A program made the translations under genes and the position numbers. From positions 2,232,001 to 2,296,000 of the forward strand of contig NC_014391.1 in NCBI RefSeq assembly GCF_000145235.1: DNA of 64,000 bases, in the 5' to 3' direction. The notes under the pieces were generated by a model. It was given only the letters and a program-made list of their open reading frames with translations. It did no database searches and had not been told where the DNA came from. Positions 1-64,000 of this stretch are shown here, one piece after another. Numbering within the stretch: the stretch's first letter is position 1; each line of letters starts with the position of its first letter. This DNA comes from Micromonospora aurantiaca ATCC 27029 (lineage in GTDB: Bacteria > Actinomycetota > Actinomycetes > Mycobacteriales > Micromonosporaceae).

Positions 1-958
1 GCGCGGCGTGGTCGGCGGCCCGGCGGTACGCGATCAGCCCGAGCGCGGCGGCGGCCACCAGCAGCACCGGGTAGAGCACGCCGAACCACTGCGCCCAGCG
101 CGCGCAGCCGTCCATCGGGCACAGGCCCGACGCCAGTGGCACCCCCTCCAGCAGCCCGCCGCGCAGCCGCTCGGCCAGCGACGGCGCGACGCCCTCCTTG
201 GTGCTGATCTCGTGGAACACCGACAGCGAGTCCTGCCCGGGCGGCGCGACGAGGTTGTCCTTGACCACCGGGGCGATCCCGGCCAGGAAGCCCGCGACCA
301 GCAGCACGCCCGGCCAGCCGATCAGATCCCGGGGCACCGCCACCGCGAGCACCACCGCCGCGACCAGCAGGTACGGCGCGATCAGCCAGTCCGACCACAG
401 CGCCAGCCCGGCGAGCAGCCCGAACGCGCCGGTGGCCAGCCAGTGGTGCCGGATCCGCCGGCCGCCGAGGGCCACCGCGATCAGCAGCATCGCCAGCACC
501 GCCGGCTTCACCTCCGGGCGGCCGCCGACCACTGTGAGCTGGTCGCGGACCACGCGCTCCGAGCCGAGCGCCAGCAGGCCCACCACGGCGACCGCGAGCC
601 AGGGGGAGAACAGGCGACGGGTCAGCCGGTACGCCAGCCACAGGAAGATCGCGAAGAGCGCGAGCAGCGGCAGCCGCAGCACCGGCCAGCTCGGCCCGGC
701 CCAGCCGACGAGCGGCGCGGCCAGGTACGACTCCAGCACGCCCATGTAGCGCTGGCCGTAGAGGAAGACCGGCCGCTCACCACCGGCGGCGATGTGCAGC
801 GCGGCCAGGCCGAACGTGGCCTCGTCGCTGTTCGACGCGGGCACCGTGAGCAGCGTCAGCACCAGCCGGTAGCCGACCCCCGCGGCGCCGAGCAGCAGCG
901 CCACCAGCGCCGGCGCGTCCGGACGCGGTCGTACCGGGTTCCGCTTCGTCGTCGACAC
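1..958 (-). CDS. GT-C-like polytopic membrane glycosyltransferase (partial, C-terminus beyond window)
   Basis: Reading the minus strand from GTG 958 gives an uninterrupted hydrophobic protein of 319 residues that runs off the left edge. A basic tail (about 16 residues) is followed by a membrane segment, then a loop containing SNSDEATFGL and FLYGQRYMGVLESY, then many Leu/Ala/Val segments. A first loop with an acidic pair, an aromatic-rich stretch and many membrane spans fits GT-C enzymes (GT39/PMT/ArnT-like), which move sugars from lipid-phosphate donors outside the membrane. A GGGGG stretch sits about 9 bases before the GTG. The acceptor cannot be told. Another polytopic family remains possible because the C-terminal half is not visible. 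Confidence 0.65.
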   Translation of the reverse strand, partial: MSTTKRNPVRPRPDAPALVALLLGAAGVGYRLVLTLLTVPASNSDEATFGLAALHIAAGGERPVFLYGQRYMGVLESYLAAPLVGWAGPSWPVLRLPLLALFAIFLWLAYRLTRRLFSPWLAVAVVGLLALGSERVVRDQLTVVGGRPEVKPAVLAMLLIAVALGGRRIRHHWLATGAFGLLAGLALWSDWLIAPYLLVAAVVLAVAVPRDLIGWPGVLLVAGFLAGIAPVVKDNLVAPPGQDSLSVFHEISTKEGVAPSLAERLRGGLLEGVPLASGLCPMDGCARWAQWFGVLYPVLLVAAAALGLIAYRRAADHAA

Positions 959-1076
959 GACCAACGCCCCCGTCGTCGTCCCGACCGCAGTCTGTCACGG
1001 CGGCGCCCGGCGCCGGGGCGGATCGGCGTGGATCACTCGCGTGGCCCGGCCGGTCCGGTTGTGGCACTGTTGCCGT

Positions 1077-2117
1077 GTGCCGCCCACACCACCGGACCAG
1101 CTGGCCGTCCCGCAACTGCACCGCGCCGCGCGCTTCGAGGACGCCGTGCACGGCCTGGTGGAGCGCCGGTTGCGGCGCACCGGGTGGCAGCCCAACATCA
1201 TCGCGTACGCGGGCTACGGCGCCCCGGGCTGGGCGCGCGTGCTCTGCCGGGTGCTGCTGGGCCGCCCGGACACGCGGCGGCGGGGCCGGCTGGACAAGGT
1301 GCGGGGCTGGCGCAGCTTCGCCACGCTGCCCGCCAAGCACATCACGGTGACCATCGAGGCCGACGGCGTGCGCCAGGAGGTGACCGCCGACCGCAGTGGC
1401 TTCGTCGACACCGTGATCGAGGCCGACTTCACCCCCGGCTGGGGCTGCGTACGCCTCAGCGTCGCCGACGCCGAACCGGTGGAGGCGCTGGTACGCATCC
1501 TCGACCCGGCCGTCCGCTTCGGCATCCTCTCCGACATCGACGACACCGTCATGGTGACCGCGCTGCCCCGGCCGCTGCTGGCCGCGTGGAACACGTTCGT
1601 GCTCGACGAGCACGCCCGCACCGCCGTGCCGGGCATGGCCGTGCTGTACGAGCGGCTGGCCACCGCCCACCCGGGCGCGCCGGTCTTCTACCTGTCCACC
1701 GGCGCGTGGAACGTCGCGCCGACGCTCACCCGGTTCCTGTCCCGGCACCTCTACCCGGCCGGGCCGCTGCTGCTCACCGACTGGGGACCGACCGCCGACA
1801 GGTGGTTCCGCAGCGGCCGGGAGCACAAGCGGGCCACGCTGGCCCGGCTGTCCCGGGAGTTCCCCGAGGTGCGATGGCTGCTGATCGGCGACGACGGGCA
1901 GCACGACCCGGAGATCTACCGGGAGTTCGCCGCCGCGCACCCGGACAACGTCGCGGGGGTGGCGATCCGGCGGCTGTCCCCGACCCAGTCGGTGCTGGCC
2001 GGTAGCCTCCCGGCGCCCGCAGGGCGGTCGTCGTCGGGCCCGATCGGTCAGAAGTGGCTGAGCGCCCCCGACGGTGCCGGCCTCTGGAAGCTCCTCCGCG
2101 AAGCCGACCTGGTCTGA
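1077..2117 (+). CDS. App1-family (DUF2183) phosphatase
   Basis: A 346-residue protein. SDIDDT at about residues 152-157 is the DxDxT signature of the App1/DUF2183 catalytic domain (HAD fold, Mg2+-dependent). Further family landmarks are FYLSTGAWN, a lysine in the segment GREHKRATL and the acidic GDDGQHDPEIY motif. The family includes yeast phosphatidate phosphatase App1; the substrate of bacterial members is mostly untested, so a role in lipid turnover is inference. A longer frame opens at ATG 1041, but GTG 1077 is preferred because the CACTGT hexamer 6 bases upstream resembles the leaderless pattern of other genes here and the extra 12 residues look non-native. It is divergent from the membrane protein and convergent with glgB. 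Confidence 0.8.
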   Translation: MPPTPPDQLAVPQLHRAARFEDAVHGLVERRLRRTGWQPNIIAYAGYGAPGWARVLCRVLLGRPDTRRRGRLDKVRGWRSFATLPAKHITVTIEADGVRQEVTADRSGFVDTVIEADFTPGWGCVRLSVADAEPVEALVRILDPAVRFGILSDIDDTVMVTALPRPLLAAWNTFVLDEHARTAVPGMAVLYERLATAHPGAPVFYLSTGAWNVAPTLTRFLSRHLYPAGPLLLTDWGPTADRWFRSGREHKRATLARLSREFPEVRWLLIGDDGQHDPEIYREFAAAHPDNVAGVAIRRLSPTQSVLAGSLPAPAGRSSSGPIGQKWLSAPDGAGLWKLLREADLV

Positions 2118-2253
2118 CTCCTGCGGCCACCCGGCGACGGGCGGTCACGCGCCGACAGCCTGGGTGTGGAGAGCGACCGCCAGATCGCGGTCATTCCGAC
2201 GCCGAGATATCACAGCGCGTAGTGCTGACCGGGAAGCGACTCCCTGATACGGA

Positions 2254-2289
2254 TATGACTCAGAGGCATATTTATGCCTCTGAGTCATA
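2254..2289. repeat. 36-bp perfect palindrome, AT-rich
   Basis: Two 17-base arms (2254-2270, starting TATGACTCAGAGG; 2273-2289) are exact reverse complements separated by TT. The composition is far more AT-rich than the surroundings. It lies 137 bases after the App1 stop and 202 bases before the glgB stop, between convergent genes. It could act as a bidirectional terminator hairpin, a protein-binding site or a dispersed repeat; there is no T-run on either side. Confidence 0.85.
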
Positions 2290-2375
2290 ACGGCTCAAGA
2301 CGAAACCTCCAGACGGCGGCTCGGCCCGGTTGGCCGCCTTCCCCGTGACCCGTGCGTCCCCTTGGCCCGCCGGCC

Positions 2376-2442
2376 GGGGTTTGGCCGCCGTCCGGGGTTG
2401 GCCGCCGTCCGGGGGGGGGGGGGGGGGGGTTGGCCGCCGTCC
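2376..2442. repeat. Tandem 17-18 bp repeats with a G19 homopolymer
   Basis: Units occupy 2376-2393, 2394-2410 and 2411-2442. Each ends in TTGGCCGCCGTCC and begins with a G-run of 4, 4 and 19 bases. G19 spans 2411-2429. Such a run is prone to slippage and to sequencing error, and the several G-runs could fold as a G-quadruplex on this strand. It lies just past the end of glgB. Confidence 0.85.
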
Positions 2443-2491
2443 GGGGTGGCCTGCCGCCGCCGTGGGCCGCCCGGCCGGCTGGGCTGTGCCG

Positions 2492-4581
2492 TCAGGCCGG
2501 GCGGAGCCAGAGGACGCCCAGCGGCGGCACGCGCAGGGAGACCGACGCGGGCAGGCCGTGCCACGGGACGTTCTCGGCGTGCACCTCGCCCAGGTTGCCC
2601 ACCCCCGACCCGCCGTAGTGGTGGGCGTCGGTGTTCAGCGCCTCGGTCCACGTCCCGCCGGCCGGCAGGCCGATCCGGTAGTCCTCCAGCGGCAGCGCGG
2701 AGAAGTTCGCCACGCACACGAGCGTCTGCCCGTCCGGGGCGATCCGGATGAACGACACCGCGTTGTTGGCCACGTCGTCCCCGGCGATCCAGCGGAAGCC
2801 GGCCGGGTCGGTGTCCTGCGCCCAGAGCGCCGGGCTCTCCCGGTAGACCCGGTTCAGGTCGGCCACCAGCCGCTGCACGCCCGCGCGGGCCGGATCGTGG
2901 GTCAGGTACCAGTCGAGGCCGCGCTCCTCGCTCCACTCCCTGTCGTCGGCCAGCTCGCAGCCCATGAACAGCAGTTGCTTGCCCGGGTGCGCCCACATGT
3001 ACGCCAGCAGCGCCCGCACCGTGGCCAGCCGCTGCCAGGTGTCGCCGGGCATCTTGCCGGCGAGCGAGCCCTTGCCGTGCACCACCTCGTCGTGGCTGAT
3101 CGGCAGCACGTAGTTCTCGCTCCACGCGTACGCCAGCGAGAACGTGAGCTGATGGTGGTGGTGCTGCCGGTAGACCGGGTCCTTCGAGGTGTAGAGCAGG
3201 GTGTCGTGCATCCAGCCCATGTTCCACTTGAACCCGAACCCGAGCCCGCCCTCCGAGGTGGGCCGGGTGACGCCGGGCCAGGCGGTGGACTCCTCGGCGA
3301 TCATCAGTACGCCCGGGTGGTGCCGGTAGACGGTGGCGTTGACCTCCTGGAGGAACGCGATGGCCTCCAGGTTCTCCCGGCCGCCGTGCACGTTCGGCGC
3401 CCACTGCCCGTCCTGCCGGGAATAGTCCAGGTAGAGCATCGAGGCGACCGCGTCCACCCGCAGTCCGTCGATGTGGAACTCGTCGAGCCAGTACAGCGCG
3501 TTGGCGACGAGGAAGTTGCGCACCTCGTTGCGGCCGAAGTCGAAGACGTACGTGCCCCAGTCGGGGTGCTCGCCGCGACGCGGGTCGGGGTGCTCGTACA
3601 GCGGGGTGCCGTCGAAACGGGCGAGCGCCCACTCGTCCTTCGGGAAGTGCGCCGGCACCCAGTCCAGGAGCACGCCGATGCCGGCGGCGTGCAGCCGGTC
3701 CACCAGGTGACGGAAGTCGTCCGGGTCGCCGAACCGGGCCGTCGGCGCGTAGTAGCCGGTGACCTGGTAGCCCCACGAGCCGCCGAACGGGTGCTCCATC
3801 ACCGGCAGGAACTCCACGTGGGTGAAGCCCATCTCCAGCACGTACGCGGTGAGCTGCTCGGCCAGCTCCCGGTAGCCGAGGCCGGGCCGCCAGGAGCCCA
3901 GGTGCACCTCGTACACGCTCATCGGCTCCTGGTGCGGCGCCTGCCGGGACCGGCGCGCGAGCCAGTCCGCGTCGCCCCACTCGTACCGTGACTCGTGCAC
4001 CACCGACGCGGTGGCCGGCGGCACCTCGGTGCGCGCGGCCATCGGGTCGGCCTTGTCCCGCCACCGGCCGTCCGCGCCGAGGACGCGGTACTTGTAGCGG
4101 CTGCCCACCGGCATGCCCGGCACGAAGATCTCCCACACGCCGCTGGAGCCGAGCGAGCGCATCGGCCACCCGTCGTCCGGCGCCCAGCCGGTGACGTCGC
4201 CGATCAGCCGCACGGCCCGCGCGTTCGGCGCCCAGACGGTGAACGCGACGCCCTCGTCGAACACCCGGGCGCCGAGAGCCGCCCAGAGCCGCTCGTGCCG
4301 CCCCTCGCCGATCAGGTGCAGGTCGAGGTCGCCGAGCGTGGGCGGATAACGGTACGGGTCGTCGTGCGTCGTGCCGTCCACCTCGACCCGGTAGTCGAGC
4401 ACCTCGCCGGGGAGGACCGCCTCGAAGACACCGGCGTCGTGCACCCGCTTCATCGGGTGCCGCTCGCCGTCGGCGAGCACCGCCACCTCGCCCGCGCCCC
4501 GGCGCAGCGTCCGGATCGTGGTGCTCCCGTCGGCCGGGTGCGCGCCGAGCACGGCGTGCGGGTCGTGTACCTCGCCGGCGA

Positions 4582-4594
<13 letters not shown>
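2492..4594 (-). CDS. glgB: 1,4-alpha-glucan branching enzyme GlgB
   Basis: A 700-residue GH13 enzyme that makes alpha-1,6 branches in the alpha-glucan. Order: N-terminal beta-sandwich region, CBM48 (about 105-200, AFTVWAPNA), TIM-barrel (about 225-600) and C-terminal beta domain. Catalytic residues are visible: D381 (GLRVDAV), E434 (MIAEES) and H501-D502 ([13 protein letters not shown]). Length is close to the family norm. The start ATG 4594 ([13 protein letters not shown]) lies inside the last codons of glgE, a 13-base overlap, so the two are translationally coupled. In the GlgE route it branches the linear maltosyl-built chains. Long alternative frames on both strands here are GC-driven shadows. 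Confidence 0.97.
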
Positions 4595-6702
<2,108 letters not shown>

Positions 6703-6708
6703 CCGCTC

Positions 6709-6714
6709 AACCTA
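6709..6714 (-). promoter_or_regulatory. Putative -10 of a leaderless glgE promoter
   Basis: On the minus strand TAGGTT is followed by GAGCGG and then GTG 6702, so a transcript starting 6-7 bases after the -10 would begin at the start codon. A short hairpin (GCGCGAG/CTCGCGC, 6717-6735) lies just upstream. Confidence 0.5.
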
Positions 6715-6791
6715 CTGCGCGAGATCCTCTCGCGCTCGGCGACTTCACCTCAGCCCTCAACCCGCTCACGAGGGCGTCGAGTCCGTGCCGG

Positions 6792-6893
6792 TGAGGCACC
6801 CGTGCCGTTCCACCGAACGAGCGTGGGCTGCGGTGAGTGGAACGCTATGGGTGTCAAAAGGGCGCTGAGGCACCCATGGCGTTCCACCGAACG
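6792..6893. repeat. Three-copy intergenic repeat forming a hairpin
   Basis: Copies at 6792-6819 and 6866-6893 are direct repeats (TGAGGCACCC-TG-CGTTCCACCG core, 26 of 28 identical). A third copy at about 6836-6857 is inverted and pairs with the last one (GTGGAACGC-ATGGGTG) to form a long imperfect stem with a short loop. It occupies the 299-bp gap between glgE and the methyltransferase gene, about 110 bases beyond the latter's stop, so it may end that transcript. It looks like a copy cluster of a dispersed genomic repeat. Nothing else is recognisable in this gap. Confidence 0.8.
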
Positions 6894-7001
6894 GGTGGCG
6901 GACTTCCGGCGGCCGGCCCCGGTGCCACGAACGGCCTCTTCCCGCGCCTCGGGCACAGGGTCGGCGGGCTCCGGGCGCTCTGGCCCGTCCGACAGCGACG
7001 T

Positions 7002-7730
7002 TCAGGTCGACCGCTGGGCGACGAAGACGAACTCCCGGCCGGGGCGGTCGGGCGCGTCCCGCACGTCGAGCACCCGGTAGCCGGCGGCCGCCAGGCTCGC
7101 CTCGACCTCGTCCCGGTCGCGGAACCGCAGCGTCGAGTCCGACGTGACGACGGCGCCGTCGGCCGGGAACCGGTACGTGAACCGGAAGGTCACGAACGGC
7201 AGGTCCACAGCGGTGACCTCGAGACGTCGTTCCACCGGCCCGACGCCCGGCACGTCCCGGGTCACCGGCGCGGTGTCCGCCGCCCACTCCTCCCACGCGC
7301 GGCGCTCGGGACGGCGGGTCTCGAACACGAGGTGCCCGCCCGGCCGCAGCGCGCCGTGCACGCCCCGCAGCGTTCGCGCCCAGTCGTCGTCGGTGCGGAA
7401 GACCTGAGCCACGTTGCCGGTCATCACGGCCAGGTCGGCGCGCAGCGGTGGCAGCGTCGTGGCGTCGCCGTGCACCCAGCGCACGCGGCCTTCGCGGTCC
7501 TTCGACCGGGCGACGGCGAGGGACGCCCCGGCCGGGTCGACCCCCACGACGGTACGGCCGTGCGGGGCGAGCAGCAGGGCCAGGTTCCCGGTGCCGCAGC
7601 CGAGGTCGAGCACCACGCGCGCGTCCAGCTCGTCGGCGATCGCGAGGTACGCGTCCAGGTCGTCCCGGTCGCCGTCGAACGCGTCGTAGACCGGCGCGAG
7701 CCGAGGATGGGCGAAGATCGCATCCGGCAT
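7002..7730 (-). CDS. Class I SAM-dependent methyltransferase
   Basis: A 242-residue protein with a Rossmann-type SAM-binding core: motif I VLDLGCGTGNLA (about 40-51), the acidic end of beta-2 at GVDPAG, then GDATTLP and the post-motif LRPGGHLVFETRRPE. It matches the Methyltransf_25 superfamily. The C-terminal half (FTYRFPADGAVV, DEVEASLAAAGYRVLDV) is the usual small-molecule methyltransferase lid and helix. The substrate is unknown and no operon partner is evident. The start ATG 7730 is supported by TACAGT placed 6 bases upstream, suggesting a leaderless transcript. Confidence 0.85.
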   Translation of the reverse strand: MPDAIFAHPRLAPVYDAFDGDRDDLDAYLAIADELDARVVLDLGCGTGNLALLLAPHGRTVVGVDPAGASLAVARSKDREGRVRWVHGDATTLPPLRADLAVMTGNVAQVFRTDDDWARTLRGVHGALRPGGHLVFETRRPERRAWEEWAADTAPVTRDVPGVGPVERRLEVTAVDLPFVTFRFTYRFPADGAVVTSDSTLRFRDRDEVEASLAAAGYRVLDVRDAPDRPGREFVFVAQRST

Positions 7731-7736
7731 CCGGGG

Positions 7737-7742
7737 ACTGTA
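7737..7742 (-). promoter_or_regulatory. Putative -10 of a leaderless methyltransferase promoter
   Basis: Minus-strand TACAGT, then CCCCGG, then ATG 7730. The TANNNT-N6-start layout equals that at glgE, glgM and glgC. Confidence 0.5.
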
Positions 7743-7770
7743 TCCGCCGCCGACCGCGACCGGGCGGGCT

Positions 7771-7822
7771 GTTAAGAAGGGGCCCTTCCTCTACCGGAGG
7801 CGTTAACAAGGTGCCCTTCCTT
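7771..7822. repeat. Two copies of a GTTAA-AAGG-GCCCTTCCT repeat
   Basis: Copies at 7771-7790 (GTTAAGAAGGGGCCCTTCCT) and 7802-7821 (GTTAACAAGGTGCCCTTCCT) differ by two bases. Each is partly self-complementary (AAGG/CCTT). The second copy overlaps the TAA stop of glgM. The element sits between glgM and the methyltransferase gene and may work as a 3' end signal. I recall similar GTTAAGAAGGGGCCC elements as common in Micromonospora intergenic DNA, but could not check. Confidence 0.75.
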
Positions 7823-9014
7823 ACACGCCCACCGAGCGGTACACCTCGATCGTCTGGCGGGCGATCGCGTCCCAGGAGAAGTGCTCCACCGCCCGTCGCC
7901 GCCCCGCCGCCCCGAACGCCGCGATCCGCTCCGGGTCTCCCAGCAGCTCGTTCATGCGCGCGGCCAGGTCGGCCACGAAGCGCTCCGGGTCCAGCGGGGT
8001 GCCGGAGCCGTCGCCGGCCTGCTCGATCGGCACCAGCAGCCCGGTCTCGCCGTCGGCCACCACCTCGGGGATGCCGCCGGTGGCGGTCGCCACCACGGCG
8101 GTCTCGCAGGCCATCGCCTCCAGGTTGACGATGCCCATCGGCTCGTAGACGGACGGGCAGGCGAAGACCGTGGCGTGGGTGAGCACCTGGATCACCTCGT
8201 GCTTGGGCAGCATCGCCGCCACCCAGATCACCCCGGACCGGGTGGCCCGCAGCTCCGCCACGAGACCCTCCACCTCGGCGGCGATCTCCGGGGTGTCCGG
8301 CGCGCCGGCGAGCAGCACCAGCTGGGTGTCGGCGGGCAGCTCCCGGGCCGCGCGCAGCAGGTACGGCAGGCCCTTCTGCCGGGTGATCCGCCCGACGTAG
8401 ACCACGCTGGGCCGGACCGGGTCGATGCCGAGCCGATCGAGCACGTCGGTGCCCGGGTCCGGGGCGTACTGCGCGGTGTCGATGCCGTTGTAGACCACGC
8501 GTACCCGGTCGGGGTTCACCGCCGGGTACGCGGTGAGCACGTCGCGGCGCATGCCCGCGCTCACCGCGATGATCGCGTCGGCCGCCTCGAACGCGGTCCG
8601 CTCGCACCAGGAGGAGAGCGCGTACCCGCCGCCGAGCTGCTCGGCCTTCCACGGGCGCAGCGGCTCCAGGCTGTGCGCGGTCACCACGTGCGGCACCCCG
8701 TGCAGCAGCTTCGCGGTGTGCCCGGCCAGGTTGGCGTACCAGGTGTGGCTGTGCACCACGTCGGTGCCGGCCGTCCCGGCGGCCATCTCCAGGTCGACGC
8801 CCATGACGCGCAGCGCGGCGTTCGCGCCGGCGAGCGCGGCCGGTTCGGCGTACGCGGTGACACCCTGCTCGTCGCGGGGCGCGCCGAAGCAGTGCACCCG
8901 CACGTCGGCGAGCCGGCGCAGCTCACGGGCGAGGTATTCCACGTGCACCCCGGCGCCGCCGTAGACCTCCGGCGGGTACTCGCGGGTGAGCAGGTCGACG
9001 CGCATCGGTGCCAT
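7821..9014 (-). CDS. glgM: Alpha-maltose-1-phosphate synthase GlgM (GT4, annotated GlgA in many genomes)
   Basis: A 397-residue GT4 retaining glycosyltransferase. The N-terminal LTREYPPEVYGGAGVHV, HSHTWYANLAGHTAKLLHG, the nucleotide-binding YVGRITRQKG and the E-x7-E-type segment YEPMGIVNLEAM are characteristic of actinobacterial GlgM (Rv1212c type), which joins ADP-glucose to glucose-1-phosphate to give maltose-1-phosphate, the GlgE donor. Family length is about 390. A second start, ATG 9005 (MRVDLLTREY), is possible. ATG 9014 is chosen because TAGGGT lies 6 bases before it. It is divergent from glgC across a 94-bp shared promoter region. A plain glycogen synthase role cannot be excluded. Confidence 0.93.
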   Translation of the reverse strand: MAPMRVDLLTREYPPEVYGGAGVHVEYLARELRRLADVRVHCFGAPRDEQGVTAYAEPAALAGANAALRVMGVDLEMAAGTAGTDVVHSHTWYANLAGHTAKLLHGVPHVVTAHSLEPLRPWKAEQLGGGYALSSWCERTAFEAADAIIAVSAGMRRDVLTAYPAVNPDRVRVVYNGIDTAQYAPDPGTDVLDRLGIDPVRPSVVYVGRITRQKGLPYLLRAARELPADTQLVLLAGAPDTPEIAAEVEGLVAELRATRSGVIWVAAMLPKHEVIQVLTHATVFACPSVYEPMGIVNLEAMACETAVVATATGGIPEVVADGETGLLVPIEQAGDGSGTPLDPERFVADLAARMNELLGDPERIAAFGAAGRRRAVEHFSWDAIARQTIEVYRSVGV

Positions 9015-9020
9015 GCCCGC

Positions 9021-9026
9021 ACCCTA
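9021..9026 (-). promoter_or_regulatory. Putative -10 of a leaderless glgM promoter
   Basis: Minus-strand TAGGGT, then GCGGGC, then ATG 9014. With the glgC site at 9097-9102 it makes a back-to-back pair of leaderless promoters in the 94-bp glgM-glgC gap. Confidence 0.55.
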
Positions 9027-9096
9027 GTGCAGAGCCGGGTGTCCCACGCGGTGCGCAAGTGTGGGCGTCCGAGTGGTGAAGTCGGTTCCGGGTCGT

Positions 9097-9102
9097 TAGC
9101 GT
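9097..9102 (+). promoter_or_regulatory. Putative -10 of a leaderless glgC promoter
   Basis: TAGCGT, then CTGAGC, then ATG 9109. There is no purine-rich ribosome-binding site in front of glgC, which fits a leaderless mRNA. No clear -35 is visible. Confidence 0.55.
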
Positions 9103-9108
9103 CTGAGC

Positions 9109-10341
9109 ATGGCTGCCAAGGTGCTCGCGATCGTCCTGGCCGGCGGGGAGGGCAAGCGCCTGATGCCCCTGACCACCGACCGGGCGAAGCCCGCCGTCCC
9201 CTTCGGCGGGATGTACCGCATGGTCGACTTCGTCCTGTCCAACCTGGCGAACGCCGGCTTCCTCAAGATCGTCGTGCTGACCCAGTACAAGTCCCACTCG
9301 CTGGACCGCCACATCACCAAGACCTGGCGGATGTCGACGCTGCTCGGCAACTACGTCACGCCGGTACCCGCGCAGCAGCGCCGCGGCCCGTGGTGGTTCG
9401 CCGGCTCGGCCGACGCGATCTACCAGAGCTTCAACCTGATCAACGACGAGCAGCCCGACTACGTGATCGTCTTCGGTGCCGACCACATCTACCGGATGGA
9501 CCCCCGGCAGATGGTCGACGACCACATCGCCTCCGGCGCCGGGGTCACGGTGGCCGGCATCCGGCAGCCGCTGTCGACGGCCGACCAGTTCGGCGTGATC
9601 GAGGTCGGCGAGGACGGCAAGCGCATCCGCGCGTTCCGGGAGAAGCCCACCGACGCAGTAGGGCTGCCCGACGCGCCGGACGAGATCTACGCCTCGATGG
9701 GCAACTACGTGTTCACCACCAAGGCGCTGTGCGAGGCGGTGGAGCGCGATGCGGCGGACAAGACCAGCAAGCACGACATGGGCGGCAGCATCATCCCGAT
9801 GCTCGTCGAGCGCGGCGAGGCAAACGTCTACGACTTCAAGGACAACGAGGTGCCCGGCAGCACCGACCGCGACCGCGGCTACTGGCGGGACGTGGGGACG
9901 CTCGACTCGTTCTACGACGCGCACATGGACCTGATCAACGTGCACCCGGTGTTCAACCTCTACAACTTCGACTGGCCCATCTACACCGAGCAGCCGCCGT
10001 ACCCGCCGGCCAAGTTCGTGCACGCCTGGGGCGAGCGCGTGGGCCGCGCGGTCAGCTCGATGGTGTCGCCCGGCTCGGTGATCTCCGGCTCGCTGGTGGA
10101 GAACTCGATCGTGGCGCCGAAGGTGAAGGTCCACTCGTGGGCGCACGTCGACGGTGCCGTGCTGATGGAGGGTGTCCAGATCGGCCGCCACGCGGTCGTC
10201 CGGCGCGCGATCCTGGACAAGAACGTCCACGTCCCGGAGGGCGCCGAGATCGGCGTCGACCTGGAGAAGGACCGCCAGCGCTACACCGTGTCCGACAACG
10301 GCATCGTCGTCATCGGCAAGGGCCAGCGCGTCGAGCCCTGA
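9109..10341 (+). CDS. glgC: Glucose-1-phosphate adenylyltransferase GlgC
   Basis: A 410-residue ADP-glucose pyrophosphorylase. The N-terminal nucleotidyltransferase core begins [18 protein letters not shown], the dinucleotide-binding signature. [29 protein letters not shown] and [14 protein letters not shown] are family hallmarks, and the segment REKPTD carries the glucose-phosphate-binding lysine. The C-terminal third (from about 290) is a left-handed beta-helix of hexapeptide-like repeats. Length is typical. It supplies ADP-glucose to GlgM across the divergent promoter. Allosteric control by glycolytic intermediates is known for the family but cannot be read from sequence. Confidence 0.97.
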
Positions 10342-10375
10342 GCATTCCCGCCGCATCCCCGAGGAGGATCCCGCA

Positions 10376-12019
<1,644 letters not shown>

Positions 12020-12025
12020 ACCGGC

Positions 12026-12958
12026 TCAGCGGGGCGGGGGCAGCTCCCGGCGGCTGAGCTGCTCCCGCAACCCGTCCGGCAACAGCTCCCGCAACTGGTC
12101 GGGCAGCAGCGGCAGGTCCAGCAGGCTCAGTTTGAGCTGGTTGCGCTCCTGGTAGCGGCGCGGGTCGAGACGGACCACCCGGCCGGCGTCCTTGACGTAC
12201 CGGATGTGCACCGAACCCTCGGTCGCCGCCTGCCGGATCAGCAGGCCGTCCATCTCCACCGCGACCGGCGCCGAGTCCGCACGCAGCTCCAGGTGCACCG
12301 TCTCGTGCGCGGAGAGCAGCACCGAGCGGGAGATCCCGGCCATCGGTGCGGACGGCGTCACCACCATCGCCTCCGTGGCCGGTGAGATCAGCGGCCCGCC
12401 GGCGGCATAGCTGTACGCGGTCGAACCGGTCGGCGTGCTCACCACCAGCGCGTCGCACCGGTAGTAGCCGTACCGCTGGCCGTCCACCGCGAGGGTGGCC
12501 GTGACGAAGCCGGCGCCGGGCTGCCGGACCAGGGCGATGTCGTTGAACGCCACCACGTCGTCGCCGCAGACGTCGCAGGCCAGGCAGGCGTGCGACTCGA
12601 CGGTGAAGTCGTGCTCCACCAGCCGCTCCAGCGCCCGGGGCAGGTCCGGCGGCTCCACCTCGACCAGGAAGCCGACCCGGCCCAGGTGCACGCCGAGCAC
12701 CGGCTTCGGGTCGCGGACGGCCATCCGCAGTGCGCCGAGCATGGTGCCGTCACCACCGATGCTGATCAGCGCGGCGCAGCGGTCGGCCAGCTCGTCCGCC
12801 GCGATCGCCTCCACCGCTGCCGGTACGCGGGCGCGGTCCTCGGCGCGTACCGCGAGGGTGATCCGGTGCCGGGCGGCCCAGTCCGCGACGATCCCCACCA
12901 CCTCGGAGACGTCCCGGGTGGGGTGCAGCACCAGACCCAGCACGTCACCCGCCACCAC
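12026..12958 (-). CDS. nadK: NAD kinase
   Basis: A 310-residue ATP-NAD kinase that makes NADP. GGDGT (68-72) in SIGGDGTMLGALRMA is the nucleotide-binding signature; AFNDIALVR holds the NAD-contacting NE/D-type motif; STPTGSTAYSYAAGGPLI is the second conserved loop. Length is in the family range. It ends 6 bases after the convergent pgm. The C-terminal 40 residues (Leu/Arg/Pro-rich) go beyond the fold and look like a lineage tail. The first possible start is GTG 12958; a GTG one codon later is equally possible. Whether the genome has another NAD kinase is not visible. Confidence 0.93.
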   Translation of the reverse strand: MVAGDVLGLVLHPTRDVSEVVGIVADWAARHRITLAVRAEDRARVPAAVEAIAADELADRCAALISIGGDGTMLGALRMAVRDPKPVLGVHLGRVGFLVEVEPPDLPRALERLVEHDFTVESHACLACDVCGDDVVAFNDIALVRQPGAGFVTATLAVDGQRYGYYRCDALVVSTPTGSTAYSYAAGGPLISPATEAMVVTPSAPMAGISRSVLLSAHETVHLELRADSAPVAVEMDGLLIRQAATEGSVHIRYVKDAGRVVRLDPRRYQERNQLKLSLLDLPLLPDQLRELLPDGLREQLSRRELPPPR

Positions 12959-13064
12959 TACAGCTCATCACACCGGCGGCGCACGGCAGCGGTTACCGGA
13001 ACCGGACCATGCCGGGACCCGGCAGCCGTGATCCGAAATCCCCCTTTGGGGTGGTAGTGGCCAC

Positions 13065-13070
13065 TATGGT
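13065..13070 (+). promoter_or_regulatory. Putative -10 of a leaderless promoter for the GNAT gene
   Basis: TATGGT, then GTGAAC, then ATG 13077. The upstream in-frame GTG 13071 would fall inside the usual -10 to start gap, so ATG 13077 is preferred. Confidence 0.5.
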
Positions 13071-13076
13071 GTGAAC

Positions 13077-13943
13077 ATGCCGGTCCCGTATGGTGTCCAG
13101 TCGATCGTCCCCGCCGCCGACGTGGGAGTGCCGTCCCGTGCGGACGCGCCGGGTCTCCGGGTGCGCCCGGCCATCGTCGCGGACGCGGAATGGCTGGCCG
13201 AGGTCAGCCAGGCGTCGTTCGCGCGGCATCTGCACGACTACCTGACCTCGGCTCAGCCCGGCGTCGGCCGGTTCTGGGAGGTCGTGCTCGCACACCCGGA
13301 GTCGTTCCCCGGCCGGTGTTTCCTGGTGGCCGATGACCAGGACGGCCGGCGGCTGGGCTTCGCCGACCTGACCCGGGTCGAGCCGGGCCTGGCGCACCTG
13401 TCCTACATCTGCGTGGTGGAGGCCGCCCGTGGCCGCGGCGTCGCCCGGGAGCTGCTGCGCGCCTACGCTCGCGCCCACCCCGACCTCCGGTCGATGCGGC
13501 TGGACGTGTTCGCCGACAACGCCCCGGCCCGTGCGCTCTACGACCGGCTCGGGTTCGCCAGCGACTCCACGACCACGTGGTGGGTCGCCGACCTCGCGCT
13601 CGGCGGGGTCGCGCCCGCCGCCGACGTCCGCTTCGACGGGCTGCACGCCGCCCGGGCCTGGCTCGACACGTACGGCTTCGGTGAGCTCACCGTCGTCGCC
13701 GGAGACGCCACCCACGTGCTGGGGCGGCCGAGCCCGGGGGTGCTGCGGTGCTTCGACCCGGCGACGCTGCGACGGCCGGCGGTGGTCGCCGCCGTGGTCC
13801 GGGCCTTCCCCGGCATCGACCGCGTCCTGGTCATGACACCCGGCGAGGACGCGCCGCCCAGCGCGGTCGGCCCGCTGCGGGCCGTCAACCGCTCGCTCAG
13901 GATGTCCACCACCGAGATCCGCGCCAGACTGGAGCTTCCGTGA
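13077..13943 (+). CDS. GNAT-family N-acetyltransferase
   Basis: A 288-residue protein. GNAT landmarks: a beta-strand region with RLGFADLTRVEP (about 92-103), the acetyl-CoA loop ARGRGVARELL (117-127), and NAPARALYDRLGF (148-160). About 125 further residues follow the GNAT fold, with no family recognised. The stop overlaps the GTG start of the following aminotransferase-like gene (GTGA), so both are made together. The acceptor is unknown; an amino group made by the partner enzyme is a natural guess but is inference. Confidence 0.78.
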   Translation: MPVPYGVQSIVPAADVGVPSRADAPGLRVRPAIVADAEWLAEVSQASFARHLHDYLTSAQPGVGRFWEVVLAHPESFPGRCFLVADDQDGRRLGFADLTRVEPGLAHLSYICVVEAARGRGVARELLRAYARAHPDLRSMRLDVFADNAPARALYDRLGFASDSTTTWWVADLALGGVAPAADVRFDGLHAARAWLDTYGFGELTVVAGDATHVLGRPSPGVLRCFDPATLRRPAVVAAVVRAFPGIDRVLVMTPGEDAPPSAVGPLRAVNRSLRMSTTEIRARLELP

Positions 13944-14998
13944 CGCAGACGATCCCCAAGACCGCCACCGACCCGGGTGCCTTCCGCACGCCGAGCCTGT
14001 TCTACCGGGCGGCCCGGGAGGGCATGCGCGACCTGCTCGCCCAGCCCGAGGTCTGGCGCGGCGACCGGCGCGACATCCTGCTGCCGTCGTTCATCGGCTG
14101 GTCCGCCAACGAGGGCAGCGGCGTCTTCGACCCGGTGACCGAACTCGGGCTCGACCCCGGCTTCTACGACCTGACCGAGGACCTCGCGGTGGACGTGTCC
14201 TCGCTGGAGGCACGGCTCGCGGAGCGTCCCTACGACGTCGTGGTGGTCATCCACTACTTCGGCCGTACCGAACGGGCGATCGGCCGGATCCGGGAGCTGA
14301 CCGACAGGCACGGCGCGCTGCTGCTCGAAGACCTCGCACACGCGTGGTTCACCCACGCGCTCGGCGGGCCGGCCGGCCGCACCGGGGAGGTCTCGCTCTA
14401 CTCCCTGCACAAGATGCTGCCGATGCCCGGCGCACGCGGCGGGATGATCACCTACCGCGACCCGGGCCGGCTCACCGGGCAGCGGGAGACCGAGCCGGAC
14501 CTGTCCCGGCACGTGCTCGACCACGACACGCTGGGCATCGCCGCGCGGCGGCAGGAGAACTTCCGCGCCCTCACCGCGCTGCTGCGCGACCTGCCCGAAC
14601 TCGGCGTCGCGTTCGAGCTGATGTGGCCCGAGCTGGCACCGGACGACGCCCCGCAGACGCTGCCGGTGCGGATCCTCGGGACCGGCCGGGAGAACCGCGA
14701 CCATGTCTATGCCGAGATGAACCGCGAGGGCTTCGGCATGGTCAGCCTCTACCACACGCTCATCGCGCAGTTGCGGGACCATCCGTCGATGGCACGGCTG
14801 TCCCGGCAGATCATCAACTTCCCCGTACACCAGGACGTCGCGCCGGCCGACTACCCGGCGCTGGTCGCGAGCTTCCAGCGGGCGCTGGGCACACTCCCCG
14901 AGCGCGGCGCGCTCGCGCCTGCCGGACGTCCGGCGGCACCGGCCCAGAGCGGCGCCTCGGCGCCGCGACCGTCCGGCGTGCCCACCGGCTCGGCCTGA
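13940..14998 (+). CDS. DegT/DnrJ/EryC1/StrS-like PLP aminotransferase, short form
   Basis: A 352-residue fold-type I PLP protein. LLLEDLAHAW (about 128-136) contains the family's acidic PLP-contacting motif (ED-AHA); VSLYSLHKMLPMPGARGG carries the presumed Schiff-base lysine K158 followed by the Gly-rich turn of the SHP-K-x(n)-GG-type site. The N-terminal half lacks the usual SGT-AL substrate-entry motif and has FIGWSANEGSGVFDP instead, so the protein is divergent and its substrate uncertain. The C-terminus is a low-complexity Ala/Pro tail. Coupled by a 4-base overlap to the GNAT gene and followed at once by a perfect 16-bp hairpin terminator. Confidence 0.72.
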   Translation: MTQTIPKTATDPGAFRTPSLFYRAAREGMRDLLAQPEVWRGDRRDILLPSFIGWSANEGSGVFDPVTELGLDPGFYDLTEDLAVDVSSLEARLAERPYDVVVVIHYFGRTERAIGRIRELTDRHGALLLEDLAHAWFTHALGGPAGRTGEVSLYSLHKMLPMPGARGGMITYRDPGRLTGQRETEPDLSRHVLDHDTLGIAARRQENFRALTALLRDLPELGVAFELMWPELAPDDAPQTLPVRILGTGRENRDHVYAEMNREGFGMVSLYHTLIAQLRDHPSMARLSRQIINFPVHQDVAPADYPALVASFQRALGTLPERGALAPAGRPAAPAQSGASAPRPSGVPTGSA

Positions 14999-15003
14999 AT
15001 ACG

Positions 15004-15038
15004 GTCGGTGCCCCGCCCGGCGCGGGCGGGGCACCGAC
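15004..15038. terminator. Bidirectional hairpin terminator
   Basis: The 16-base arms 15004-15019 (GTCGGTGCCCCGCCCG) and 15023-15038 are exact reverse complements with a 3-base loop. It fills the 44-bp gap between the convergent aminotransferase-like gene and the sugar-transferase gene, so it can end both transcripts. No T-run, as is common in high-GC actinomycetes. Confidence 0.85.
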
Positions 15039-15042
15039 GGGC

Positions 15043-15684
15043 TCAGCGGACGCCGGTGAGGCGCCGTTCCTGGTCGAGGTCGAGCATCTGCGCCGACGGG
15101 TCGACCGCCACGCCCGAGGCGCGCAGGACCTTGCCCGCCGTCCGCGCGAGGATGCGCAGATCGAGCCAGAGGGACCAGTCGAGAACGTAGCGGACGTCGA
15201 GTTCCAGGCGTTCGGTCCAGGCCAGGTCGTTGCGGCCGTTGACCTGCGCGAGCCCGGTGATGCCCGGCCGGACCTCGAACCGCTTGCGCTCCCGGTCGGT
15301 GTACCAGGGGTCGTAGCGCAGCAGCAGCGGCCGGGGACCGACCAGGCTGAGGTCGCCCCGGAGCACGTTGACCATCTGCGGCAGCTCGTCGATGCTCAGC
15401 CGCCGCAGCGTCCGGCCGACGCCCCGGCAGCGGACCCCGTCGGGCAGCAGCCGGCCCTCCGCGTCGCGGTCGTCGGACATCGTCCTGAGCTTGAGGACCC
15501 GGATGCGGCGCTCGTACCGGCCGGTGCGTTCCTGCCGGAAGAAGACCGGGCTGCCGAACTGGGCCAGGACCAGCAGCGCCGCGACGGCCACGACCGGCGC
15601 GGTCACCACGAGGACGACGAGCGCCACTGTGATGTCGACGAGCCGCTTGAGCCGTAGCTCGACCGACCGCCGGGCGGGGCTCAC
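15043..15684 (-). CDS. Initiating sugar-phosphate transferase (PglC/WcaJ C-terminal type)
   Basis: A 213-residue monotopic enzyme that transfers a sugar-1-phosphate from a UDP-sugar to undecaprenyl phosphate, the first step of lipid-linked glycan assembly. A single hydrophobic segment (about 15-42) follows RLKRLVDI. The catalytic part has VFFRQERTGRYERRIRVLKL, LSIDELPQMVNVLRGDLS, VGPRPLL and FEVRPGITGLAQVNGRN, all hallmarks of the bacterial sugar transferase family. It has the short PglC length, without the four-helix N-terminus of WbaP. GTG 15684 overlaps the stop of the preceding glycosyltransferase gene by 4 bases. The sugar is not predictable. Confidence 0.9.
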   Translation of the reverse strand: MSPARRSVELRLKRLVDITVALVVLVVTAPVVAVAALLVLAQFGSPVFFRQERTGRYERRIRVLKLRTMSDDRDAEGRLLPDGVRCRGVGRTLRRLSIDELPQMVNVLRGDLSLVGPRPLLLRYDPWYTDRERKRFEVRPGITGLAQVNGRNDLAWTERLELDVRYVLDWSLWLDLRILARTAGKVLRASGVAVDPSAQMLDLDQERRLTGVR

Positions 15685-16967
15685 CGGGAGTGCACCTTCC
15701 CGGCGGCCTGCGGGGCGTACTCCCCGGGTGGTCCGCCGACGCCCGCGGCGTGCTCGATGACCTCGGCCATCCGCACCGCGGAGATCCGGTTGTCGAAGTG
15801 CCGGTGCGACCGCTCGCGGGCGCGTACGCCGCGCTCGGCGAGACGCCCGGACCGGAACTCGGCGTACGCGTGCTCGATGGCCTGCGCCAGGGCGGCCGGG
15901 TCGTCCCGGGGGACCACCCACCCGCAGCTCTCGTCCACCGTCTCCGGCAGCCCGCCGGCGTCGCTGACGATGCTGGGAACGTCCAGCAGCGCCGCCTCGG
16001 GCGGCGCGCCGTGGCCCTCGCTCAGTGACGGGCTGACGCTGAGGTCCGCCGCCCGGTAGTAGGGCCGCACGTCGTCGGCGGTGTCGATCCAGCGGACGGA
16101 GTGGTCGTCGGCGACCCCGAACCGGCGGATCAGCTCCTGCCGGTGGTCCTCGCCGGCCTGGTCCGAGCCGCCACCGACGAGCATCAGCACCGCCTCGGGG
16201 TGCCGGGACCGGATCTCCTGCCACGCGGCGAGCAGGACGTCGTGGCCCTTGAACGCGCGGTCCCGGTGGGCGGCGAGCTTTCGTGGGGGATAGACGTACG
16301 CCACCATGATCACGACGAACTGGTCCGGGCTCAGCCCGAGATCCGCGCGGCACTTCGCCCGGGCCTCCGCCCGCGTCGCCGCCGTGTCGTCCGGCAGGTC
16401 CGCGGTCGCCCAGGCCAGGTTGAGTCCGCTGGTGACGGCCGGGCGACGCGACGCCGGTACGCCCAGCTCGCCGTAGAGGCGGGAGGTGTAGCGGGTGCCG
16501 CAGATGATCGTGCGGTCCAGGCGCCAGAGCAGCCGCTCGACCATCCGGACCGCCCGTGACTCCAGGAAGGCGGGGCCGGCGACGAACTGCACCCGGGCCA
16601 GGGGCAGGCCGACGGTCGCGAGCCGCGCGCCCAGCGTGGCCGCGTACAGGTGGTGGTAGAGCACCTGGGGGCGCAGACGGCGGACGAGGCGGCGCAGCCG
16701 CCACAGCTCGGACAGCGTGCTCAGGCTGGGCCGGAAGCGGAACGAGAACGGCGACGCCACCGTCCGGATCCCGGCCTCGGCCAGGCGGTCGTTCAGCCGG
16801 CCGCCGGGCGGGCAGATCACCACCACCTCGTGGCCGCGATCCCGCAGGGCGCAGGCCTGCGGGATGGTCCAGAGTCCGCCGTAGTTCGTCTTGACGATGA
16901 CGGCGACGCGCAGTGACCGGCGCCCGGGCGGGTCGCCGGCGACGCCGGACCGGGGATCGTGCCTCAC
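15681..16967 (-). CDS. GT4 glycosyltransferase
   Basis: A 428-residue GT-B protein. After a short basic tail the N-terminal domain starts LRVAVIVKTNYGGLWTIPQA, the C-terminal nucleotide-sugar domain has FVVIMVAYVYPPRKLAA and MLVGGGSDQAG, and the donor-binding acidic motif is SLSEGHGAPPEAALLD. GTG 16967 is chosen since GGAGG lies 7-8 bases upstream; a longer frame to 17576 would cover the divergent epimerase promoter. It is translationally coupled to the sugar-phosphate transferase. It would add a sugar to the lipid-linked glycan at the cytoplasmic face; donor and linkage are unknown. Confidence 0.88.
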   Translation of the reverse strand: MRHDPRSGVAGDPPGRRSLRVAVIVKTNYGGLWTIPQACALRDRGHEVVVICPPGGRLNDRLAEAGIRTVASPFSFRFRPSLSTLSELWRLRRLVRRLRPQVLYHHLYAATLGARLATVGLPLARVQFVAGPAFLESRAVRMVERLLWRLDRTIICGTRYTSRLYGELGVPASRRPAVTSGLNLAWATADLPDDTAATRAEARAKCRADLGLSPDQFVVIMVAYVYPPRKLAAHRDRAFKGHDVLLAAWQEIRSRHPEAVLMLVGGGSDQAGEDHRQELIRRFGVADDHSVRWIDTADDVRPYYRAADLSVSPSLSEGHGAPPEAALLDVPSIVSDAGGLPETVDESCGWVVPRDDPAALAQAIEHAYAEFRSGRLAERGVRARERSHRHFDNRISAVRMAEVIEHAAGVGGPPGEYAPQAAGKVHSR

Positions 16968-17042
16968 GTGTTCGCCTCCAACAGTCGGCGCGACGTCGTT
17001 CGCCGCTCCACCCAGGGCAACGAGCTTTGTGGTGTTTAGTAA

Positions 17043-17065
17043 CCAACGTCGGATTCTCTCGTTGG
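17043..17065. promoter_or_regulatory. Inverted repeat in divergent promoter region
   Basis: CCAACG (17043-17048) and CGTTGG (17060-17065) face each other across 11 bases inside the 136-bp gap between the divergent GT4 and epimerase genes. The surrounding stretch is the only AT-richer part of the gap (GTGTTTAGTAACC at 17032-17044). It may be an operator controlling both arms of the glycan cluster; no direct evidence. Confidence 0.35.
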
Positions 17066-17103
17066 CCCTGCGGAGAGAGCACCGGCGAGCGGTAGGAGCG
17101 CAC

Positions 17104-18069
17104 GTGAGAGTCGTCGTCACGGGGGGCGCCGGTTTCATCGGTTCCAACCTGGTGCGGGCCCTGTCGGAAACGGGCCGGGTCGCCGAGATCGTCGTCGTCG
17201 ACGACCTCTCCACCGGGTCGGTGGAGAACCTGCGCGGGCTTCCGGTGGAGTTCCTGATCGGGACCGTCCTGGACCCCGCGCTGCTCGACCGCGCGATGGC
17301 CGGCGCCTCCAGCGTGGTCCACCTCGGAGCCCTCGGCTCGGTGCCCCGCTCCATCGACGACCCGCTGCGCAGCCACCACGCGAACGCCACCGGCACCCTG
17401 ACCGTCCTCGACGCCGCCCACCGCAACGGCGTCCCGCAGTGCGTGCTGGCCTCCTCGTCCTCGGTGTACGGCGCCAACCCGGTACTGCCACGCCAGGAGG
17501 GCCTGCGGCCCATGCCGGTCAGCCCGTACGCGGTGTCGAAGCTGGCCACCGAGGCGTACGGGATCGCGTTCGCCAACTGCTACGGCATGGCGGTCCTGCC
17601 GTTCCGCTTCTTCAACGTCTTCGGACCGAGGCAGGCGGCGAACCACGTGTACGCCGCAGTGGTCCCGCGGTTCGTCACCGCCGCCCTGGAGAACCGGCCG
17701 TTGCAGGTGCACGGCGACGGGCGGCAGTCCCGGGACTTCACCTACGTGGGCAGCGTGACCTCGGTGATCGTGGACGCCGTGCTGCGGCAGGTGGCGGCCC
17801 CGGACGTGGTGAACCTCGCGTTCGGCGCGCGCATCTCCCTGCTCGACCTCATCGCCGAACTGGAGACCGTGCTGGGGCGGCCGCTGGACGTCGTGCACGT
17901 GCCGGCGCGGCCCGGTGACGTCCGCGAGTCCCAGGCCGACCACACGCGACTGCGCGAGCTGTTCCCGGCCGCGTCGCCGACGCCCTTCGCCGAAGGGCTG
18001 CGGGCTACGGTCGAGTGGTTCCGGTCGCTTCGGGTCGACGAGCCCGTCGGGTCCGGCACGTCCGGCTGA
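17104..18069 (+). CDS. NAD-dependent sugar epimerase/dehydratase (UDP-GlcNAc/Glc 4-epimerase-like)
   Basis: A 321-residue extended SDR. TGGAGFIGSN (6-15) binds NAD; the catalytic residues are the serine in LASSSSVYG and Y142-K146 in SPYAVSK; RFFNVFGPRQ and the C-terminal arm (HGDGRQSRDFTYV) match the WbpP/Gne-type 4-epimerases. It probably makes a UDP-hexose or UDP-HexNAc donor for the glycan. GTG 17104 follows AGGAG at about 7 bases. The next SDR starts 21 bases later, so the two form an operon. Confidence 0.87.
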   Translation: MRVVVTGGAGFIGSNLVRALSETGRVAEIVVVDDLSTGSVENLRGLPVEFLIGTVLDPALLDRAMAGASSVVHLGALGSVPRSIDDPLRSHHANATGTLTVLDAAHRNGVPQCVLASSSSVYGANPVLPRQEGLRPMPVSPYAVSKLATEAYGIAFANCYGMAVLPFRFFNVFGPRQAANHVYAAVVPRFVTAALENRPLQVHGDGRQSRDFTYVGSVTSVIVDAVLRQVAAPDVVNLAFGARISLLDLIAELETVLGRPLDVVHVPARPGDVRESQADHTRLRELFPAASPTPFAEGLRATVEWFRSLRVDEPVGSGTSG

Positions 18070-18090
18070 TCCCGACCCGATCGGAGCCTC

Positions 18091-19059
18091 ATGGCCAGGA
18101 TCCTGCTGTTCGGCGCGTCCGGCTTCCTCGGCCGGGCGGTCGAAGCGGTCCTCGCGGAGCACTTCACCGTCGTCGCGCCCAGTCGCCGGGAATGCGATCT
18201 CGTCGCCGCGGACCGGTCGCGGCTCGCCGCGTTCCTGCGCCGGGCACGACCCGACGGGGTGGTCAACTGCGCCGGCCGGATCGCCGGGACGAGCGCGCAG
18301 TTCGTCGAGTCGCACACTCTGATCACCGCCAAGCTGATCGACTGCGTGGCCGAGGTCTCGCCCGGCGTGCGGCTGGTCCGGATCGGCTCGGCGGCCGAGT
18401 ACGGGGTCGTCCCGCACGGCGCCGTCGCGACCGAGACCGACCCGGCCCGGCCGGTGAGCGACTACGGGATCAGCCAGCTGGCCGCGACCGACCTCGTGCG
18501 GCTGGCCGCCGCCAGTGGCCGGGTCGACGCGGTGGTGCTGCGGGTCTTCAACCCCGTCGGGCCCGGCTCGACCAGTGGCAACGTGCTGGGACGGGCAGCC
18601 GAGCTGCTCCAGGCGGCGTTGGCCCGGGGGGACCGGCGGATCGAACTGGGGCTCAACGACTCCTACCGCGACTTCGTCGACGTCCGGGACGTGGCGGAGG
18701 CGGTGCTGGCGGCGCTCAACGCCCGACGGCTGCCGGAGTCGATCTACAACGTGGGCAGCGGACAGGCGGTCGCCACCCGGGAGGCAGTCGAGATGCTGGC
18801 CCGCCATGCCGGGTTCACCGGACGCTTCGTCGACGGGCTCCGCTCGCCGACTGCGGACCGGTCCGCGGCGGTGCCGTGGATGTGCGCCGACATCAGCCGG
18901 ATCAGCGACGCCCTCGGCTGGGCGCCGAGATACCCGCTGGGCGAGTCCCTGGCCGCGTTGTGGGCAGCCCGCTCCCACGTCACGGCCGGCTCCGGCACCC
19001 GCCACGTGACGGTCAGCGCGCGTCCGGCACCAGTTCCGCCGTCGGCGCCGGTGCGGTGA
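18091..19059 (+). CDS. Extended SDR sugar reductase/epimerase-like protein
   Basis: A 322-residue protein with the N-terminal NAD(P) loop FGASGFLGR (7-15) and an SDR fold resembling GDP-4-keto-6-deoxyhexose reductases (LRVFNPVGPGSTSGN, GLNDSYRDFVDVRDV). At the active site the tyrosine is present (Y125, SDYGISQ) but the YxxxK lysine is replaced by glutamine (Q129), so classical SDR chemistry may be changed. The C-terminal 40 residues are low complexity. It follows the epimerase gene and its last 47 bases overlap the end of the convergent flippase gene. Confidence 0.8.
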   Translation: MARILLFGASGFLGRAVEAVLAEHFTVVAPSRRECDLVAADRSRLAAFLRRARPDGVVNCAGRIAGTSAQFVESHTLITAKLIDCVAEVSPGVRLVRIGSAAEYGVVPHGAVATETDPARPVSDYGISQLAATDLVRLAAASGRVDAVVLRVFNPVGPGSTSGNVLGRAAELLQAALARGDRRIELGLNDSYRDFVDVRDVAEAVLAALNARRLPESIYNVGSGQAVATREAVEMLARHAGFTGRFVDGLRSPTADRSAAVPWMCADISRISDALGWAPRYPLGESLAALWAARSHVTAGSGTRHVTVSARPAPVPPSAPVR

Positions 19060-20305
19060 GAGGTGCCGCCACGCGGGCCCGCCGGTTGAGCCGTACGCGC
19101 AGGACGACCAGAACGACGACGGAGAGCAGCGCATACAGCGCGATCGAGGCGGTCGCCGCGCCCATCGTTCCCCAGCGGGAGATGGCGAGGCCGTAGCAGG
19201 CGACCGACGCCACGGCGGCGAGCAGACCGACCCCGGCGGCCTGTTTCGTGCCCCCGGTGCCGAGCAGGGCTCGGCTTGCGATGCCGAAGGGCGCCAGGCA
19301 CAACTCGGCGAGCAGGAGCGGCACGATCAACGGGCGGGCGGACCCGAACTCCGCGCCGAAGACCGGCACCACCAACAGCCAGCCGCCAGCCGCGACGACG
19401 GCGCCGCTGACGAGCGTTGCCAGCAGCGTGTAGCCGATCGCACGGACGGGCCAGGGATCGCCGTCGCGCTGCGCGGCCTGCCGCTGCGACAACTGTCCGA
19501 TGGCGGCCGGAAGGAGGCCGACCACGCTGCTCAGCGTCGCGGCCAGGGCGTAGATGCCCACCGCGCCGGGACCGACGAGGACACCGAGCAGGTAGCGGTC
19601 GGCCCGCTGGAGGAAGCTCGTCCCGAGGGAGAACCCCAGAGACGGGGCGCCCATCCGGATCAGCCCGGTGACGTCCCGCCGCCGCGCCCGTGCGAACCGC
19701 GCCAGCCCTTGGCCGCGTACCAGCGTCCACTGCGTCACCGCCACCGCGAGCAGCGCGGTGGCCTGGCACATCAGGAGGAGCCACACCTGCGCCGAGACGA
19801 CGACCGCGATGGCGATCCCGATCAGGCCGGCGGTGGTGGCGGCGATGTTCCACACCGCGCCCCGGCGAAAGTCCCCGTCCGCGAACCGGAGATCGGTGAG
19901 CTGGTCGAGCGCGATGTTGGCGGCGCCGCCGAGCGCGACCGCGGCGAGCAGCCGTACATCGGTCAGCGCGGGGCCGAGCAGCGGCGCGGAGAGACGGACC
20001 GCGGCGGCCGCGGCCGCCCCGGTGCAGACCGCGGCCACCACTGTCATCCAGCAGTACGCGGAGAGCAGTTCGTCGCGGCGGTGCCGGGAGGCGGCCTGCG
20101 GCAACTGCGCGCGCATGGCGGTGCCGCAGCCCAGGCGGCCGACCAGCATCACCACGCCGGCGACCGTGAGGACCAACACCATGACGCCCCGGTCGGCCGG
20201 CCCCAGCGCCAGGGTGGCGAGGACGGCGACGCCGCTGCTGCTCAGGGCGGCGATGCCGTTGGCGCCGGTCAGCAGGACGATAGTGCCCAGATGGCGGCGG
20301 CTCAT
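19013..20305 (-). CDS. Wzx-like oligosaccharide flippase (MOP superfamily)
   Basis: A 430-residue protein with about twelve hydrophobic segments and short basic loops, typical of polysaccharide flippases that move lipid-linked repeat units to the outer face of the membrane. It starts MSRRHLGTIVLL, a short cytoplasmic end before the first helix. A segment LIRMGAPSLGFSLGTSFLQRADRYLLG matches the family's mid-protein region with a charged residue in a helix. ATG 20305 overlaps the stop of the preceding GT4 gene (ATGA). Its 3' end overlaps the convergent SDR by 47 bases. Confidence 0.87.
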   Translation of the reverse strand: MSRRHLGTIVLLTGANGIAALSSSGVAVLATLALGPADRGVMVLVLTVAGVVMLVGRLGCGTAMRAQLPQAASRHRRDELLSAYCWMTVVAAVCTGAAAAAAVRLSAPLLGPALTDVRLLAAVALGGAANIALDQLTDLRFADGDFRRGAVWNIAATTAGLIGIAIAVVVSAQVWLLLMCQATALLAVAVTQWTLVRGQGLARFARARRRDVTGLIRMGAPSLGFSLGTSFLQRADRYLLGVLVGPGAVGIYALAATLSSVVGLLPAAIGQLSQRQAAQRDGDPWPVRAIGYTLLATLVSGAVVAAGGWLLVVPVFGAEFGSARPLIVPLLLAELCLAPFGIASRALLGTGGTKQAAGVGLLAAVASVACYGLAISRWGTMGAATASIALYALLSVVVLVVLRVRLNRRARVAAPLTAPAPTAELVPDAR

Positions 20306-21564
20306 CCGGTGGGCACCGCCGGCCGGTCCGCTCCGCCGCGCGGCGCCACGGTGTTCCGGCCGTAGATGGCCAGGTGCTGCTCGACCGACCGCTCCATCGT
20401 GAAGACGCTGTCCTGGAAGGCCGCCAGCGCCCGCCGGCCGCCCCTCGGCCGTCCCGGCACGAGGCCCAGGCGGTGTACGGCGTCAGCCCAGGTCTCGGCG
20501 TCGGCGTCGACCGGGACCAGGGCGACACCGGCGAGCTGGTCGTCGATGAACCGTGCGCCGGGCAGGTCGGACGCGACCACAGGGGTGCCGACGGCGCGGG
20601 CCTCCAGGACTGTGCCGGGCAGACCTTCGAGCGCGGAGGGTTGCAGCAGGAGGTCGGCCTGGGCCAGGAACTCCCCGACGTCAGCCCGCGGACCCACCAG
20701 GTGCATCCGGTCGAGTACGTCGTGCCGGGTGGCGGACTGCCGGACGGCGTCGTCGTCCCGGTCGTCGTGCGGACCCACGAACACGGCCCGGCAGCCGATC
20801 CCGCGTTCGCGCAACGCGGCGACGATCGACGGCACCATCGACCGCCGCTTGAGCGGGTGCGGGCGGCCGATCACCACGCAGACGAGGTCGTCCGGGGCGG
20901 CGCCGATCTCGTCGCGGAGCCGCAGCGTCGACCGGCGGTGCAGGCGGCCCAGGTCGAGACCGTTGGGCAGCACCCGGCACCGCGGGTCGTTCTCCCACGA
21001 CGGCCGGTAGCACGAGGTGAGAGCGCCGGGGGCGACGCCGAGCACGTCCGTCGCGCAGAAGTGGATGAGGCGCACCATCACGCCCCGCTGCAACCGGCGG
21101 CGCAGGCTGTCCGGATGTCCGTCGCGGTCGGACCGGAAGTGCGCGATCCGGATCGGCACCCGCGCCAGTGCCGCGAGGAACAGCACGAAACCGGAGAACG
21201 TCGCGACGTCCGAGTGCACGGCGTGCGGACGGACCTGCCGAAGCAGGCGGTAGAAGCGGACCGGGAACCGACGGTCCAGCCGGATCGGGTGGATCCGTGA
21301 GCCCAACTGCTCCACCTCGTCGCCGCGCGCGCCCTTGACGCCGCTGAGCGTGACGAAGGACGTCCGCACCCCGGACGCCGCGAGCCGGGGCAGCAGTTCT
21401 ATGGTGCGCTGCTCGGCGCCGCCGATGTCGAACGCGCCGAGGACCCGTACCACGCGGATCTCCGGAGGCCGGGGGGCCGGCGCGCCGGACGCGCTCGTCG
21501 TCGCCGGGTCGCTGTGGCTCGCGCTGGACATCGTCTCTCCCGTGTCGGGCCGGCCGGTCCTCAT
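20302..21564 (-). CDS. GT4 glycosyltransferase
   Basis: A 420-residue GT-B enzyme. After about 25 low-complexity residues the N-domain begins RVVRVLGAFDIGGAEQRTIELL, the capsular GT4 pattern (GGAE). The C-domain carries VIGRPHPLKRRSMV, HDVLDRMHLVGPRADV and the donor-binding SALEGLPGTVLEARAVGTPVV. ATG 21564 overlaps the upstream gene's stop by 4 bases, and its own stop overlaps the flippase start, so three consecutive genes are coupled. Donor sugar unknown. Confidence 0.88.
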   Translation of the reverse strand: MRTGRPDTGETMSSASHSDPATTSASGAPAPRPPEIRVVRVLGAFDIGGAEQRTIELLPRLAASGVRTSFVTLSGVKGARGDEVEQLGSRIHPIRLDRRFPVRFYRLLRQVRPHAVHSDVATFSGFVLFLAALARVPIRIAHFRSDRDGHPDSLRRRLQRGVMVRLIHFCATDVLGVAPGALTSCYRPSWENDPRCRVLPNGLDLGRLHRRSTLRLRDEIGAAPDDLVCVVIGRPHPLKRRSMVPSIVAALRERGIGCRAVFVGPHDDRDDDAVRQSATRHDVLDRMHLVGPRADVGEFLAQADLLLQPSALEGLPGTVLEARAVGTPVVASDLPGARFIDDQLAGVALVPVDADAETWADAVHRLGLVPGRPRGGRRALAAFQDSVFTMERSVEQHLAIYGRNTVAPRGGADRPAVPTG

Positions 21565-22805
21565 ACCGGTCGGTTCTCCTGCTCGACGGACTCCACGGCG
21601 GGGGCGGCGGACTGCGGCAGCGGACGGCGGTTCGCCATCAGGTCCCGGGCCGCCCGGTAGAACTCGCTGCGCCGCGGCGTCAGCCGGTCCGCGGCGAACT
21701 CGTGGGCGACCGCGAGGTTGCGACGCGAGGCGGCAGCCATGGCGTCGGGGTCCGCGAGGGTACGGCGGATGGCGTTGGCCAGGCTGTCGGGGTCGTCCGG
21801 CGCAACCAGCATCTCCGGTGGCAGCAGTTCGGGTATGCCACCGACACGCGAGCCGATGGCCGGCAGCCCGCGGGCCATCGCCTCGATCAGGGCCCGGGGC
21901 AGGCCCTCGGTCCGGGATGGCATGACGAACAGGTCGGCGGCGTCGAGGTGCCGGCGCAGCGCCTCGACATCGGTGATCAGGCCGGCGAACGTGATCCGGT
22001 CGCGGACCCCGATGCGGGTGGCCAGATCCTCCAGCACCGGCTGGCAGCGCCCGGGGCCGATGTGCACGTGCCGTACCGGCGGGGCCGAGGACCGCAGCAA
22101 CGAGATCGCCTCGATGAGCGTGTCGATGCCCTTGTAGAGCTGTTCCAGGGAACCGACCGACACGAGGGTCACCGGCCCGGCCGGCAGCCGGGGCGGGCGG
22201 GGCTCCCGCACGAACGCCGCCGGCGGCAGGTTCACCGAGCTGAGACCGATGGAGAGCGCCCCCGGGCGGGTGGGATACCGCTCCTGGAGCGAGCGCTTCG
22301 TCTCGTACGACACCGCGACGGCGGAACGGCACTGACGCCGGAGGTTGCGGGTGCTCCACACACGCAGGAAGGGCCGCAGCGGGTGCTCGATCACCCCGGG
22401 GGCGAAGACCGCGTACGGGTCGCCGATGACCTCCATGGCGTAGGCGAGACCGCGACGGGTGATGTGCCGGTGCATCAGCGTGGCGATCGACGACGGCGCC
22501 CGGAGCAGCACCGCCTCCGCGTCCGCGGCGATCCGGCGGACGGCCCGGTCGATGCGGGGCAGGCGTCGCAGGTACTCCTGCGGTCCGAGGTAGTGGGGGA
22601 TGGGTGCCACGGTCACCCCGTCGCCGTCGACCCGGACCGCGTTCGGCGGGATCTCCGGTACGTCCCGCGCCCGGGCCACCACCCGTACCTCGTCGAAGGC
22701 CGCCAGGTATCGCGCCCAGAGCGCGTAGCCGGTGCCGAAGTCCACCCAGAATCGGTTGTCCGGAGTGCGGAGGTACCGGCACTCCTCGGTGATGGTGAGC
22801 CTCAC
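21561..22805 (-). CDS. GT4 glycosyltransferase
   Basis: A 414-residue GT-B protein. The N-domain (RLTITEECRYLRTPDNRFW) is atypical; the C-domain is clear: VTLVSVGSLEQLYKGIDTLI, HIGPGRCQPVLEDLA, and RTEGLPRALIEAMARGLPAIG with the E-x7-E motif. It begins at GTG 22805, with AGGA about 8-9 bases before it, 10 bases after the polymerase gene. With the other two GT4 enzymes and the initiating transferase this suggests a repeat unit of about four sugars, if all act in one pathway (inference). Confidence 0.87.
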   Translation of the reverse strand: MRLTITEECRYLRTPDNRFWVDFGTGYALWARYLAAFDEVRVVARARDVPEIPPNAVRVDGDGVTVAPIPHYLGPQEYLRRLPRIDRAVRRIAADAEAVLLRAPSSIATLMHRHITRRGLAYAMEVIGDPYAVFAPGVIEHPLRPFLRVWSTRNLRRQCRSAVAVSYETKRSLQERYPTRPGALSIGLSSVNLPPAAFVREPRPPRLPAGPVTLVSVGSLEQLYKGIDTLIEAISLLRSSAPPVRHVHIGPGRCQPVLEDLATRIGVRDRITFAGLITDVEALRRHLDAADLFVMPSRTEGLPRALIEAMARGLPAIGSRVGGIPELLPPEMLVAPDDPDSLANAIRRTLADPDAMAAASRRNLAVAHEFAADRLTPRRSEFYRAARDLMANRRPLPQSAAPAVESVEQENRPV

Positions 22806-22815
22806 GCGAGATGTC

Positions 22816-24063
22816 CTATCGGTTTACGGGAACCAGGTCGCCGTGCGGGACGCGCGCCTCGGGGCGCGCGGTCGGCTGGACGGAGCGGCCCTTCAACGAG
22901 CCGAGCCAGATGACGGTGTAGAAGGCGACGCCGTGCAGGAGAGTGGCGAGCAGGCTGGCGCTCTCCCCGCGGAACCCGTACATCCAGCTGATCGTGTAGA
23001 GGATGCTCGCGTAGGCGTAGACGTGGCCCTGCGCGGCGCGGAAGAAGAGCAGCCGGTGCCCGAGGGTCAGCGCGGCGAAGACGACGGGTACGCCGAGGTA
23101 CCCGAAGTTGGCGTACGCCTCCGCGGTCAGCGAGAAGCCGAAACCCGACGACGAGCCCGGCAGCCAGGCGTCGACCAGCCAGGACATGAGCATCGGCCGT
23201 TCCGGGACCAGCGCCGACGGCATCGCGGTGAGGAAACCGTTGAGGTAGCTCTCGCCGGGCCACAGTCGCAGGCTGTCGGCCGCGTTGGTCAGGACGAAGG
23301 TGTCCACGAAGAGGGTCGAGCCCTCGTTGAGAACCTTGCTGAGGTTCAGCGCGTCCCCGCTGCGAACGGCGCTGAGATAGGTGGCGGCCAGGACGAACGC
23401 GACGCCGGCGATGCCGAACTTCGGCGAGATCCGTCGCCGTTGCAGCAACAGGACGTGCAGCACGACGGCGAAGAGGACGAAGAGGAAGTCCCGTTCGCTG
23501 GTGGCCAGGCAGTAGAGCACGTAGAGGCCGAGGTTCACCCAGTAGGCGATCCGGGCCGGGCGCACCGCCCGGGCCAGGAAGTAGATCGAGCAGGCGCACA
23601 TCTCGACGACCAGGTAGCGGGTGTGCAGGGGACCAGCCAGTTCGATCCGTCCGAGCTTGTCGGCGGCCAGCATCGCCGGGCCACGGGTGACCAGGATGGC
23701 GAGGGTGTACGCGGCCAGTCCGTAGAGCACCACCGGAAGGACCGGATTCTCGCGCGGTGTCCGGCCGAGTGCGGTCAGGTCCGGCAGCCGGTCCCGGACC
23801 GGCATGAGCAGGCCGACCAGCGTCACACCGCCGAGCGCCAGCGCCAGCACGAGGCAGGCGGCCGGGATCTTGTCGGTGACGATGCCGATGTAGATCTCGT
23901 TGCCGAGGGCGTAGTTGATCGCCGGTCCCAGGCCGAAGAAGGCGAGGTAGGCGAAGACATAGGGCAGGAGATCGGTGCGACCGGACCGGAGGAACAGGGC
24001 CAGCAGCATCGCCAGACTGACCGCGAGGGTCAGCCATATCGCGGTGGTGGTGCTCAGCTCCAC
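22816..24063 (-). CDS. Wzy-like oligosaccharide repeat-unit polymerase
   Basis: A 415-residue membrane protein with about ten to twelve hydrophobic segments and a large extracytoplasmic loop (about residues 250-320, with DSLRLWPGESYLNGFLTAM). It resembles O-antigen polymerase/oligosaccharide repeat-unit polymerase proteins; Wzy sequences are poorly conserved, so the call rests on topology and context. GTG 24063 is chosen because GGAG lies 5 bases upstream; GTG 24090 gives nine more residues but has no usable ribosome site. It is the first gene of a minus-strand run polymerase-GT4-GT4-flippase. Confidence 0.78.
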   Translation of the reverse strand: MELSTTTAIWLTLAVSLAMLLALFLRSGRTDLLPYVFAYLAFFGLGPAINYALGNEIYIGIVTDKIPAACLVLALALGGVTLVGLLMPVRDRLPDLTALGRTPRENPVLPVVLYGLAAYTLAILVTRGPAMLAADKLGRIELAGPLHTRYLVVEMCACSIYFLARAVRPARIAYWVNLGLYVLYCLATSERDFLFVLFAVVLHVLLLQRRRISPKFGIAGVAFVLAATYLSAVRSGDALNLSKVLNEGSTLFVDTFVLTNAADSLRLWPGESYLNGFLTAMPSALVPERPMLMSWLVDAWLPGSSSGFGFSLTAEAYANFGYLGVPVVFAALTLGHRLLFFRAAQGHVYAYASILYTISWMYGFRGESASLLATLLHGVAFYTVIWLGSLKGRSVQPTARPEARVPHGDLVPVNR

Positions 24064-24289
24064 GGAGACTCCAAATCGGTGTACGGACACTCCGGACCGG
24101 GAGCGGCCGGGGGCGAGAGCGGATTCCGCTCCACATGCGTGCCGGCTGCATTCAAATGTCTAGCAGGAAAGGTCTCCCATAGGCGGCGATTGCGTTTATC
24201 GCATTGACTTGGACGGTGCCGTAACCCGTTCGCCCGTCACTCGTTCCTCGACGCATTCGAATCACTTTCGGATGCGATTCTCCGGATGG

Positions 24290-25456
24290 TCAGCGTGCGG
24301 CGAGGAATTCGTCGAGCGCGCCGAATAGCCGGTCCGCGTCGGCCCCGAGCAGGGTCGACCCGCTGGGCAGGGAGACGCCGGTGGCGAAGAGACGATCCGC
24401 CGCGCCGCTCAGGACCGCCTCGTGCCCGCGATGAGCGGGTTGCTGGTGCATGGGCTTGAACATGGGACGCGTCTCGATGTCGTGCCGGGCCAGGTGCGCG
24501 GCCAGCTCGTCGGCCCGCCACCCGGCCCGGGCGGGGTCGACGACGAGGGTGGTGAGCCAGCAGTTCGACCCGGGGTCGCCGTCGCCGAGGATCCGGGTGC
24601 CGGGAACCGCGGCGAAGAACTTGGCGTACCGCTCCCGTATCGCCCGGCGACGCTCGATCATGCCGTTCAGCCGCCGTAGCTGTGCCCGCCCGAGCGCGGC
24701 GAGCAGATTGCTCAGCCGGTAGTTGTAGCCGACCTGCCGGTGTTCGTAGTGCGCGACCGGTTCCCTGGCCTGGGTCGCCAGGTGGCGTGCCCGGTCGATC
24801 AGGTCGCCGTCGTCGGAGACGAGCATCCCGCCGCTCGAGGTCGTCATGACCTTGTTGCCGTTGAACGAGAAGACACCCAGCCGGCCGAACGTGCCGGCGT
24901 TGCGGCCGCGCCAGGACGCGCCGAGCGCCTGTGCGGAGTCCTCGACCAGCGGGACGTCGAAGTCCGCGCAGACGGGCAGGATGCGGTCGTAGTCCGCGCA
25001 GCCGCCGTTCAGGTCGACCGTCATCACGGCTGCCACGCGGCGGCCCTGCTCCCGCAGCCGGCGCAGCAGCGGCGGCAGCAGCTCGGGGTCGAGGTGCCCG
25101 GTTGCGGCGTCACAGTCCACGAAGACCGGCTCGGCCCCGGTGTACCGCACCACGTTGGCGGTCGCCACGAACGTCATGGTGGGCACCACCACGACGGAGC
25201 CGGGCCCGGCTCCGATCACCGTCAGCGCCAGGTGCAGGGCGGCGGTCCCGGAGCTCACGCCGACGGCGTGGCCGCTGCCCACCCGGTCCGCCAGCTCGCG
25301 TTCGAACGCGGCCAGGTCGGGCCCGTCCGGCGCGACCCAGCCCGAACGGACCGCCGCCAGGATGGACGCCTCCTCGGCCGGACCGACGTCCGGCGGAGAG
25401 AGATAGATCCGTCTGCTGACACTCGTGCCGTCCTGCTGATGGGCGGGTCGAGCCAT
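24290..25456 (-). CDS. DegT/DnrJ/EryC1/StrS sugar aminotransferase
   Basis: A 388-residue PLP enzyme that aminates nucleotide keto-sugars (PglE/ArnB-like). Landmarks: IYLSPPDVGPAEEASI at the N-terminus, GVSSGTAALHLAL, VPTMTFVATANVV, VEDSAQALG, and the Schiff-base lysine in GVFSFNGNKVMTTSSGGM (about K202), then YNYRLSNLLAALG. ATG 25456 (MARPAHQQ) is chosen; in-frame GTGs at 25477 and 25510 are also possible and would add 7 or 18 residues. Its product would be an amino sugar for the glycan. A 226-bp AT-richer gap separates it from the polymerase gene. Confidence 0.9.
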   Translation of the reverse strand: MARPAHQQDGTSVSRRIYLSPPDVGPAEEASILAAVRSGWVAPDGPDLAAFERELADRVGSGHAVGVSSGTAALHLALTVIGAGPGSVVVVPTMTFVATANVVRYTGAEPVFVDCDAATGHLDPELLPPLLRRLREQGRRVAAVMTVDLNGGCADYDRILPVCADFDVPLVEDSAQALGASWRGRNAGTFGRLGVFSFNGNKVMTTSSGGMLVSDDGDLIDRARHLATQAREPVAHYEHRQVGYNYRLSNLLAALGRAQLRRLNGMIERRRAIRERYAKFFAAVPGTRILGDGDPGSNCWLTTLVVDPARAGWRADELAAHLARHDIETRPMFKPMHQQPAHRGHEAVLSGAADRLFATGVSLPSGSTLLGADADRLFGALDEFLAAR

Positions 25457-25653
25457 CAGTGAGTAGTCCTGTGCCACGGTGCTGGTCTCCGATGGAAGTG
25501 TGGGTGTCACCCGGCGACGCGCAGGGAAACGGGACGCACGCGCGGACCTGATCGTCGCGCCGCTGCGACCTGGCCCGTCGAGTCGGGACCGACTGGTTCA
25601 ACGCGCCGACCGTGGCGGCCGTTACGGTGTGCCGGCCGACTGCGGCCGACGCC

Positions 25654-26742
25654 TCACGGCCCGGCGGGCTCGGGCAGCGGGCACCGGTATTCGGGGAAGT
25701 AGTCCGAGGACGCGGACCAGGCCGGATCCCGCCGGGATCCCTCCCGCCGGTGCGCCGTTGACAGCCGCCGGTACGCCGGCTCGTCGAGCACCCGCGTGCC
25801 CAGGTGGAACGGGACCAGACCGTTCGGTGCGAAGGCGCGCTTGTACCGGAAGATGCCGTCGTCGGGGGCGTACCCGCCGCCCAGGACGAACCGGATCCGC
25901 CCCTGAGCGCGTCCCCATCGGCAGATCTCGAACTTGAGGAGATCGTTGGGCCGCAGGTCGAACGCCGCCTCGTCGGTGCCGCCGAGGTACGAGTAGAGGT
26001 TGAGCGCGGAGACCAGCACCAGTTCGGTCGAGACGACGCGTCCCTCGTACACGGCGTGGAAGAAGGCGAATTGGCCGGGCAGTTCGTCGACGATCCGCTC
26101 GAAGAACTCGCGGGGGAAGTAGTAGCCGCTCGCCGCGGCGCGCCGGTCCATCGTGCGCTCGTAGATGCCCAGGAAGTCGTCGAGCCGCCCCCCGTCGAGA
26201 TCGACCACGACGATGACGCCGTTGCGGCGGGCCTTGTTGACGTTCTTGCGGACCTTGTGGTCGAACTCGCGCCACATCTCCTCTTCGCCGGTGCGCAGGT
26301 CGCGGACCACGTTCACCAGCTTCTGCCGGACCGGTCCCGGCGGGGGCAGCCGGTCCTCGTCGAAGAGCGTGAGCCGGGTGACCTCGGAGACCACCTGACG
26401 CGACCCGCACCAGGCGTCGAACGCCTCCCAGAACTCCTTCGCGTCGAGTTCGGTCGCGCCCTCGGCGAAGGCGCCTCCGTAGCCGTACGCGTTGACGACG
26501 TCCCGGTACCGTCGCCCGGGCTCGGCGAGGTGCGGCGCGTCGACCGGGCGGAGCAGGAACGGATACAGCACGAAACCGTGCTCGGTCCGGGCGTACGCGG
26601 CCAGCGGCTCGTCCTGCGGCCCGGCGAACAGCCGGAGGTAGGCCGGGTGGGCGAAGACCTCACGCCGGTCCCAGTCCCGGTGCAGAGCGCGCCAGCGCTC
26701 GTCGTCCGCCGGCTTGCGGGCGTCCAGGATCTCCAGTCGCAT
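25654..26742 (-). CDS. FemAB-like / acetyltransferase_6-domain transferase
   Basis: A 362-residue protein with the duplicated GNAT architecture of FemABX-type enzymes: an N-terminal half (WDRREVFAHPAYLRLFAGP) and a C-terminal half with the conserved basic stretch EFDHKVRKNVNKARRNG and LYSYLGGTDEAAFDLRPNDLL. Relatives transfer amino acids from aminoacyl-tRNA, or acyl groups, to lipid-linked cell-wall precursors, and related forms occur in exopolysaccharide clusters. Here it lies next to the sugar aminotransferase gene, so acylation of an amino sugar is a plausible but unproven role. ATG 26742 follows GGGGAG at 6 bases; an upstream ATG at 26766 is less likely. Confidence 0.78.
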   Translation of the reverse strand: MRLEILDARKPADDERWRALHRDWDRREVFAHPAYLRLFAGPQDEPLAAYARTEHGFVLYPFLLRPVDAPHLAEPGRRYRDVVNAYGYGGAFAEGATELDAKEFWEAFDAWCGSRQVVSEVTRLTLFDEDRLPPPGPVRQKLVNVVRDLRTGEEEMWREFDHKVRKNVNKARRNGVIVVVDLDGGRLDDFLGIYERTMDRRAAASGYYFPREFFERIVDELPGQFAFFHAVYEGRVVSTELVLVSALNLYSYLGGTDEAAFDLRPNDLLKFEICRWGRAQGRIRFVLGGGYAPDDGIFRYKRAFAPNGLVPFHLGTRVLDEPAYRRLSTAHRREGSRRDPAWSASSDYFPEYRCPLPEPAGP

Positions 26743-26853
26743 CTGCGCTCCCCGTCGCCTGGCCACGGCCGCCCCGATGGCGGCCGGCCACGTGTCGTCC
26801 GTTCTGGGTAACGAGGATCGGCCGGGACGGTGTCGACAGGTGGCCGGGCCGGG

Positions 26854-27288
26854 TCAGGGCCAGTCGTCGCCCGCTTCGAGGCGCGCGCCGAGCAGCGCAG
26901 TCAGCGGAAGGGACTCCCCGTCGCGCCCGCCGCGGCCGATGACGAGTGACGGCGTGGACGGCTCCGGCCGGGCGCCGAGCAGCCGGGCGCGCAGCCCGGC
27001 CGGCACGGTCAGCAGGTAGTAGCGGCCCTCGGTGTCCACCGCCCGGCTCCGGGCCCGGTCCACGTACCACCCGACCAGCGGGGTGCGGTAGCGGCCGCGT
27101 CCGCTGTAGGGCGTGGCCACGAGCCGCTCGGTGCGCAGGCCGCGCCCGGCGGCCTCGGCCGCGAACCGGGCGACCAGCTCCGCGGCCTCGGCCTGCTCCG
27201 CGGCGCGCTGCCGGGCGTCGGCCTCGGCGTGCGCCCGCACCGCGTGGCGTCGCCGCTCCCGCCACCGCTCGTCGTCGTCGGCACCCAC
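26854..27288 (-). CDS. Hypothetical actinobacterial protein, charged N-terminus
   Basis: A 144-residue protein with no family recognised. The first 60 residues are an Arg/Glu/Ala-rich probable helix (ERWRERRRHAVRAHAEADAR); the second half is globular-looking, with GRGRYRTPLVGWYVDRARSR and EGRYYLLTVPAGLRARLLG. The codon pattern is that of a real gene. GTG 27288 is chosen because TACCCT lies 7 bases upstream, as in other leaderless genes here; a longer frame up to 27465 would run into the divergent DUF389 promoter. No function is proposed. Confidence 0.65.
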   Translation of the reverse strand: MGADDDERWRERRRHAVRAHAEADARQRAAEQAEAAELVARFAAEAAGRGLRTERLVATPYSGRGRYRTPLVGWYVDRARSRAVDTEGRYYLLTVPAGLRARLLGARPEPSTPSLVIGRGGRDGESLPLTALLGARLEAGDDWP

Positions 27289-27398
27289 GACCGCGAGGGT
27301 ACGCCCACAGCCGCGCCCGCCCGACCCGGCCGCTCCCGGGCCGGGCGGAGAAGGCGTGCCCGGTCGTCGCGCGACCACCCGCCGCCGCGTGGATCGTC

Positions 27399-27404
27399 TA
27401 GAGT
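27399..27404 (+). promoter_or_regulatory. Putative -10 for the DUF389 gene
   Basis: TAGAGT, 36 bases before GTG 27441, leaves room for a short leader carrying the GAGGAG ribosome site (27427-27432). No convincing -35 is present. Confidence 0.4.
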
Positions 27405-27440
27405 GCTGACGTCCGTCGCGCCCATCGAGGAGCCTGGTTC

Positions 27441-28454
27441 GTGCTGCACATCCGGGTGATCGCACCAGCGGACCGCTCGTCCGACATCGCCGACATGCTT
27501 GCCGCGGACCCCGGTGTGACCCACCTGGTGGTGTTGCCGGGCGCGGCGCGTCAGCCGGCCGGCGACTACATCACCTGCGACGTGGTCCGGGAGAGCGCCG
27601 ACGGTGTCCTGCGCCGGCTGCGGGAGATGGGGGTCGAGGCGCGCGGGGCGATCGCCGCCGACGACGTGGAGCTGACCCTCTCGGCCGCCGCGGACCGGGC
27701 CGCCGAGGCCGCTCCGGGCCACGGTGACGACGCGCTTATCTGGGACGAGGTCGCCGCGAAGACGGGTGAGCAGACGGTGCTCACCGGCATCTTCCTGGCG
27801 CTGATCGTCGTCGCCACCATGATCGCCGGCATCGGCGTGCTGCTCGACCAGCCCATCCTCATCGTCGGTGCGATGGTCGTCGGCCCGGAGTTCGGCCCGC
27901 TCGCGGCGCTCTGCGTGGCGCTGCTGCGCGGCAAGGGGGGTGTCGTCGTCCGGTCGGTGCAGGCGCTCGTCGTCGGCTTCGTGGCGGCGATGCTCGCCAC
28001 CGTGGTCAGCACCTGGGCGCTGGACGCGGCCGGTCTGGTGAGCCGGGAGATGCTGCTGGCCGAGCGGCCGTTGACGGACTTCATCTGGCGCCCGGACGCC
28101 CTGTCGTGGGTGGTCGGCCTGCTCGCCGGCATCGCCGGGATGCTGTCGCTGACCTCGAAGAAGTCCGGCTCCCTGGTCGGCGTCCTGATCTCGGTGACCA
28201 CCGTGCCGGCGGCCGCGAACGTGGCGGTCGCCGCCGCGTACGGCGTCTGGCACGAGGCGGCCGGTTCCGCGCTCCAGCTGGTCGTCAACCTGGCCGCCAT
28301 CGTGCTGGCGGGTCTGCTCACGCTGCTGGTCCAGCGCTCCTGGTGGCGGCGTGTGGCGCGGCGGTCCCGGCAGCCGGTGCCCCGGCAGCGGGCCGACCGT
28401 GACCCCGCGTCCGCCCGGACCGATCCGTCGTCGGGCGGGCACCGGTCGAGCTGA
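27441..28454 (+). CDS. DUF389 (TIGR00341-type) membrane protein
   Basis: A 337-residue protein. Residues 1-90 form a soluble ferredoxin-like domain (VLHIRVIAPADRSSDIADML); then comes the DUF389 membrane core with about six segments and the hallmark GAMVVGPEFGPLAALCVALL, with GMLSLTSKKSGSLVGVLISVTTVPAAANVAVA further on. The family is widespread and of unknown function. The C-terminus is a 40-residue Arg/Pro-rich cytoplasmic tail. GTG 27441 follows GAGGAG by about 8 bases. Convergent with tex; no operon partner. Confidence 0.88.
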   Translation: MLHIRVIAPADRSSDIADMLAADPGVTHLVVLPGAARQPAGDYITCDVVRESADGVLRRLREMGVEARGAIAADDVELTLSAAADRAAEAAPGHGDDALIWDEVAAKTGEQTVLTGIFLALIVVATMIAGIGVLLDQPILIVGAMVVGPEFGPLAALCVALLRGKGGVVVRSVQALVVGFVAAMLATVVSTWALDAAGLVSREMLLAERPLTDFIWRPDALSWVVGLLAGIAGMLSLTSKKSGSLVGVLISVTTVPAAANVAVAAAYGVWHEAAGSALQLVVNLAAIVLAGLLTLLVQRSWWRRVARRSRQPVPRQRADRDPASARTDPSSGGHRSS

Positions 28455-28493
28455 CTCGTTCGTGACGTCAGCCCGACCGGCGGCCGCAGACCG

Positions 28494-30941
28494 TCAGGCC
28501 AGACCGGCGCGGCGCAGGGCCTCCGCCATGGCGTCGTTCACCGGCGCCGCCGCTCCGCCACCTCGTCCCTGCCGCGGCGACTGACCACCGCGCGAGCCGC
28601 CCCGTTCGCCCTGGCCGCCACGCCGGGCGCCGGCGTCGCCGCGCTGCCCGCCACGGTCGCCGCGCTGCCCGCCACCGTCGCCGCGCTGCCCGCCACCGCG
28701 CCGGCCGCCGCGCTCCTCGCCGCCCGGACCCCCGGCCGCGGGACGGCCACCGGTCGGCGCCTCGTCGTCGAGCCGCAGCGTCAGCGAGATCCGCTTGCGC
28801 GGCACGTCCACGTCGAGCACCCGGACCTTGACCACGTCGCCGGACTTCACCACGTCGCGCGGGTCCTTGACGAAGGTGTGCGACATGGCCGAGACGTGCA
28901 CCAGTCCGTCCTGGTGCACGCCCACGTCGACGAACGCGCCGAACGCGGCCACGTTGGTGACCACGCCCTCCAGGATCATCCCGGGCTGCAGGTCGCTGAT
29001 CTTCTCCACGCCCTCGACGAACGTCGCGGTCCGGAACTCCGGACGCGGGTCGCGGCCGGGCTTCTCCAACTCGGCCAGGATGTCGGTGACGGTGGGCAGA
29101 CCGAACGTGTCGTCGACGAAGTCGGTCGCGCGCAGGCCGCGCAGGATGGCCGACCTGCCGATCAGCGCCCGCAGGTCCTGCCCGGTGGAGGAGAGGATGC
29201 GGCGCACCACCGGGTACGACTCCGGGTGCACGCTGGAGGAGTCCAGCGGGTCGTCGCCGCCGGGGATGCGCAGGAAGCCGGCGCACTGCTCGAACGCCTT
29301 CGGCCCGAGCCGGGGCACCTTCTTCAGCTCCGCGCGGGTGCGGAACGGCCCGTTGGCGTCGCGGTGCAGCACGATGTTCTCGGCCAGCCCGGCGCCGATG
29401 CCGGACACCCGGGTGAGCAGCGGCGCGGAGGCGGTGTTGACGTCCACGCCGACGGCGTTGACGCAGTCCTCGACCACCGCGTCGAGCGAGCGGGACAGCT
29501 TCACCTCGGACAGGTCGTGCTGGTACTGCCCGACGCCGATCGACCGCGGGTCGATCTTCACCAGCTCGGCCAGCGGGTCCTGAAGACGGCGGGCGATCGA
29601 CACCGCGCCGCGCAGCGAGACGTCCAGGCCGGGCAGCTCCTGCGAGGCGTACGCGGACGCGGAGTAGACCGACGCGCCGGCCTCGGAGACCACCACCTTG
29701 GTGAGCTTCAGCTCCGGGTGCTGCTTGATCAGATCGCCGGCCAGCTTGTCGGTCTCCCGGCTGGCGGTGCCGTTGCCGATCGCGACCAGCTCGACGCCGT
29801 GCGCGGCGGCCAGCGTGGCGAGCGTGTGCAGCGACGCGTCCCACTGCCGGCGCGGCTCGTGCGGGTAGATGGTGTCGGTGGCGACCACCTTGCCGGTGGC
29901 GTCGACCACCGCCACCTTCACGCCGGTACGCAGGCCCGGGTCGAGGCCCATCGTCACCCGTGCCCCGGCCGGCGCGGCCAGCAGCAGATCACGCAGGTTG
30001 GTGGCGAAGACCCGCACGGCCTCCTCCTCCGCCGCCTGCCACAGCCGCATCCGCAGGTCCGCGCCCAGGTGGATCAGGATCCGGGTACGCCAGGCCCAGC
30101 GCGCCGTGTCGGCCAGCCACCGGTCGGCGGGCCGCCCCTGGTCGCTGATGCCGAAGCGTCCGGCCACGGCGGCCTCGTAGCGGCTCGGCCCGGTGGCCGC
30201 GTCGGCGTCGCCCTCGGCCTCCGGGTCCATGGTCAGGTCCAGCACGCCCTCCTTCTCGCCCCGGAACACGGCGAGGATGCGGTGTGAGGGCAGCTTCGGG
30301 TACGGCTCGGCGAAGTCGAAGTAGTCGGCGAACTTCGCGCCGGCGGTCTCCTGGCCGTCGCGTACCCGGGAGACCAGCCGGCCCCGCGACCACATCTGCT
30401 CGCGCAGCGTGCCGATCAGGTCGGCGTCCTCGGCGAAGCGCTCGATCAGGATGGCCCGCGCCCCGTCCAGCGCGGCAGCGGCGTCCGCGACGCCCTTGTC
30501 CGGGTCGGCGAACCCGGCGGCGACCGTCTTCGGGTCCTGGGCCGGATCGGCCAGGAGCGTGTCCGCGAGCGGCTCCAGCCCGGCCTCGCGGGCGATCTGC
30601 GCGCGGGTGCGCCGCTTCGGCTTGTAGGGCAGGTAGATGTCCTCCAGGCGGGACTTGGAGTCGGCGGCGAGGATCTGCGCCTCCAGCGCCTCGTCGAGCT
30701 TGCCCTGGCTCCGGATCGACTCCAGTACCGCCGCGCGGCGCTCGTCCAGCTCGCGCAGGTAGCGCAGCCGCTCCTCCAGCGTGCGCAGCTGCGCGTCGTC
30801 GAGCAGGCCGGTGGCCTCCTTGCGGTAGCGGGCGATGAACGGCACTGTGGCGCCGCCGTCGAGCAGCTCGACTGCCGCCCGTACCTGCCGTTCGGCGACG
30901 CCGAGTTCCTCGGCGATCCGCTGGTGCACAGACTGGGTCAC
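28494..30941 (-). CDS. tex: Transcription accessory protein Tex, with RGG-like C-terminal tail
   Basis: An 815-residue RNA-binding protein. Order: N-terminal helical domain ([20 protein letters not shown]), YqgF/RNase H-like domain ([29 protein letters not shown]), helix-hairpin-helix domains ([21 protein letters not shown]) and an S1 domain (about 651-724, [20 protein letters not shown]). Beyond S1 is an unusual Gly/Arg/Gln-rich tail of about 75 residues, with three 7-residue units ending GQRGD encoded by 21-bp DNA repeats, then a conserved end [17 protein letters not shown] 30941 is chosen over longer frames since Tex starts [14 protein letters not shown] and a GGCGGA ribosome site lies upstream. 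Confidence 0.95.
28636..28698. repeat. Three 21-bp tandem repeats inside tex
   Basis: Units 28636-28656, 28657-28677 and 28678-28698 share TCGCCGCGCTGCCCGCCAC and differ only in the last base or two. On the coding strand they give three copies of a Gly-Gly-Gln-Arg-Gly-Asp unit. The in-frame 21-bp period means copy number can change without breaking the gene. Confidence 0.85.
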
Positions 30942-31070
30942 GATCTGATCCGCCTTCTCGGGTGGGTTCCGTCGTGCATTCTGCCGGTTGCTGCGGCACG
31001 TGCCGCACCGGCCGGACGGCGGGTCCGGGCCGATATCCCGAAAACGGACTTCCAGCCTCAGAAACCCCTC

Positions 31071-31076
31071 TAGCCT
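31071..31076 (+). promoter_or_regulatory. Putative -10 for the nucleotide-sugar dehydrogenase
   Basis: TAGCCT, 37 bases before GTG 31114, follows an AT-richer stretch (GATATCCCGAAAACGGACTT at 31032-31051) in the gap between the divergent tex and dehydrogenase genes. Weak evidence only. Confidence 0.35.
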
Positions 31077-31113
31077 CCAATCAGGTGATTTCCTACGGTT
31101 GTCTGGAGCCCGG

Positions 31114-32376
31114 GTGAGCGCTGAGAAAGTGGTCGTCATCGGTCAGGGGTACGTCGGTCTCCCGCTGGCCATGCGGGCCGTCGAGGCCGGCTTCGACGTG
31201 GTCGGGCTGGACGTCGACGCCGACCGGGTCAAGCGGCTCGCCTCCGGCGAGTCCTTCGTGGAGGACATCCCCGCCGACCGGCTGGGGCGGGCGCTCGGCA
31301 GCGGCCGCTACCTGCCGAGCACCGAGTACGCAGACGCCGAGGGCTTTGACGTCTGCGTCATCACGGTTCCGACCCCGCTGCGCGACGGCACGCCGGACCT
31401 GAGCTACGTCGAGCAGGCCGGCCGGGGTATCGGCCCGCACGTGCGGCCGGGCAGCACAGTGGTGCTGGAGTCGACGACGTACCCAGGCACCACCGAGGAA
31501 CTGCTGCGTCCGCTGCTCGAAACGGCCAGCGGGCTGCACGCGCCGGGCGACTTCCACCTCGGGTACAGCCCGGAACGCATCGACCCCGGCAACCCGACCT
31601 GGCGGTTGGAGAACACGCCCAAGGTGGTCTCCGGCGTTGACGCGCCCGCGCTGGAACGGGTGGACGGCTTCTACCGCCGCATCGTGGAGCGGACCGTTCC
31701 GGTGTCCTCCACCCGGGTCGCGGAGCTGACCAAGCTGATCGAGAACACCTTCCGTCAGGTGAACCTGGGCCTGATCAACGAGCTCACGGTGCTCTCCCAC
31801 CACCTGGGCATCGACGTCTGGCAGGCGATCGATGCCGCGGAGACGAAGCCGTTCGGGTTCATGCCGTTCCGGCCCGGACCCGGTGTCGGCGGACACTGCC
31901 TGCCGATCGACCCCTGCTACCTGTCCTGGCAGGTCAAGCGGCGTCTCGGCCGTCAGTTCCGGTTCATCGAGCTGGCCAACGACGTCAACCACGAGATGCC
32001 CGAGCACGTGGCGCAGCGGGTGATGACCGGCCTGAACCGCACCGGCCGTGCCGTCAACGGCGCGCGCCTGCTGATGCTCGGCCTGGCGTACAAGAAGAAC
32101 ACCGGAGACATGCGGGACTCGCCGGCGGTGGACGTCGCCCGGCGGCTGTGCGACCTCGGCGCGGACGTCCGCGCCGTCGAGCCGTACGCCGAGGCGCACC
32201 AGATCCCGGGTGGGGTGCTCGTCGTGCCGCTGACCGAGCAGGAGGTCGACGCGGCCGATGCGGTGGTCGTCACGACCGACCACGACGTCTTCGACTACGA
32301 GATGGTCTCCCGCCGCGCCCGCTACGTGTTCGACGCCCGCAACCGGTGCTCCGGACCGGTGGTCGAGCGCCTCTAG
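31114..32376 (+). CDS. UDP-N-acetylhexosamine 6-dehydrogenase (WbpA/WecC-like)
   Basis: A 420-residue nucleotide-sugar dehydrogenase that oxidises C6 of a UDP-HexNAc to a uronic acid with two NAD+. N-terminal NAD domain: [14 protein letters not shown] (7-20); middle domain: [22 protein letters not shown] and [18 protein letters not shown]; catalytic cysteine C262 in [17 protein letters not shown]-terminal UDP-binding domain with [16 protein letters not shown]. The length and YSPERIDPG form fit the UDP-GlcNAc/ManNAc group rather than UDP-glucose dehydrogenase. GTG 31114 has GGAG 5-6 bases before it. It may serve the glycan cluster ending 4.4 kb upstream, although four unrelated genes intervene. 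Confidence 0.9.
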
Positions 32377-32408
32377 GCACACCCTGCCCGCCCCGCCGTC
32401 GGCTGCGC

Positions 32409-32414
32409 TAGCGT
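32409..32414 (+). promoter_or_regulatory. Putative -10 of a leaderless dgt promoter
   Basis: TAGCGT, then 7 bases, then ATG 32422. The hexamer is the same as at glgC. An in-frame GTG at 32413 overlaps the hexamer and is therefore an unlikely start. Confidence 0.5.
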
Positions 32415-32421
32415 GGCGATC

Positions 32422-33933
32422 ATGGAGGCACCTGCGGATCCGCGGGCCCGGCGGCTGTTCGGCGGCAGCGCCCGGGCGCTCGGCGACCTGGCCGCCGGCC
32501 CGTTCCGGGCCGACCGGGACCGGATCGTCGGGTCGCCGTTCTTCGCCCGGCTGGGCGGCGTGACCCAGGTGATCAGCCCTGGTGGTTCCGGGCTGCTGGT
32601 GCACAACCGGCTCACCCACAGCCTGAAGGTGGCCCAGGTGGCCCGGGCGATCGCGGAGCGGCTGACGGCCGACCCGGCGCACCGGGACCTGCTGGACAAG
32701 CTCGGCGGCTGCGACCCGGAGGTGGTGGAGGCCGCCGCGCTCGCGCACGACCTCGGGCACCCGCCGTTCGGGCACCTGGGGGAGCGGGTGCTCGACCGGC
32801 TGGCCCGGCAGCGCCTCGGGCTGCCCGACGGCTTCGAGGGCAACGCCCAGTCGTACCGGATCGTCACCAGCACCGAGATCCGCGGCGCGGCGACCACCGG
32901 GCTGGACCTGACCGCCGCGGTCCGGGCGGCCATGCTGAAGTACCCGTGGACCCGCCTGGACCATCCCGATCCGCACCCGCGCCACCTGGACCCGGCGCCC
33001 CGGGGCGCGGCTGCGCCGCCGGAGGACCCGGAGAGCGGGTCGGTGAAGTTCGGCGCGTACCGCACCGAGCTGGACGACCTGCGCCAGGCGCGGGAGCCGT
33101 TCGCCGGGCGTATCCCGGACTGGCAGCAGACGCCCGAGGCGTCGGTGATGGACACGGCCGACGACATCGCGTACGCGATCCACGACGTGGAGGACTTCTA
33201 CCGCGTCGGGGTGCTCCAGCAGGGCGCCGTGGCGGCCGAGCTGATGGCCTGGCAGCGCGAGTGCGGGCACCTGCGGTCGATCACGGCGTCGGCGCTGGAG
33301 GGGGCGGGCCGGCGGCCGGGAGCCGCCATCGAGCGGCTGCGCCGGCAACTGCACCGCAAGGACGGCTGGATCGCCGACGACGAGGCGTTCGCCGCCGCCG
33401 TCGAGCACGTCCGCGAGGAGCTGGTGGAAGGGCTGCTGGCGCTGCCGTTCGACGGCTCGATCGAGGCGGAGCAGTACGTGGCCCGGTTCTCCGCCCGCTG
33501 GTCGACCCGCTTCGTGGACGCCATCACCGTGACGCCGGACCCGGGGGTCCGTTCCGGGTACGTGCTGCTGGCGAAGGCGCAGTGGCACGAGGTGCAGGTG
33601 CTCAAGTTCGTGCACCACCGGTTCGTGCTGGCCCGCCCGGACCTGGCCCTGCACCAGCGTGGCCAGGCCCGGCTGCTGGGCACGCTGGTCGAGGCGCTGT
33701 GGGAGTGGCTGCTGGACCCGGACGAGGAGTCCCGGCTGCCGCGCCGCCTGCACGACCTGGTGGAGCTGGCCGAGGCGGAGCTGCACCCGCGTACCCCGGA
33801 CCGGATCGGCCGGGCCCGGGGCCGGGCGATCATCGACTTCGTCGCGCAGCTCACCGACGGTCAGGCGGTGGCGATGCTCGACGCGTTGTCGGGCCGCTCC
33901 GGGGCGCTGTGGACGGACGCCTTCGTGCTCTGA
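32422..33933 (+). CDS. dgt: dGTPase-family HD-domain triphosphohydrolase
   Basis: A 503-residue HD-superfamily enzyme that cleaves dNTPs to deoxynucleoside and triphosphate. Metal-binding and active-site segments: HNRLTHSLKVAQVARAIA, then AAALAHDLGHPPFGHLGE with the HD pair, and SVMDTADDIAYAIHDVEDF with the later conserved aspartate. Length fits the long dNTPase form. An Ala/Pro-rich insertion (about 190-215) follows the HD region. Start by the leaderless pattern. The stop codon lies in the loop of a 15-bp hairpin. It probably helps keep dNTP pools balanced. Confidence 0.93.
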   Translation: MEAPADPRARRLFGGSARALGDLAAGPFRADRDRIVGSPFFARLGGVTQVISPGGSGLLVHNRLTHSLKVAQVARAIAERLTADPAHRDLLDKLGGCDPEVVEAAALAHDLGHPPFGHLGERVLDRLARQRLGLPDGFEGNAQSYRIVTSTEIRGAATTGLDLTAAVRAAMLKYPWTRLDHPDPHPRHLDPAPRGAAAPPEDPESGSVKFGAYRTELDDLRQAREPFAGRIPDWQQTPEASVMDTADDIAYAIHDVEDFYRVGVLQQGAVAAELMAWQRECGHLRSITASALEGAGRRPGAAIERLRRQLHRKDGWIADDEAFAAAVEHVREELVEGLLALPFDGSIEAEQYVARFSARWSTRFVDAITVTPDPGVRSGYVLLAKAQWHEVQVLKFVHHRFVLARPDLALHQRGQARLLGTLVEALWEWLLDPDEESRLPRRLHDLVELAEAELHPRTPDRIGRARGRAIIDFVAQLTDGQAVAMLDALSGRSGALWTDAFVL

Positions 33934-33957
33934 GCCGGCGCGGAGCACGAAGGCGTC
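33916..33957. terminator. Hairpin terminator overlapping the dgt stop codon
   Basis: GACGCCTTCGTGCTC (33916-33930) and its exact reverse complement (33943-33957) enclose a 12-base loop that begins with the dgt TGA stop. It sits between convergent dgt and the MBL-fold gene, and could stop transcription from both sides. Confidence 0.8.
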
Positions 33958-33982
33958 AGCGCCACCCAGGGACCGCGCCGGG

Positions 33983-35128
33983 TCAGGCGACCGACTGCCA
34001 CCACCCGTCCACCGCCGGCGGCTCGTCCACCACGACCCGCTCGCCGGGACGCGGCACGGCCAGCCGTACGTCGCGCGCCTTCGCCTCGGCCCAGAGCCGG
34101 TCCACCGGCTCGGACCAGTCGTGCAGGGCCAGGTTGAACGTGCCCCAGTGCACCGGCACCAGCAGTCCGCCGCGCACGTCGAGGTGGGCGGCGACCGCCT
34201 CCTCCGGGAACATGTGGATGTGCGGCCACGCCCTGTCGTACGCGCCGATCTGCATGAGCGTCACGTCGAACGGGCCGTGCTCGGCGCCGATCGCGGCGTA
34301 CCCGTCGAAGTAGCCCGAGTCGCCGGTGTAGAAGACCTTCCGGTGCGCACCGGTGATCGTCCAGGAACTCCAGAGCGTGCCGTCGCGGCGCAGCCCGCGC
34401 CCGGAGAAGTGCTGCGCGGCGGTCGCGGTGAGTGTCAGCCCGCCGGCCCGGTGGCTCTCCGACCAGTCCAGCTCGACGATGCGGTGCTCGGGTAGGCCCC
34501 AGCGGGCCAGGTGCGCGCCGACGCCGAGCGGCACCACGAACGGCGCGGACTGGAGGTCGGCCAGCGTGCGGACGGTCTCCATGTCGAGGTGGTCGTAGTG
34601 GTCGTGCGAGATCAGCACCGCGTCGAGCGGGGGCAGGTCGGTCAGGCGGACCGGCGGCTCGTGGATGCGTCGCGGGCCGACCAGCCCGGACGGGGAGCAC
34701 CTGTCGCTCCACACCGGGTCGAGCAGCACCCGGTGCCCCTCGATCTCGACGAGCGTGGAGGCGTGGCCGTACCAGACGACGTTCAGCTCGCGGGCCTGGT
34801 CGCCGGCCGGCGCGGCGCCGGGGTGCAGCAGCGGCACCGGGCTGCCCGGCCGCCGCTTCTGCTTGCCGAAGACCAGCTCCCGGAGCAGGTTGCGGCCCGG
34901 GTCGGCGACCATCGTGGCGCTGGCGCCGGCCGGGTTGTGGAACGTGCCGTCGCGGAAGCGCGGTGACCGGGCCGCCCGTTCCGCCCGGGCGCCGGTGAGC
35001 CGGCCGCCGAGCTGGGCCGGTACGTCCCGCGCCGCCCAGGCCATCCCGGCGACGGCGGCCAGCCCGGCGAGCTTCCACACCCGCCCGCCGCGCGTCCGGT
35101 CCGGTTCCCGCCCCGTTGGTTCCCGCAT
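33983..35128 (-). CDS. MBL-fold metal-dependent hydrolase (NAPE-PLD/UlaG-like)
   Basis: A 381-residue protein. ISHDHYDHLD (173-182) is the metal-binding HxHxDH motif; YGHASTLVEIEGHRVLLDPVWSDR (from 120) is the beta-lactamase-fold entry; later metal ligands lie in FYTGDSGYFDG and VHWGTFNLALHD. The N-terminus has a basic stretch and one hydrophobic segment (about 20-34), so it may be membrane-anchored or exported. The family includes N-acylphosphatidylethanolamine phospholipase D-like and UlaG-like hydrolases; the substrate is unknown. ATG 35128 follows GAGGGA at 5-6 bases. Confidence 0.85.
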   Translation of the reverse strand: MREPTGREPDRTRGGRVWKLAGLAAVAGMAWAARDVPAQLGGRLTGARAERAARSPRFRDGTFHNPAGASATMVADPGRNLLRELVFGKQKRRPGSPVPLLHPGAAPAGDQARELNVVWYGHASTLVEIEGHRVLLDPVWSDRCSPSGLVGPRRIHEPPVRLTDLPPLDAVLISHDHYDHLDMETVRTLADLQSAPFVVPLGVGAHLARWGLPEHRIVELDWSESHRAGGLTLTATAAQHFSGRGLRRDGTLWSSWTITGAHRKVFYTGDSGYFDGYAAIGAEHGPFDVTLMQIGAYDRAWPHIHMFPEEAVAAHLDVRGGLLVPVHWGTFNLALHDWSEPVDRLWAEAKARDVRLAVPRPGERVVVDEPPAVDGWWQSVA

Positions 35129-35241
35129 GCTCGTCCCTCCGCCGTGTCCCGTCGTACACGGTAACGACCCTCGTCCCGGTCCGCCCACGGGGCGACCCGC
35201 CCGCACGACGGCCCGCCCGCACGACAGCCGCCCACAGGACG

Positions 35242-36186
35242 TCAGGGCAGCCGGCGGCGTACCGCGGACGCCACGGTCGCCGCGCGTCCGCCCACGGCCC
35301 GGACCACCTGGGACACGTCGGGCAGCCATCCGCCCCGGACCGCCTCACCGGCCGGGTTGGGCGTGAACACGATGCCCTGGTGCGCGGCGACCGGCGTCCG
35401 GGTCAGTCCGGCCCGGCGCATCAGCGGCCCGACCAGCACGTCGTACACGCCGGGCAGGACTGTGAAGCCGAAGCGCATGACCACGTTGAGCCGGCCCACC
35501 GACACCTCCCGGCGGGGCCGGTCGAGGCAGTGGACGATGGCCCGCGCCACCCGTTCGGGCGAGGCGATCGGGGGCGGCGGCCGGCCGACGCGGCCCAGGT
35601 AGTTGGCCGCCTGCCGGTAGACGGGCGTGTCGACGCTGCCCGGGTTGACCAGGCAGATCGCGACGCCGGGTGTCTCCCGCGCCTCCTGCTGGAGCGTGCG
35701 GGCCAGTCCCTGCAGGCCCCACTTGGCTGCGACGTAGCCGCTCATGTAGGGCGCGGTGATGTGCCCGAGCACCGAGCCGGTGAGCACGAGCGTGCCGCCG
35801 CCGGTGGTCCGGAAACGGCGCAGCGCCTCCCGGGCCACCGCCGCGGCGGCCAGCAGGTCGGTGCGGACCACCTGCTCGAACACCTCGGCCGGGGTCTCGT
35901 CGAAGCGGCCGTAGGACATCACCGCGGCGGTGTGCACCCAGGCGTCGACGCGGCCGAACTCGGCCCGCGCCGCGTCGGCGAGCGCGGCCACCGCGCCGGG
36001 CTCGGTCACGTCCATCGGTACGGCGATCGCCCGCGCGCCCGCCGCCCGGCACTCGTCGCGTACCTCGTCGAGCGTGGCGGGGGAGCGGGCCGCGAGGACC
36101 AGCCGGTCCCCGCGGCCCGCCAGCTCCCTGGCGGTCGCCCGGCCGATCCCGCTGGTCGCGCCGGTGACGACCACCGTCCGGGTCAC
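35242..36186 (-). CDS. Short-chain dehydrogenase/reductase
   Basis: A 314-residue classical SDR. VVVTGATSGIGRATARELA (about 5-23) is the NADP-binding loop; the catalytic triad lies in VLTGSVLGH and YMSGYVAAKWG (Y-x3-K). The C-terminal 110 residues extend past the SDR core and end in a basic tail. GTG 36186 overlaps the stop of the zinc alcohol dehydrogenase gene (GTGA), so the pair is co-translated. It may reduce or oxidise a keto or hydroxy group in the same pathway; the substrate is not predictable. Confidence 0.87.
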   Translation of the reverse strand: MTRTVVVTGATSGIGRATARELAGRGDRLVLAARSPATLDEVRDECRAAGARAIAVPMDVTEPGAVAALADAARAEFGRVDAWVHTAAVMSYGRFDETPAEVFEQVVRTDLLAAAAVAREALRRFRTTGGGTLVLTGSVLGHITAPYMSGYVAAKWGLQGLARTLQQEARETPGVAICLVNPGSVDTPVYRQAANYLGRVGRPPPPIASPERVARAIVHCLDRPRREVSVGRLNVVMRFGFTVLPGVYDVLVGPLMRRAGLTRTPVAAHQGIVFTPNPAGEAVRGGWLPDVSQVVRAVGGRAATVASAVRRRLP

Positions 36187-37367
36187 GGCGCGAGCACGAC
36201 CTTCACGCAGCCGTCCTCCTTCTTCTGGAACATCTCGTACGCGCGCGGCGCGTCGGTCAGCGGCAGCCGGTGGGTCCGCAGGTCCTCGACGCCCAGCGGG
36301 TCGTCGTCGCGCTCCAGCAGCGGGATGATCTCGTCGACCCAGCGCCGCACGTGGCACTGGCCCATGCGCAGCTGGATGCCCCTGTCGAACATCTCCATCA
36401 GCGGCATCGGGTCCTGCTCGCCGCCGTACACGCCGGAGATCGACACGGTGCCGCCACGCCGTACGGCCTTGAGCGCGGCGTGCAGCACCACGAGCCGGTC
36501 CACGCCGGCCTTGTCGGTCATCGCCTGGGCCAGCTTGTCCGGCAGCAGCCCGGCGGCGGTCTGGGCCATCTTGCCCAGCGGCGCGCCGTGCGCCTCCATG
36601 CCGACCGCGTCGATCACGGCGTCCGGGCCGCGTCCGTCGACCAGGTCGATGAGCGCGCCGGGTACGTCGTCGAGCTGGCTGACGTCGAGCACCTCGATGC
36701 CGTGGCGGCGGGCCATCTCCAGCCGCTCGGGGACCAGGTCCAGCCCGATCACCCGGCCGGCGCCGAGGTGGCGGCCGATCCGGGCGCTGAACTGCCCGAC
36801 CGGGCCGAGCCCGAACACGGCGAGCGTGCCGCCGGGCGGGGTGTCCGCGTACTTCACCGCCTGCCAGGCGGTGGGCAGGATGTCGGAGAGGTAGAGCCAG
36901 CGCTCGTCCGGGCCGCTGTCCGGGATCGTGATCGGGCCGAACTGGGCCTGCGGCACGCGCAGGTACTCGGCCTGGCCGCCGGGGATCGAGCCGTACAGCG
37001 AGGTGTAGCCGAACAGGGACGCGCCCTTGCCCTGGCTGGTCACCTGCGTGGTCTCGCACTGCGCGTAGAGCTGCCGCTCGCACATCCAGCACGAGCCGCA
37101 GGAGATGTTGAACGGGACGACCACCCGGTCGCCCTTCTTGAGCCGGGTCACGCCGGGCCCGACCTCCTCGACGACGCCCATCGGCTCGTGCCCGAGGATG
37201 TCGCCGGGCTTCAGGTACGGCCCGAGCACCTCGTACAGGTGCAGGTCGGAACCGCAGATGGCGGTCGAGGTGATCCGGACGATCGCGTCGGTCGGCTCCT
37301 CGATCCGGGGGTCCGGGACGTCCTCCACGCGGACGTCCCGCTTGCCGTGCCAGGTCAGTGCCTTCAT
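36183..37367 (-). CDS. Zinc-dependent alcohol dehydrogenase (MDR family)
   Basis: A 394-residue medium-chain dehydrogenase, similar to glutathione-independent formaldehyde/alcohol dehydrogenases. Catalytic zinc region: STAICGSDLHLYEV (Cys) and GHEPMGVVEEVG (His-Glu); structural zinc cysteines: NISCGSCWMCERQLYAQC; NAD loop: LAVFGLGPVGQFSARIG. ATG 37367 begins MKALTWHGKRDVRVEDVPDP, the standard family start. It overlaps the SDR by 4 bases. It lies just after lcp1 and the oxiB remnant, so it could handle aldehyde or alcohol ends of isoprene oligomers, which is inference. Confidence 0.92.
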   Translation of the reverse strand: MKALTWHGKRDVRVEDVPDPRIEEPTDAIVRITSTAICGSDLHLYEVLGPYLKPGDILGHEPMGVVEEVGPGVTRLKKGDRVVVPFNISCGSCWMCERQLYAQCETTQVTSQGKGASLFGYTSLYGSIPGGQAEYLRVPQAQFGPITIPDSGPDERWLYLSDILPTAWQAVKYADTPPGGTLAVFGLGPVGQFSARIGRHLGAGRVIGLDLVPERLEMARRHGIEVLDVSQLDDVPGALIDLVDGRGPDAVIDAVGMEAHGAPLGKMAQTAAGLLPDKLAQAMTDKAGVDRLVVLHAALKAVRRGGTVSISGVYGGEQDPMPLMEMFDRGIQLRMGQCHVRRWVDEIIPLLERDDDPLGVEDLRTHRLPLTDAPRAYEMFQKKEDGCVKVVLAP

Positions 37368-37441
37368 GCCTGTCTGTCCCCTCTCCGGTGCCGTCCATCG
37401 GACTGCTACCCGGCAGAGGGCCGTTGAATCGGCGGCGCCGG

Positions 37442-38017
37442 TCACCGTGGCGTGAGGTCGACAGCCACGGCGATCGTGCTGGTGCTGGCGGCGGTGGCGG
37501 CGAGGGCGCCGATGTCGAGGCGGCGGCCGGCGCGGTCGGTGACGGCGCCGGCCGCGAGCTGCAGGCCGGCGACGGGCGTGCCGAGCGTCGCCGACGCGGC
37601 CTCCAGCAGCCGCCGCCGGGCCACCGCCACGGCGACCCGGAGCGGGGTACGGGTTCCGACGGCCGGATGGGGTGCGCCACGTGTCCGGCCCGCTGCCGGC
37701 CGTGGCGGTGGCACACGGACGCGCCGGCGCGGTACCGACAGCCCGTCGGCGATCAGTTCGGCGGCCGAGGTGTCGCCGTCGTACCGGTCCGGCGGCAGCG
37801 TGAACGACACGGTCCCGTCCGGGGCGACCTCGACGGAGATCAGGGCCGCCCCGGGCAGGGCCGTGGCCGTCATGATCTCGCCGAGTCCGAGCAGCCCGGC
37901 CACGTCCGGCGACGGCGTCCGGGCGGCGGCCGGGTACGCGGCGGTGAGTTCGGCAGCGGCCACGAGGACCGGCGCGGCCAGCACGTACCCCAGGAACGGA
38001 GGGAGGGACACGGTCAT
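37442..38017 (-). pseudogene. oxiB: Truncated, degenerate molybdopterin hydroxylase subunit (oxiB/isoquinoline 1-oxidoreductase beta-like)
   Basis: A 191-residue open frame that matches only the N-terminal part of the about 700-residue large subunit of molybdenum hydroxylases. Recognisable parts: FLGYVLAAPVLVAAAEL (8-24), ALISVEVAPDGTVSFTLP, LIADGLSVPRRRVRV and LRVAVAVARRRLLEAA. In full-length relatives the first of these follows a twin arginine; here it is SLPPFLGYV, so the Tat signal is lost. The segments normally reading PRAEVGQGI and FNQLTGGS are absent or scrambled. A stop comes at DLTPR, and the remaining about 500 residues are missing, as is oxiA. It lies 65 bases after lcp1. A small functional protein cannot be excluded, as the frame is open. 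Confidence 0.7.
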
Positions 38018-38040
38018 GGTGCTCACCCGGGCGCTCGTCG

Positions 38041-38074
38041 TCGCAGCCGGGGACGGGAGGTGCCCCGGCTGCGA
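38041..38074 (-). terminator. Hairpin terminator after lcp1
   Basis: TCGCAGCCGGGG (38041-38052) and its exact reverse complement (38063-38074) form a 12-bp stem with a 10-base loop, 8 bases beyond the lcp1 stop codon. It separates lcp1 from the oxiB remnant and the dehydrogenase genes downstream, so lcp1 is probably its own transcription unit. Confidence 0.75.
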
Positions 38075-38082
38075 CGCGGTGG

Positions 38083-39306
38083 TCAGAACTCGCGGTTGCC
38101 GAGCGGGATCTCGATGTTGATGGACTGCCCCTCGGACAGGAACAGCAGGGCGAGCTTGCGCAGGAACTCGTCGAACAGCCAGTAGCACTCCGGTGCGAGC
38201 GGGAACGGCAGCAGCGCCTCCCGGACCGCGATGAACGGGCCCCAGCTCGTCCGCAGCAGCGTGTCCCAGAGCAGGTCGCGCGGGATCTCCAGCCAGTTGG
38301 CGATCTGGTTGCCGAGCATGAACCGGGTGAACGAGCCGAGGATGGGCTTGCTGAGCAGCCCGGCGTCGATCTCCTTGCCGAGGCCGAGCAGGATGTCGGC
38401 GAGCGCGTTGCCCTCGCGGGTGGGCGCGAGGATCGGGTCGAGGACCTCGCCGGCCTGGGAGTTCGCCTCGCTCCACGTGGCCGGGATGTACTCGTCCCTG
38501 ATGCCGAGCATGTGCGCGGCCACCTGCCACAGGTGCAGGAAGGCCGTCGACTCGGCGGCGGGGATCGGCACCCGCCAGTCGGTCAGTTTCCGCATGACCG
38601 TGGTCGGCAGGCTGTGCCAGGTGACCATCATGTCCCGCTGGCTGATCGGGATGTCCTCGGGCGCGACGTCGGCCCACTCGGGCGACTGCGGCAGGAGGTG
38701 ACGCACACCGGCGTGCGCGAGCCGGGTCTTGACGGCGGTCACGATCATCGAGCCGTCGGGCTGGTACGCGTTGGCGGTGCCGATGTCGTACCCGAGCTTG
38801 GCGGTCTTGGAGATGCGGTCCTTCATGTCCGCGCCGCCCTTGGAGTAGTAGACGGCGCGCGCCTCCTTCGGGATGACTGTGCTCATCATGCCGCTGGCCA
38901 GGCCGTAGAGCACGCCGAGGTAGAGCCCGCGCTTCTCGTTGAAGCGCACGGCGGTGGCCAGCTTGCCCTGGTCCACCCAGGACGGCAGCACGCGTGCGCG
39001 TTCGATGAACGCGCGGACGTCCGCCGGGAGGCCGGAGGGCAGCGGCTGGCCGTTCTTCGTCCACGTCCGCAGCAGTTGGTTGACCAGTGGCGCCTCGCCC
39101 CGGTCCAGGAGGGAGGCGACGAGCGGGTCGGCCTCCTCGTCCCACACCCAGCGGGGGTCCACGCCCGCGCCGGCGCCGGCCACCGATCCCTTCGGAGACC
39201 AGGTCCACGCCGACCGGGCCTGTGCCGGAGCGGCGACGCTGAGCGCGCCGAGCGCGCCCAGTGCCCCACCGGCCTTCAACATCTTGCGCCTGCTTACCGG
39301 TTCCAC
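38083..39306 (-). CDS. lcp: Latex clearing protein Lcp1 (secreted DUF2236 rubber oxygenase)
   Basis: A 407-residue homologue of Lcp from Streptomyces sp. K30, a heme b dioxygenase that cleaves poly(cis-1,4-isoprene) endo-wise into oligo-isoprenoids with aldehyde and keto ends. A Tat signal with twin arginine (SRRKMLKAGGALGALG) and a cleavage-like APAQA precede WTWSPKGSVAG. In the conserved core (STVIPKEARAVYY, DRISKTAKLG, KTRLAHAGVRHLLPQ) E148, R164, K167, T168 and H198 fall at exactly the K30 numbers, H198 being the heme ligand. GTG 39306 is chosen because GAGGAG then lies 5 bases upstream; GTG 39312 would abut it. Followed by a terminator; divergent from an SDR gene. Confidence 0.93.
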   Translation of the reverse strand: MEPVSRRKMLKAGGALGALGALSVAAPAQARSAWTWSPKGSVAGAGAGVDPRWVWDEEADPLVASLLDRGEAPLVNQLLRTWTKNGQPLPSGLPADVRAFIERARVLPSWVDQGKLATAVRFNEKRGLYLGVLYGLASGMMSTVIPKEARAVYYSKGGADMKDRISKTAKLGYDIGTANAYQPDGSMIVTAVKTRLAHAGVRHLLPQSPEWADVAPEDIPISQRDMMVTWHSLPTTVMRKLTDWRVPIPAAESTAFLHLWQVAAHMLGIRDEYIPATWSEANSQAGEVLDPILAPTREGNALADILLGLGKEIDAGLLSKPILGSFTRFMLGNQIANWLEIPRDLLWDTLLRTSWGPFIAVREALLPFPLAPECYWLFDEFLRKLALLFLSEGQSINIEIPLGNREF

Positions 39307-39443
39307 GTTCACTCCTCGGGGTCGAGGCCGCTGATACGGTGAAACGAATGTTGCGCCCGTGTATCACATGAGAGCACGTGGTAACGGTGTCCACAAGGCT
39401 CATGACGACAACTGTCGATGGTTTGCGATGAGGGGAGTCCACG
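39307..39443. promoter_or_regulatory. Divergent promoter region lcp1 / SDR with inverted repeats
   Basis: This 137-bp gap should hold the lcp1 and SDR promoters. Visible are a small inverted repeat CGACA-AC-TGTCG (39406-39417) and an imperfect dyad GTATCAC...GTGGTAAC (39361-39385) with a CACGTG box. These are candidate operators for one of the TetR-type regulators of the island, but no copy of either was found before the other island genes. Confidence 0.35.
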
Positions 39444-40211
39444 GTGGCGCTGGTCGAGGGGATGCTGTCGGGCAAGGTGGCGTGGGTGACGGGCGCCAGT
39501 CAGGGCGTCGGCGCGGCGGTCGCCGAGGGGCTGGCCCGGGCCGGCGCGTCGGTGATCCTCCAGTCCCGGCGGCCGGACGCGCTGGACGAGGTGCGCGACC
39601 GGATCACGGCCGGCGGCGGCACGGCGGAGGTGGTCGCCGGTGACGTCGCCGACGAGTCGGCCGCGAACGCCGTGGTGGCCCTGGCGCGGCGGCGGTGGGG
39701 GCGGCTCGACGTCCTGGTCAACAACGCCGGCATCAGCCCGGCGCTGCACCGCAGCGAGCGGCTCAGCCTCGGTGACTGGCAGCAGGTGATCGACACCAAC
39801 CTGTCCGGGGTGTTCGTCTGCGCCCGCGCGGCCGGCGCGCTCATGGTCGAGCAGGGCGCGGGCAGCATCGTCAACATGTCCTCCGTGCACGGTCAGGTCG
39901 GCTTCCCGCGCCTGGCCGCGTACAGCGCCAGCAAGGGCGGCGTCGAGCAGCTCACCCGCACGCTGGCGCTGGAGTGGGCGGCGGTCGGCGTACGCGTCAA
40001 CGCGGTGGCGCCCGGCTACCTGGAGACCCCGATGACCGAAGGGTTGCGCGGCCACGAGCAGTGGTCGAAGCGGCTGCGCGACCGTATCCCGATGGGCCGG
40101 TTCGGCCGTCCCGAGGAGGTGGTCGGCGCGGTGCTGTTCCTGGCCTCGGACGCCGCGAGCTACGTCACCGGCAGCGTGTTGCACGTGGACGGTGGCTGGA
40201 CCGCGCAGTGA
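39444..40211 (+). CDS. Short-chain dehydrogenase/reductase (FabG/gluconate 5-dehydrogenase-like)
   Basis: A 255-residue classical SDR: WVTGASQGVGAAVAEGLA (about 14-31) for NAD(P), NNAGISPAL, SIVNMSSVHG and the catalytic YSASKGG, then the C-terminal VTGSVLHVDGGWTAQ typical of the FabG branch. Full length. GTG 39444 follows GGGGAG by about 7 bases. Divergent from lcp1 across 137 bp. It could oxidise a hydroxyacyl or alcohol intermediate in the island's pathway; the substrate cannot be read from sequence. Confidence 0.9.
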   Translation: MALVEGMLSGKVAWVTGASQGVGAAVAEGLARAGASVILQSRRPDALDEVRDRITAGGGTAEVVAGDVADESAANAVVALARRRWGRLDVLVNNAGISPALHRSERLSLGDWQQVIDTNLSGVFVCARAAGALMVEQGAGSIVNMSSVHGQVGFPRLAAYSASKGGVEQLTRTLALEWAAVGVRVNAVAPGYLETPMTEGLRGHEQWSKRLRDRIPMGRFGRPEEVVGAVLFLASDAASYVTGSVLHVDGGWTAQ

Positions 40212-40291
40212 CCGGCGGGCCGTTTGGTTAGTCCGCGTTCGTCGCCAGGTTGCCGTCACGACGCGATACCGCGCCAGATCACGGCCACTCC

Positions 40292-40320
40292 TTCCCAGGA
40301 AGTTAACCCTCGTTTACAGT
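40292..40320 (+). promoter_or_regulatory. Putative promoter of the acyl-CoA synthetase gene
   Basis: TTCCCA (40292-40297) and TACAGT (40315-40320) are 17 bases apart, within the only AT-richer part (AAGTTAACCCTCGTTTACAG) of the 204-bp gap after the SDR gene. The rest of the gap is a leader of about 90 bases ending in a clear AGGAG ribosome site. Confidence 0.4.
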
Positions 40321-40415
40321 GCTGCCATCGGCTGCGGAACCCGCGCGGGCACCACGGCGAGGGGTGCGGCCAGCCCTGCCACCACCAGGCCCGGTTGCGT
40401 GTGAAGGAGTAGCCC

Positions 40416-42278
40416 ATGGACCCCGCCCACGTCCTCGCCGAGGACTGCGCCAAGAAAGCCGCCGACCTGACTGTCCCGGCGCTGCTGCACCGCAACGCCA
40501 CCGAGTACGCCGACCGGCCCGCGCTGACCACGCTCGGCCGGGACGACACCCGCACCTGGGCCGCGCTGCGCGACGAGGTCGCCGAGCTGTCCGCCGGCCT
40601 GGCCGAGATCGGCCTGGAGGCCGGGCGGCACATGCTGATCATGATGTCCAGCCGCACCGAGCACTGGCTCGTCGACCTCGCCGCGGTCCACCTGGGCGCG
40701 GTGCCGTCCACGATCTACCCGACGCTCAGCGCCGAGCAGATGCGCTACCTGGCCCGGCACAGCGCCGCCCAGGTGCTCGTGCTGGAAGGGCCGGCCGAAC
40801 TGGAGCGCTGGCGGCCGATCCCGGCCGACCTGCCCGACCTGCTGCGGGTGGTGCTGGTGGACGAGCCCGCCGAACCGGCCGGCGACGCGGTGCCGCTGTC
40901 GCGCGTGCGTACCCTCGGCCGGGCCGCACGCGAGGCGGACCCGGACGCCTTCGAGCGGCGCTGGCGCACGATCCGGCCCGAGCAGCCGGTGACGCTGCTC
41001 TACACGTCCGGCACGACTGGTAACCCGAAGGGCGTCGTGCTCAGCCACCACAACGTGATCTACCAGGCGGTGGCGCTGGATGCGATGGTGTCCGTCCCCG
41101 ACCACGCGCCGACGGTGGCCTACCTGCCGCTCGCGCACATCGCCGAACGGTTCCTCGGCATCTACAACCCGATCTACCGCGCCGGGCACGTGACGATCTG
41201 CCCCGACGCCACGCAGCTCGTCGCGGCGCTGCGCACCGTCGGCCCCGCCTCGTTCTTCGGGGTTCCGCGGGTCTGGGAGAAGATGGCCGCCGGCGTCCAG
41301 GCCCACCTGGCCGCCGCCGAGCCCGCGGTCCGCGCCGCCGTCGCCGCCGCGACCGCGGTGACACTGGAGGCGTACGAGCTGCGCGCGGCCGGAGAGCCGG
41401 TGCCGGACGAGCTGGCCGCCCGGGTGGCGCAGGCCCGGGACACCGTGCTGCGGCCGTTGCAGGCCACCCTCGGCCTGCAGAACATGACCTGGCCCGGCAG
41501 CGGCGCCGCCCCGATCCCGGTGGACGTGCTGCGGTTCCTCGCCGGGCTCGGCGTCGACGTGCTGGAGGTGTGGGGTCTGACCGAGACCACCGGCACCGCC
41601 ACCCTCAACACCCCCGACCGCTTCCGCACCGGGACGGTCGGCCGCCCGAACGTGGGCATGGAGGTACGCCTCGCCGACGACGGCGAGGTCCTCGTCCGGG
41701 GTCCGCTGGTGTGCTCCGGCTACCTGCGCGAGGACGGCGGCGTCGAGCCGGTCGTCGACGCGGACGGCTGGCTGGCCACCGGCGACGTCGGGACGCTCGA
41801 CGACGACGGCTTCCTCACCATCACCGACCGCAAGAAGGAACTCATCATCACGTCCAGCGGGAAGAACATCTCGCCGGCGCAGATCGAGAACCTGCTGCGG
41901 GCGCACCCGCTCATCGGTCAGGCCGTCGCGATCGGCGACCGGCGGCCGTACGTCACGGCGCTGATCGTGCTGGACGAGGAGGTCGCGCCGCAGTGGGCGC
42001 GCACGCACGGCGTCAGCGACCCGCAGCTGCCCACGCTGGCCTCGGACCCGGTGCTGCTGGCCGAGATCCAGGCCGCGGTGGACGCGGCGAACGCGCGCCT
42101 CGCCCGGCCGGAGCAGGTCAAGACGTTCCAGGTGCTGCCGTCGGCGTGGACGCCGGAGTCGGGCGAGCTGACCCCGACGCTGAAGCTACGGCGCCGGGTC
42201 ATCGTCGACAGGTACGGCGACCGGATCGACGCCCTCTACCGGCCGGGCGACGCGGTGGCGGAGCCCGTCACGGAGTAG
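40416..42278 (+). CDS. Long-chain acyl-CoA synthetase (AMP-forming, FadD-like)
   Basis: A 620-residue ANL-superfamily enzyme. LLYTSGTTGNPKGVVLSHHN (194-213) is the ATP/AMP P-loop; VWGLTETTGTATLN is the adenine-binding motif; the hinge and C-terminal lysine regions appear in GWLATGDVGTLDDDGF and ITDRKKELIITSSGKNISPAQIE. It resembles the FadD15/FAA-type long-chain ligases. It would activate isoprenoid acids released by Lcp cleavage and aldehyde oxidation. AGGAG lies 6-7 bases before ATG 40416. The last 93 bases overlap the end of the convergent DUF2236 gene. Confidence 0.92.
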   Translation: MDPAHVLAEDCAKKAADLTVPALLHRNATEYADRPALTTLGRDDTRTWAALRDEVAELSAGLAEIGLEAGRHMLIMMSSRTEHWLVDLAAVHLGAVPSTIYPTLSAEQMRYLARHSAAQVLVLEGPAELERWRPIPADLPDLLRVVLVDEPAEPAGDAVPLSRVRTLGRAAREADPDAFERRWRTIRPEQPVTLLYTSGTTGNPKGVVLSHHNVIYQAVALDAMVSVPDHAPTVAYLPLAHIAERFLGIYNPIYRAGHVTICPDATQLVAALRTVGPASFFGVPRVWEKMAAGVQAHLAAAEPAVRAAVAAATAVTLEAYELRAAGEPVPDELAARVAQARDTVLRPLQATLGLQNMTWPGSGAAPIPVDVLRFLAGLGVDVLEVWGLTETTGTATLNTPDRFRTGTVGRPNVGMEVRLADDGEVLVRGPLVCSGYLREDGGVEPVVDADGWLATGDVGTLDDDGFLTITDRKKELIITSSGKNISPAQIENLLRAHPLIGQAVAIGDRRPYVTALIVLDEEVAPQWARTHGVSDPQLPTLASDPVLLAEIQAAVDAANARLARPEQVKTFQVLPSAWTPESGELTPTLKLRRRVIVDRYGDRIDALYRPGDAVAEPVTE

Positions 42279-43157
42279 CGCCGGGTCGATGCCGGGCGGG
42301 GGTGGCGGCGCGCCGAGGTCGGCGGGCCGGTACCCCCGCGGGTAGCCGGGATAGGTGCGGTTGCGCGGCGCGCGGGTCAGCCGGCTCACGGTCCGCGCGG
42401 GCAGCAGCCGCACCACGGCGGCCCGGGCGCGCAGCGCGCCGCCGGCCAGCGCGGTCAGCGGTCGCGGCGCGGCCGGCAGCCCGAAGGCGGCCCGCATCTC
42501 GGGCGGCAGCAGCGCGCGCACCGCTAGCCGCGCGGCCGGGCGCAGCGGCGCCGGGTACCAGGACGCGAACAGATCGAGCGTGTACGCCGCGACCCGCTCG
42601 TTGCTCGGCGTGCGGCGGAACGTGTCCCGCTCGTACGCGTCCTTGAACGCCCGGAACGCGTCGAAGTCCGCCGGGACGTCGCGGATGCCCATGCGCGCGC
42701 CGACCGCGCGGTAGTAGTGGAACGCGGCCAGCCGCTCGTGCTCGTGCAGCGGGCGCCAGCCGTACCGGTCCAGCCAGTCGATCGGCTCGTAGACGAACGT
42801 CGACAGCACGTACCGCATGTCGTCGTTCGAGATCGCGTACCGGCCGTGCGCCCGGTTGACCACCCGCAGCGCCTCCCGGCCGCGCGGCGAGTCGTACCCG
42901 TGCTCCAGCAGCTCGGCCATCAGCAGCGCGGTGTCGTCGTAGCGCTGCTGCGCCCGCAGCCGGAACTCGCCGGTCGCGTCGAGCAGCGCGGAGATGCTCG
43001 GTACGCAGAACGTGCGCAGCAGCGCCAGCTCCAGTGCCCGCTGGTAGTCGAAGGGGAACTCGTAGCCGGCGGAGAGCCGGTAGATCTCGTGGTGGTCGCG
43101 GACCGGATCGAGCGTCTCGATCCGGCGCAACCAGCGGTACCGCCCCTCACGAGCCAT
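42186..43157 (-). CDS. DUF2236 / MpaB-family oxygenase-like protein
   Basis: A 323-residue cytoplasmic member of the DUF2236 superfamily, the domain also found in Lcp. Landmarks: YEFPFDYQRALELALLRTFCVPSIS, NDDMRYVLSTFVYEPIDWLDRYGWRPLHEHERLA (conserved Tyr/His-rich core) and YRAVGARMGIRDVP. It has no signal peptide, so unlike the two Lcp proteins it would act inside the cell, perhaps on cleavage products (inference). Related MpaB/MpaB' proteins are oxygenases acting on isoprenoid side chains. ATG 43157 is chosen over GTG 43172. Its 3' end overlaps fadD by 93 bases, and the 50-residue C-terminal tail encoded there is Pro/Asp/Val-rich and likely unconserved. Divergent from lcp2. Confidence 0.8.
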   Translation of the reverse strand: MAREGRYRWLRRIETLDPVRDHHEIYRLSAGYEFPFDYQRALELALLRTFCVPSISALLDATGEFRLRAQQRYDDTALLMAELLEHGYDSPRGREALRVVNRAHGRYAISNDDMRYVLSTFVYEPIDWLDRYGWRPLHEHERLAAFHYYRAVGARMGIRDVPADFDAFRAFKDAYERDTFRRTPSNERVAAYTLDLFASWYPAPLRPAARLAVRALLPPEMRAAFGLPAAPRPLTALAGGALRARAAVVRLLPARTVSRLTRAPRNRTYPGYPRGYRPADLGAPPPPPGIDPALLRDGLRHRVARPVEGVDPVAVPVDDDPAP

Positions 43158-43181
43158 CGCCACCACCCCCACCGTCCACCC

Positions 43182-43210
43182 TTGCCGATGCAGTCAAGCT
43201 CCTCTATGTT
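43182..43210 (+). promoter_or_regulatory. Putative lcp2 promoter
   Basis: TTGCCG (43182-43187) and TATGTT (43205-43210) are exactly 17 bases apart, in an AT-rich island (CTATGTTAATAGAAAATCAC) in the 152-bp gap between the DUF2236 gene and lcp2. This gives a leader of about 93 bases, containing a dyad CCGGT-CGA-ACCGG (43285-43297) next to the ribosome site. Confidence 0.55.
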
Positions 43211-43309
43211 AATAGAAAATCACATCCCCGGATAACTCGAAACCTGCTTGTGCGCACCTCGCGGGCCGGTGTTCAGGGCGATGTCCGGTCGAACCGGGAA
43301 GTGGTGCTA

Positions 43310-44527
43310 ATGGAGAATCTCAGTAGACGAAGCGTCCTGACGCTCGGCGCCGCGCTGGGACTGGTAGCGGTGGCGGACGCCCCGAAGGCGTGGGCGTGGT
43401 CGTCGTCCGGCTCGATCGCCGGGACCGACACGGTCACCGACCCGTGGGACGTCTGGGACGACGACACCGACCCGCTCGTCGCCTCGATGCTGGACGCCGG
43501 TCAGATCCCGGCGGTGAACACCGCGTTCGCGTCCTGGATCCGCAACGGCGACGCGCTGCCCGCCGGCCTGCCCCCGGCGCTCACCACCTACCTGCGGCGG
43601 GTCAACACGCTGCCGTCCTGGGCCGACCAGGCCAAGCTGGACCGCGCCGCCCAGTTCAACAAGCGCATGAGCATGTACCTGTTCCTGCTCTACGGCCTGG
43701 GCAGCGGGATCATGAGCACGGTGATCCCGCGCGAGGCCCGCAACGTCTACTGGTCCGAGGGCGGCGCGGACATGAAGTCGCGCGCCGCGAAGACCTTCAC
43801 CTACGGGTACGACCTGAGCGCCCCCGACGCGTTCAAGGCCACCGGCAGCTTCGTGGTCACCTCGCACAAGACGCGGCTCACCCACGCGGCCGTGCGGCAC
43901 CTGCTGCCGCAGTCCGCGCCGTGGCGCGGCGTCACCGACCACCCGATCCCGATCAGCAACGGCGACATCCTCATCACCTTCCACAGCCTCGGCACGTACG
44001 TGCACCGCAAGCTGCTCGACTGGCGTCGCTGGGGACTGCGGATGTCGGCCGCGGAGGAGGAGGCCTACCTGCACATGTGGCAGGTCGCGCTGCACCTGCT
44101 CGGCGTGCGCGACGAGTTCATCCCGAACAGCTGGGCCGCCGCCGAGGAGCAGTCCCGGTACGCGCTGTCCCCGCTGCTCGCGCCGACGCCCGAGGGCATC
44201 GACCTGGCCGACATCCTGCTGAACCTGACGTCCTCGGTGGACCTGGGCGTCACCCGGGGATTCCAGCGGGAGTTCGCGCGCTACGTGCTCACCGACCGGA
44301 TCGGCGACTGGCTGCGGCTGCCCCGCGACTACATCTCCCGGGGCGTGATCGAGGCCGGCTGGCCGACGTACGTGATGTTCCGCGAAGGGCTCTCGCCGCT
44401 CATGCCGGAGACGTTCGGCCTGTTCGACAGGTTCATCCGCGGGCTGGCGATGCTGTTCCTCAACAACGGCTCGTCCGCGTCGCACACCCCGATCACGATT
44501 CCGGTCATGAACCGGCCGGGCACCTGA
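43310..44527 (+). CDS. lcp: Latex clearing protein Lcp2 (second rubber oxygenase paralogue)
   Basis: A 405-residue paralogue of Lcp1, about half identical by eye in the core. Tat signal MENLSRRSVLTLGAALGLV with a KAWAW cleavage area, then SSSGSIAGT. The catalytic segments STVIPREARNVYW, SRAAKTFTYG and KTRLTHAAVRHLLPQ keep all five key residues: E142, R158, K161, T162 and H192 (K30 numbers 148/164/167/168/198). The C-terminal end NNGSSASHTPITIPVMNRP matches the Lcp end. ATG 43310 is preceded by GGGAAG; an upstream in-frame GTG pair is less likely. Convergent with a TetR-type regulator gene 12 bases away. Confidence 0.92.
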   Translation: MENLSRRSVLTLGAALGLVAVADAPKAWAWSSSGSIAGTDTVTDPWDVWDDDTDPLVASMLDAGQIPAVNTAFASWIRNGDALPAGLPPALTTYLRRVNTLPSWADQAKLDRAAQFNKRMSMYLFLLYGLGSGIMSTVIPREARNVYWSEGGADMKSRAAKTFTYGYDLSAPDAFKATGSFVVTSHKTRLTHAAVRHLLPQSAPWRGVTDHPIPISNGDILITFHSLGTYVHRKLLDWRRWGLRMSAAEEEAYLHMWQVALHLLGVRDEFIPNSWAAAEEQSRYALSPLLAPTPEGIDLADILLNLTSSVDLGVTRGFQREFARYVLTDRIGDWLRLPRDYISRGVIEAGWPTYVMFREGLSPLMPETFGLFDRFIRGLAMLFLNNGSSASHTPITIPVMNRPGT

Positions 44528-44539
44528 GTCCGTGCCGGT

Positions 44540-45754
44540 TCAGAGCGTCAGGGCGCCGGTGACCAGCGCGGTGACCGCGTCCCGGTGGCCGGGCGAGTCC
44601 TGCCAGCGCAGGGCGCGCCCGGCCTCCACCGCCACGCCGAACCCGGCGTGCACGAGCAGCCGGGCCTGCCGCCGGTCCAGGTCCGGCCGGACCGCGCGCA
44701 ACTGCTGCTCCCAGACCGCGATGTGCTCCCGCTGGGCGAGGATGAGGGGACGCCGTACGTCGTCCGGCAGGCCGGCCACCTCCGCCTCGGCGACGCTGTT
44801 GAGGGTGTTGTGCTCGAAGCAGTAGGCCACGTACGCCGCCGCCAGCGCGACCACCGCCTGCCGTGGGTCGGCCGCCCGCTGGAGGCTGCGGTCCACCGCC
44901 TGGGCGAGCAGTTCCGCCGCCTGGAGGCAGGCGGCCACGAGGATGTCCACCTTGCCGGGATAGTGGCGGTAGATCGCGGACGGTGCGAGCCCCACCGCCT
45001 GGGCGATCTGCGCGTTGGTGACTGTGGCGAACCCGTCCCGGGCGAACAGCGGTACGGCCGCGGCCAGGATCTCCGCACGCCGCGTCCGGGGCACCGGCTG
45101 GGCGGGCAGCTCGACCAGCCGCGCCGTCCCGGCAGCGGTGGCCGGATCGGTGGCCACCACCCGCATCGCGGACCGCAGCACCAGATCCTCGATCCGGCGC
45201 TGGGCGATCGAGGTGTGGTGCATGGTGACCGAACCGATCACACCGAGCGCGGCCACCGCCCGCAGGCGCTCGTCGGGCAGCGGGTACTCCCGCCGTACCA
45301 TCTCGGTCACCCGGCCCACGACGTGGCCGAACTTCGCGCGGAGCAGGTGGCGGTCCGCGCGGCCGAGGTAGCGGGCCTCCCACCGGTAGAGGCCGCCGGA
45401 GGCGCGGTGCGCGACGGTGACCCGGGTGAGGGCCAGCAGCACGTCGGCCAGCGCCGCGTCCGGCGGCCACTCGTCGATGGCCCCGACCAGGTTGTCCACC
45501 ATGACGTTGGCGCACTCGGCGAACAACGCGTACTTGTTCGGGAAGTGGCGGTACAGCGCGGGCGCGCTGATCCCGACCGCCGCGGCGATCTCCTCCATCG
45601 ACGCGCCGTGGTAGCCGCGCTCGCTGAACACCTGCCCGGCCGACTCGACGATGACCTGTCTGCGGTTGCGGGGCCGGGTGGCCGCGGCCGGCCCGGTGGT
45701 CACCGGATCGTCCGGGCGGACGCGGACGGGCACGGGACCATGGGTGTCAGTCAA
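44540..45754 (-). CDS. Double-length TetR-type regulator (two TetR units fused)
   Basis: A 404-residue protein with two complete TetR N-terminal helix-turn-helix units: IVESAGQVFSERGYHGASM / [20 protein letters not shown] (about 35-77) and EILAAAVPLFARDGFATVT / IAQAVGLAPSAIYRHYPGKV (about 228-271). Each is followed by about 130 residues of helical ligand-domain-like sequence. A normal TetR protein has one unit of about 200 residues and dimerises; here one chain may mimic a dimer. TTG 45754 with GAGG about 9 bases upstream is the best start; GTG codons 8 and 18 are alternatives. Convergent with lcp2 and in tandem with a paralogue, so control of lcp genes is likely (inference; LcpR of Gordonia is a TetR protein). 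Confidence 0.85.
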   Translation of the reverse strand: MTDTHGPVPVRVRPDDPVTTGPAAATRPRNRRQVIVESAGQVFSERGYHGASMEEIAAAVGISAPALYRHFPNKYALFAECANVMVDNLVGAIDEWPPDAALADVLLALTRVTVAHRASGGLYRWEARYLGRADRHLLRAKFGHVVGRVTEMVRREYPLPDERLRAVAALGVIGSVTMHHTSIAQRRIEDLVLRSAMRVVATDPATAAGTARLVELPAQPVPRTRRAEILAAAVPLFARDGFATVTNAQIAQAVGLAPSAIYRHYPGKVDILVAACLQAAELLAQAVDRSLQRAADPRQAVVALAAAYVAYCFEHNTLNSVAEAEVAGLPDDVRRPLILAQREHIAVWEQQLRAVRPDLDRRQARLLVHAGFGVAVEAGRALRWQDSPGHRDAVTALVTGALTL

Positions 45755-45796
45755 CCACAGCGCCTCACGCCGCCCGCGCGCTCGCGGTGACGCCGG

Positions 45797-47005
45797 TCAG
45801 GCGTGCAGGACGGCGAGCGCGAGCCGGGCGGTCTGGTCGTCGTAGCCGGCGGTGCGGTCGAAGCGGCCGAGCCGCCCGACGTCGGTGACGACGTTCAGCG
45901 CGGCGTGGACGAGCACACGGGCGTCGGCGGCCGGCAGGTCCGGTCGTACCGCCCGGACCAGGCCCACCCACTCCTCGACGTGCAGCCGCTGCGCGCCGCG
46001 CAACTGGTGGCGGTCCCGGTCCGGCAGGTTGTTGTTCTCCGCCAGGTACACCGCGACCAGGTCGCTCTGGCCGAACGCGAAGTCGACGTAGGCGCGTACC
46101 ACCCGGTGCAGCGCGTCGGCCGGGTCGCTCGCCTCGGCGATCGCCGCGGTGGTGGCCCCGGTGAGCCGGTCGGTGGCCCGGTAGTAGGCGGCCGCGAGCA
46201 GGTCGGCCTTGCCGGGGAAGTAGCGGTACACGCTGGACGCCTGCATGCCCGCGGCGCGGCCGATGTCCTCGACCGCGACTGCGTGGTAGCCGTGCCTGTG
46301 GAACAGGCGCATCGCCTCGATGAGCAGCAGTTCGCGCCGCGACGCCGGACGCACCGGCCCGGTGGCGGGCATGTCCTCCGGCGCGGTACGCCGCCGGAGC
46401 GGCACCGTCGGCGCGTCGGTCCGCAGCAGCGTCCAGGCGACCCGGGTGAGCAGGTGCTCGGTGTCGGTGCCGGTGGCCGCGGCCCGGTACGTGGTCACGC
46501 TGCCGAACGCGCTCAGCGCCGCGTTCACCAGCAGGTCGGCCTGCGCGGTGGTCAGCTCGGGACGCAACTCGCGCAGCGGCGCGGCGACGCGGCCGACGAG
46601 CGTGGCCATCGAGGCGGCGAACTCCTGCCGGTGCTCGGGCGTCAGGTAGCGGCCCTCCCACTGGTACAGCCCGGCCACCCGCCGCCTGCTCACCGCGACC
46701 TCGGCGAGCGCGCGCAGCAGCTCGTCGAGCAGCCCGTCGGCGTTACTCGCCGCCGGCTGTCCGGTCGCGGCGAGCAGGGCACCGACGACCTCCCGGGTGG
46801 CGTGCACCAGGATCGCGTACTTGTTCGGGAAGTGCCGGTAGACGGCCGGCCCGCTGATGCCGACGGCGGCGGCGATCTCGTCCACCGAGACGCCGTGGTA
46901 GCCCCGCTCGCAGAACAACTCGGCCCCGGCGAGCGCGATCCGGGCCTTGCGGTCCTTGGGCCGTCTGACCGGTGCCGGGGCGGTGTCGCTGGCTGCTTGT
47001 CGCAC
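45797..47005 (-). CDS. Double-length TetR-type regulator, paralogue
   Basis: A 402-residue protein built like the neighbour 42 bases downstream: HTH 1 in [18 protein letters not shown] / [20 protein letters not shown] (about 26-66), HTH 2 in [19 protein letters not shown] / [19 protein letters not shown] (about 228-266). Both proteins also share YRWEARYLGR / [10 protein letters not shown] and LLVHAGFGVA / [10 protein letters not shown], so the fusion predates the gene duplication. GTG 47005 follows TAACGT by 6 bases. Divergent from fadA-fadB, whose promoter it may control. The ligand could be an isoprenoid acyl-CoA or acid; that is a guess. Confidence 0.85.
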
Positions 47006-47011
47006 AGCTAC

Positions 47012-47017
47012 ACGTTA
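47012..47017 (-). promoter_or_regulatory. Putative -10 of a leaderless promoter for the TetR pair
   Basis: Minus-strand TAACGT, then GTAGCT, then GTG 47005: the leaderless layout again, here for a regulator. Confidence 0.5.
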
Positions 47018-47096
47018 GCGCCCCCTCGCGTGCATCCGGTGACGCCCCTCGGCCGTTTCCCCGGCGGGGTCGGAGCCGGACAGCGCGGAACGCGTC

Positions 47097-47140
47097 TTGA
47101 CAAGCGGCGGCAGGCTCAAGAAAAGTTAGGCGAAATTCGC
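47097..47140 (+). promoter_or_regulatory. Putative fadA-fadB promoter with 11-bp palindrome
   Basis: A consensus TTGACA (47097-47102) is followed after 18 bases by AAAAGT (47121-47126), a weak -10. Just downstream is the palindrome GCGAA-A-TTCGC (47130-47140), placed where a repressor would block initiation. The ribosome site GAGGAG for ATG 47168 follows. Confidence 0.45.
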
Positions 47141-47167
47141 ATGCGGGTGAGCAATGAGGAGCTTGGC

Positions 47168-48382
47168 ATGACGACCGATGCGTTCATCTACGACGCGTTG
47201 CGCACGCCGCGCGGGCGGGGCAAGCCGACCGGATCGCTGTACGGGGTGAAGCCGGTTTCGCTGATCACCGGCCTGATCGAGGAGACCCTGCGGCGGATGC
47301 CCGGCCTCGATCCGGCGCTGATCGACGACATCGTGCTCGGGGTGGTGTCCCCGCTCGGCGACCAGGGCGCCGACATCGCCCGGACCGCCGCCGTCGCCGC
47401 CGGCCTGCCCGACACGGTGGCCGGGGTCCAGCTCAACCGCTTCTGCGCCTCCGGGCTGGAGGCGGTGAACATCGCCGCGCAGAAGGTGCGCTCCGGCTGG
47501 GAGGACCTCGTCCTCGCCGGTGGCGTCGAGTCGATGTCCCGGGTGCCGATGGGCTCCGACGGCGGGGCCTGGGCGCTCGACCCGGAGGTCAACTTCACCA
47601 CCGGGTTCGTGCCGCAGGGCATCAGCGCCGACCTCATCGCCACCATCGCCGGCTTCGACCGGGAGACGGTCGACGCGTACGCGCTCCAGTCGCAGGCGCG
47701 GGCCGCGAAGGCGTGGGCCAACGGCTACTTCGCCCGGTCCGTGGTGCCGGTACGCGACCGCAACGGGCTGACCGTGCTGGACCGGGACGAGCACATCCGG
47801 GCCGACTCGACGGCGGAGAGCCTCGGCGCGCTGCGCCCCTCGTTCGCCGAGATCGGTGAGAAGGCGGGCTTCGACGCGGTCGCGTTGCAGAAGTACCACT
47901 GGGTCGAGCGCATCGAGCACGTCCACACGGCGGGCAACTCCTCCGGCATCGTCGACGGCGCCGCGCTCGTCGCGATCGGCAGCGAGGCGGCAGGCGCCGC
48001 CGCCGGTCTCACCCCGCGCGCCCGCGTCGTGGCCACAGCGCTCAGCGGCGCCGACCCCACCATCATGCTCACCGGCCCGGCCCCGGCCGCCCGCAAGGCG
48101 CTCGCGAAGGCCGGTCTCGGCGTCGACGACCTCGACCTGGTGGAGATCAACGAGGCGTTCGCCGCGGTGGTCCTGCGGTTCGTCGCCGACCTCGGCCTGA
48201 ACCCGGACATCGTCAACGCCAACGGCGGGGCGATCGCGATGGGCCACCCGCTCGGCGCGACCGGCGCCATGATCCTCGGCACGCTCGTCGACGAACTGGA
48301 ACGACGCGGCGGCCGCTACGGCCTGGCCACGCTCTGCGCGGGCGGCGGCATGGGCATCGCGACCGTGATCGAACGAATCTGA
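47168..48382 (+). CDS. fadA: Acetyl-CoA C-acyltransferase (thiolase, FadA-like)
   Basis: A 404-residue thiolase catalysing the last beta-oxidation step, release of acetyl- or propionyl-CoA. Active-site cysteine C93 in [40 protein letters not shown] with the catalytic His; [10 protein letters not shown] with the second Cys. Length typical. ATG 47168 has GAGGAG 6 bases upstream. fadB starts 10 bases after its stop, giving the alpha/beta pair of a trifunctional-like complex. Confidence 0.95.
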
Positions 48383-48391
48383 GGAGCACGA

Positions 48392-50539
48392 ATGGCAAAC
48401 ACCATCCGGTGGGAGCACGGCGACGACGGCATCGTGCTGCTCACCCTCGACCACCCCGGCCGCTCGGCGAACGTGATGAACGCGGAGTTCGGCGCGAGCC
48501 TGGCGGCCACCGTGGACCGGCTCGAAGCCGAGCGTGACCGGATCACCGGCGTGATCGTCACCTCGGCCAAGAAGACGTTCTTCGCCGGCGGCGACCTGGA
48601 GACCCTGGTGCGGCTCACGCCCGCCGACGCCGAGGCGTCGGCGGCCGACGCGGCCGCGCTCAAGCAGACCGTACGCCGGCTGGAGACGCTCGGCCGCCCG
48701 GTCGTCGCCGCCGTCAACGGATCGGCCCTCGGCGGCGGACTGGAACTGGCCCTGGGCTGCCACCACCGCGTCGTGCTCGACGACCCGGCCATCGAGATCG
48801 GCTTTCCCGAGGTCACGCTCGGCCTGCTGCCCGGCTGCGGCGGCGTGGTGCGTACCGTCCGGCTGCTCGGCGTCACCGCCGCGCTGACCGACTGGCTGCT
48901 GCGCGGCCAGCGCCGCCGGCCGCAGGACGCGCTCGCGCACGGGCTGGTCGACGAGTTGGCCGCCGACCGGGACGCCCTGATGGCCGCCGCCCGTGAGTGG
49001 ATCGCCGCCCACCCGGACGCGACCCAGCCGTACGACCGCAAGGGCTACCGGATGCCCGGCGGCACCCCGTCCAGCCCTGGCCTCGCGGTGCAGTTGCCGG
49101 CCATGCCCGCGCTGCTGCGCAAGCAGCTCAAGGGCGCGCCCTACCCGGCGCCCCGCAACATCCTCGCCGCCGCCGTCGAGGGCGCCCAGGTGGACCTGGA
49201 CACCGCGTTCGTCATCGAGGGGCGGTACTTCACCGAGCTGGCCACCGGCCAGGTCGCCAAGAACATGATCAAGGCGCTCTTCTTCGACCTCCAGACCGCC
49301 CGGTCCCGCACCGCCGGTGGCGACCACGAGCCGGTACGCAGCGTCGCCGTCGTCGGCGCGGGCATGATGGGCGCCGCCATCGCGTACGTCTGCGCCCGCG
49401 CCGGGATGCGGGTGGTGCTCAAGGACGTCACCGCCGAGGGTGCGGCGCGAGGCAAGGCGTACTCGGCGGGCCTGCTCGACAAGGCGGTCGCGCGGGGCCG
49501 GTCCACGCCGGAGAAGCGCGACGAGATCCTGGGCCGCATCCACGCCACCGGCGACCTCGCCGACCTGGCCGGCGTCGACCTCGCCATCGAGGCGGTCTTC
49601 GAGGACCCGGCGCTCAAGCACAAGGTGTACGCCGAGATCGAGCAGGTCGCGCCGGACGCGCTCATCGCCTCCAACACCTCCACGCTGCCCATCACGCTGC
49701 TGGCCGAGGGCGTCAGCCGGCCGGAGGAGTTCGTCGGGCTGCACTTCTTCTCCCCGGTGGACAAGATGCCGCTGGTCGAGGTGATCCGCGGGGAGCGGAC
49801 CGACGAGGCCACGCTGGGCCGCGCGCTGGGCGTCGTCCGCCAGTTGCGCAAGACGCCGATCGTGGTCAACGACAGCCGGGGCTTCTTCACCAGCCGGGTC
49901 ATCGGCACGTTCACCAACGAGGGCGTGGCGATGCTGGCCGAGGGCATCCCGGCGGCGACCATCGAGCAGGCCAGCAGCCAGGCCGGCTATCCCGCGCCGG
50001 TCCTCGCGCTGATGGACGAGCTGACCCTCACCCTGCCCCGGAAGATCCGCCAGGAGACGGCCGCCGCGACAGTGGCCGCCGGGGGCACCTGGCAGCCGCA
50101 CGCCGCCGACGCGGTGATCGACCGGATGATCGACGAGTGCGGCCGGACCGGACGCTCCGGCGGTGCCGGCTTCTACGACTACCGCGACGGGAAGCGGGCC
50201 GGGCTCTGGCCGGGGCTGCGGGAGCAGTTCGGCGGCACGAACCTGGACACGCCCTTCGAGGACCTCAAGGAGCGGATGCTCTTCATCGAGGCGATCGAGT
50301 CGGTGCGGTGCCTGGACGAGGGCGTGCTGACCTCGGTGGCCGACGCCAACGTCGGCTCGATCCTGGGCATCGGCTACCCGAGCTGGACCGGTGGCGTCCT
50401 GCAGTACGTCAACCAGTACGACGGCGGGCTGCCGGGCTTCGTGGCCCGTGCCCGGGTGCTCGCAGAGCGCTACGGCGAGCGGTTCGACCCGCCGCCGCTG
50501 CTGACGGCCATGGCCGAGCGGGGCGAACGGTTCGAGTAG
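48392..50539 (+). CDS. fadB: Enoyl-CoA hydratase/3-hydroxyacyl-CoA dehydrogenase fusion (FadB-like)
   Basis: A 715-residue bifunctional enzyme. Residues 1-200: crotonase domain with the oxyanion-loop region KKTFFAGGDLETL and catalytic glutamates E118 (GGGLELALG) and E140 (IGFPEVTLGLLPGCGG). Residues from 315: NAD-binding VAVVGAGMMGAAIAYV, catalytic His in GLHFFSPVDKMPLVE and substrate-domain motifs KTPIVVNDSRGFFTSR and GVLTSVADANVGSILGIG. It hydrates and oxidises enoyl-CoA. GAGGAG precedes the ATG. It ends 6 bases before the convergent GMC oxidoreductase gene. Confidence 0.95.
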   Translation: MANTIRWEHGDDGIVLLTLDHPGRSANVMNAEFGASLAATVDRLEAERDRITGVIVTSAKKTFFAGGDLETLVRLTPADAEASAADAAALKQTVRRLETLGRPVVAAVNGSALGGGLELALGCHHRVVLDDPAIEIGFPEVTLGLLPGCGGVVRTVRLLGVTAALTDWLLRGQRRRPQDALAHGLVDELAADRDALMAAAREWIAAHPDATQPYDRKGYRMPGGTPSSPGLAVQLPAMPALLRKQLKGAPYPAPRNILAAAVEGAQVDLDTAFVIEGRYFTELATGQVAKNMIKALFFDLQTARSRTAGGDHEPVRSVAVVGAGMMGAAIAYVCARAGMRVVLKDVTAEGAARGKAYSAGLLDKAVARGRSTPEKRDEILGRIHATGDLADLAGVDLAIEAVFEDPALKHKVYAEIEQVAPDALIASNTSTLPITLLAEGVSRPEEFVGLHFFSPVDKMPLVEVIRGERTDEATLGRALGVVRQLRKTPIVVNDSRGFFTSRVIGTFTNEGVAMLAEGIPAATIEQASSQAGYPAPVLALMDELTLTLPRKIRQETAAATVAAGGTWQPHAADAVIDRMIDECGRTGRSGGAGFYDYRDGKRAGLWPGLREQFGGTNLDTPFEDLKERMLFIEAIESVRCLDEGVLTSVADANVGSILGIGYPSWTGGVLQYVNQYDGGLPGFVARARVLAERYGERFDPPPLLTAMAERGERFE

Positions 50540-50545
50540 CGGCGG

Positions 50546-52492
50546 TCAGAGCGCGGCGGCGAGTCGCTGGGCGTTCATGTACGCGATGGCCTCCACGGAG
50601 ATCATCGGGTTGACGCCCAGCGACCCCGGGAAGGTCGACGCGTCGGCGAGGACCAGGTTGGGGACCTCCCACGTCGCGCCGTCCGGCCGGGCCACCGACG
50701 TCGCCGCGCTGCCGCCCATCCGGGCCGCGCCCATGATGTGCAGGGCGGCCATGGCGACCTGCCCGGGCGCGGTCCCCAGCGTCTCGACGTGCCGGACGAA
50801 CTCGTCGATGGAACCCGTGCCGCGTTCCCAGACCGGGCCGCGCTGGTGTCCGGACCAGAGCCGCAGCGCTCCGGCCGCCTCGACGATCCGGGCCGCGCCG
50901 GCGATCCCTGCTCGCAGATGGGCCGCGTCGTACGGGGAAAGGCGGTAGTGAACCACCGGCTCGCCGTCGCGGCCGACCCGGACCTCACCGCTGTCGCGGT
51001 CGCGGGTGATCACGCCGACCCCGGCGAGGTGCGGCAGCGCGCGCATCCGGTCCAGATGTGCCCGTCCGCCCGTCCAGCTCATGAACGACACAGCGGTGGC
51101 CGGGTTGGTGGCGGCGGTCTCGTAGATGACGCCGTAGCCGCGGCCGTCGAGGTCGGCGTGTTCGGTGGAGTACCGGGTCTGCATCCCGCCCTCCCACGGC
51201 CGGACCTCCTCGGCGAACACGCCCCACACGCCGGTCGCCGGGTGCAGGTGCAGGTGCCGGCCGATGTTCGGGTTGGTGAGCCCGGAGCGGCGGAGCAGGG
51301 CGGGTGTCTGCACGCTGCCGGCCGCGACCACCACGGCGCGGGCGCGTACGGCGACCGGGTGGCCGTCCGCGGTGCGGCCGGTCACGCCCGTCGCCCGGCC
51401 CGCTTCGACGGTGACGGTCCGCACGTCGACGCCGACGACGAGCCGCGTACCGGCGCGCTCCGCGTCGGCCAGCCAGGTCTTCGTCGCGGACCGTTTGGCG
51501 CCGATCCGGCAGCCCAGGCCGCAGCGCCCGCACTCGACACCGGTGTCGCAGCCGTCGACGTTGCGGGGCATCTCGTCGACGTGCCAGCCCAGGCGGTTCA
51601 GTCCGCGCTCCATCAGCGCGTCCCGGGAGGAGATCCGGCCGTGCTCGCGGTTGACGCCGAGCCTCGACCACACCGCGTCGAGGCAGCTGTCGTACTCGTC
51701 GGTGGCGAACTGCGGCACGCCGAGCGCGGCCCACTCCTCGCGTACCCGGACCGGGGTGGGGAACGACGTGGTGTAGTTCACCACTGTGCCCCCGCCGAGG
51801 CACTGCCCCTGGAGGAGGCTGAGCTGGCCCTCGGCGGTGGCGGCGGGGCCCGGGGCGTAGAGCCGGGACAGTCCGGACAGCTCCCCGCCGTCGAAGTCCC
51901 GGTCGTCGTAGTAGCCGCCCTTCTCGACGACGACCACGTCCAGGCCGTGCCCGGCGAGGACCGCGGCGGCAGTGCCGCCGCCGGCGCCGGATCCGACGAC
52001 GACGACGTCGCAGTCCAGCGTGGTCGGCGCGGACGGGTGGACCGGGGTCAGCGGCGGCGCGGGCGCGTCGGGCCGGACCCCGAGCGGTCCGGGGTAGCCG
52101 ATGGCGTCCCACACGGGCGAGTGCCCGGCCGGCCCCGGCGTCAGGTAGTAGGAGAGGGTGGCGGCGCCCTTGAGCGCCTGGAACAGCGCCCGTTTGGCGG
52201 TGATCCGCGAGTGGGCCAGCGCGAGCAGCGTCTTCTCCCGGCGCTCCTGCGACTGCCGGGAGAACGGCCGCGCGGAACCGCCGAGGACGAACTGGGTGGC
52301 GGGGGAGTCCCACCGGTCCAGCAGCCGCAGGAACTGCCGGACCTCGGCGGCGCGCGGATTGTGCAGGACGAGTGCGGCCATCACCTCGGTCGCGCCGAGC
52401 CGGCTGGCCGACGGGATCCCGGCGCCGTCACCCGGCGCGAACGTGTCGCAGATGCTCGCCAGGGCGGCGCGCTGGCGGTCGGACAGGTGCAC
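50546..52492 (-). CDS. GMC-type FAD alcohol oxidase (long-chain fatty alcohol oxidase-like)
   Basis: A 648-residue protein in three parts. Residues 1-150 form an N-terminal helical domain (LSDRQRAALASICDTFAPGDG) like gluconate dehydrogenase subunit 3. Then comes FAD binding with DVVVVGSGAGGGTAAAVLA (GxGxxG at 167-172), and a GMC C-terminus with HIMGAARMGG and LGVNPMISVEAIAYMNAQRL. A cysteine cluster CDTGVECGRCGLGC lies mid-protein, as in long-chain alcohol oxidases. It would oxidise primary alcohols to aldehydes. GTG 52492 has GGAGG 5 bases before it. It follows the acyl-CoA dehydrogenase gene by 32 bases, hence an operon. A sterol or glucose-type GMC substrate is less likely but possible. 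Confidence 0.85.
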   Translation of the reverse strand: MHLSDRQRAALASICDTFAPGDGAGIPSASRLGATEVMAALVLHNPRAAEVRQFLRLLDRWDSPATQFVLGGSARPFSRQSQERREKTLLALAHSRITAKRALFQALKGAATLSYYLTPGPAGHSPVWDAIGYPGPLGVRPDAPAPPLTPVHPSAPTTLDCDVVVVGSGAGGGTAAAVLAGHGLDVVVVEKGGYYDDRDFDGGELSGLSRLYAPGPAATAEGQLSLLQGQCLGGGTVVNYTTSFPTPVRVREEWAALGVPQFATDEYDSCLDAVWSRLGVNREHGRISSRDALMERGLNRLGWHVDEMPRNVDGCDTGVECGRCGLGCRIGAKRSATKTWLADAERAGTRLVVGVDVRTVTVEAGRATGVTGRTADGHPVAVRARAVVVAAGSVQTPALLRRSGLTNPNIGRHLHLHPATGVWGVFAEEVRPWEGGMQTRYSTEHADLDGRGYGVIYETAATNPATAVSFMSWTGGRAHLDRMRALPHLAGVGVITRDRDSGEVRVGRDGEPVVHYRLSPYDAAHLRAGIAGAARIVEAAGALRLWSGHQRGPVWERGTGSIDEFVRHVETLGTAPGQVAMAALHIMGAARMGGSAATSVARPDGATWEVPNLVLADASTFPGSLGVNPMISVEAIAYMNAQRLAAAL

Positions 52493-52524
52493 GGTGCCTC
52501 CGATCGACCGAAGGGCCGGGTGGG

Positions 52525-53676
52525 TCAGGACATCTGCTCGGACAGGCCGTACGTCTTGGCGATGATCTCGCGCTGGATCTCGCTGGCGCCGCCGTACACG
52601 GTGGACACGATCGCCGAGCGGACCAGGCGCTCCATGTCGAACTCGGTGGTGTAGCCGTAGCCGCCCATCATCTGCATCGCGTCCAGCGCGACGCGCCGGG
52701 CCGTCTCGGTGGCCTTGAGCTTCGCCATCGAGCTCTCCCGGGGCAGCACCGTGTCCGGTGCCTTGTCGACCTTCGCGGCGGTGTCGTAGACGAGCAGCCG
52801 GGCGCACTCGATCTCGGTGGCCAGGTCGGCCAGGCGGTGCCGGATCACCTGGAACGATCCGATCGGCCGGCGGAACTGGCGGCGGTCCTTCACGTACGCC
52901 ACCACGTCGTCGAACGCGCGCCGGGCGATGCCGAGCACCACGCTGGCGAGGATCAGCCGTTCCATGTTGAGCCCGGCCATCAGCTGCCGCCAGCCGTGGT
53001 CGACCCGGCCGACCACCGCGTCGGCGGGGAGCAGGCAGTCGGTGAAGTAGAGGTCGTTGACCTCGCGGCCGCCCATGGTGTCGATGCCGGACACGGTCAG
53101 GCCGGGCGCGCCGGCCGGGACCAGGAACATGGTCAGGCCCTGGTGGTCGCCGGCCCGGCCCGAGGTGCGCGCGACGAGCAGGATGTGCTCGGCCAGGTGG
53201 GCGTTCGAGCACCACGTCTTCTGCCCGTTGACCACCCACCCGTCGCCGCGCCGCTCGGCCCGGCAGCTCAGGTTCGCCACGTCGGAGCCGGCCTCGGGCT
53301 CGGACATCGCGACCGCCTCGACCACGCCGCGGGCCACGCCGCTGAGGATCAGCTTCTTCTGCTCCGGCGTGCCGAACCGCTGGTAGGTGGCGGCGACGAT
53401 GATCGAGGTGGTGAACCCGCCGATGGGCGCCATCGCCCGGCTGGTCTCCTCCAGGAACAGGCACAGCTCCGTCATGCCGGCGCCGCCGCCGTCGAACTCC
53501 TCCGGCAGCGACAGGCCGAGCCAGCCGAGTTCGGCCATCTTCCGGTACAGCTCCGGGCTGTGCGGTTCCCGCCCGCCGTCGGTGAGACGGTGCCGTTGCT
53601 CGCGGGTGCCGACCTCGCGGCGGCAGAAGTCCCGCACCGCCTCGACAAGTGACAGTTGCTCGTCGCTCCACTCCAC
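52525..53676 (-). CDS. Acyl-CoA dehydrogenase
   Basis: A 383-residue FAD flavoprotein making the first alpha,beta double bond of acyl-CoA. MSEPEAGSDVANLSCRA and GWVVNGQKTWCSNAHLA are the FAD/substrate signatures; FRRPIGSFQVIRHRLADLATEI and MQMMGGYGYTTEFDMERL precede the C-terminal VYGGASEIQREIIAKTYGL. The position of the usual catalytic glutamate (GGASE) is kept. GTG 53676 follows GGAGG by 8 bases. It heads an operon with the GMC oxidase and is divergent from the aldehyde dehydrogenase; the gap holds the TATCAAATGTCA site. Confidence 0.94.
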   Translation of the reverse strand: MEWSDEQLSLVEAVRDFCRREVGTREQRHRLTDGGREPHSPELYRKMAELGWLGLSLPEEFDGGGAGMTELCLFLEETSRAMAPIGGFTTSIIVAATYQRFGTPEQKKLILSGVARGVVEAVAMSEPEAGSDVANLSCRAERRGDGWVVNGQKTWCSNAHLAEHILLVARTSGRAGDHQGLTMFLVPAGAPGLTVSGIDTMGGREVNDLYFTDCLLPADAVVGRVDHGWRQLMAGLNMERLILASVVLGIARRAFDDVVAYVKDRRQFRRPIGSFQVIRHRLADLATEIECARLLVYDTAAKVDKAPDTVLPRESSMAKLKATETARRVALDAMQMMGGYGYTTEFDMERLVRSAIVSTVYGGASEIQREIIAKTYGLSEQMS

Positions 53677-53704
53677 CGCGGTACCTCCAGCGCATCGTGA
53701 GGGA

Positions 53705-53741
53705 TTGACAGCAAGGCTAAACTATCGAATATCAAATGTCA
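53705..53741. promoter_or_regulatory. Divergent promoter with TATCAAATGTCA operator
   Basis: TATCAAATGTCA (53730-53741) is identical to a site in front of gntR (55936-55947). It lies next to a consensus TTGACA (53705-53710) reading toward the aldehyde dehydrogenase gene, and on the other strand overlaps TGACAT, which with TAGCCT 16 bases on (53714-53719) could be the acyl-CoA dehydrogenase promoter. A half-similar TATCGAA precedes it (53723-53729). It is 6 bases before the AGGAGG ribosome site. Confidence 0.6.
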
Positions 53742-53752
53742 GGAGGCCGCCG

Positions 53753-55243
53753 ATGACGTCCCTCGTTGAGCACCCCCGCCGGCTGCGCGTCGTCGACCCG
53801 GTGACAGGTGAGCACCGCGCCGACTACGACATCGCCGACGACGCCGCCGTGCGCGCCGCCGTGACGCGGGCCCGCGAGGCGGCCGGCTGGTGGGCCGGGC
53901 TGGACGCCAGGCAGCGCCGCCGGCACCTGCTGGCGTACAAGGCGGCGGTCGCCGGTGGCATCGAGGAGCTGGCCGGCATCGTCCGGAGCGAGACCGGCAA
54001 GAGCCTCGCCGGGGCCCAGCTCGAGGTGATGCTCGCCGTCGAGCACCTGGACTGGGCGGCCCGGCACGCCGGGCGGGTGCTCAGGCGACGGTCGGTCTCC
54101 TCCGGCCTGCTCGCGTTCAACCAGGCCGCCTCGGTCGAGTACGTGCCGTACGGCGTGGTCGGCGTGATCGGGCCGTGGAACTACCCCGTCTACACGCCGA
54201 TGGGTGCGGTGTCGCACGCGCTCGCCGCCGGCAACGCGGTGGTGTTCAAGCCCAGCGAGTTCACCCCGGGCGTCGGGGTGTGGCTGGCCGAGCGCTGGCA
54301 CGAGCTGCTTCCCGACCACCCGGTCCTCCAGGTGGTCACCGGCGACGGCACGACCGGCGCCGCGCTGTGCCGCGCCTCGGTCGACAAGATCGCGTTCACC
54401 GGGTCGGCAGCGACCGGGCGCGCCGTCATGGCCGCCTGCGCCGAGAGCCTGACACCGGTGGTGATCGAGGGCGGCGGCAAGGACGCGCTGATCGTCACCG
54501 CCGACGCCGACCTCGACGCGGCAGCGCACGCGGCGGTCTTCGGCGGCCTGGGCAACGCCGGGCAGACGTGTGCCGGCGTCGAGCGCGTCTACGTCGAACG
54601 GTCCGTCTACGAGCCGTTCCTGGCCACGCTCACCGAGCTGGCGCGGCAGGTCCGGCCGGGTGCCGAGCCGGACGCGCCGTACGGGCCGATGACCACGCCC
54701 ACGCAGCCCGAGGTCGTGCGGCGCCACGTCACCGACGCGCTCGACCGGGGTGGCCGGGCGGTGGTCGGTGACGCGGCTTCGGTGCGGCCCCCGTTCGTGG
54801 AGCCGGTCGTGCTGACCGACGTGCCCGAGGACAGCACCGCCGTCACCGAGGAGACGTTCGGCCCGGTGCTCGTGGTCAACCCGGTGGCCGACGCGGACGA
54901 GGCGGTACGCCGCACGAACGCGACCAGCTACGGGCTCTCCGGCTCGATCTTCACCCGCGACCGCCGTCGTGGCCTCGCGCTCGCCGGGCGGCTGCGGGCC
55001 GGCGCGGTGTCGGTCAACTCGGTGCTGGGGTACGCGGGCGTGCCGTCACTGCCCTTCGGGGGCGTGGGCGACTCGGGGTTCGGGCGGGTCCACGGCGCGG
55101 ACGGCCTGCGCGAGTTCGCCCGGGCGCGATCGGTGACGTGGCAGCGGTTCCGGCCGCTGATCGAGGTGATGACGCTTCAGCCGTCCGCCGCCGCGATGAA
55201 GCGCTCGCTGGCGATGTTCGCGTGGCGTCATGGCCGCCGGTGA
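53753..55243 (+). CDS. NAD(P)-dependent aldehyde dehydrogenase
   Basis: A 496-residue ALDH. IGPWNYPVYTPMGAVSHALAAG (139-160) with oxyanion N143, VFKPSEF, FTGSAATGRAV, general base E239 (VVIEGGGKDA, normally ELGGK) and nucleophile C273 (GNAGQTCAGVERVYV), then VTEETFGPVLVV and SLPFGGVGDSGFGR. Full length. The IEGGGK form departs slightly from the usual ELGGK. It would turn aldehyde ends of isoprene oligomers into acids, the job OxiAB does in Streptomyces K30, where the oxiB here is decayed. AGGAGG sits 6 bases before the ATG. It ends 1 base from the convergent gntR. Confidence 0.93.
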   Translation: MTSLVEHPRRLRVVDPVTGEHRADYDIADDAAVRAAVTRAREAAGWWAGLDARQRRRHLLAYKAAVAGGIEELAGIVRSETGKSLAGAQLEVMLAVEHLDWAARHAGRVLRRRSVSSGLLAFNQAASVEYVPYGVVGVIGPWNYPVYTPMGAVSHALAAGNAVVFKPSEFTPGVGVWLAERWHELLPDHPVLQVVTGDGTTGAALCRASVDKIAFTGSAATGRAVMAACAESLTPVVIEGGGKDALIVTADADLDAAAHAAVFGGLGNAGQTCAGVERVYVERSVYEPFLATLTELARQVRPGAEPDAPYGPMTTPTQPEVVRRHVTDALDRGGRAVVGDAASVRPPFVEPVVLTDVPEDSTAVTEETFGPVLVVNPVADADEAVRRTNATSYGLSGSIFTRDRRRGLALAGRLRAGAVSVNSVLGYAGVPSLPFGGVGDSGFGRVHGADGLREFARARSVTWQRFRPLIEVMTLQPSAAAMKRSLAMFAWRHGRR

Positions 55244-55244
55244 C

Positions 55245-55925
55245 TCACTCGTTCCACACGCCCAGGCCGTCCAGGTGCTTGACCAGCCGCTCCGCGCCGT
55301 CGGTGAAGTGCCGGGCCATGACCGGCCGGACCGCCTCCGGGTCGCCCGCCGCGAGCGCGTCGAGCAGCGCCTCGTGATCGGCGACCATGCCGGCCCGCCA
55401 CTCCGCGTCCGCGGCGTAGAACCGCGACGGCGTGTAGCGGGTCACGGTGCGCAGCAGCCAGGACAGCTTGCGTGCGTCGGCGAGCCGGTTGATCCGGCGG
55501 TGGAACTCGTATTCGAGCTGCTCGACCCGGCTGACCTGCCGGGCCTGGGCGGCGCGGCGCAGCCGCTCGTGCTGCTGCCGCAGGTCGTCGAGCTGCTCCG
55601 GGGTGATGCTGACGGCGACCCGGGCGGCCAGCTCACCGGCGATGTGGCCCTGGAGGCTGAACACGTCGATGATGTCCTGCCGCGACAGCGGCGCCACCAC
55701 GTGCCCGCGACGCGGTTGCAGCTCGACCATGTCCTCCGCGCGCAGCATCAGCAGCGCCTCGCGTACCGGCGTGATGCTCAGCCCGGTCTCCTGGGCGACC
55801 TCTTCGAGCCGGATGCGTTCGCCGGGGCGCAGCTGGCCGGACATGATCCGATCGCGCAGCAGGCTCGCCACGGTCTCGGAGAGCTGGGGCTGAGAGACGT
55901 TCTGGATCCTGCCGCGGTCCGCCAC
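55245..55925 (-). CDS. GntR-family transcriptional regulator, FCD subfamily
   Basis: A 226-residue regulator. Winged-helix HTH: LRDRIMSGQLRPGERIRLEEVAQETG / SITPVREALLML (about 23-64), wing RRGHVVAPLS. The C-terminal FCD effector domain (about 85-220) is all-helical, with the metal-binding type residues of YEFHRRINRLADARKL and a later HFTDGAERL. Start GTG 55925. Divergent from the enoyl-CoA hydratase operon by 43 bp, with TATCAAATGTCAAATGTCA between them, and convergent with the aldehyde dehydrogenase gene. A carboxylate or acyl-CoA effector would be usual for FCD proteins. Confidence 0.92.
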   Translation of the reverse strand: MADRGRIQNVSQPQLSETVASLLRDRIMSGQLRPGERIRLEEVAQETGLSITPVREALLMLRAEDMVELQPRRGHVVAPLSRQDIIDVFSLQGHIAGELAARVAVSITPEQLDDLRQQHERLRRAAQARQVSRVEQLEYEFHRRINRLADARKLSWLLRTVTRYTPSRFYAADAEWRAGMVADHEALLDALAAGDPEAVRPVMARHFTDGAERLVKHLDGLGVWNE

Positions 55926-55935
55926 CAGCCCAGGG

Positions 55936-55954
55936 TATCAAATGTCAAATGTCA
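55936..55954. promoter_or_regulatory. Double TATCAAATGTCA-type operator
   Basis: TATCAAATGTCA (55936-55947) runs into a second TCAAATGTCA (55945-55954), giving overlapping direct repeats with a 9-base period between gntR and the enoyl-CoA hydratase gene. The 12-mer is identical to that at 53730-53741. Read on the minus strand it contains TTGACATTTGATA, which may double as -35 of gntR, allowing autoregulation. Confidence 0.6.
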
Positions 55955-55968
55955 GAACAGGAGCGCCG

Positions 55969-56790
55969 ATGAGCTCGACCGTGCCGGAGTCCGAACCGGC
56001 CGGCGCCGGACTGCGGGCCGCCACCAGAGACGGCGTCCGCACCATCTGGTTCGACCGGCCCGACCGGCGCAACGCGATGTCGCTGGAGATGTTCCGCGAC
56101 TACTACGCGGCCCTGGTGGCGGCGGACGCCGACCCGGAGGTCCGGGCGGTCGTGGTCACCGGCTCCGGTGACTGGTTCTGCTCCGGCGCCGACCCGGAGG
56201 CGCTCGCCGCGCTGCTCGACGAACGCAACCGCGACCTGCTCGCCGGCGAGTTCGGCTTCCCGCCGCACCTGCCGCTGACGCTCGGCACGCCGATCGTCGC
56301 CGCGATGAACGGCGGCGCGGCCGGCCTCGGCCTGGTCCACGCGCTCTACGCCGACGTGCGGTTCATGGCGGCGCAGGCGCGCCTGTCCACCTCGTTCAGC
56401 CGGCTCGGCCTCGTCGCCGAGTACGGCAGCGCCTGGCTGCTGCCCCGGCTGATCGGCGTCGGCGCCGCGCTGGACCTGCTGCTGTCCGGCCGCAAGGTCG
56501 ACGCCGTGGAGGCGTTCCGGATCGGACTTGTGCAACGCGTGCTCCCGCGCGACGAGGTGCTGGCCGAGGCACAAGCCTATGCCGTGGCCCTGGCCGAGCA
56601 CTGCTCACCGGCGTCCATGGCGGTGATCCGGCGGCAGGTGTGGTCGGGCTCGGAGACCGGCGCCGCCGAGGCCGCCACCGACGCGATCCGGCTCATGGTC
56701 GAGTCCCTGGCCGGCGCCGACTTCGGCGAGGCCCTGCTCAGCCGGGCCCAGGGCCGCGCACCCCGCTTCGCCCCACGGGGCGGCGCGTGA
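55969..56790 (+). CDS. Enoyl-CoA hydratase/isomerase-family protein
   Basis: A 273-residue crotonase-fold protein. VRTIWFDRPDRRNAMSLEMF opens the domain; VVVTGSGDWFCSGADPEAL is the oxyanion-loop region; MNGGAAGLGLVHALYADVRFM and TSFSRLGLVAEYGSAWLLPRLIG hold the second oxyanion contact and the usual acid position. It hydrates or isomerises an enoyl-CoA, complementary to FadB. ATG 55969 has AGGAG 6 bases upstream. First gene of a coupled operon with the racemase, LLM oxidoreductase and acyl-CoA dehydrogenase. Confidence 0.9.
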   Translation: MSSTVPESEPAGAGLRAATRDGVRTIWFDRPDRRNAMSLEMFRDYYAALVAADADPEVRAVVVTGSGDWFCSGADPEALAALLDERNRDLLAGEFGFPPHLPLTLGTPIVAAMNGGAAGLGLVHALYADVRFMAAQARLSTSFSRLGLVAEYGSAWLLPRLIGVGAALDLLLSGRKVDAVEAFRIGLVQRVLPRDEVLAEAQAYAVALAEHCSPASMAVIRRQVWSGSETGAAEAATDAIRLMVESLAGADFGEALLSRAQGRAPRFAPRGGA

Positions 56791-57947
56791 GCGGCCCGCT
56801 CGACGGCGTCCGGGTCGTGGAACTGGCCGGGATCGGACCCGGCCCGTTCGCCGCCATGCTGCTGGCCGACCTCGGCGCCGACGTGGTCCGGGTCGACCGG
56901 CCGGAACCCGGCGCGCTCCCGGCCGGTGACCCCGGGCGGAACCTGCTCAACCGGGGCAAACGCTCGATCGTGGTGGACCTGAAGCACCCCGACGGCGCCG
57001 AGGTGGTCCTCGCGCTGGCCGGCCGGGCCGCGATCCTGATCGAGGGCTGGCGCCCCGGCGTGGCCGAACGACTCGGCGTCGGCCCGGAGGCCGCGCTGGC
57101 CCGCAACCCGGGCCTGGTGTACGGGCGGATGACCGGCTGGGGACAGGACGGGCCGCTGGCCCGCGCCGCCGGCCACGACATCGGCTACATCGCCGTAGCC
57201 GGGGCGCTGCACCCGATCGGCCGCGCCGGCGGGCCGCCGCAGATCCCGCTCAACCTGGTCGGCGACTTCGGCGGCGGCTCGCTCTACCTGGTCGTCGGCA
57301 TCCTGGCCGCGTTGCACGTCGCCGCCGCCACCGGCCGGGGCCAGGTCGTCGACGCCGCCATCGTGGACGGCGCGGCCCACCTCACCACCCCGTTCGCCGG
57401 GATGCTCGCGCAGGGCACCTGGCGACCCGAGCGGGGCCGCAACCTGCTCGACGGCGGCGCACCGTTCTACGACGTGTACGCCACCGCCGACGGCGGGCAC
57501 ATGGCTGTGGGCGCGCTGGAACCCCAGTTCTACGCCGAACTGCTGCGGCTGCTCGGGCTCGCAGGCGCGGACCTGCCGGCACAGCACGACGTGGCCGGAT
57601 GGCCGGTGCTGCGCGCCCGCTTCGCCGAGGTGTTCGCCGGCCGTACCCGCGACGAGTGGACAGCGGTGTTCGACGGCACCGACGCGTGCGTCGCGCCGGT
57701 GCTGTCGCTCACCGAGGCGCCGGGCCACCCGCACCTGGCGGCGCGCGGCACGTACGAGGAGCACTTCGGCGTCCGGCAGCCGGCCGTGGCGCCCCGCCTG
57801 TCCGGGACACCCGGCCGGGTCGGCGGCCCGCCGCCCGCGCCCGGCGCCGACACCGAGCCCGTCCTCACCGACTGGGGACTGGGCGCACACCTACCGCGAT
57901 GGCTGGACGACGGCGTCGTCGGCCGGAAGCAGGGAGCAGCGTACTGA
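56787..57947 (+). CDS. mcr: Alpha-methylacyl-CoA racemase (CoA-transferase family III fold)
   Basis: A 386-residue AMACR/Mcr-type enzyme that interconverts 2R- and 2S-methyl-acyl-CoA, needed because acyl-CoA dehydrogenases take only the S form. The match is close to mammalian AMACR and M. tuberculosis MCR: VVELAGIGPGPFAAMLLADL, NRGKRSIVVDLK, AGHDIGYIAVAGAL, LNLVGDFGGG, NLLDGGAPFYDVY, VGALEPQFY and FDGTDACVAPVL. Catalytic H130, D160 and E245 correspond to MCR H126, D156 and E241 with a constant offset of 4. GTG 56787 overlaps the hydratase stop (GTGA). Mcr has been tied to rubber and methyl-branched hydrocarbon use in Gordonia. Confidence 0.94.
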   Translation: MSGPLDGVRVVELAGIGPGPFAAMLLADLGADVVRVDRPEPGALPAGDPGRNLLNRGKRSIVVDLKHPDGAEVVLALAGRAAILIEGWRPGVAERLGVGPEAALARNPGLVYGRMTGWGQDGPLARAAGHDIGYIAVAGALHPIGRAGGPPQIPLNLVGDFGGGSLYLVVGILAALHVAAATGRGQVVDAAIVDGAAHLTTPFAGMLAQGTWRPERGRNLLDGGAPFYDVYATADGGHMAVGALEPQFYAELLRLLGLAGADLPAQHDVAGWPVLRARFAEVFAGRTRDEWTAVFDGTDACVAPVLSLTEAPGHPHLAARGTYEEHFGVRQPAVAPRLSGTPGRVGGPPPAPGADTEPVLTDWGLGAHLPRWLDDGVVGRKQGAAY

Positions 57948-58975
57948 TGCGTATCGGGACGACACTGGCGTACGCCGCCGACCCCAGAAGCGGCGCCGAC
58001 GACGTGGCCGCCTGGGAACAGGACGGCCTGGACGTGGTCTGGGTGTCCGAGGCGTACGGCTTCGACGCGCCCACCGTGATGGGTTACCTCGCCGCCCGGA
58101 CGAGCCGGGTCCACATCGGCTCCGCGATCCTGCCGATCTTCTCGCGTACCCCGGCTCTGCTCGCGCAGACCGCCGCGGGCCTGGACGCGATGTCCGGTGG
58201 CCGGGCCATCCTCGGCCTCGGCGCGTCCGGACCGCAGGTGATCGAGGGATGGCACGGCGTCGCGTACGACCGGCCGCTGGCCCGCACCCGCGAGGTGATC
58301 GACATCTGCCGGCGGGTGTGGCGGCGCGAGACGCTGACGAACGACGGCCTCTACCGGCTGCCGTTGCCGCCCGGCGAGGGCACAGGGCTGGGCAAGCCGC
58401 TGAAGATCCTCACCCACCCGGTCCGCGACCGGATCCCGATCCACGTGGCGAGCCTCGGGGACCGGAACGTCCGGATGACCGCCGAGATCGCCGACGGGTG
58501 GCTGCCGTTCCTCTACGATCCGCAGCGCGCGGGCGACGTCTGGGGTGCCGCGCTGGCGGCCGGCCGGGCGAAACGGCCGGCTGACCTCGGGCCGCTGGAG
58601 GTGGTGGCCGGTGGGCCGCTGGCGATCGGCCCGGACGTGACGGGGCTGCGCGACCTCGCCCGGCCGCTGATCGCCCTGTACGTGGGCGGGATGGGCGCCA
58701 AGGGCCGCAACTTCTACCACGACCTGCTGTGCCGCTACGGCTACGCCGCCGAGGCGGACCGTATCCAGGAGCTCTACCTGGACGGCCGCAAGGCCGAGGC
58801 CGCCGCCGCGGTGCCGGCGGAACTGCTGGAACGCACCAGCCTGATCGGACCGGAGAGCTACGTGCGTGACCGGGTCCAGGAGTACCGCGACGCGGGCGTG
58901 ACGATCCTCAACGTCGCGCCGCTGGGCGAGGACCCGCGGCGCCTCGTCGCCGCCGTCGCGGACATGGCCCGGTAG
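57947..58975 (+). CDS. LLM-class flavin/F420-dependent oxidoreductase
   Basis: A 342-residue TIM-barrel protein of the luciferase-like family. MRIGTTLAYAADP starts beta-1; VWVSEAYGFDAPTVMGYLAART, IGSAILPIFSRTPALLAQTAAGLD and RAILGLGASGPQVIEGWHG are typical of the F420-dependent actinobacterial branch, as is ETLTNDGLYRLPLPPG. It moves hydride to or from a substrate via F420 (or uses FMN). ATG 57947 shares one base with the racemase stop (TGATG). The reaction in this pathway is unknown; reduction or oxidation at an isoprenoid double bond or keto group is possible. Confidence 0.88.
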   Translation: MRIGTTLAYAADPRSGADDVAAWEQDGLDVVWVSEAYGFDAPTVMGYLAARTSRVHIGSAILPIFSRTPALLAQTAAGLDAMSGGRAILGLGASGPQVIEGWHGVAYDRPLARTREVIDICRRVWRRETLTNDGLYRLPLPPGEGTGLGKPLKILTHPVRDRIPIHVASLGDRNVRMTAEIADGWLPFLYDPQRAGDVWGAALAAGRAKRPADLGPLEVVAGGPLAIGPDVTGLRDLARPLIALYVGGMGAKGRNFYHDLLCRYGYAAEADRIQELYLDGRKAEAAAAVPAELLERTSLIGPESYVRDRVQEYRDAGVTILNVAPLGEDPRRLVAAVADMAR

Positions 58976-58997
58976 CGCAGGGGAGGAGCCCACACAC

Positions 58998-60131
58998 ATG
59001 GACCGCGCGATCTTCACCGCCGACCACCTCGCGTTCGCCGAACTGGTGCGCGCCTTCATCGACAAGGAGATCACCCCGCACCACGAGCGCTGGGAGGCCG
59101 ACAGCATCGTCGACCGCGGCGTGTGGCGGGCCGCCGGCGCCGCCGGCCTGCTCGGCTTCTTCGTCGACGAACGGTACGGCGGCGCCGGGGTCACCGACCG
59201 GCGCTTCCACGCCGTCCTGACCGAGGAACTCGCCCGGGCCGGTGCGAGCGGGCCCGCGTTCGGCCTGCACAACGACATCATCGGCCCGTACCTGACCGAC
59301 CTGACCACCGAGGAGCAGAAGCAGCGCTGGCTGCCGGGCTTCTGCTCCGGCGAGATCGTCACCGCCATCGCCATGTCCGAGCCGGGCGCGGGCAGCGACC
59401 TGGCGGGCATCACCACCACAGCGGTACGCGACGGCGACGACTGGGTCCTCAACGGGCAGAAGACGTTCATCAGCAACGGCATCCTGGCCGACCTGGTCGT
59501 CGTGGTGGCCCGTACCGATCCCGGCGCCGGGCGGCGGGGGATCAGCCTGCTCGTGGTCGAGCGCGGCATGCCGGGATTCGAGCGCGGCCGCAACCTCGAC
59601 AAGCTCGGGCAGAAGGCGCAGGACACCGCCGAGCTGTTCTTCTCCGACGTCCGCGTACCAGCGGCCAACCTGCTCGGCGCGGAGGGCGAGGGCTTCGCCT
59701 ACCTGATGCGCAACCTGCCGCTGGAGCGGCTGTCGATAGCCGTCGCGGCGCTCGCCGGGGCCGAGACGGTGTTCGCGCAGACGCTCGACTACTGCAGGCA
59801 ACGCCAGGCGTTCGGCCGTCCCATCGGCAGTTTCCAGCACAACCGGTTCGTACTCGCCGAACTCGCCACCGAGCTGCGCCTGGGCCGGGTCTTCGTCGAC
59901 AACTGCCTGGTAGCGCCGGACCTCACCGCGGAGACGGCGGCGATGGCGAAGTGGTGGTGCACCGAGTTGCAGCAGCGCGTCGTGGACCGGTGCCTCCAAC
60001 TGCACGGCGGCTACGGCTACATGCGCGAGTACCCGGTGGCCCGCGCCTACCTGGACGCCCGCGTCCAGACCATCTACGGCGGCACCACGGAGATCATGAA
60101 GGAGGTGATCGGCCGGTCACTCGGCCTGTGA
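58998..60131 (+). CDS. Acyl-CoA dehydrogenase
   Basis: A 377-residue flavoprotein. IAMSEPGAGSDLAGITTTAV and WVLNGQKTFISNGILADLVVVVAR are FAD/substrate motifs; FGRPIGSFQHNRFVLAELATEL, LQLHGGYGYMREYPVARAYLD and IYGGTTEIMKEVIGRSLGL close the protein, the last holding the usual catalytic glutamate. It resembles the medium/branched-chain group. GGGGAGGAG precedes ATG 58998, which is 22 bases after the LLM gene. Its placement after the racemase suggests 2S-methylacyl-CoA as substrate (inference). The last 15 bases overlap the convergent tetR. Confidence 0.94.
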   Translation: MDRAIFTADHLAFAELVRAFIDKEITPHHERWEADSIVDRGVWRAAGAAGLLGFFVDERYGGAGVTDRRFHAVLTEELARAGASGPAFGLHNDIIGPYLTDLTTEEQKQRWLPGFCSGEIVTAIAMSEPGAGSDLAGITTTAVRDGDDWVLNGQKTFISNGILADLVVVVARTDPGAGRRGISLLVVERGMPGFERGRNLDKLGQKAQDTAELFFSDVRVPAANLLGAEGEGFAYLMRNLPLERLSIAVAALAGAETVFAQTLDYCRQRQAFGRPIGSFQHNRFVLAELATELRLGRVFVDNCLVAPDLTAETAAMAKWWCTELQQRVVDRCLQLHGGYGYMREYPVARAYLDARVQTIYGGTTEIMKEVIGRSLGL

Positions 60132-60824
60132 GCCGGGCTCCAGCATGGGTACGAGGAACCGGCGGGCCATGGTCCGCAGCTCGTCGGCGTCGTCCAGGTC
60201 GATGACGTGGCTCGGGGTGAGCAGGAAGGAACAGGACAGCCGGGTCATCAGCTCGGCGACCACCTCCACGTCGACTGTGGCGGCGATGGTGCCGGCGCGC
60301 TGCTCGCGGCGCAGCTGCCCGGCGACGAACCGCTGCACGGTGGCCAGGGTCCGCCCGCCGTCGCTGATCATCGAGGGGATGAGCACGTCCGGTTCGACGC
60401 TCATCAGCCCGCCGATCAGCGGGTTGCGGCGGATCGCGTCCAGCGCGCTGACGAAGCCCAGCACCACCCGGTCGCCGACGGTGGCCGCCTGCTGGATGTC
60501 GACCAGGAACCGGTCGAAGTAGCGCCGGAACTCGCGGCGGACCACCTGCTCGACCAGCCGGTCCTTGGTGGCGAACCGGCGGTACGCGGTGATCCGGGAG
60601 ACGCCCGCCCGCCGGGCCACGTCCTCCATCGTGGAGCGGCGGATGCCCATCCGGCAGAACTGCTCGTAGGCCGCGTCGAGGATCCGGGTCGCCACCTCGT
60701 CGCTGTCGTCGGCGCTGTGCAACGCCTCGGTGAAGGCGCGTTCCAGCAGCGACTCGGGCCGGTCGGCCGGTTCGTCGTGACCCGCCTCGGGGGAGGACGC
60801 CTGCGCGGGAGCGGTCCGGGCCAT
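60117..60824 (-). CDS. TetR-family regulator
   Basis: A 235-residue regulator of normal TetR length. HTH: ILDAAYEQFCRMGIRRSTME / VARRAGVSRITAYRRFATKD (about 48-87), followed by a helical ligand domain. About 45 low-complexity acidic residues precede the HTH. ATG 60824 follows GGGAGGG at 6 bases. It is convergent with the last gene of the racemase operon and lies beyond the sdhB terminator, so it could control either this operon or distant genes. No matching operator is visible. Confidence 0.88.
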   Translation of the reverse strand: MARTAPAQASSPEAGHDEPADRPESLLERAFTEALHSADDSDEVATRILDAAYEQFCRMGIRRSTMEDVARRAGVSRITAYRRFATKDRLVEQVVRREFRRYFDRFLVDIQQAATVGDRVVLGFVSALDAIRRNPLIGGLMSVEPDVLIPSMISDGGRTLATVQRFVAGQLRREQRAGTIAATVDVEVVAELMTRLSCSFLLTPSHVIDLDDADELRTMARRFLVPMLEPGSQAE

Positions 60825-60900
60825 GGGTGCCCTCCCGGGGGAGACGGTGACGCGGTTGGCGCTTCACCGTACCAATCGCCGGGGCGTACCCCCGGACAAG

Positions 60901-60939
60901 CGCGACCGCCGCGCCCCCGGAAGCGGGGCGCGGCGGTCG
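60901..60939 (-). terminator. Hairpin terminator of the sdhCAB operon
   Basis: GCGACCGCCGCGCCCC (60901-60916) and its exact reverse complement (60924-60939) form a 16-bp stem with a 7-base loop, 22 bases after the sdhB stop on the minus strand. Confidence 0.85.
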
Positions 60940-60961
60940 CGTGGGGTGGTGCGGTGTCCGG

Positions 60962-61710
60962 TCAGGAGCCGGAGCGCTTGGCCGTCGCCTTCAGGTAGTC
61001 CCGGTTGAGGCGGCCGATGGTGTTCAGCGGGATGCCCTTCGGGCAGGCCGCCGCGCACTCGCCGATGTTTGTGCAGCCGCCGAAGCCGGCCTCGTCGTGC
61101 GCGTCCACCATGCCGATCACCCGGGTGTAGCGCTCCGGCTGGCCCTGGGGCAGCAGCGAGAGCTGGGTGATCTTCGCGGCGGTGAACAGCATGCCGGAGC
61201 CGTTCGGGCAGGCCGCCACGCAGGCGCCGCAGCCGATGCAGGCAGCCGACTCGAACGCGGCGTCCGCGTCGGCCTTCGGCACCGGCACCGAGTGCGCCTC
61301 CGGGGCGCTGCCGGTCGGCGCGGTGACGTAGCCGCCGGCGGCGATGATCTGGTCGAACGCGTTGCGGTTGACCACCAGGTCCTTGACGACCGGGAACGCG
61401 CGGGCCCGCCAGGGCTCGATGTCGATCGTGTCGCCGTCGGAGAACTGCCGCATGTGCAGCTGGCAGGCGGTGGTGCCGCGCTGCGGGCCGTGCGCCTCAC
61501 CGTTGATCATGAGGCTGCACATGCCGCAGATGCCCTCGCGGCAGTCGTGGTCGAACGCCACCGGCTCCTCGCCGTCGAGGATGAGCCGTTCGTTGAGCAC
61601 GTCGAGCATCTCCAGGAAGGACATGTCCGGGGACACGTCCTGCACCGGGTAGGTCACCATCCGACCCTTGTCCTCGGGGCCGGTCTGGCGCCAGATGCGC
61701 AGGGTCAGGT

Positions 61711-61714
<4 letters not shown>
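60962..61714 (-). CDS. sdhB: Succinate dehydrogenase/fumarate reductase iron-sulfur subunit
   Basis: A 250-residue subunit carrying electrons from the flavoprotein to the membrane anchor. N-terminal plant-type [2Fe-2S] cysteines in [18 protein letters not shown] and the later TTACQLH; C-terminal ferredoxin-like clusters in [14 protein letters not shown] and [18 protein letters not shown]. It has the SdhCAB (type B, single anchor) actinobacterial form. GTG 61714 overlaps the sdhA stop by 4 bases (GTGA). Last gene of the operon, followed by a strong hairpin. Confidence 0.96.
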
Positions 61715-63645
<1,931 letters not shown>

Positions 63646-63646
63646 G

Positions 63647-64000
63647 TCAGGACACCAATCCGGTGATCACGGCGAACGGAACCAGCAGGTAGCCGCCGAC
63701 GAGCGCGACGGCGAAGACGAGCGCGGCGATCCGGGCCCGGCGCTCGCCCTTCGGCGTCTGCTGGCCGAGGCTGCGGAACGCGCTGAAGGCGCCGTGGCGC
63801 AGGTGGAAGCCGAGGGTCACCAGCGCGAGGGTGTAGAAGAGCGTGACGTACCAGCGCTCGGGCGCGAAGCCGGCGACCACGTTGCCGTACGGGTTGGCCG
63901 GGTCGCCCTGCGGGTTCAGGTGACCCGTGGTCAGGTCGAGGATGTGGTAGATCACGAAGAGCAGGATGATCACACCACCCCAGCGCATCGTGCGGGCCGC
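63647..64000 (-). CDS. sdhC: Succinate dehydrogenase cytochrome b subunit (partial, N-terminus beyond window)
   Basis: The C-terminal 117 residues of the type B membrane anchor. Visible: a helix [19 protein letters not shown] with a heme-ligand type His, [21 protein letters not shown] (second His pattern), the cytoplasmic [20 protein letters not shown] and a last helix. The frame stays open to position 64000, so the start is outside. It anchors SdhAB and passes electrons to menaquinone. Confidence 0.93.

Follow-up and report, generated by a model that had tools for sequence, protein, structure and literature searches.

The window, a stretch of 64,000 nucleotides from Micromonospora aurantiaca ATCC 27029, contains two genes for latex clearing proteins (Lcp). 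Lying 65 nt behind the first of them is a short open reading frame that resembles the beginning of OxiB, a molybdenum hydroxylase subunit, and is referred to here as the oxiB stump. The features of the locus are as follows.

36183 to 37367, minus strand: zinc ADH, downstream of the stump, its neighbour in clade A alone (four genomes, defined below)
37415 to 37441, minus strand: about nine codons past the stop of the stump with weak likeness to OxiB ESFTVIGRP, at the truncation point common to the stumps (tblastn, tails of other stumps)
37442 to 38017, minus strand: oxiB stump, an open reading frame of 191 codons, the N-terminal quarter of OxiB without the cofactor loops (homology and selection tests)
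37646 to 37711, minus strand: position of cofactor loop 2, which reads TLADARPELLFNQLTGGSNTT in the intact enzyme and PPPRPAAGRTRGAPHPAVGTRT in the stump (alignment, selection tests)
37766 to 37792, minus strand: position of cofactor loop 1, which reads RAEVGQGITTST in the intact enzyme and PDRYDGDTS in the stump (alignment, selection tests)
37946 to 37990, minus strand: hydrophobic core of the signal, GYVLAAPVLVAAAEL, where constraint on the stump is strongest (omega 0.037, codon model)
38001 to 38043, minus strand: probable scrap of the lcpB 3' end with the lcpB-oxiB junction (score 44 against a shuffle maximum of 42, marginal here; clearer in genomes G112 and G011)
38038 to 38076, minus strand: strong GC hairpin separating the stump from lcp1, a possible terminator lacking a T run (z -3.7, every shuffle less stable)
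38083 to 39312, minus strand: lcp1, latex clearing protein with intact Tat signal (MPAB_Lcp_cat, E 5.5e-15; eight of the 160 genomes of the genus have an orthologue)
43313 to 44527, plus strand: lcp2, another latex clearing protein gene, which shares about 50% identity with lcp1 and is a paralogue distinct from lcpB
53750 to 55243, plus strand: aldehyde dehydrogenase (ALDH), start approximate, likely substitute for OxiAB (Aldedh, E 1.3e-124)

The original prediction of an OxiB remnant behind lcp1 is borne out, as the frame occupies exactly the expected coordinates and aligns with OxiB along its length. The window's stump alone matches the Pfam family MoCoBD_2 only below threshold (E 0.013), and the similarity therefore had to be demonstrated via its relatives. 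Orthologous stumps from sister species lie above the Pfam cut-off, with E down to 1.3e-13, and share 60-67% identity with intact OxiB. Full OxiB proteins match the stump in tblastn with E of about 1e-15 to 1e-21 in most cases (5.6e-42 in one search), and intact OxiB proteins of the same bacterial family align from the leader through to residue 190 of the stump. Most stumps are about 50-67% identical to intact N-terminal domains over 190 residues, and the tblastn alignments continue through the stop of the window's stump to 37415-37418. An NCBIfam search with the stump returned no match. The GC3 of the stump is slightly below that of lcp1, and its start signals are weak, with no good ribosome-binding site before the ATG.

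Most of the enzyme is missing. A full OxiB of about 750 residues comprises two MoCoBD_2 segments and MoCoBD_1; the stump retains the first MoCoBD_2 segment only, so that about 550 residues are absent (the earlier estimate was about 500), and nothing further of OxiB was recognised at the locus or in the genome. The leader reads SLPPFLGYV in the stump versus RRRFLGYV in intact OxiB, and the predicted loss of the twin arginine and scrambling of two cofactor motifs are both seen in the alignment. There, RAEVGQGITTST of loop 1 corresponds to PDR--YDGDTS, and TLADARPELLFNQLTGGSNTT of loop 2 to P----PRPAAGRTRGAPHPAV. Neither the VGQG nor the TG[G/A]S cofactor loop is left, while both are present in the 79 intact OxiB loci described below. 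Among the hallmarks of an OxiB or IorB-type large subunit, the stump displays the N-terminal homology and lacks the full set of domains, the cofactor loops, the OxiA partner and the twin-arginine leader. Without these 550 residues, both loops and OxiA, the stump cannot be a molybdenum hydroxylase, and binding of molybdopterin cytosine dinucleotide (MCD) is very probably no longer possible.

The partner subunit has disappeared as well, as originally proposed. Neither an OxiA orthologue nor an intact oxiB was found in the whole 7.03-Mb single-contig genome, and OxiA, which carries two [2Fe-2S] clusters, has no orthologue in the other eight carriers of the stump either. For OxiA, the best match in the genome reaches 37% identity, next to a CoxL-like enzyme, compared with 99-100% identity for the matches in a control genome. 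Relocation of OxiB or OxiA within the genome was considered and rejected, the sole MoCoBD_1 enzyme being the CoxL-like one at G000:C1:2031936. Encoded outside the window (G000:C1:2031936-2032676), this protein is the only other molybdenum hydroxylase large subunit of the genome, and its own small subunit adjoins it.

The locus is a readable trace of the ancestral lcp-oxiB-oxiA cassette, as had been suggested. Intact OxiB is found at 79 of 80 named loci in public genomes, where it spans 717-763 residues from the leader on, contains both motifs and has oxiA downstream. The sole exception is Micromonospora rubida NEAU-HG-1 (G011), itself a carrier of the stump. A detail to be added is lcpB. In relatives such as Dactylosporangium sp. 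AC04546 the order is lcp-lcpB-oxiB-oxiA and, as read from sequence comparison, the ancestral cassette had two lcp genes ahead of oxiB, not one. In the stump genomes lcpB is gone apart from scraps in the gap that separates lcp1 from the stump. The lcpB ribosome-binding site and first codons survive in M. rubida and G159 (MTEPSRREGLLAG and MTELDRRDVLLAG, compared with MSELSRRKVLISGG), and G112 retains the 3' end and stop of lcpB. The scraps score 59 against a shuffle maximum of 50 in M. rubida (5' end), 63 against 59 in G159, 76 against 55 in G112 (3' end) and 44 against 42 in the window. The 5' scrap of lcpB is in frame with the stump at L055:13973-14686 (M. rubida) and at L056:5137-6264, potentially encoding a fusion of an Lcp leader to the OxiB stump.

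The GC hairpin between lcp1 and the stump may act as an lcp1 terminator without a T run. In G159, G112 and G129, hairpins that differ in sequence are possible; G059 and G019 seem to be without one. Scans for promoter and terminator consensus sequences found nothing.

The stump follows lcp closely. Among 160 genomes of Micromonospora, eight encode lcp, each in two copies, and all eight contain the stump directly behind lcp1. A ninth stump is present in another genus of the family (G236), next to the lcp2 cluster and without lcp1. At this locus (L070:9825-10607) the stump is kept and the lcp2 cluster remains, with no lcp1 relic found nearby, indicating that a stump can outlive its lcp partner. 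The stump was not found in three other genomes of the same genus. In all nine carriers the frame is open, with neither stop nor frameshift, and the gaps are whole codons. Four carriers (this genome, G156, G059 and G019) constitute clade A and share the same TGA; because of this common stop codon, the divergence of clade A is wholly post-truncation.

Selection on the stumps, a small sample of nine genomes, was estimated with a custom-written maximum-likelihood codon model (MG94-type, F3x4). Omega (dN/dS) is 0.35 across the nine, and a value of 1 is rejected (LRT 107). Clade A alone gives 0.26 (LRT 45) and the other clade, B, 0.39 (LRT 53). These values are far above those of lcp1 (0.095 overall, 0.031 in clade A), and the constraint is accordingly weak to moderate. 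An omega raised relative to lcp1, together with loops and twin arginine lost differently by species, might be expected of a functionless pseudogene that decays slowly, its frame held open with the help of a high GC content in which stop codons rarely form. Although the strongest of the alternatives, this reading appears unlikely. Neutral simulations on the same tree, started from a stump sequence at 72% or 88% GC, produce omega of 0.71-1.10 and a largest LRT of 13, never reaching the observed values, and all nine frames stay stop-free in 0-5% of runs, even before indels and frameshifts are counted. Constraint is also specific to the correct frame and its antisense mirror, the other reading frames having omega near or above 1. 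It acts on the scaffold along most lineages, long ones included (per-branch LRT 15.4 in G236, 14.8 in G129, 9.8 in G112 and 9.5 in G019); power is low on short branches and on some single ones, such as G011 (omega 0.54, LRT 0.8) and G000 (LRT 2.9). Finally, the stump has stayed open with no frameshift in nine genomes while the adjacent lcpB has been shredded to scraps.

The pattern of constraint has changed in comparison with the complete enzyme. In intact OxiB the loops are the most constrained part, with omega of 0.03 against 0.18 for the scaffold (0.033, 0.019-0.056, and 0.185, 0.151-0.225, with 95% limits), whereas in the stumps the loops evolve at 0.76, not different from 1, and the scaffold at 0.27. 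Tested with shared branch lengths, this split is significant in both clades: loops 0.47 (0.26-0.80) and scaffold 0.22 (0.14-0.33) in clade A, loops 0.85 (0.61-1.18) and scaffold 0.30 (0.23-0.40) in clade B. The loops can serve as a clock and, being near neutral overall, show that cofactor binding was lost long ago. If their omega of 0.76 is treated as a mixture of functional and released evolution, mixing of rates would predict a neutral scaffold at about 0.8 rather than 0.27. The most conserved segment is the leader core, with omega of 0.037. Its synonymous codons vary normally (permutation p 0.74), with no nucleotide-level constraint seen in the leader, and the selection there thus acts on amino acids. 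The stump, then, has neither the broken frame nor the neutral evolution of a pseudogene. Instead it has the properties of a conserved small protein, namely orthologues of the same length in nine genomes, a common end point and a scaffold at omega 0.27. An oxiB 'caught in decay', as originally described, is not what the dN/dS analysis finds; conserved homologues of about 190 residues under clear purifying selection had been named as the sign of a real small protein, and these are present, with the similarity to molybdenum hydroxylases left standing.

It could also be supposed that oxiB remained intact until lately and was truncated several times independently, the low omega being inherited from its functional era. 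Stop codons and downstream genes do vary between stump lineages. Moreover, one stump retains an intact TGGSNT loop, and the twin arginine, lost in most lineages, persists as RRRF in G159 and G236 (G112 has RRHF). Together with the genomes holding lcpB scraps, these are intermediate stages of the kind anticipated in relatives. However, every stump stops resembling OxiB at one common position, at or immediately before TVIGRP, and a non-OxiB tail, PAxGxxRGR, is common to G112 and G129; given this shared break point and foreign tail, a single ancestral deletion is the simplest account. Clade A remained constrained after its shared stop, the near-neutral loops point to an old loss, and neither the loci nor the genomes yielded a recognisable C-terminal fragment or remnant of oxiA. 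Repeated recent truncation is therefore improbable.

Structure prediction is consistent with a retained fold. The AlphaFold2 model, whose input alignment included intact OxiB N-terminal domains, has a folded core spanning residues 58-188, whose sheet and helices exceed a pLDDT of 90; values are low in the old cofactor loops and the first 57 residues. Among solved structures the model most resembles the N-terminal domain of 8gy3 chain C (Z 11.4, rmsd 3.6, 131 residues aligned), and the best Foldseek match is the aldehyde oxidase 5y6q chain C (E 6e-5). As the model leans on intact OxiB homologues, it indicates compatibility with the fold rather than proof of it. A predicted MoCo-domain fold might suit a conserved domain that aids another molybdenum enzyme, for instance as a decoy or assembly partner, and six of the nine carriers, including the window's genome, do encode a CoxL-like enzyme. 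Such a helper is nonetheless very improbable: three carriers (G011, G112 and G236) have no other large-subunit match by this search, the stump follows lcp and not the cox genes, and its cofactor loops are gone. An origin of the constraint in an antisense gene at the locus, or in an element acting as DNA or RNA, is scarcely credible. Long antisense open reading frames do exist and the mirror frame has an omega below 1 (0.31 and 0.41), but in both clades omega is lower and the LRT higher for the sense frame, the mirror frame has stops in several genomes, the leader shows normal synonymous variation and the sense frame has a clear homologue.

Aldehyde oxidation likely depends on another enzyme in these organisms. 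The ALDH at 53750-55243, located about 10 kb from lcp2 and already named as a plausible replacement in the original prediction, is linked to lcp in all carriers: it is found in all eight lcp genomes of Micromonospora (E up to 1e-220) and in none of the other 152, and it is also present in G236. Relatives with intact OxiAB have similar ALDHs too, in some of them near lcp, at about 5 kb (G256, 80% identity) and about 12 kb (G200, 66%). The ALDH is therefore probably older than the disappearance of OxiAB, which it could have rendered dispensable. The linked ALDH is the likely substitute for OxiAB. The zinc ADH, proposed as a second candidate, was rejected as a general replacement, as it adjoins the stump in only four of the eight genomes, those of clade A.

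The window's ALDH and its counterparts in the seven remaining lcp genomes of Micromonospora are candidate oligo-isoprene aldehyde dehydrogenases. A beta-oxidation island surrounds lcp2 in the window (40413-53721), with genes for an acyl-CoA ligase, an SDR, a thiolase, a multifunctional FadB-like beta-oxidation fusion protein, an acyl-CoA dehydrogenase and a TetR-type regulator in addition to the ALDH. This island is conserved with lcp2 and partly present in G236 and G200 too.

Taken together, the stump is probably a small cofactor-free protein kept by selection after one old truncation of an lcp1-lcpB-oxiB-oxiA cassette. A single old event would have deleted the last three quarters of oxiB along with oxiA, leaving an N-terminal domain of about 190 residues that is very probably unable to bind cofactor. 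Aldehyde oxidation would probably have passed to the ALDH already linked to the lcp cluster. The stump would then have been retained, with selection preserving the folded alpha/beta core and the hydrophobic leader while the cofactor loops drift. Presumably the protein is made, although its weak start signals and the hairpin that sets it apart from lcp1 count against this. Through its preserved leader it would reside at the membrane or be exported, though the loss of the twin arginine in most lineages makes export uncertain. In the weakest step of this scheme, it may act as a non-enzymatic partner in the use of rubber or oligo-isoprenoids, such as one that binds a protein or a hydrophobic product. 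The preserved leader, the linkage to lcp and the loss of the cofactor make an accessory, non-enzymatic role, either extracellular or at the membrane, the best guess. A broader idea is offered tentatively: only the first domain of a molybdenum hydroxylase subunit was left, gave up its cofactor and entered the rubber pathway as an exported or membrane protein without enzymatic activity, while selection shifted from the active site, once the best conserved part, to scaffold and leader.

Known systems provide several points of comparison. In Gordonia and Nocardia, ALDHs oxidise oligo-isoprene aldehydes (PMC9782182, PMC8235351). As in the stump genomes with their lcp-linked ALDH, the route of Gordonia polyisoprenivorans and Nocardia farcinica combines the presence of Lcp with the absence of OxiAB (PMC9782182). 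No oxiB stump is reported from these two species, and they are mycolic-acid strains with adhesive growth (PMC8235351, PMC11169899), unlike the stump genomes. In the literature outside subscription papers, no truncated oxiAB was found. OxiAB has been proposed as required for latex clear zones (PMC11169899), and 6 of 86 tested Micromonospora strains, which may or may not carry oxiAB, formed such zones (PMC8538451). Since all eight lcp-bearing Micromonospora genomes are without OxiAB, the proposal is directly testable in this genus. For short open reading frames beside lcp more generally, a selection test is advisable before they are called debris.

By sequence, the closest solved structure to intact OxiB is the large subunit of the Gluconobacter oxydans membrane-bound aldehyde dehydrogenase (PDB 8gy3 chain C; phmmer E 5.5e-33), a complete multi-domain enzyme of which the stump matches the N-terminal domain only. 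The OxiB proteins of the lcp-oxiB-oxiA operons of Streptomyces sp. K30, Actinoplanes sp. OR16 and Dactylosporangium sp. AC04546 occupy the same site behind lcp and have the same leader and N-terminal MoCoBD_2 half-domain as the stump, but possess in addition the remaining 550 or so residues, both cofactor loops and the OxiA partner. The stump and these enzymes constitute a natural experiment in which one domain occurs with and without cofactor duty, allowing the residues that serve the cofactor to be separated from those that serve the fold or a new role.

Follow-up and report, generated by a model that had tools for sequence, protein, structure and literature searches.

The window, a 64,000-nucleotide stretch of the Micromonospora aurantiaca ATCC 27029 chromosome (NC_014391.1, positions 2,232,001 to 2,296,000), encodes two latex clearing proteins that are very probably functional, Tat-exported heme-b rubber oxygenases from the ancient clades A and C, brought together, with probably separate regulation, in a single catabolic cluster that is present in a minority of Micromonospora. 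The two genes are as follows.

38083–39306, minus strand: lcp1, clade A latex clearing protein of 407 aa with a Tat-type N terminus, predicted b-type heme rubber oxygenase, GTG start
43310–44527, plus strand: lcp2, clade C latex clearing protein of 405 aa, ATG start at 43310

Judged by sequence, both proteins have a complete active site with all five catalytic residues, as the original prediction had it. Counted from the GTG at 39306, Lcp1 carries E148, R164, K167, T168, and H198 at exactly the numbering of the Streptomyces sp. K30 Lcp, and the same five residues are found in Lcp2 as E142, R158, K161, T162, and H192. The lcp1 reading frame is open from 39312, its GTG start lies directly 3′ of GAGGAG, and two Micromonospora orthologs have an ATG at exactly this codon position. 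Lcp1 matches the solved K30 structure (PDB 5O1L) over residues 6 to 407 with 58% identity (E = 9e-159), and Lcp2 matches it over its full length with 48% identity (E = 5e-117), which excludes chance similarity. The structure model of Lcp2 (pLDDT 77; TM 0.82/0.88 to 5O1L) is consistent with the globin-type Lcp fold. Both genes are under purifying selection, with dN/dS values of 0.05 to 0.08 to close relatives for lcp1 and 0.10 to 0.11 for lcp2. An SRRxxL (Tat-type) motif is present at both N termini; the Pfam TAT_signal model scores Lcp1 at 20.5 bits, just below the cutoff of 22.7, and does not match Lcp2, so that Tat export is predicted here from the motif and from studied relatives. The K30 enzyme (5O1L/5O1M) shares its fold, active-site residues, and Tat-type N terminus with the window proteins but belongs with neither of them, falling instead into clade B.

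In the tree of Lcp proteins, clades A, B, and C are supported at 99/96, 99/99, and 100/100, respectively, whereas the deep nodes of the fast tree have support of only 22 to 32, and we claim no outgroup-rooted branching order of the three clades. Neither window protein falls into a non-rubber DUF2236 group, and their clades include active enzymes of Actinoplanes OR16 (PMC7413915). Classification of Lcp2 as a non-rubber DUF2236 protein is thus unsupported, given its match to 5O1L and its placement in clade C. The duplication implied by the original prediction is not local: clades A and C each span several actinobacterial families. A recent local duplication that left two largely redundant copies would fit the distance of 4 kb and the shared catalytic residues, but it is contradicted by the tree, in which the genes belong to separate supported clades. 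In addition, Lcp1 and Lcp2 are only 49% identical to each other, while each is far closer to a different OR16 protein (Lcp1 to OR16 Lcp1, 78.6%; Lcp2 to OR16 Lcp3, 77.8%), and in two other Micromonosporaceae genera (L145, L147) the C cluster occurs without lcp1. We therefore reject such a duplication, on the 49% identity and the tree, as highly improbable; lcp1 and lcp2 appear to have been brought together secondarily from two ancient, separate, well-supported clades.

Comparison with OR16, which has an lcp1-lcp2-oxiB-oxiA operon and a distant lcp3 (PMC7413915), shows the window Lcp1 and Lcp2 to be orthologs of OR16 Lcp1 and Lcp3, respectively. The window and OR16 also have in common the double-TetR gene that adjoins the C-type lcp in convergent orientation, together with its operator. 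However, in Micromonospora both loci are fused within 4 to 9 kb, the B-type lcp2 is missing, and oxiB is truncated; in the window, lcp1 has no adjacent TetR gene, and there is an MpaB-like gene. Dactylosporangium sp. AC04546 carries three lcp genes (PMC11169899), which correspond to the three of OR16. Next to its C type lies a TetR gene as long as a double-TetR gene, and it has neighboring short-chain dehydrogenase, FadD-like, and acyl-CoA dehydrogenase genes in common with the window; in contrast to the window, its A and C types are 3.4 Mb apart and its oxiBA genes are intact. Only 8 of 160 Micromonospora genomes encode any Lcp, and all 8 carry exactly this lcp1-lcp2 pair and the truncated oxiB.

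The two genes lie on opposite strands with 4,004 bp between their start codons, and the separate promoters that had been proposed for them are borne out by two different operators.

39332–39366, no strand assigned: predicted lcp1 operator, TGATAC-N23-GTATCA, 35 bp, 25 bp before the start codon
43205–43224, plus strand: predicted lcp2 operator, the exact LcpRB palindrome of Streptomyces coelicolor A3(2), TATGTTAAT-AG-AAAATCACA

The lcp1 operator is the sole N23 copy in the genome, with none expected from shuffled sequences; further sites in the window with 3 mismatches are at chance level, except for a half-site before the lcpR gene described below. The lcp2 operator, whose LcpRB-type site has been published (PMC8235351, PMC7413915), is the single such site in the 7.03-Mb genome with up to 2 mismatches allowed. 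Within 2 mismatches, the TGATAC-N23-GTATCA site is present in 85 of 103 clade A promoters and in 0 of 53 clade C promoters, whereas the LcpRB-type site, within 3 mismatches, is present in 48 of the 53 clade C promoters and in none of 147 from clades A and B. Thus, at these cutoffs, there is no crossover between the clades. That a genome may have several lcp genes is already known; the rule that each Lcp branch keeps its own operator is new relative to the literature consulted.

Three putative regulators are encoded in the window.

44540–45754, minus strand: double-TetR regulator, ortholog of OR16 ACTI_69510/LcpRB, convergent with lcp2
45797–47005, minus strand: second double-TetR regulator, SACE_7040-like by Pfam/NCBIfam
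60117–60824, minus strand: single TetR regulator of the LcpR type, relative of OR16 ACTI_59620

The first of these is 80% identical to the product of the OR16 gene beside lcp3 and has two TetR_N stretches; its two TetR helix-turn-helix domains and the LcpRB operator at lcp2 suggest that it is a member of the LcpRB type. The likeness to the S. coelicolor A3(2) lcp/LcpRB system lies in this operator and in the double-HTH TetR type. Among clade C loci, 43 have both regulator and operator, 8 have neither, 6 have the operator only, and none has the regulator only; the C-type genes of genus g70, which have the adjacent double TetR and the operator, encode proteins ~64 to 67% identical to Lcp2. The second double-TetR gene occurs as the same neighbor in other genera. 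The single TetR protein is 71% identical to ACTI_59620, of which it is the best match in the genome (E = 2e-92), and this relationship, along with the lcp operator in the genome, points to LcpR. A half-operator with 2 mismatches (60860–60874) lies just upstream of its gene. This LcpR is closer to the second LcpR copy of Dactylosporangium, which is encoded beside an acyl-CoA dehydrogenase gene (78% identity), than to the copy beside lcp1 (only 68%), which counts against assigning it to lcp1.

In the arrangement that we propose, lcp1 would be controlled by the LcpR-type TetR protein (60117–60824) via TGATAC-N23-GTATCA, and lcp2 by the LcpRB-type double-TetR protein (44540–45754) via TATGTTAAT-N2-AAAATCACA. 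With clade-specific operators and two regulator types, the suggestion that the two genes differ in regulation is well supported at the sequence level. However, gel shifts with both OR16 regulators showed binding of the double TetR to the lcp1 promoter as well, although its site is absent there (PMC7413915), so regulation of the two genes may overlap.

A third heme-oxygenase-family gene, missed in the original prediction, lies between the pair.

42186–43172, minus strand: MpaB/trans-anethole-oxygenase-like PF09995 (MPAB_Lcp_cat/DUF2236) protein without a Tat motif, divergent from lcp2

Its product matches PF09995 with 62 bits and the trans-anethole oxygenase 8S1J with E = 3e-7. It is not an Lcp: no Lcp was among its matches to PDB sequences with E values of up to 1, and the RR motif is absent. 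Nro1 of Gordonia J1A and 8S1J, of the MpaB family, belong to the same PF09995 superfamily and share with it the lack of a Tat motif but are distant from it in sequence. R75-x3-T79 and H107 are conserved in three orthologs; the structure model (pLDDT 47) is too poor to place a heme. Close orthologs (at least 79% identity) are found in exactly the 8 lcp-positive genomes among the 160 of Micromonospora, and relatives adjoin clade C lcp genes in other genera. This MpaB-like companion of the Lcp pair is likewise new relative to that literature. The operator at 43205–43224 possibly serves this divergent gene as well.

The surroundings of the pair include the following genes; some neighboring open reading frames in the window have no Pfam match.

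36183–37445, minus strand: zinc-dependent alcohol dehydrogenase family gene (PF08240, PF00107)
37442–38017, minus strand: truncated oxiB relic, ~190 of 742 aa, directly downstream of lcp1
39444–40211, plus strand: short-chain dehydrogenase, divergent from lcp1 (PF13561)
40416–42278, plus strand: FadD-like acyl-CoA ligase (PF00501)
47129–48382, plus strand: FadA-like thiolase (PF00108/PF02803)
48392–50539, plus strand: FadB-like 3-hydroxyacyl-CoA dehydrogenase/enoyl-CoA hydratase (PF02737, PF00378)
52525–53676, minus strand: acyl-CoA dehydrogenase (PF00441)
58998–60131, plus strand: acyl-CoA dehydrogenase beside lcpR (PF00441)

The oxiB relic matches residues 19 to 195 of OR16 OxiB in tblastn and has dN/dS values of 0.27 to 0.82; a genome-wide search for OxiAB found only this fragment and one weak match, and no intact oxiB. 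In the proposed scheme, oligo-isoprenoid aldehydes would enter β-oxidation, whose enzymes are encoded close by, and the OxiAB oxidase step that is usual elsewhere would be missing. A three-oxygenase cascade, in which the secreted Lcps cut rubber and the cytoplasmic MpaB-like protein cleaves the remaining double bonds of imported oligo-isoprenoids, replacing the lost OxiAB step, is a tentative and rather doubtful extension of this scheme. The MpaB-like gene, divergent from lcp2, would share the LcpRB operator region with it.

Heme b binding and polyisoprene oxygenase activity of both Lcps are predicted from the OR16 orthologs, which both act on natural rubber, with 4.02 U/mg for Lcp1 and 0.22 U/mg for Lcp3, and whose genes are induced by rubber 22-fold and 335-fold, respectively (PMC7413915). 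By analogy, Lcp1 would cleave rubber at high turnover, and Lcp2 would have a low turnover and be induced very strongly. While the catalytic residues are identical in all 201 Lcp relatives, tunnel positions 165 and 169 (from the residue list of PMC11095694) differ in a clade-fixed manner, as do positions 231, 131, and 187. These changes, the low latex activity of OR16 Lcp3, the frequent occurrence of clade C as the sole Lcp in Micromonosporaceae, and the adjoining MpaB/TAO-like gene could also mean that the substrate of Lcp2 is now a non-rubber alkene (e.g., another polyprenoid or a terpenoid), with its fold and heme site kept; the action of OR16 Lcp3 and of its counterpart in Dactylosporangium, AC04546 Lcp1, on natural rubber (PMC7413915, PMC11169899) and the strong induction of OR16 lcp3 by rubber make this unlikely. 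The tunnel differences and the separate regulation would likewise fit a division of labor by cis/trans geometry or by chain length, which we consider improbable: nothing in the sequence separates cis from trans use, and the literature found on substrates and products of clade C Lcps concerns natural rubber latex only. Finally, Lcp1 alone might matter for growth on rubber, with Lcp2 serving in priming or sensing through the release of oligomers that act as inducers. The combination of low activity and very high induction of the OR16 C-type gene, as well as the binding of its regulator to the lcp1 promoter, would be in line with such a role, but a priming enzyme should have basal expression, whereas that of OR16 lcp3 is very low without rubber (PMC7413915), and clade C is alone in many genomes; we regard this role, too, as having a small chance of being correct. 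Two functional, separately regulated rubber oxygenases remain our preferred reading.

These observations suggest a reason for the retention of several rubber oxygenases in actinobacteria: the enzymes would represent old lineages on different switches rather than recent spare copies. They also provide a simple rule, by which the operator predicts the Lcp type and lcp genes can be classified from their promoter sequences, and they name residues 165, 169, and 231 as targets for swaps between the high- and low-activity lineages. Finally, they draw attention to an unstudied MpaB-like oxygenase, a frequent companion of the low-activity Lcp type.

Several lcp genes per actinomycete have already been published for OR16 (Actinoplanes sp. 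OR16, with lcp1, lcp2, and lcp3), AC04546, and VH2, so the pair of latex clearing proteins encoded in the window belongs to a known kind. The window lies in a genome of 7,025,559 bases in a single contig, and its lcp locus shows 92 to 99% protein identity to that of Micromonospora tulbaghiae. The genes considered here are as follows.

37442-38017, minus strand: truncated oxiB, the first ~190 to 200 of 742 OxiB residues, downstream of lcp1
39306 down to 38083, minus strand: lcp1, start GTG at 39306
42186-43172, minus strand: MpaB/trans-anethole-oxygenase-like member of PF09995, between lcp1 and lcp2, lacking a Tat motif
43310-44527, plus strand: lcp2, residues E142, R158, K161, T162, and H192
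44540-45754: double TetR, 80% to ACTI_69510, the double TetR of OR16
60117-60824: single TetR (LcpR), 71% to ACTI_59620, the LcpR-type TetR of OR16

Beta-oxidation genes around the lcp pair encode FadD, thiolase, FadB, acyl-CoA dehydrogenases, and enoyl-CoA hydratase.

The lcp1 reading frame opens at 39312 with a GTG that overlaps the ribosome site GAGGAG. A GTG at 39306 stands at a favorable distance from this site and corresponds to an ATG at exactly the same codon in two relatives; we therefore take it as the start, and Lcp1 counted from there has E148, R164, K167, T168, and H198 in the numbering of K30 Lcp. Both proteins match K30 Lcp, whose structure (5O1L) is solved, over nearly their full lengths, and an AlphaFold model of Lcp2 (pLDDT 77) aligns to it with TM-scores of 0.82/0.88. 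Thus, the original prediction of two paralogues with all five residues intact is confirmed. The five residues are identical across 201 relatives from three Lcp clades, apart from one R164 position that is an unread base. For lcp1, dN/dS is 0.05 to 0.08 among close Micromonospora relatives and 0.16 to 0.35 in more distant pairs; for lcp2, the values are 0.10 to 0.11 and 0.22 to 0.26, respectively.

These clades were defined in a maximum-likelihood tree of 59 representatives of Lcp sequences gathered from genome contigs and by searching at the genus, family, and class levels; in the genome taken to be that of OR16, the layout of the lcp genes agrees with the published one. Clade A (support 99/96) holds the window Lcp1 and OR16 Lcp1 (78.6% identity), clade B (99/99) holds K30 Lcp and OR16 Lcp2, and clade C (100/100) holds the window Lcp2 and OR16 Lcp3 (77.8% identity), so that neither window protein falls into a non-rubber DUF2236 group. 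Clades A and C each cover several families. The proposed dating of a duplication by such a tree did not bear out a local event: judging from the 49% identity between Lcp1 and Lcp2, their split is old.

In oxygen uptake on latex, OR16 Lcp1 reached 4.02 U/mg and OR16 Lcp3 0.22 U/mg, and their genes were induced 22-fold and 335-fold, respectively (PMC7413915). Candidates for the residues behind the activity difference may be the clade-fixed positions 165 (Ile in A, Ala in C), 169 (Ala in A, Phe in C), and 231 (Trp/Phe); the first two are included in the tunnel-lining list of K30 Lcp (PMC11095694).

True Lcps are found in 45 of 301 Micromonosporaceae genomes: 22 are single-copy, 15 have three genes (A, B, and C), and 8 have A and C. 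The single-copy Lcps are C-type in all 20 that were read from these 22 genomes, and no A without C was found among the Lcp-positive genomes read. In Micromonospora, Lcps are present in 8 of 160 genomes, and in all 8 the complement is a single A gene plus a single C gene, encoded on opposite strands and separated by a few kilobases. Loci from two other genera (L145 and L147) carry the C cluster of FadB, FadA, two double TetRs, and lcpC with no lcpA nearby, and the A and C loci of OR16 are ~1 Mb apart; most likely, therefore, lcp1 and lcp2 became neighbors secondarily. One Micromonosporaceae locus (L132, 3846-17700) has A, B, and C genes inside ~14 kb, with an intact oxiB and an LcpR gene adjoining the A-type lcp; it possibly represents an intermediate arrangement. 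In Amycolatopsis pretoriensis (L051, 11612-12831), a second lcp copy is broken between two frames, probably through pseudogenization or a sequencing error.

The two promoters carry distinct predicted operators. Upstream of lcp2, an exact copy of the operator of LcpRB, the double-TetR regulator of Streptomyces coelicolor A3(2) (PMC8235351, PMC7413915), TATGTTAATAGAAAATCACA, is found at 43205-43224, the sole such site genome-wide with up to 2 mismatches allowed. Upstream of lcp1 is TGATAC-N23-GTATCA (39332-39366; 0 expected in shuffled sequence), a 35-bp form that overlaps and lengthens the palindrome proposed for OR16. In promoter counts drawn from sequences related to one another, and hence not independent events, the lcp1 site (up to 2 mismatches) is present in 85 of 103 A, 12 of 44 B, and 0 of 53 C promoters, and the lcp2 site (up to 3 mismatches) occurs in 48 of 53 promoters from clade C and in 0 of 147 from A and B combined. 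Among similarly related C loci scorable for an adjacent double TetR, 43 have regulator and operator, 8 neither, 6 the operator only, and none the regulator only.

The double TetR is the predicted regulator for the lcp2 site, and LcpR for the lcp1 site, although the window LcpR is nearer to the second LcpR copy of Dactylosporangium. In that genus, two LcpR paralogues lie near lcp (L022, 6002-10000, and L174), one adjoining lcp1 and the other an acyl-CoA dehydrogenase gene; the window retains the second. An imperfect copy of the lcp1 operator lies at 60840-60874, 16 bp before the lcpR start; a half-site with 2 mismatches there (60860-60874) suggests possible autoregulation. These operators and the two regulator types uphold, at the sequence level, the predicted difference in regulation of lcp1 and lcp2, with the caveat that gel shifts with the OR16 double TetR showed binding to the lcp1 promoter of OR16 as well.

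The MpaB-like gene is divergent from lcp2, and the LcpRB site lies inside their shared 137-bp gap. Close orthologues of its product (at least 79%) are encoded in all 8 lcp-positive and none of the 152 lcp-negative Micromonospora, the latter having homologues of at most near 40%. It also adjoins clade C lcp in some other genera (close by, in differing orientations, in L260, L254, and L164) and is absent there in most Actinoplanes-type loci. A fourth PF09995 gene (L001, G000:C1:691011-691721), elsewhere in the genome, fits the Pfam model better than the other three.

The OxiB fragment after lcp1 is common to all 8 lcp-positive Micromonospora; its frame is still open, its dN/dS is raised, and selection on it is relaxed. 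The genome containing the window yielded no intact oxiB. What is added here to the published multi-lcp actinomycetes is, as read from genome comparison, a rule linking clade to predicted operator, a fused arrangement of two Lcp lineages with apparent loss of oxiB, and an MpaB-like companion.
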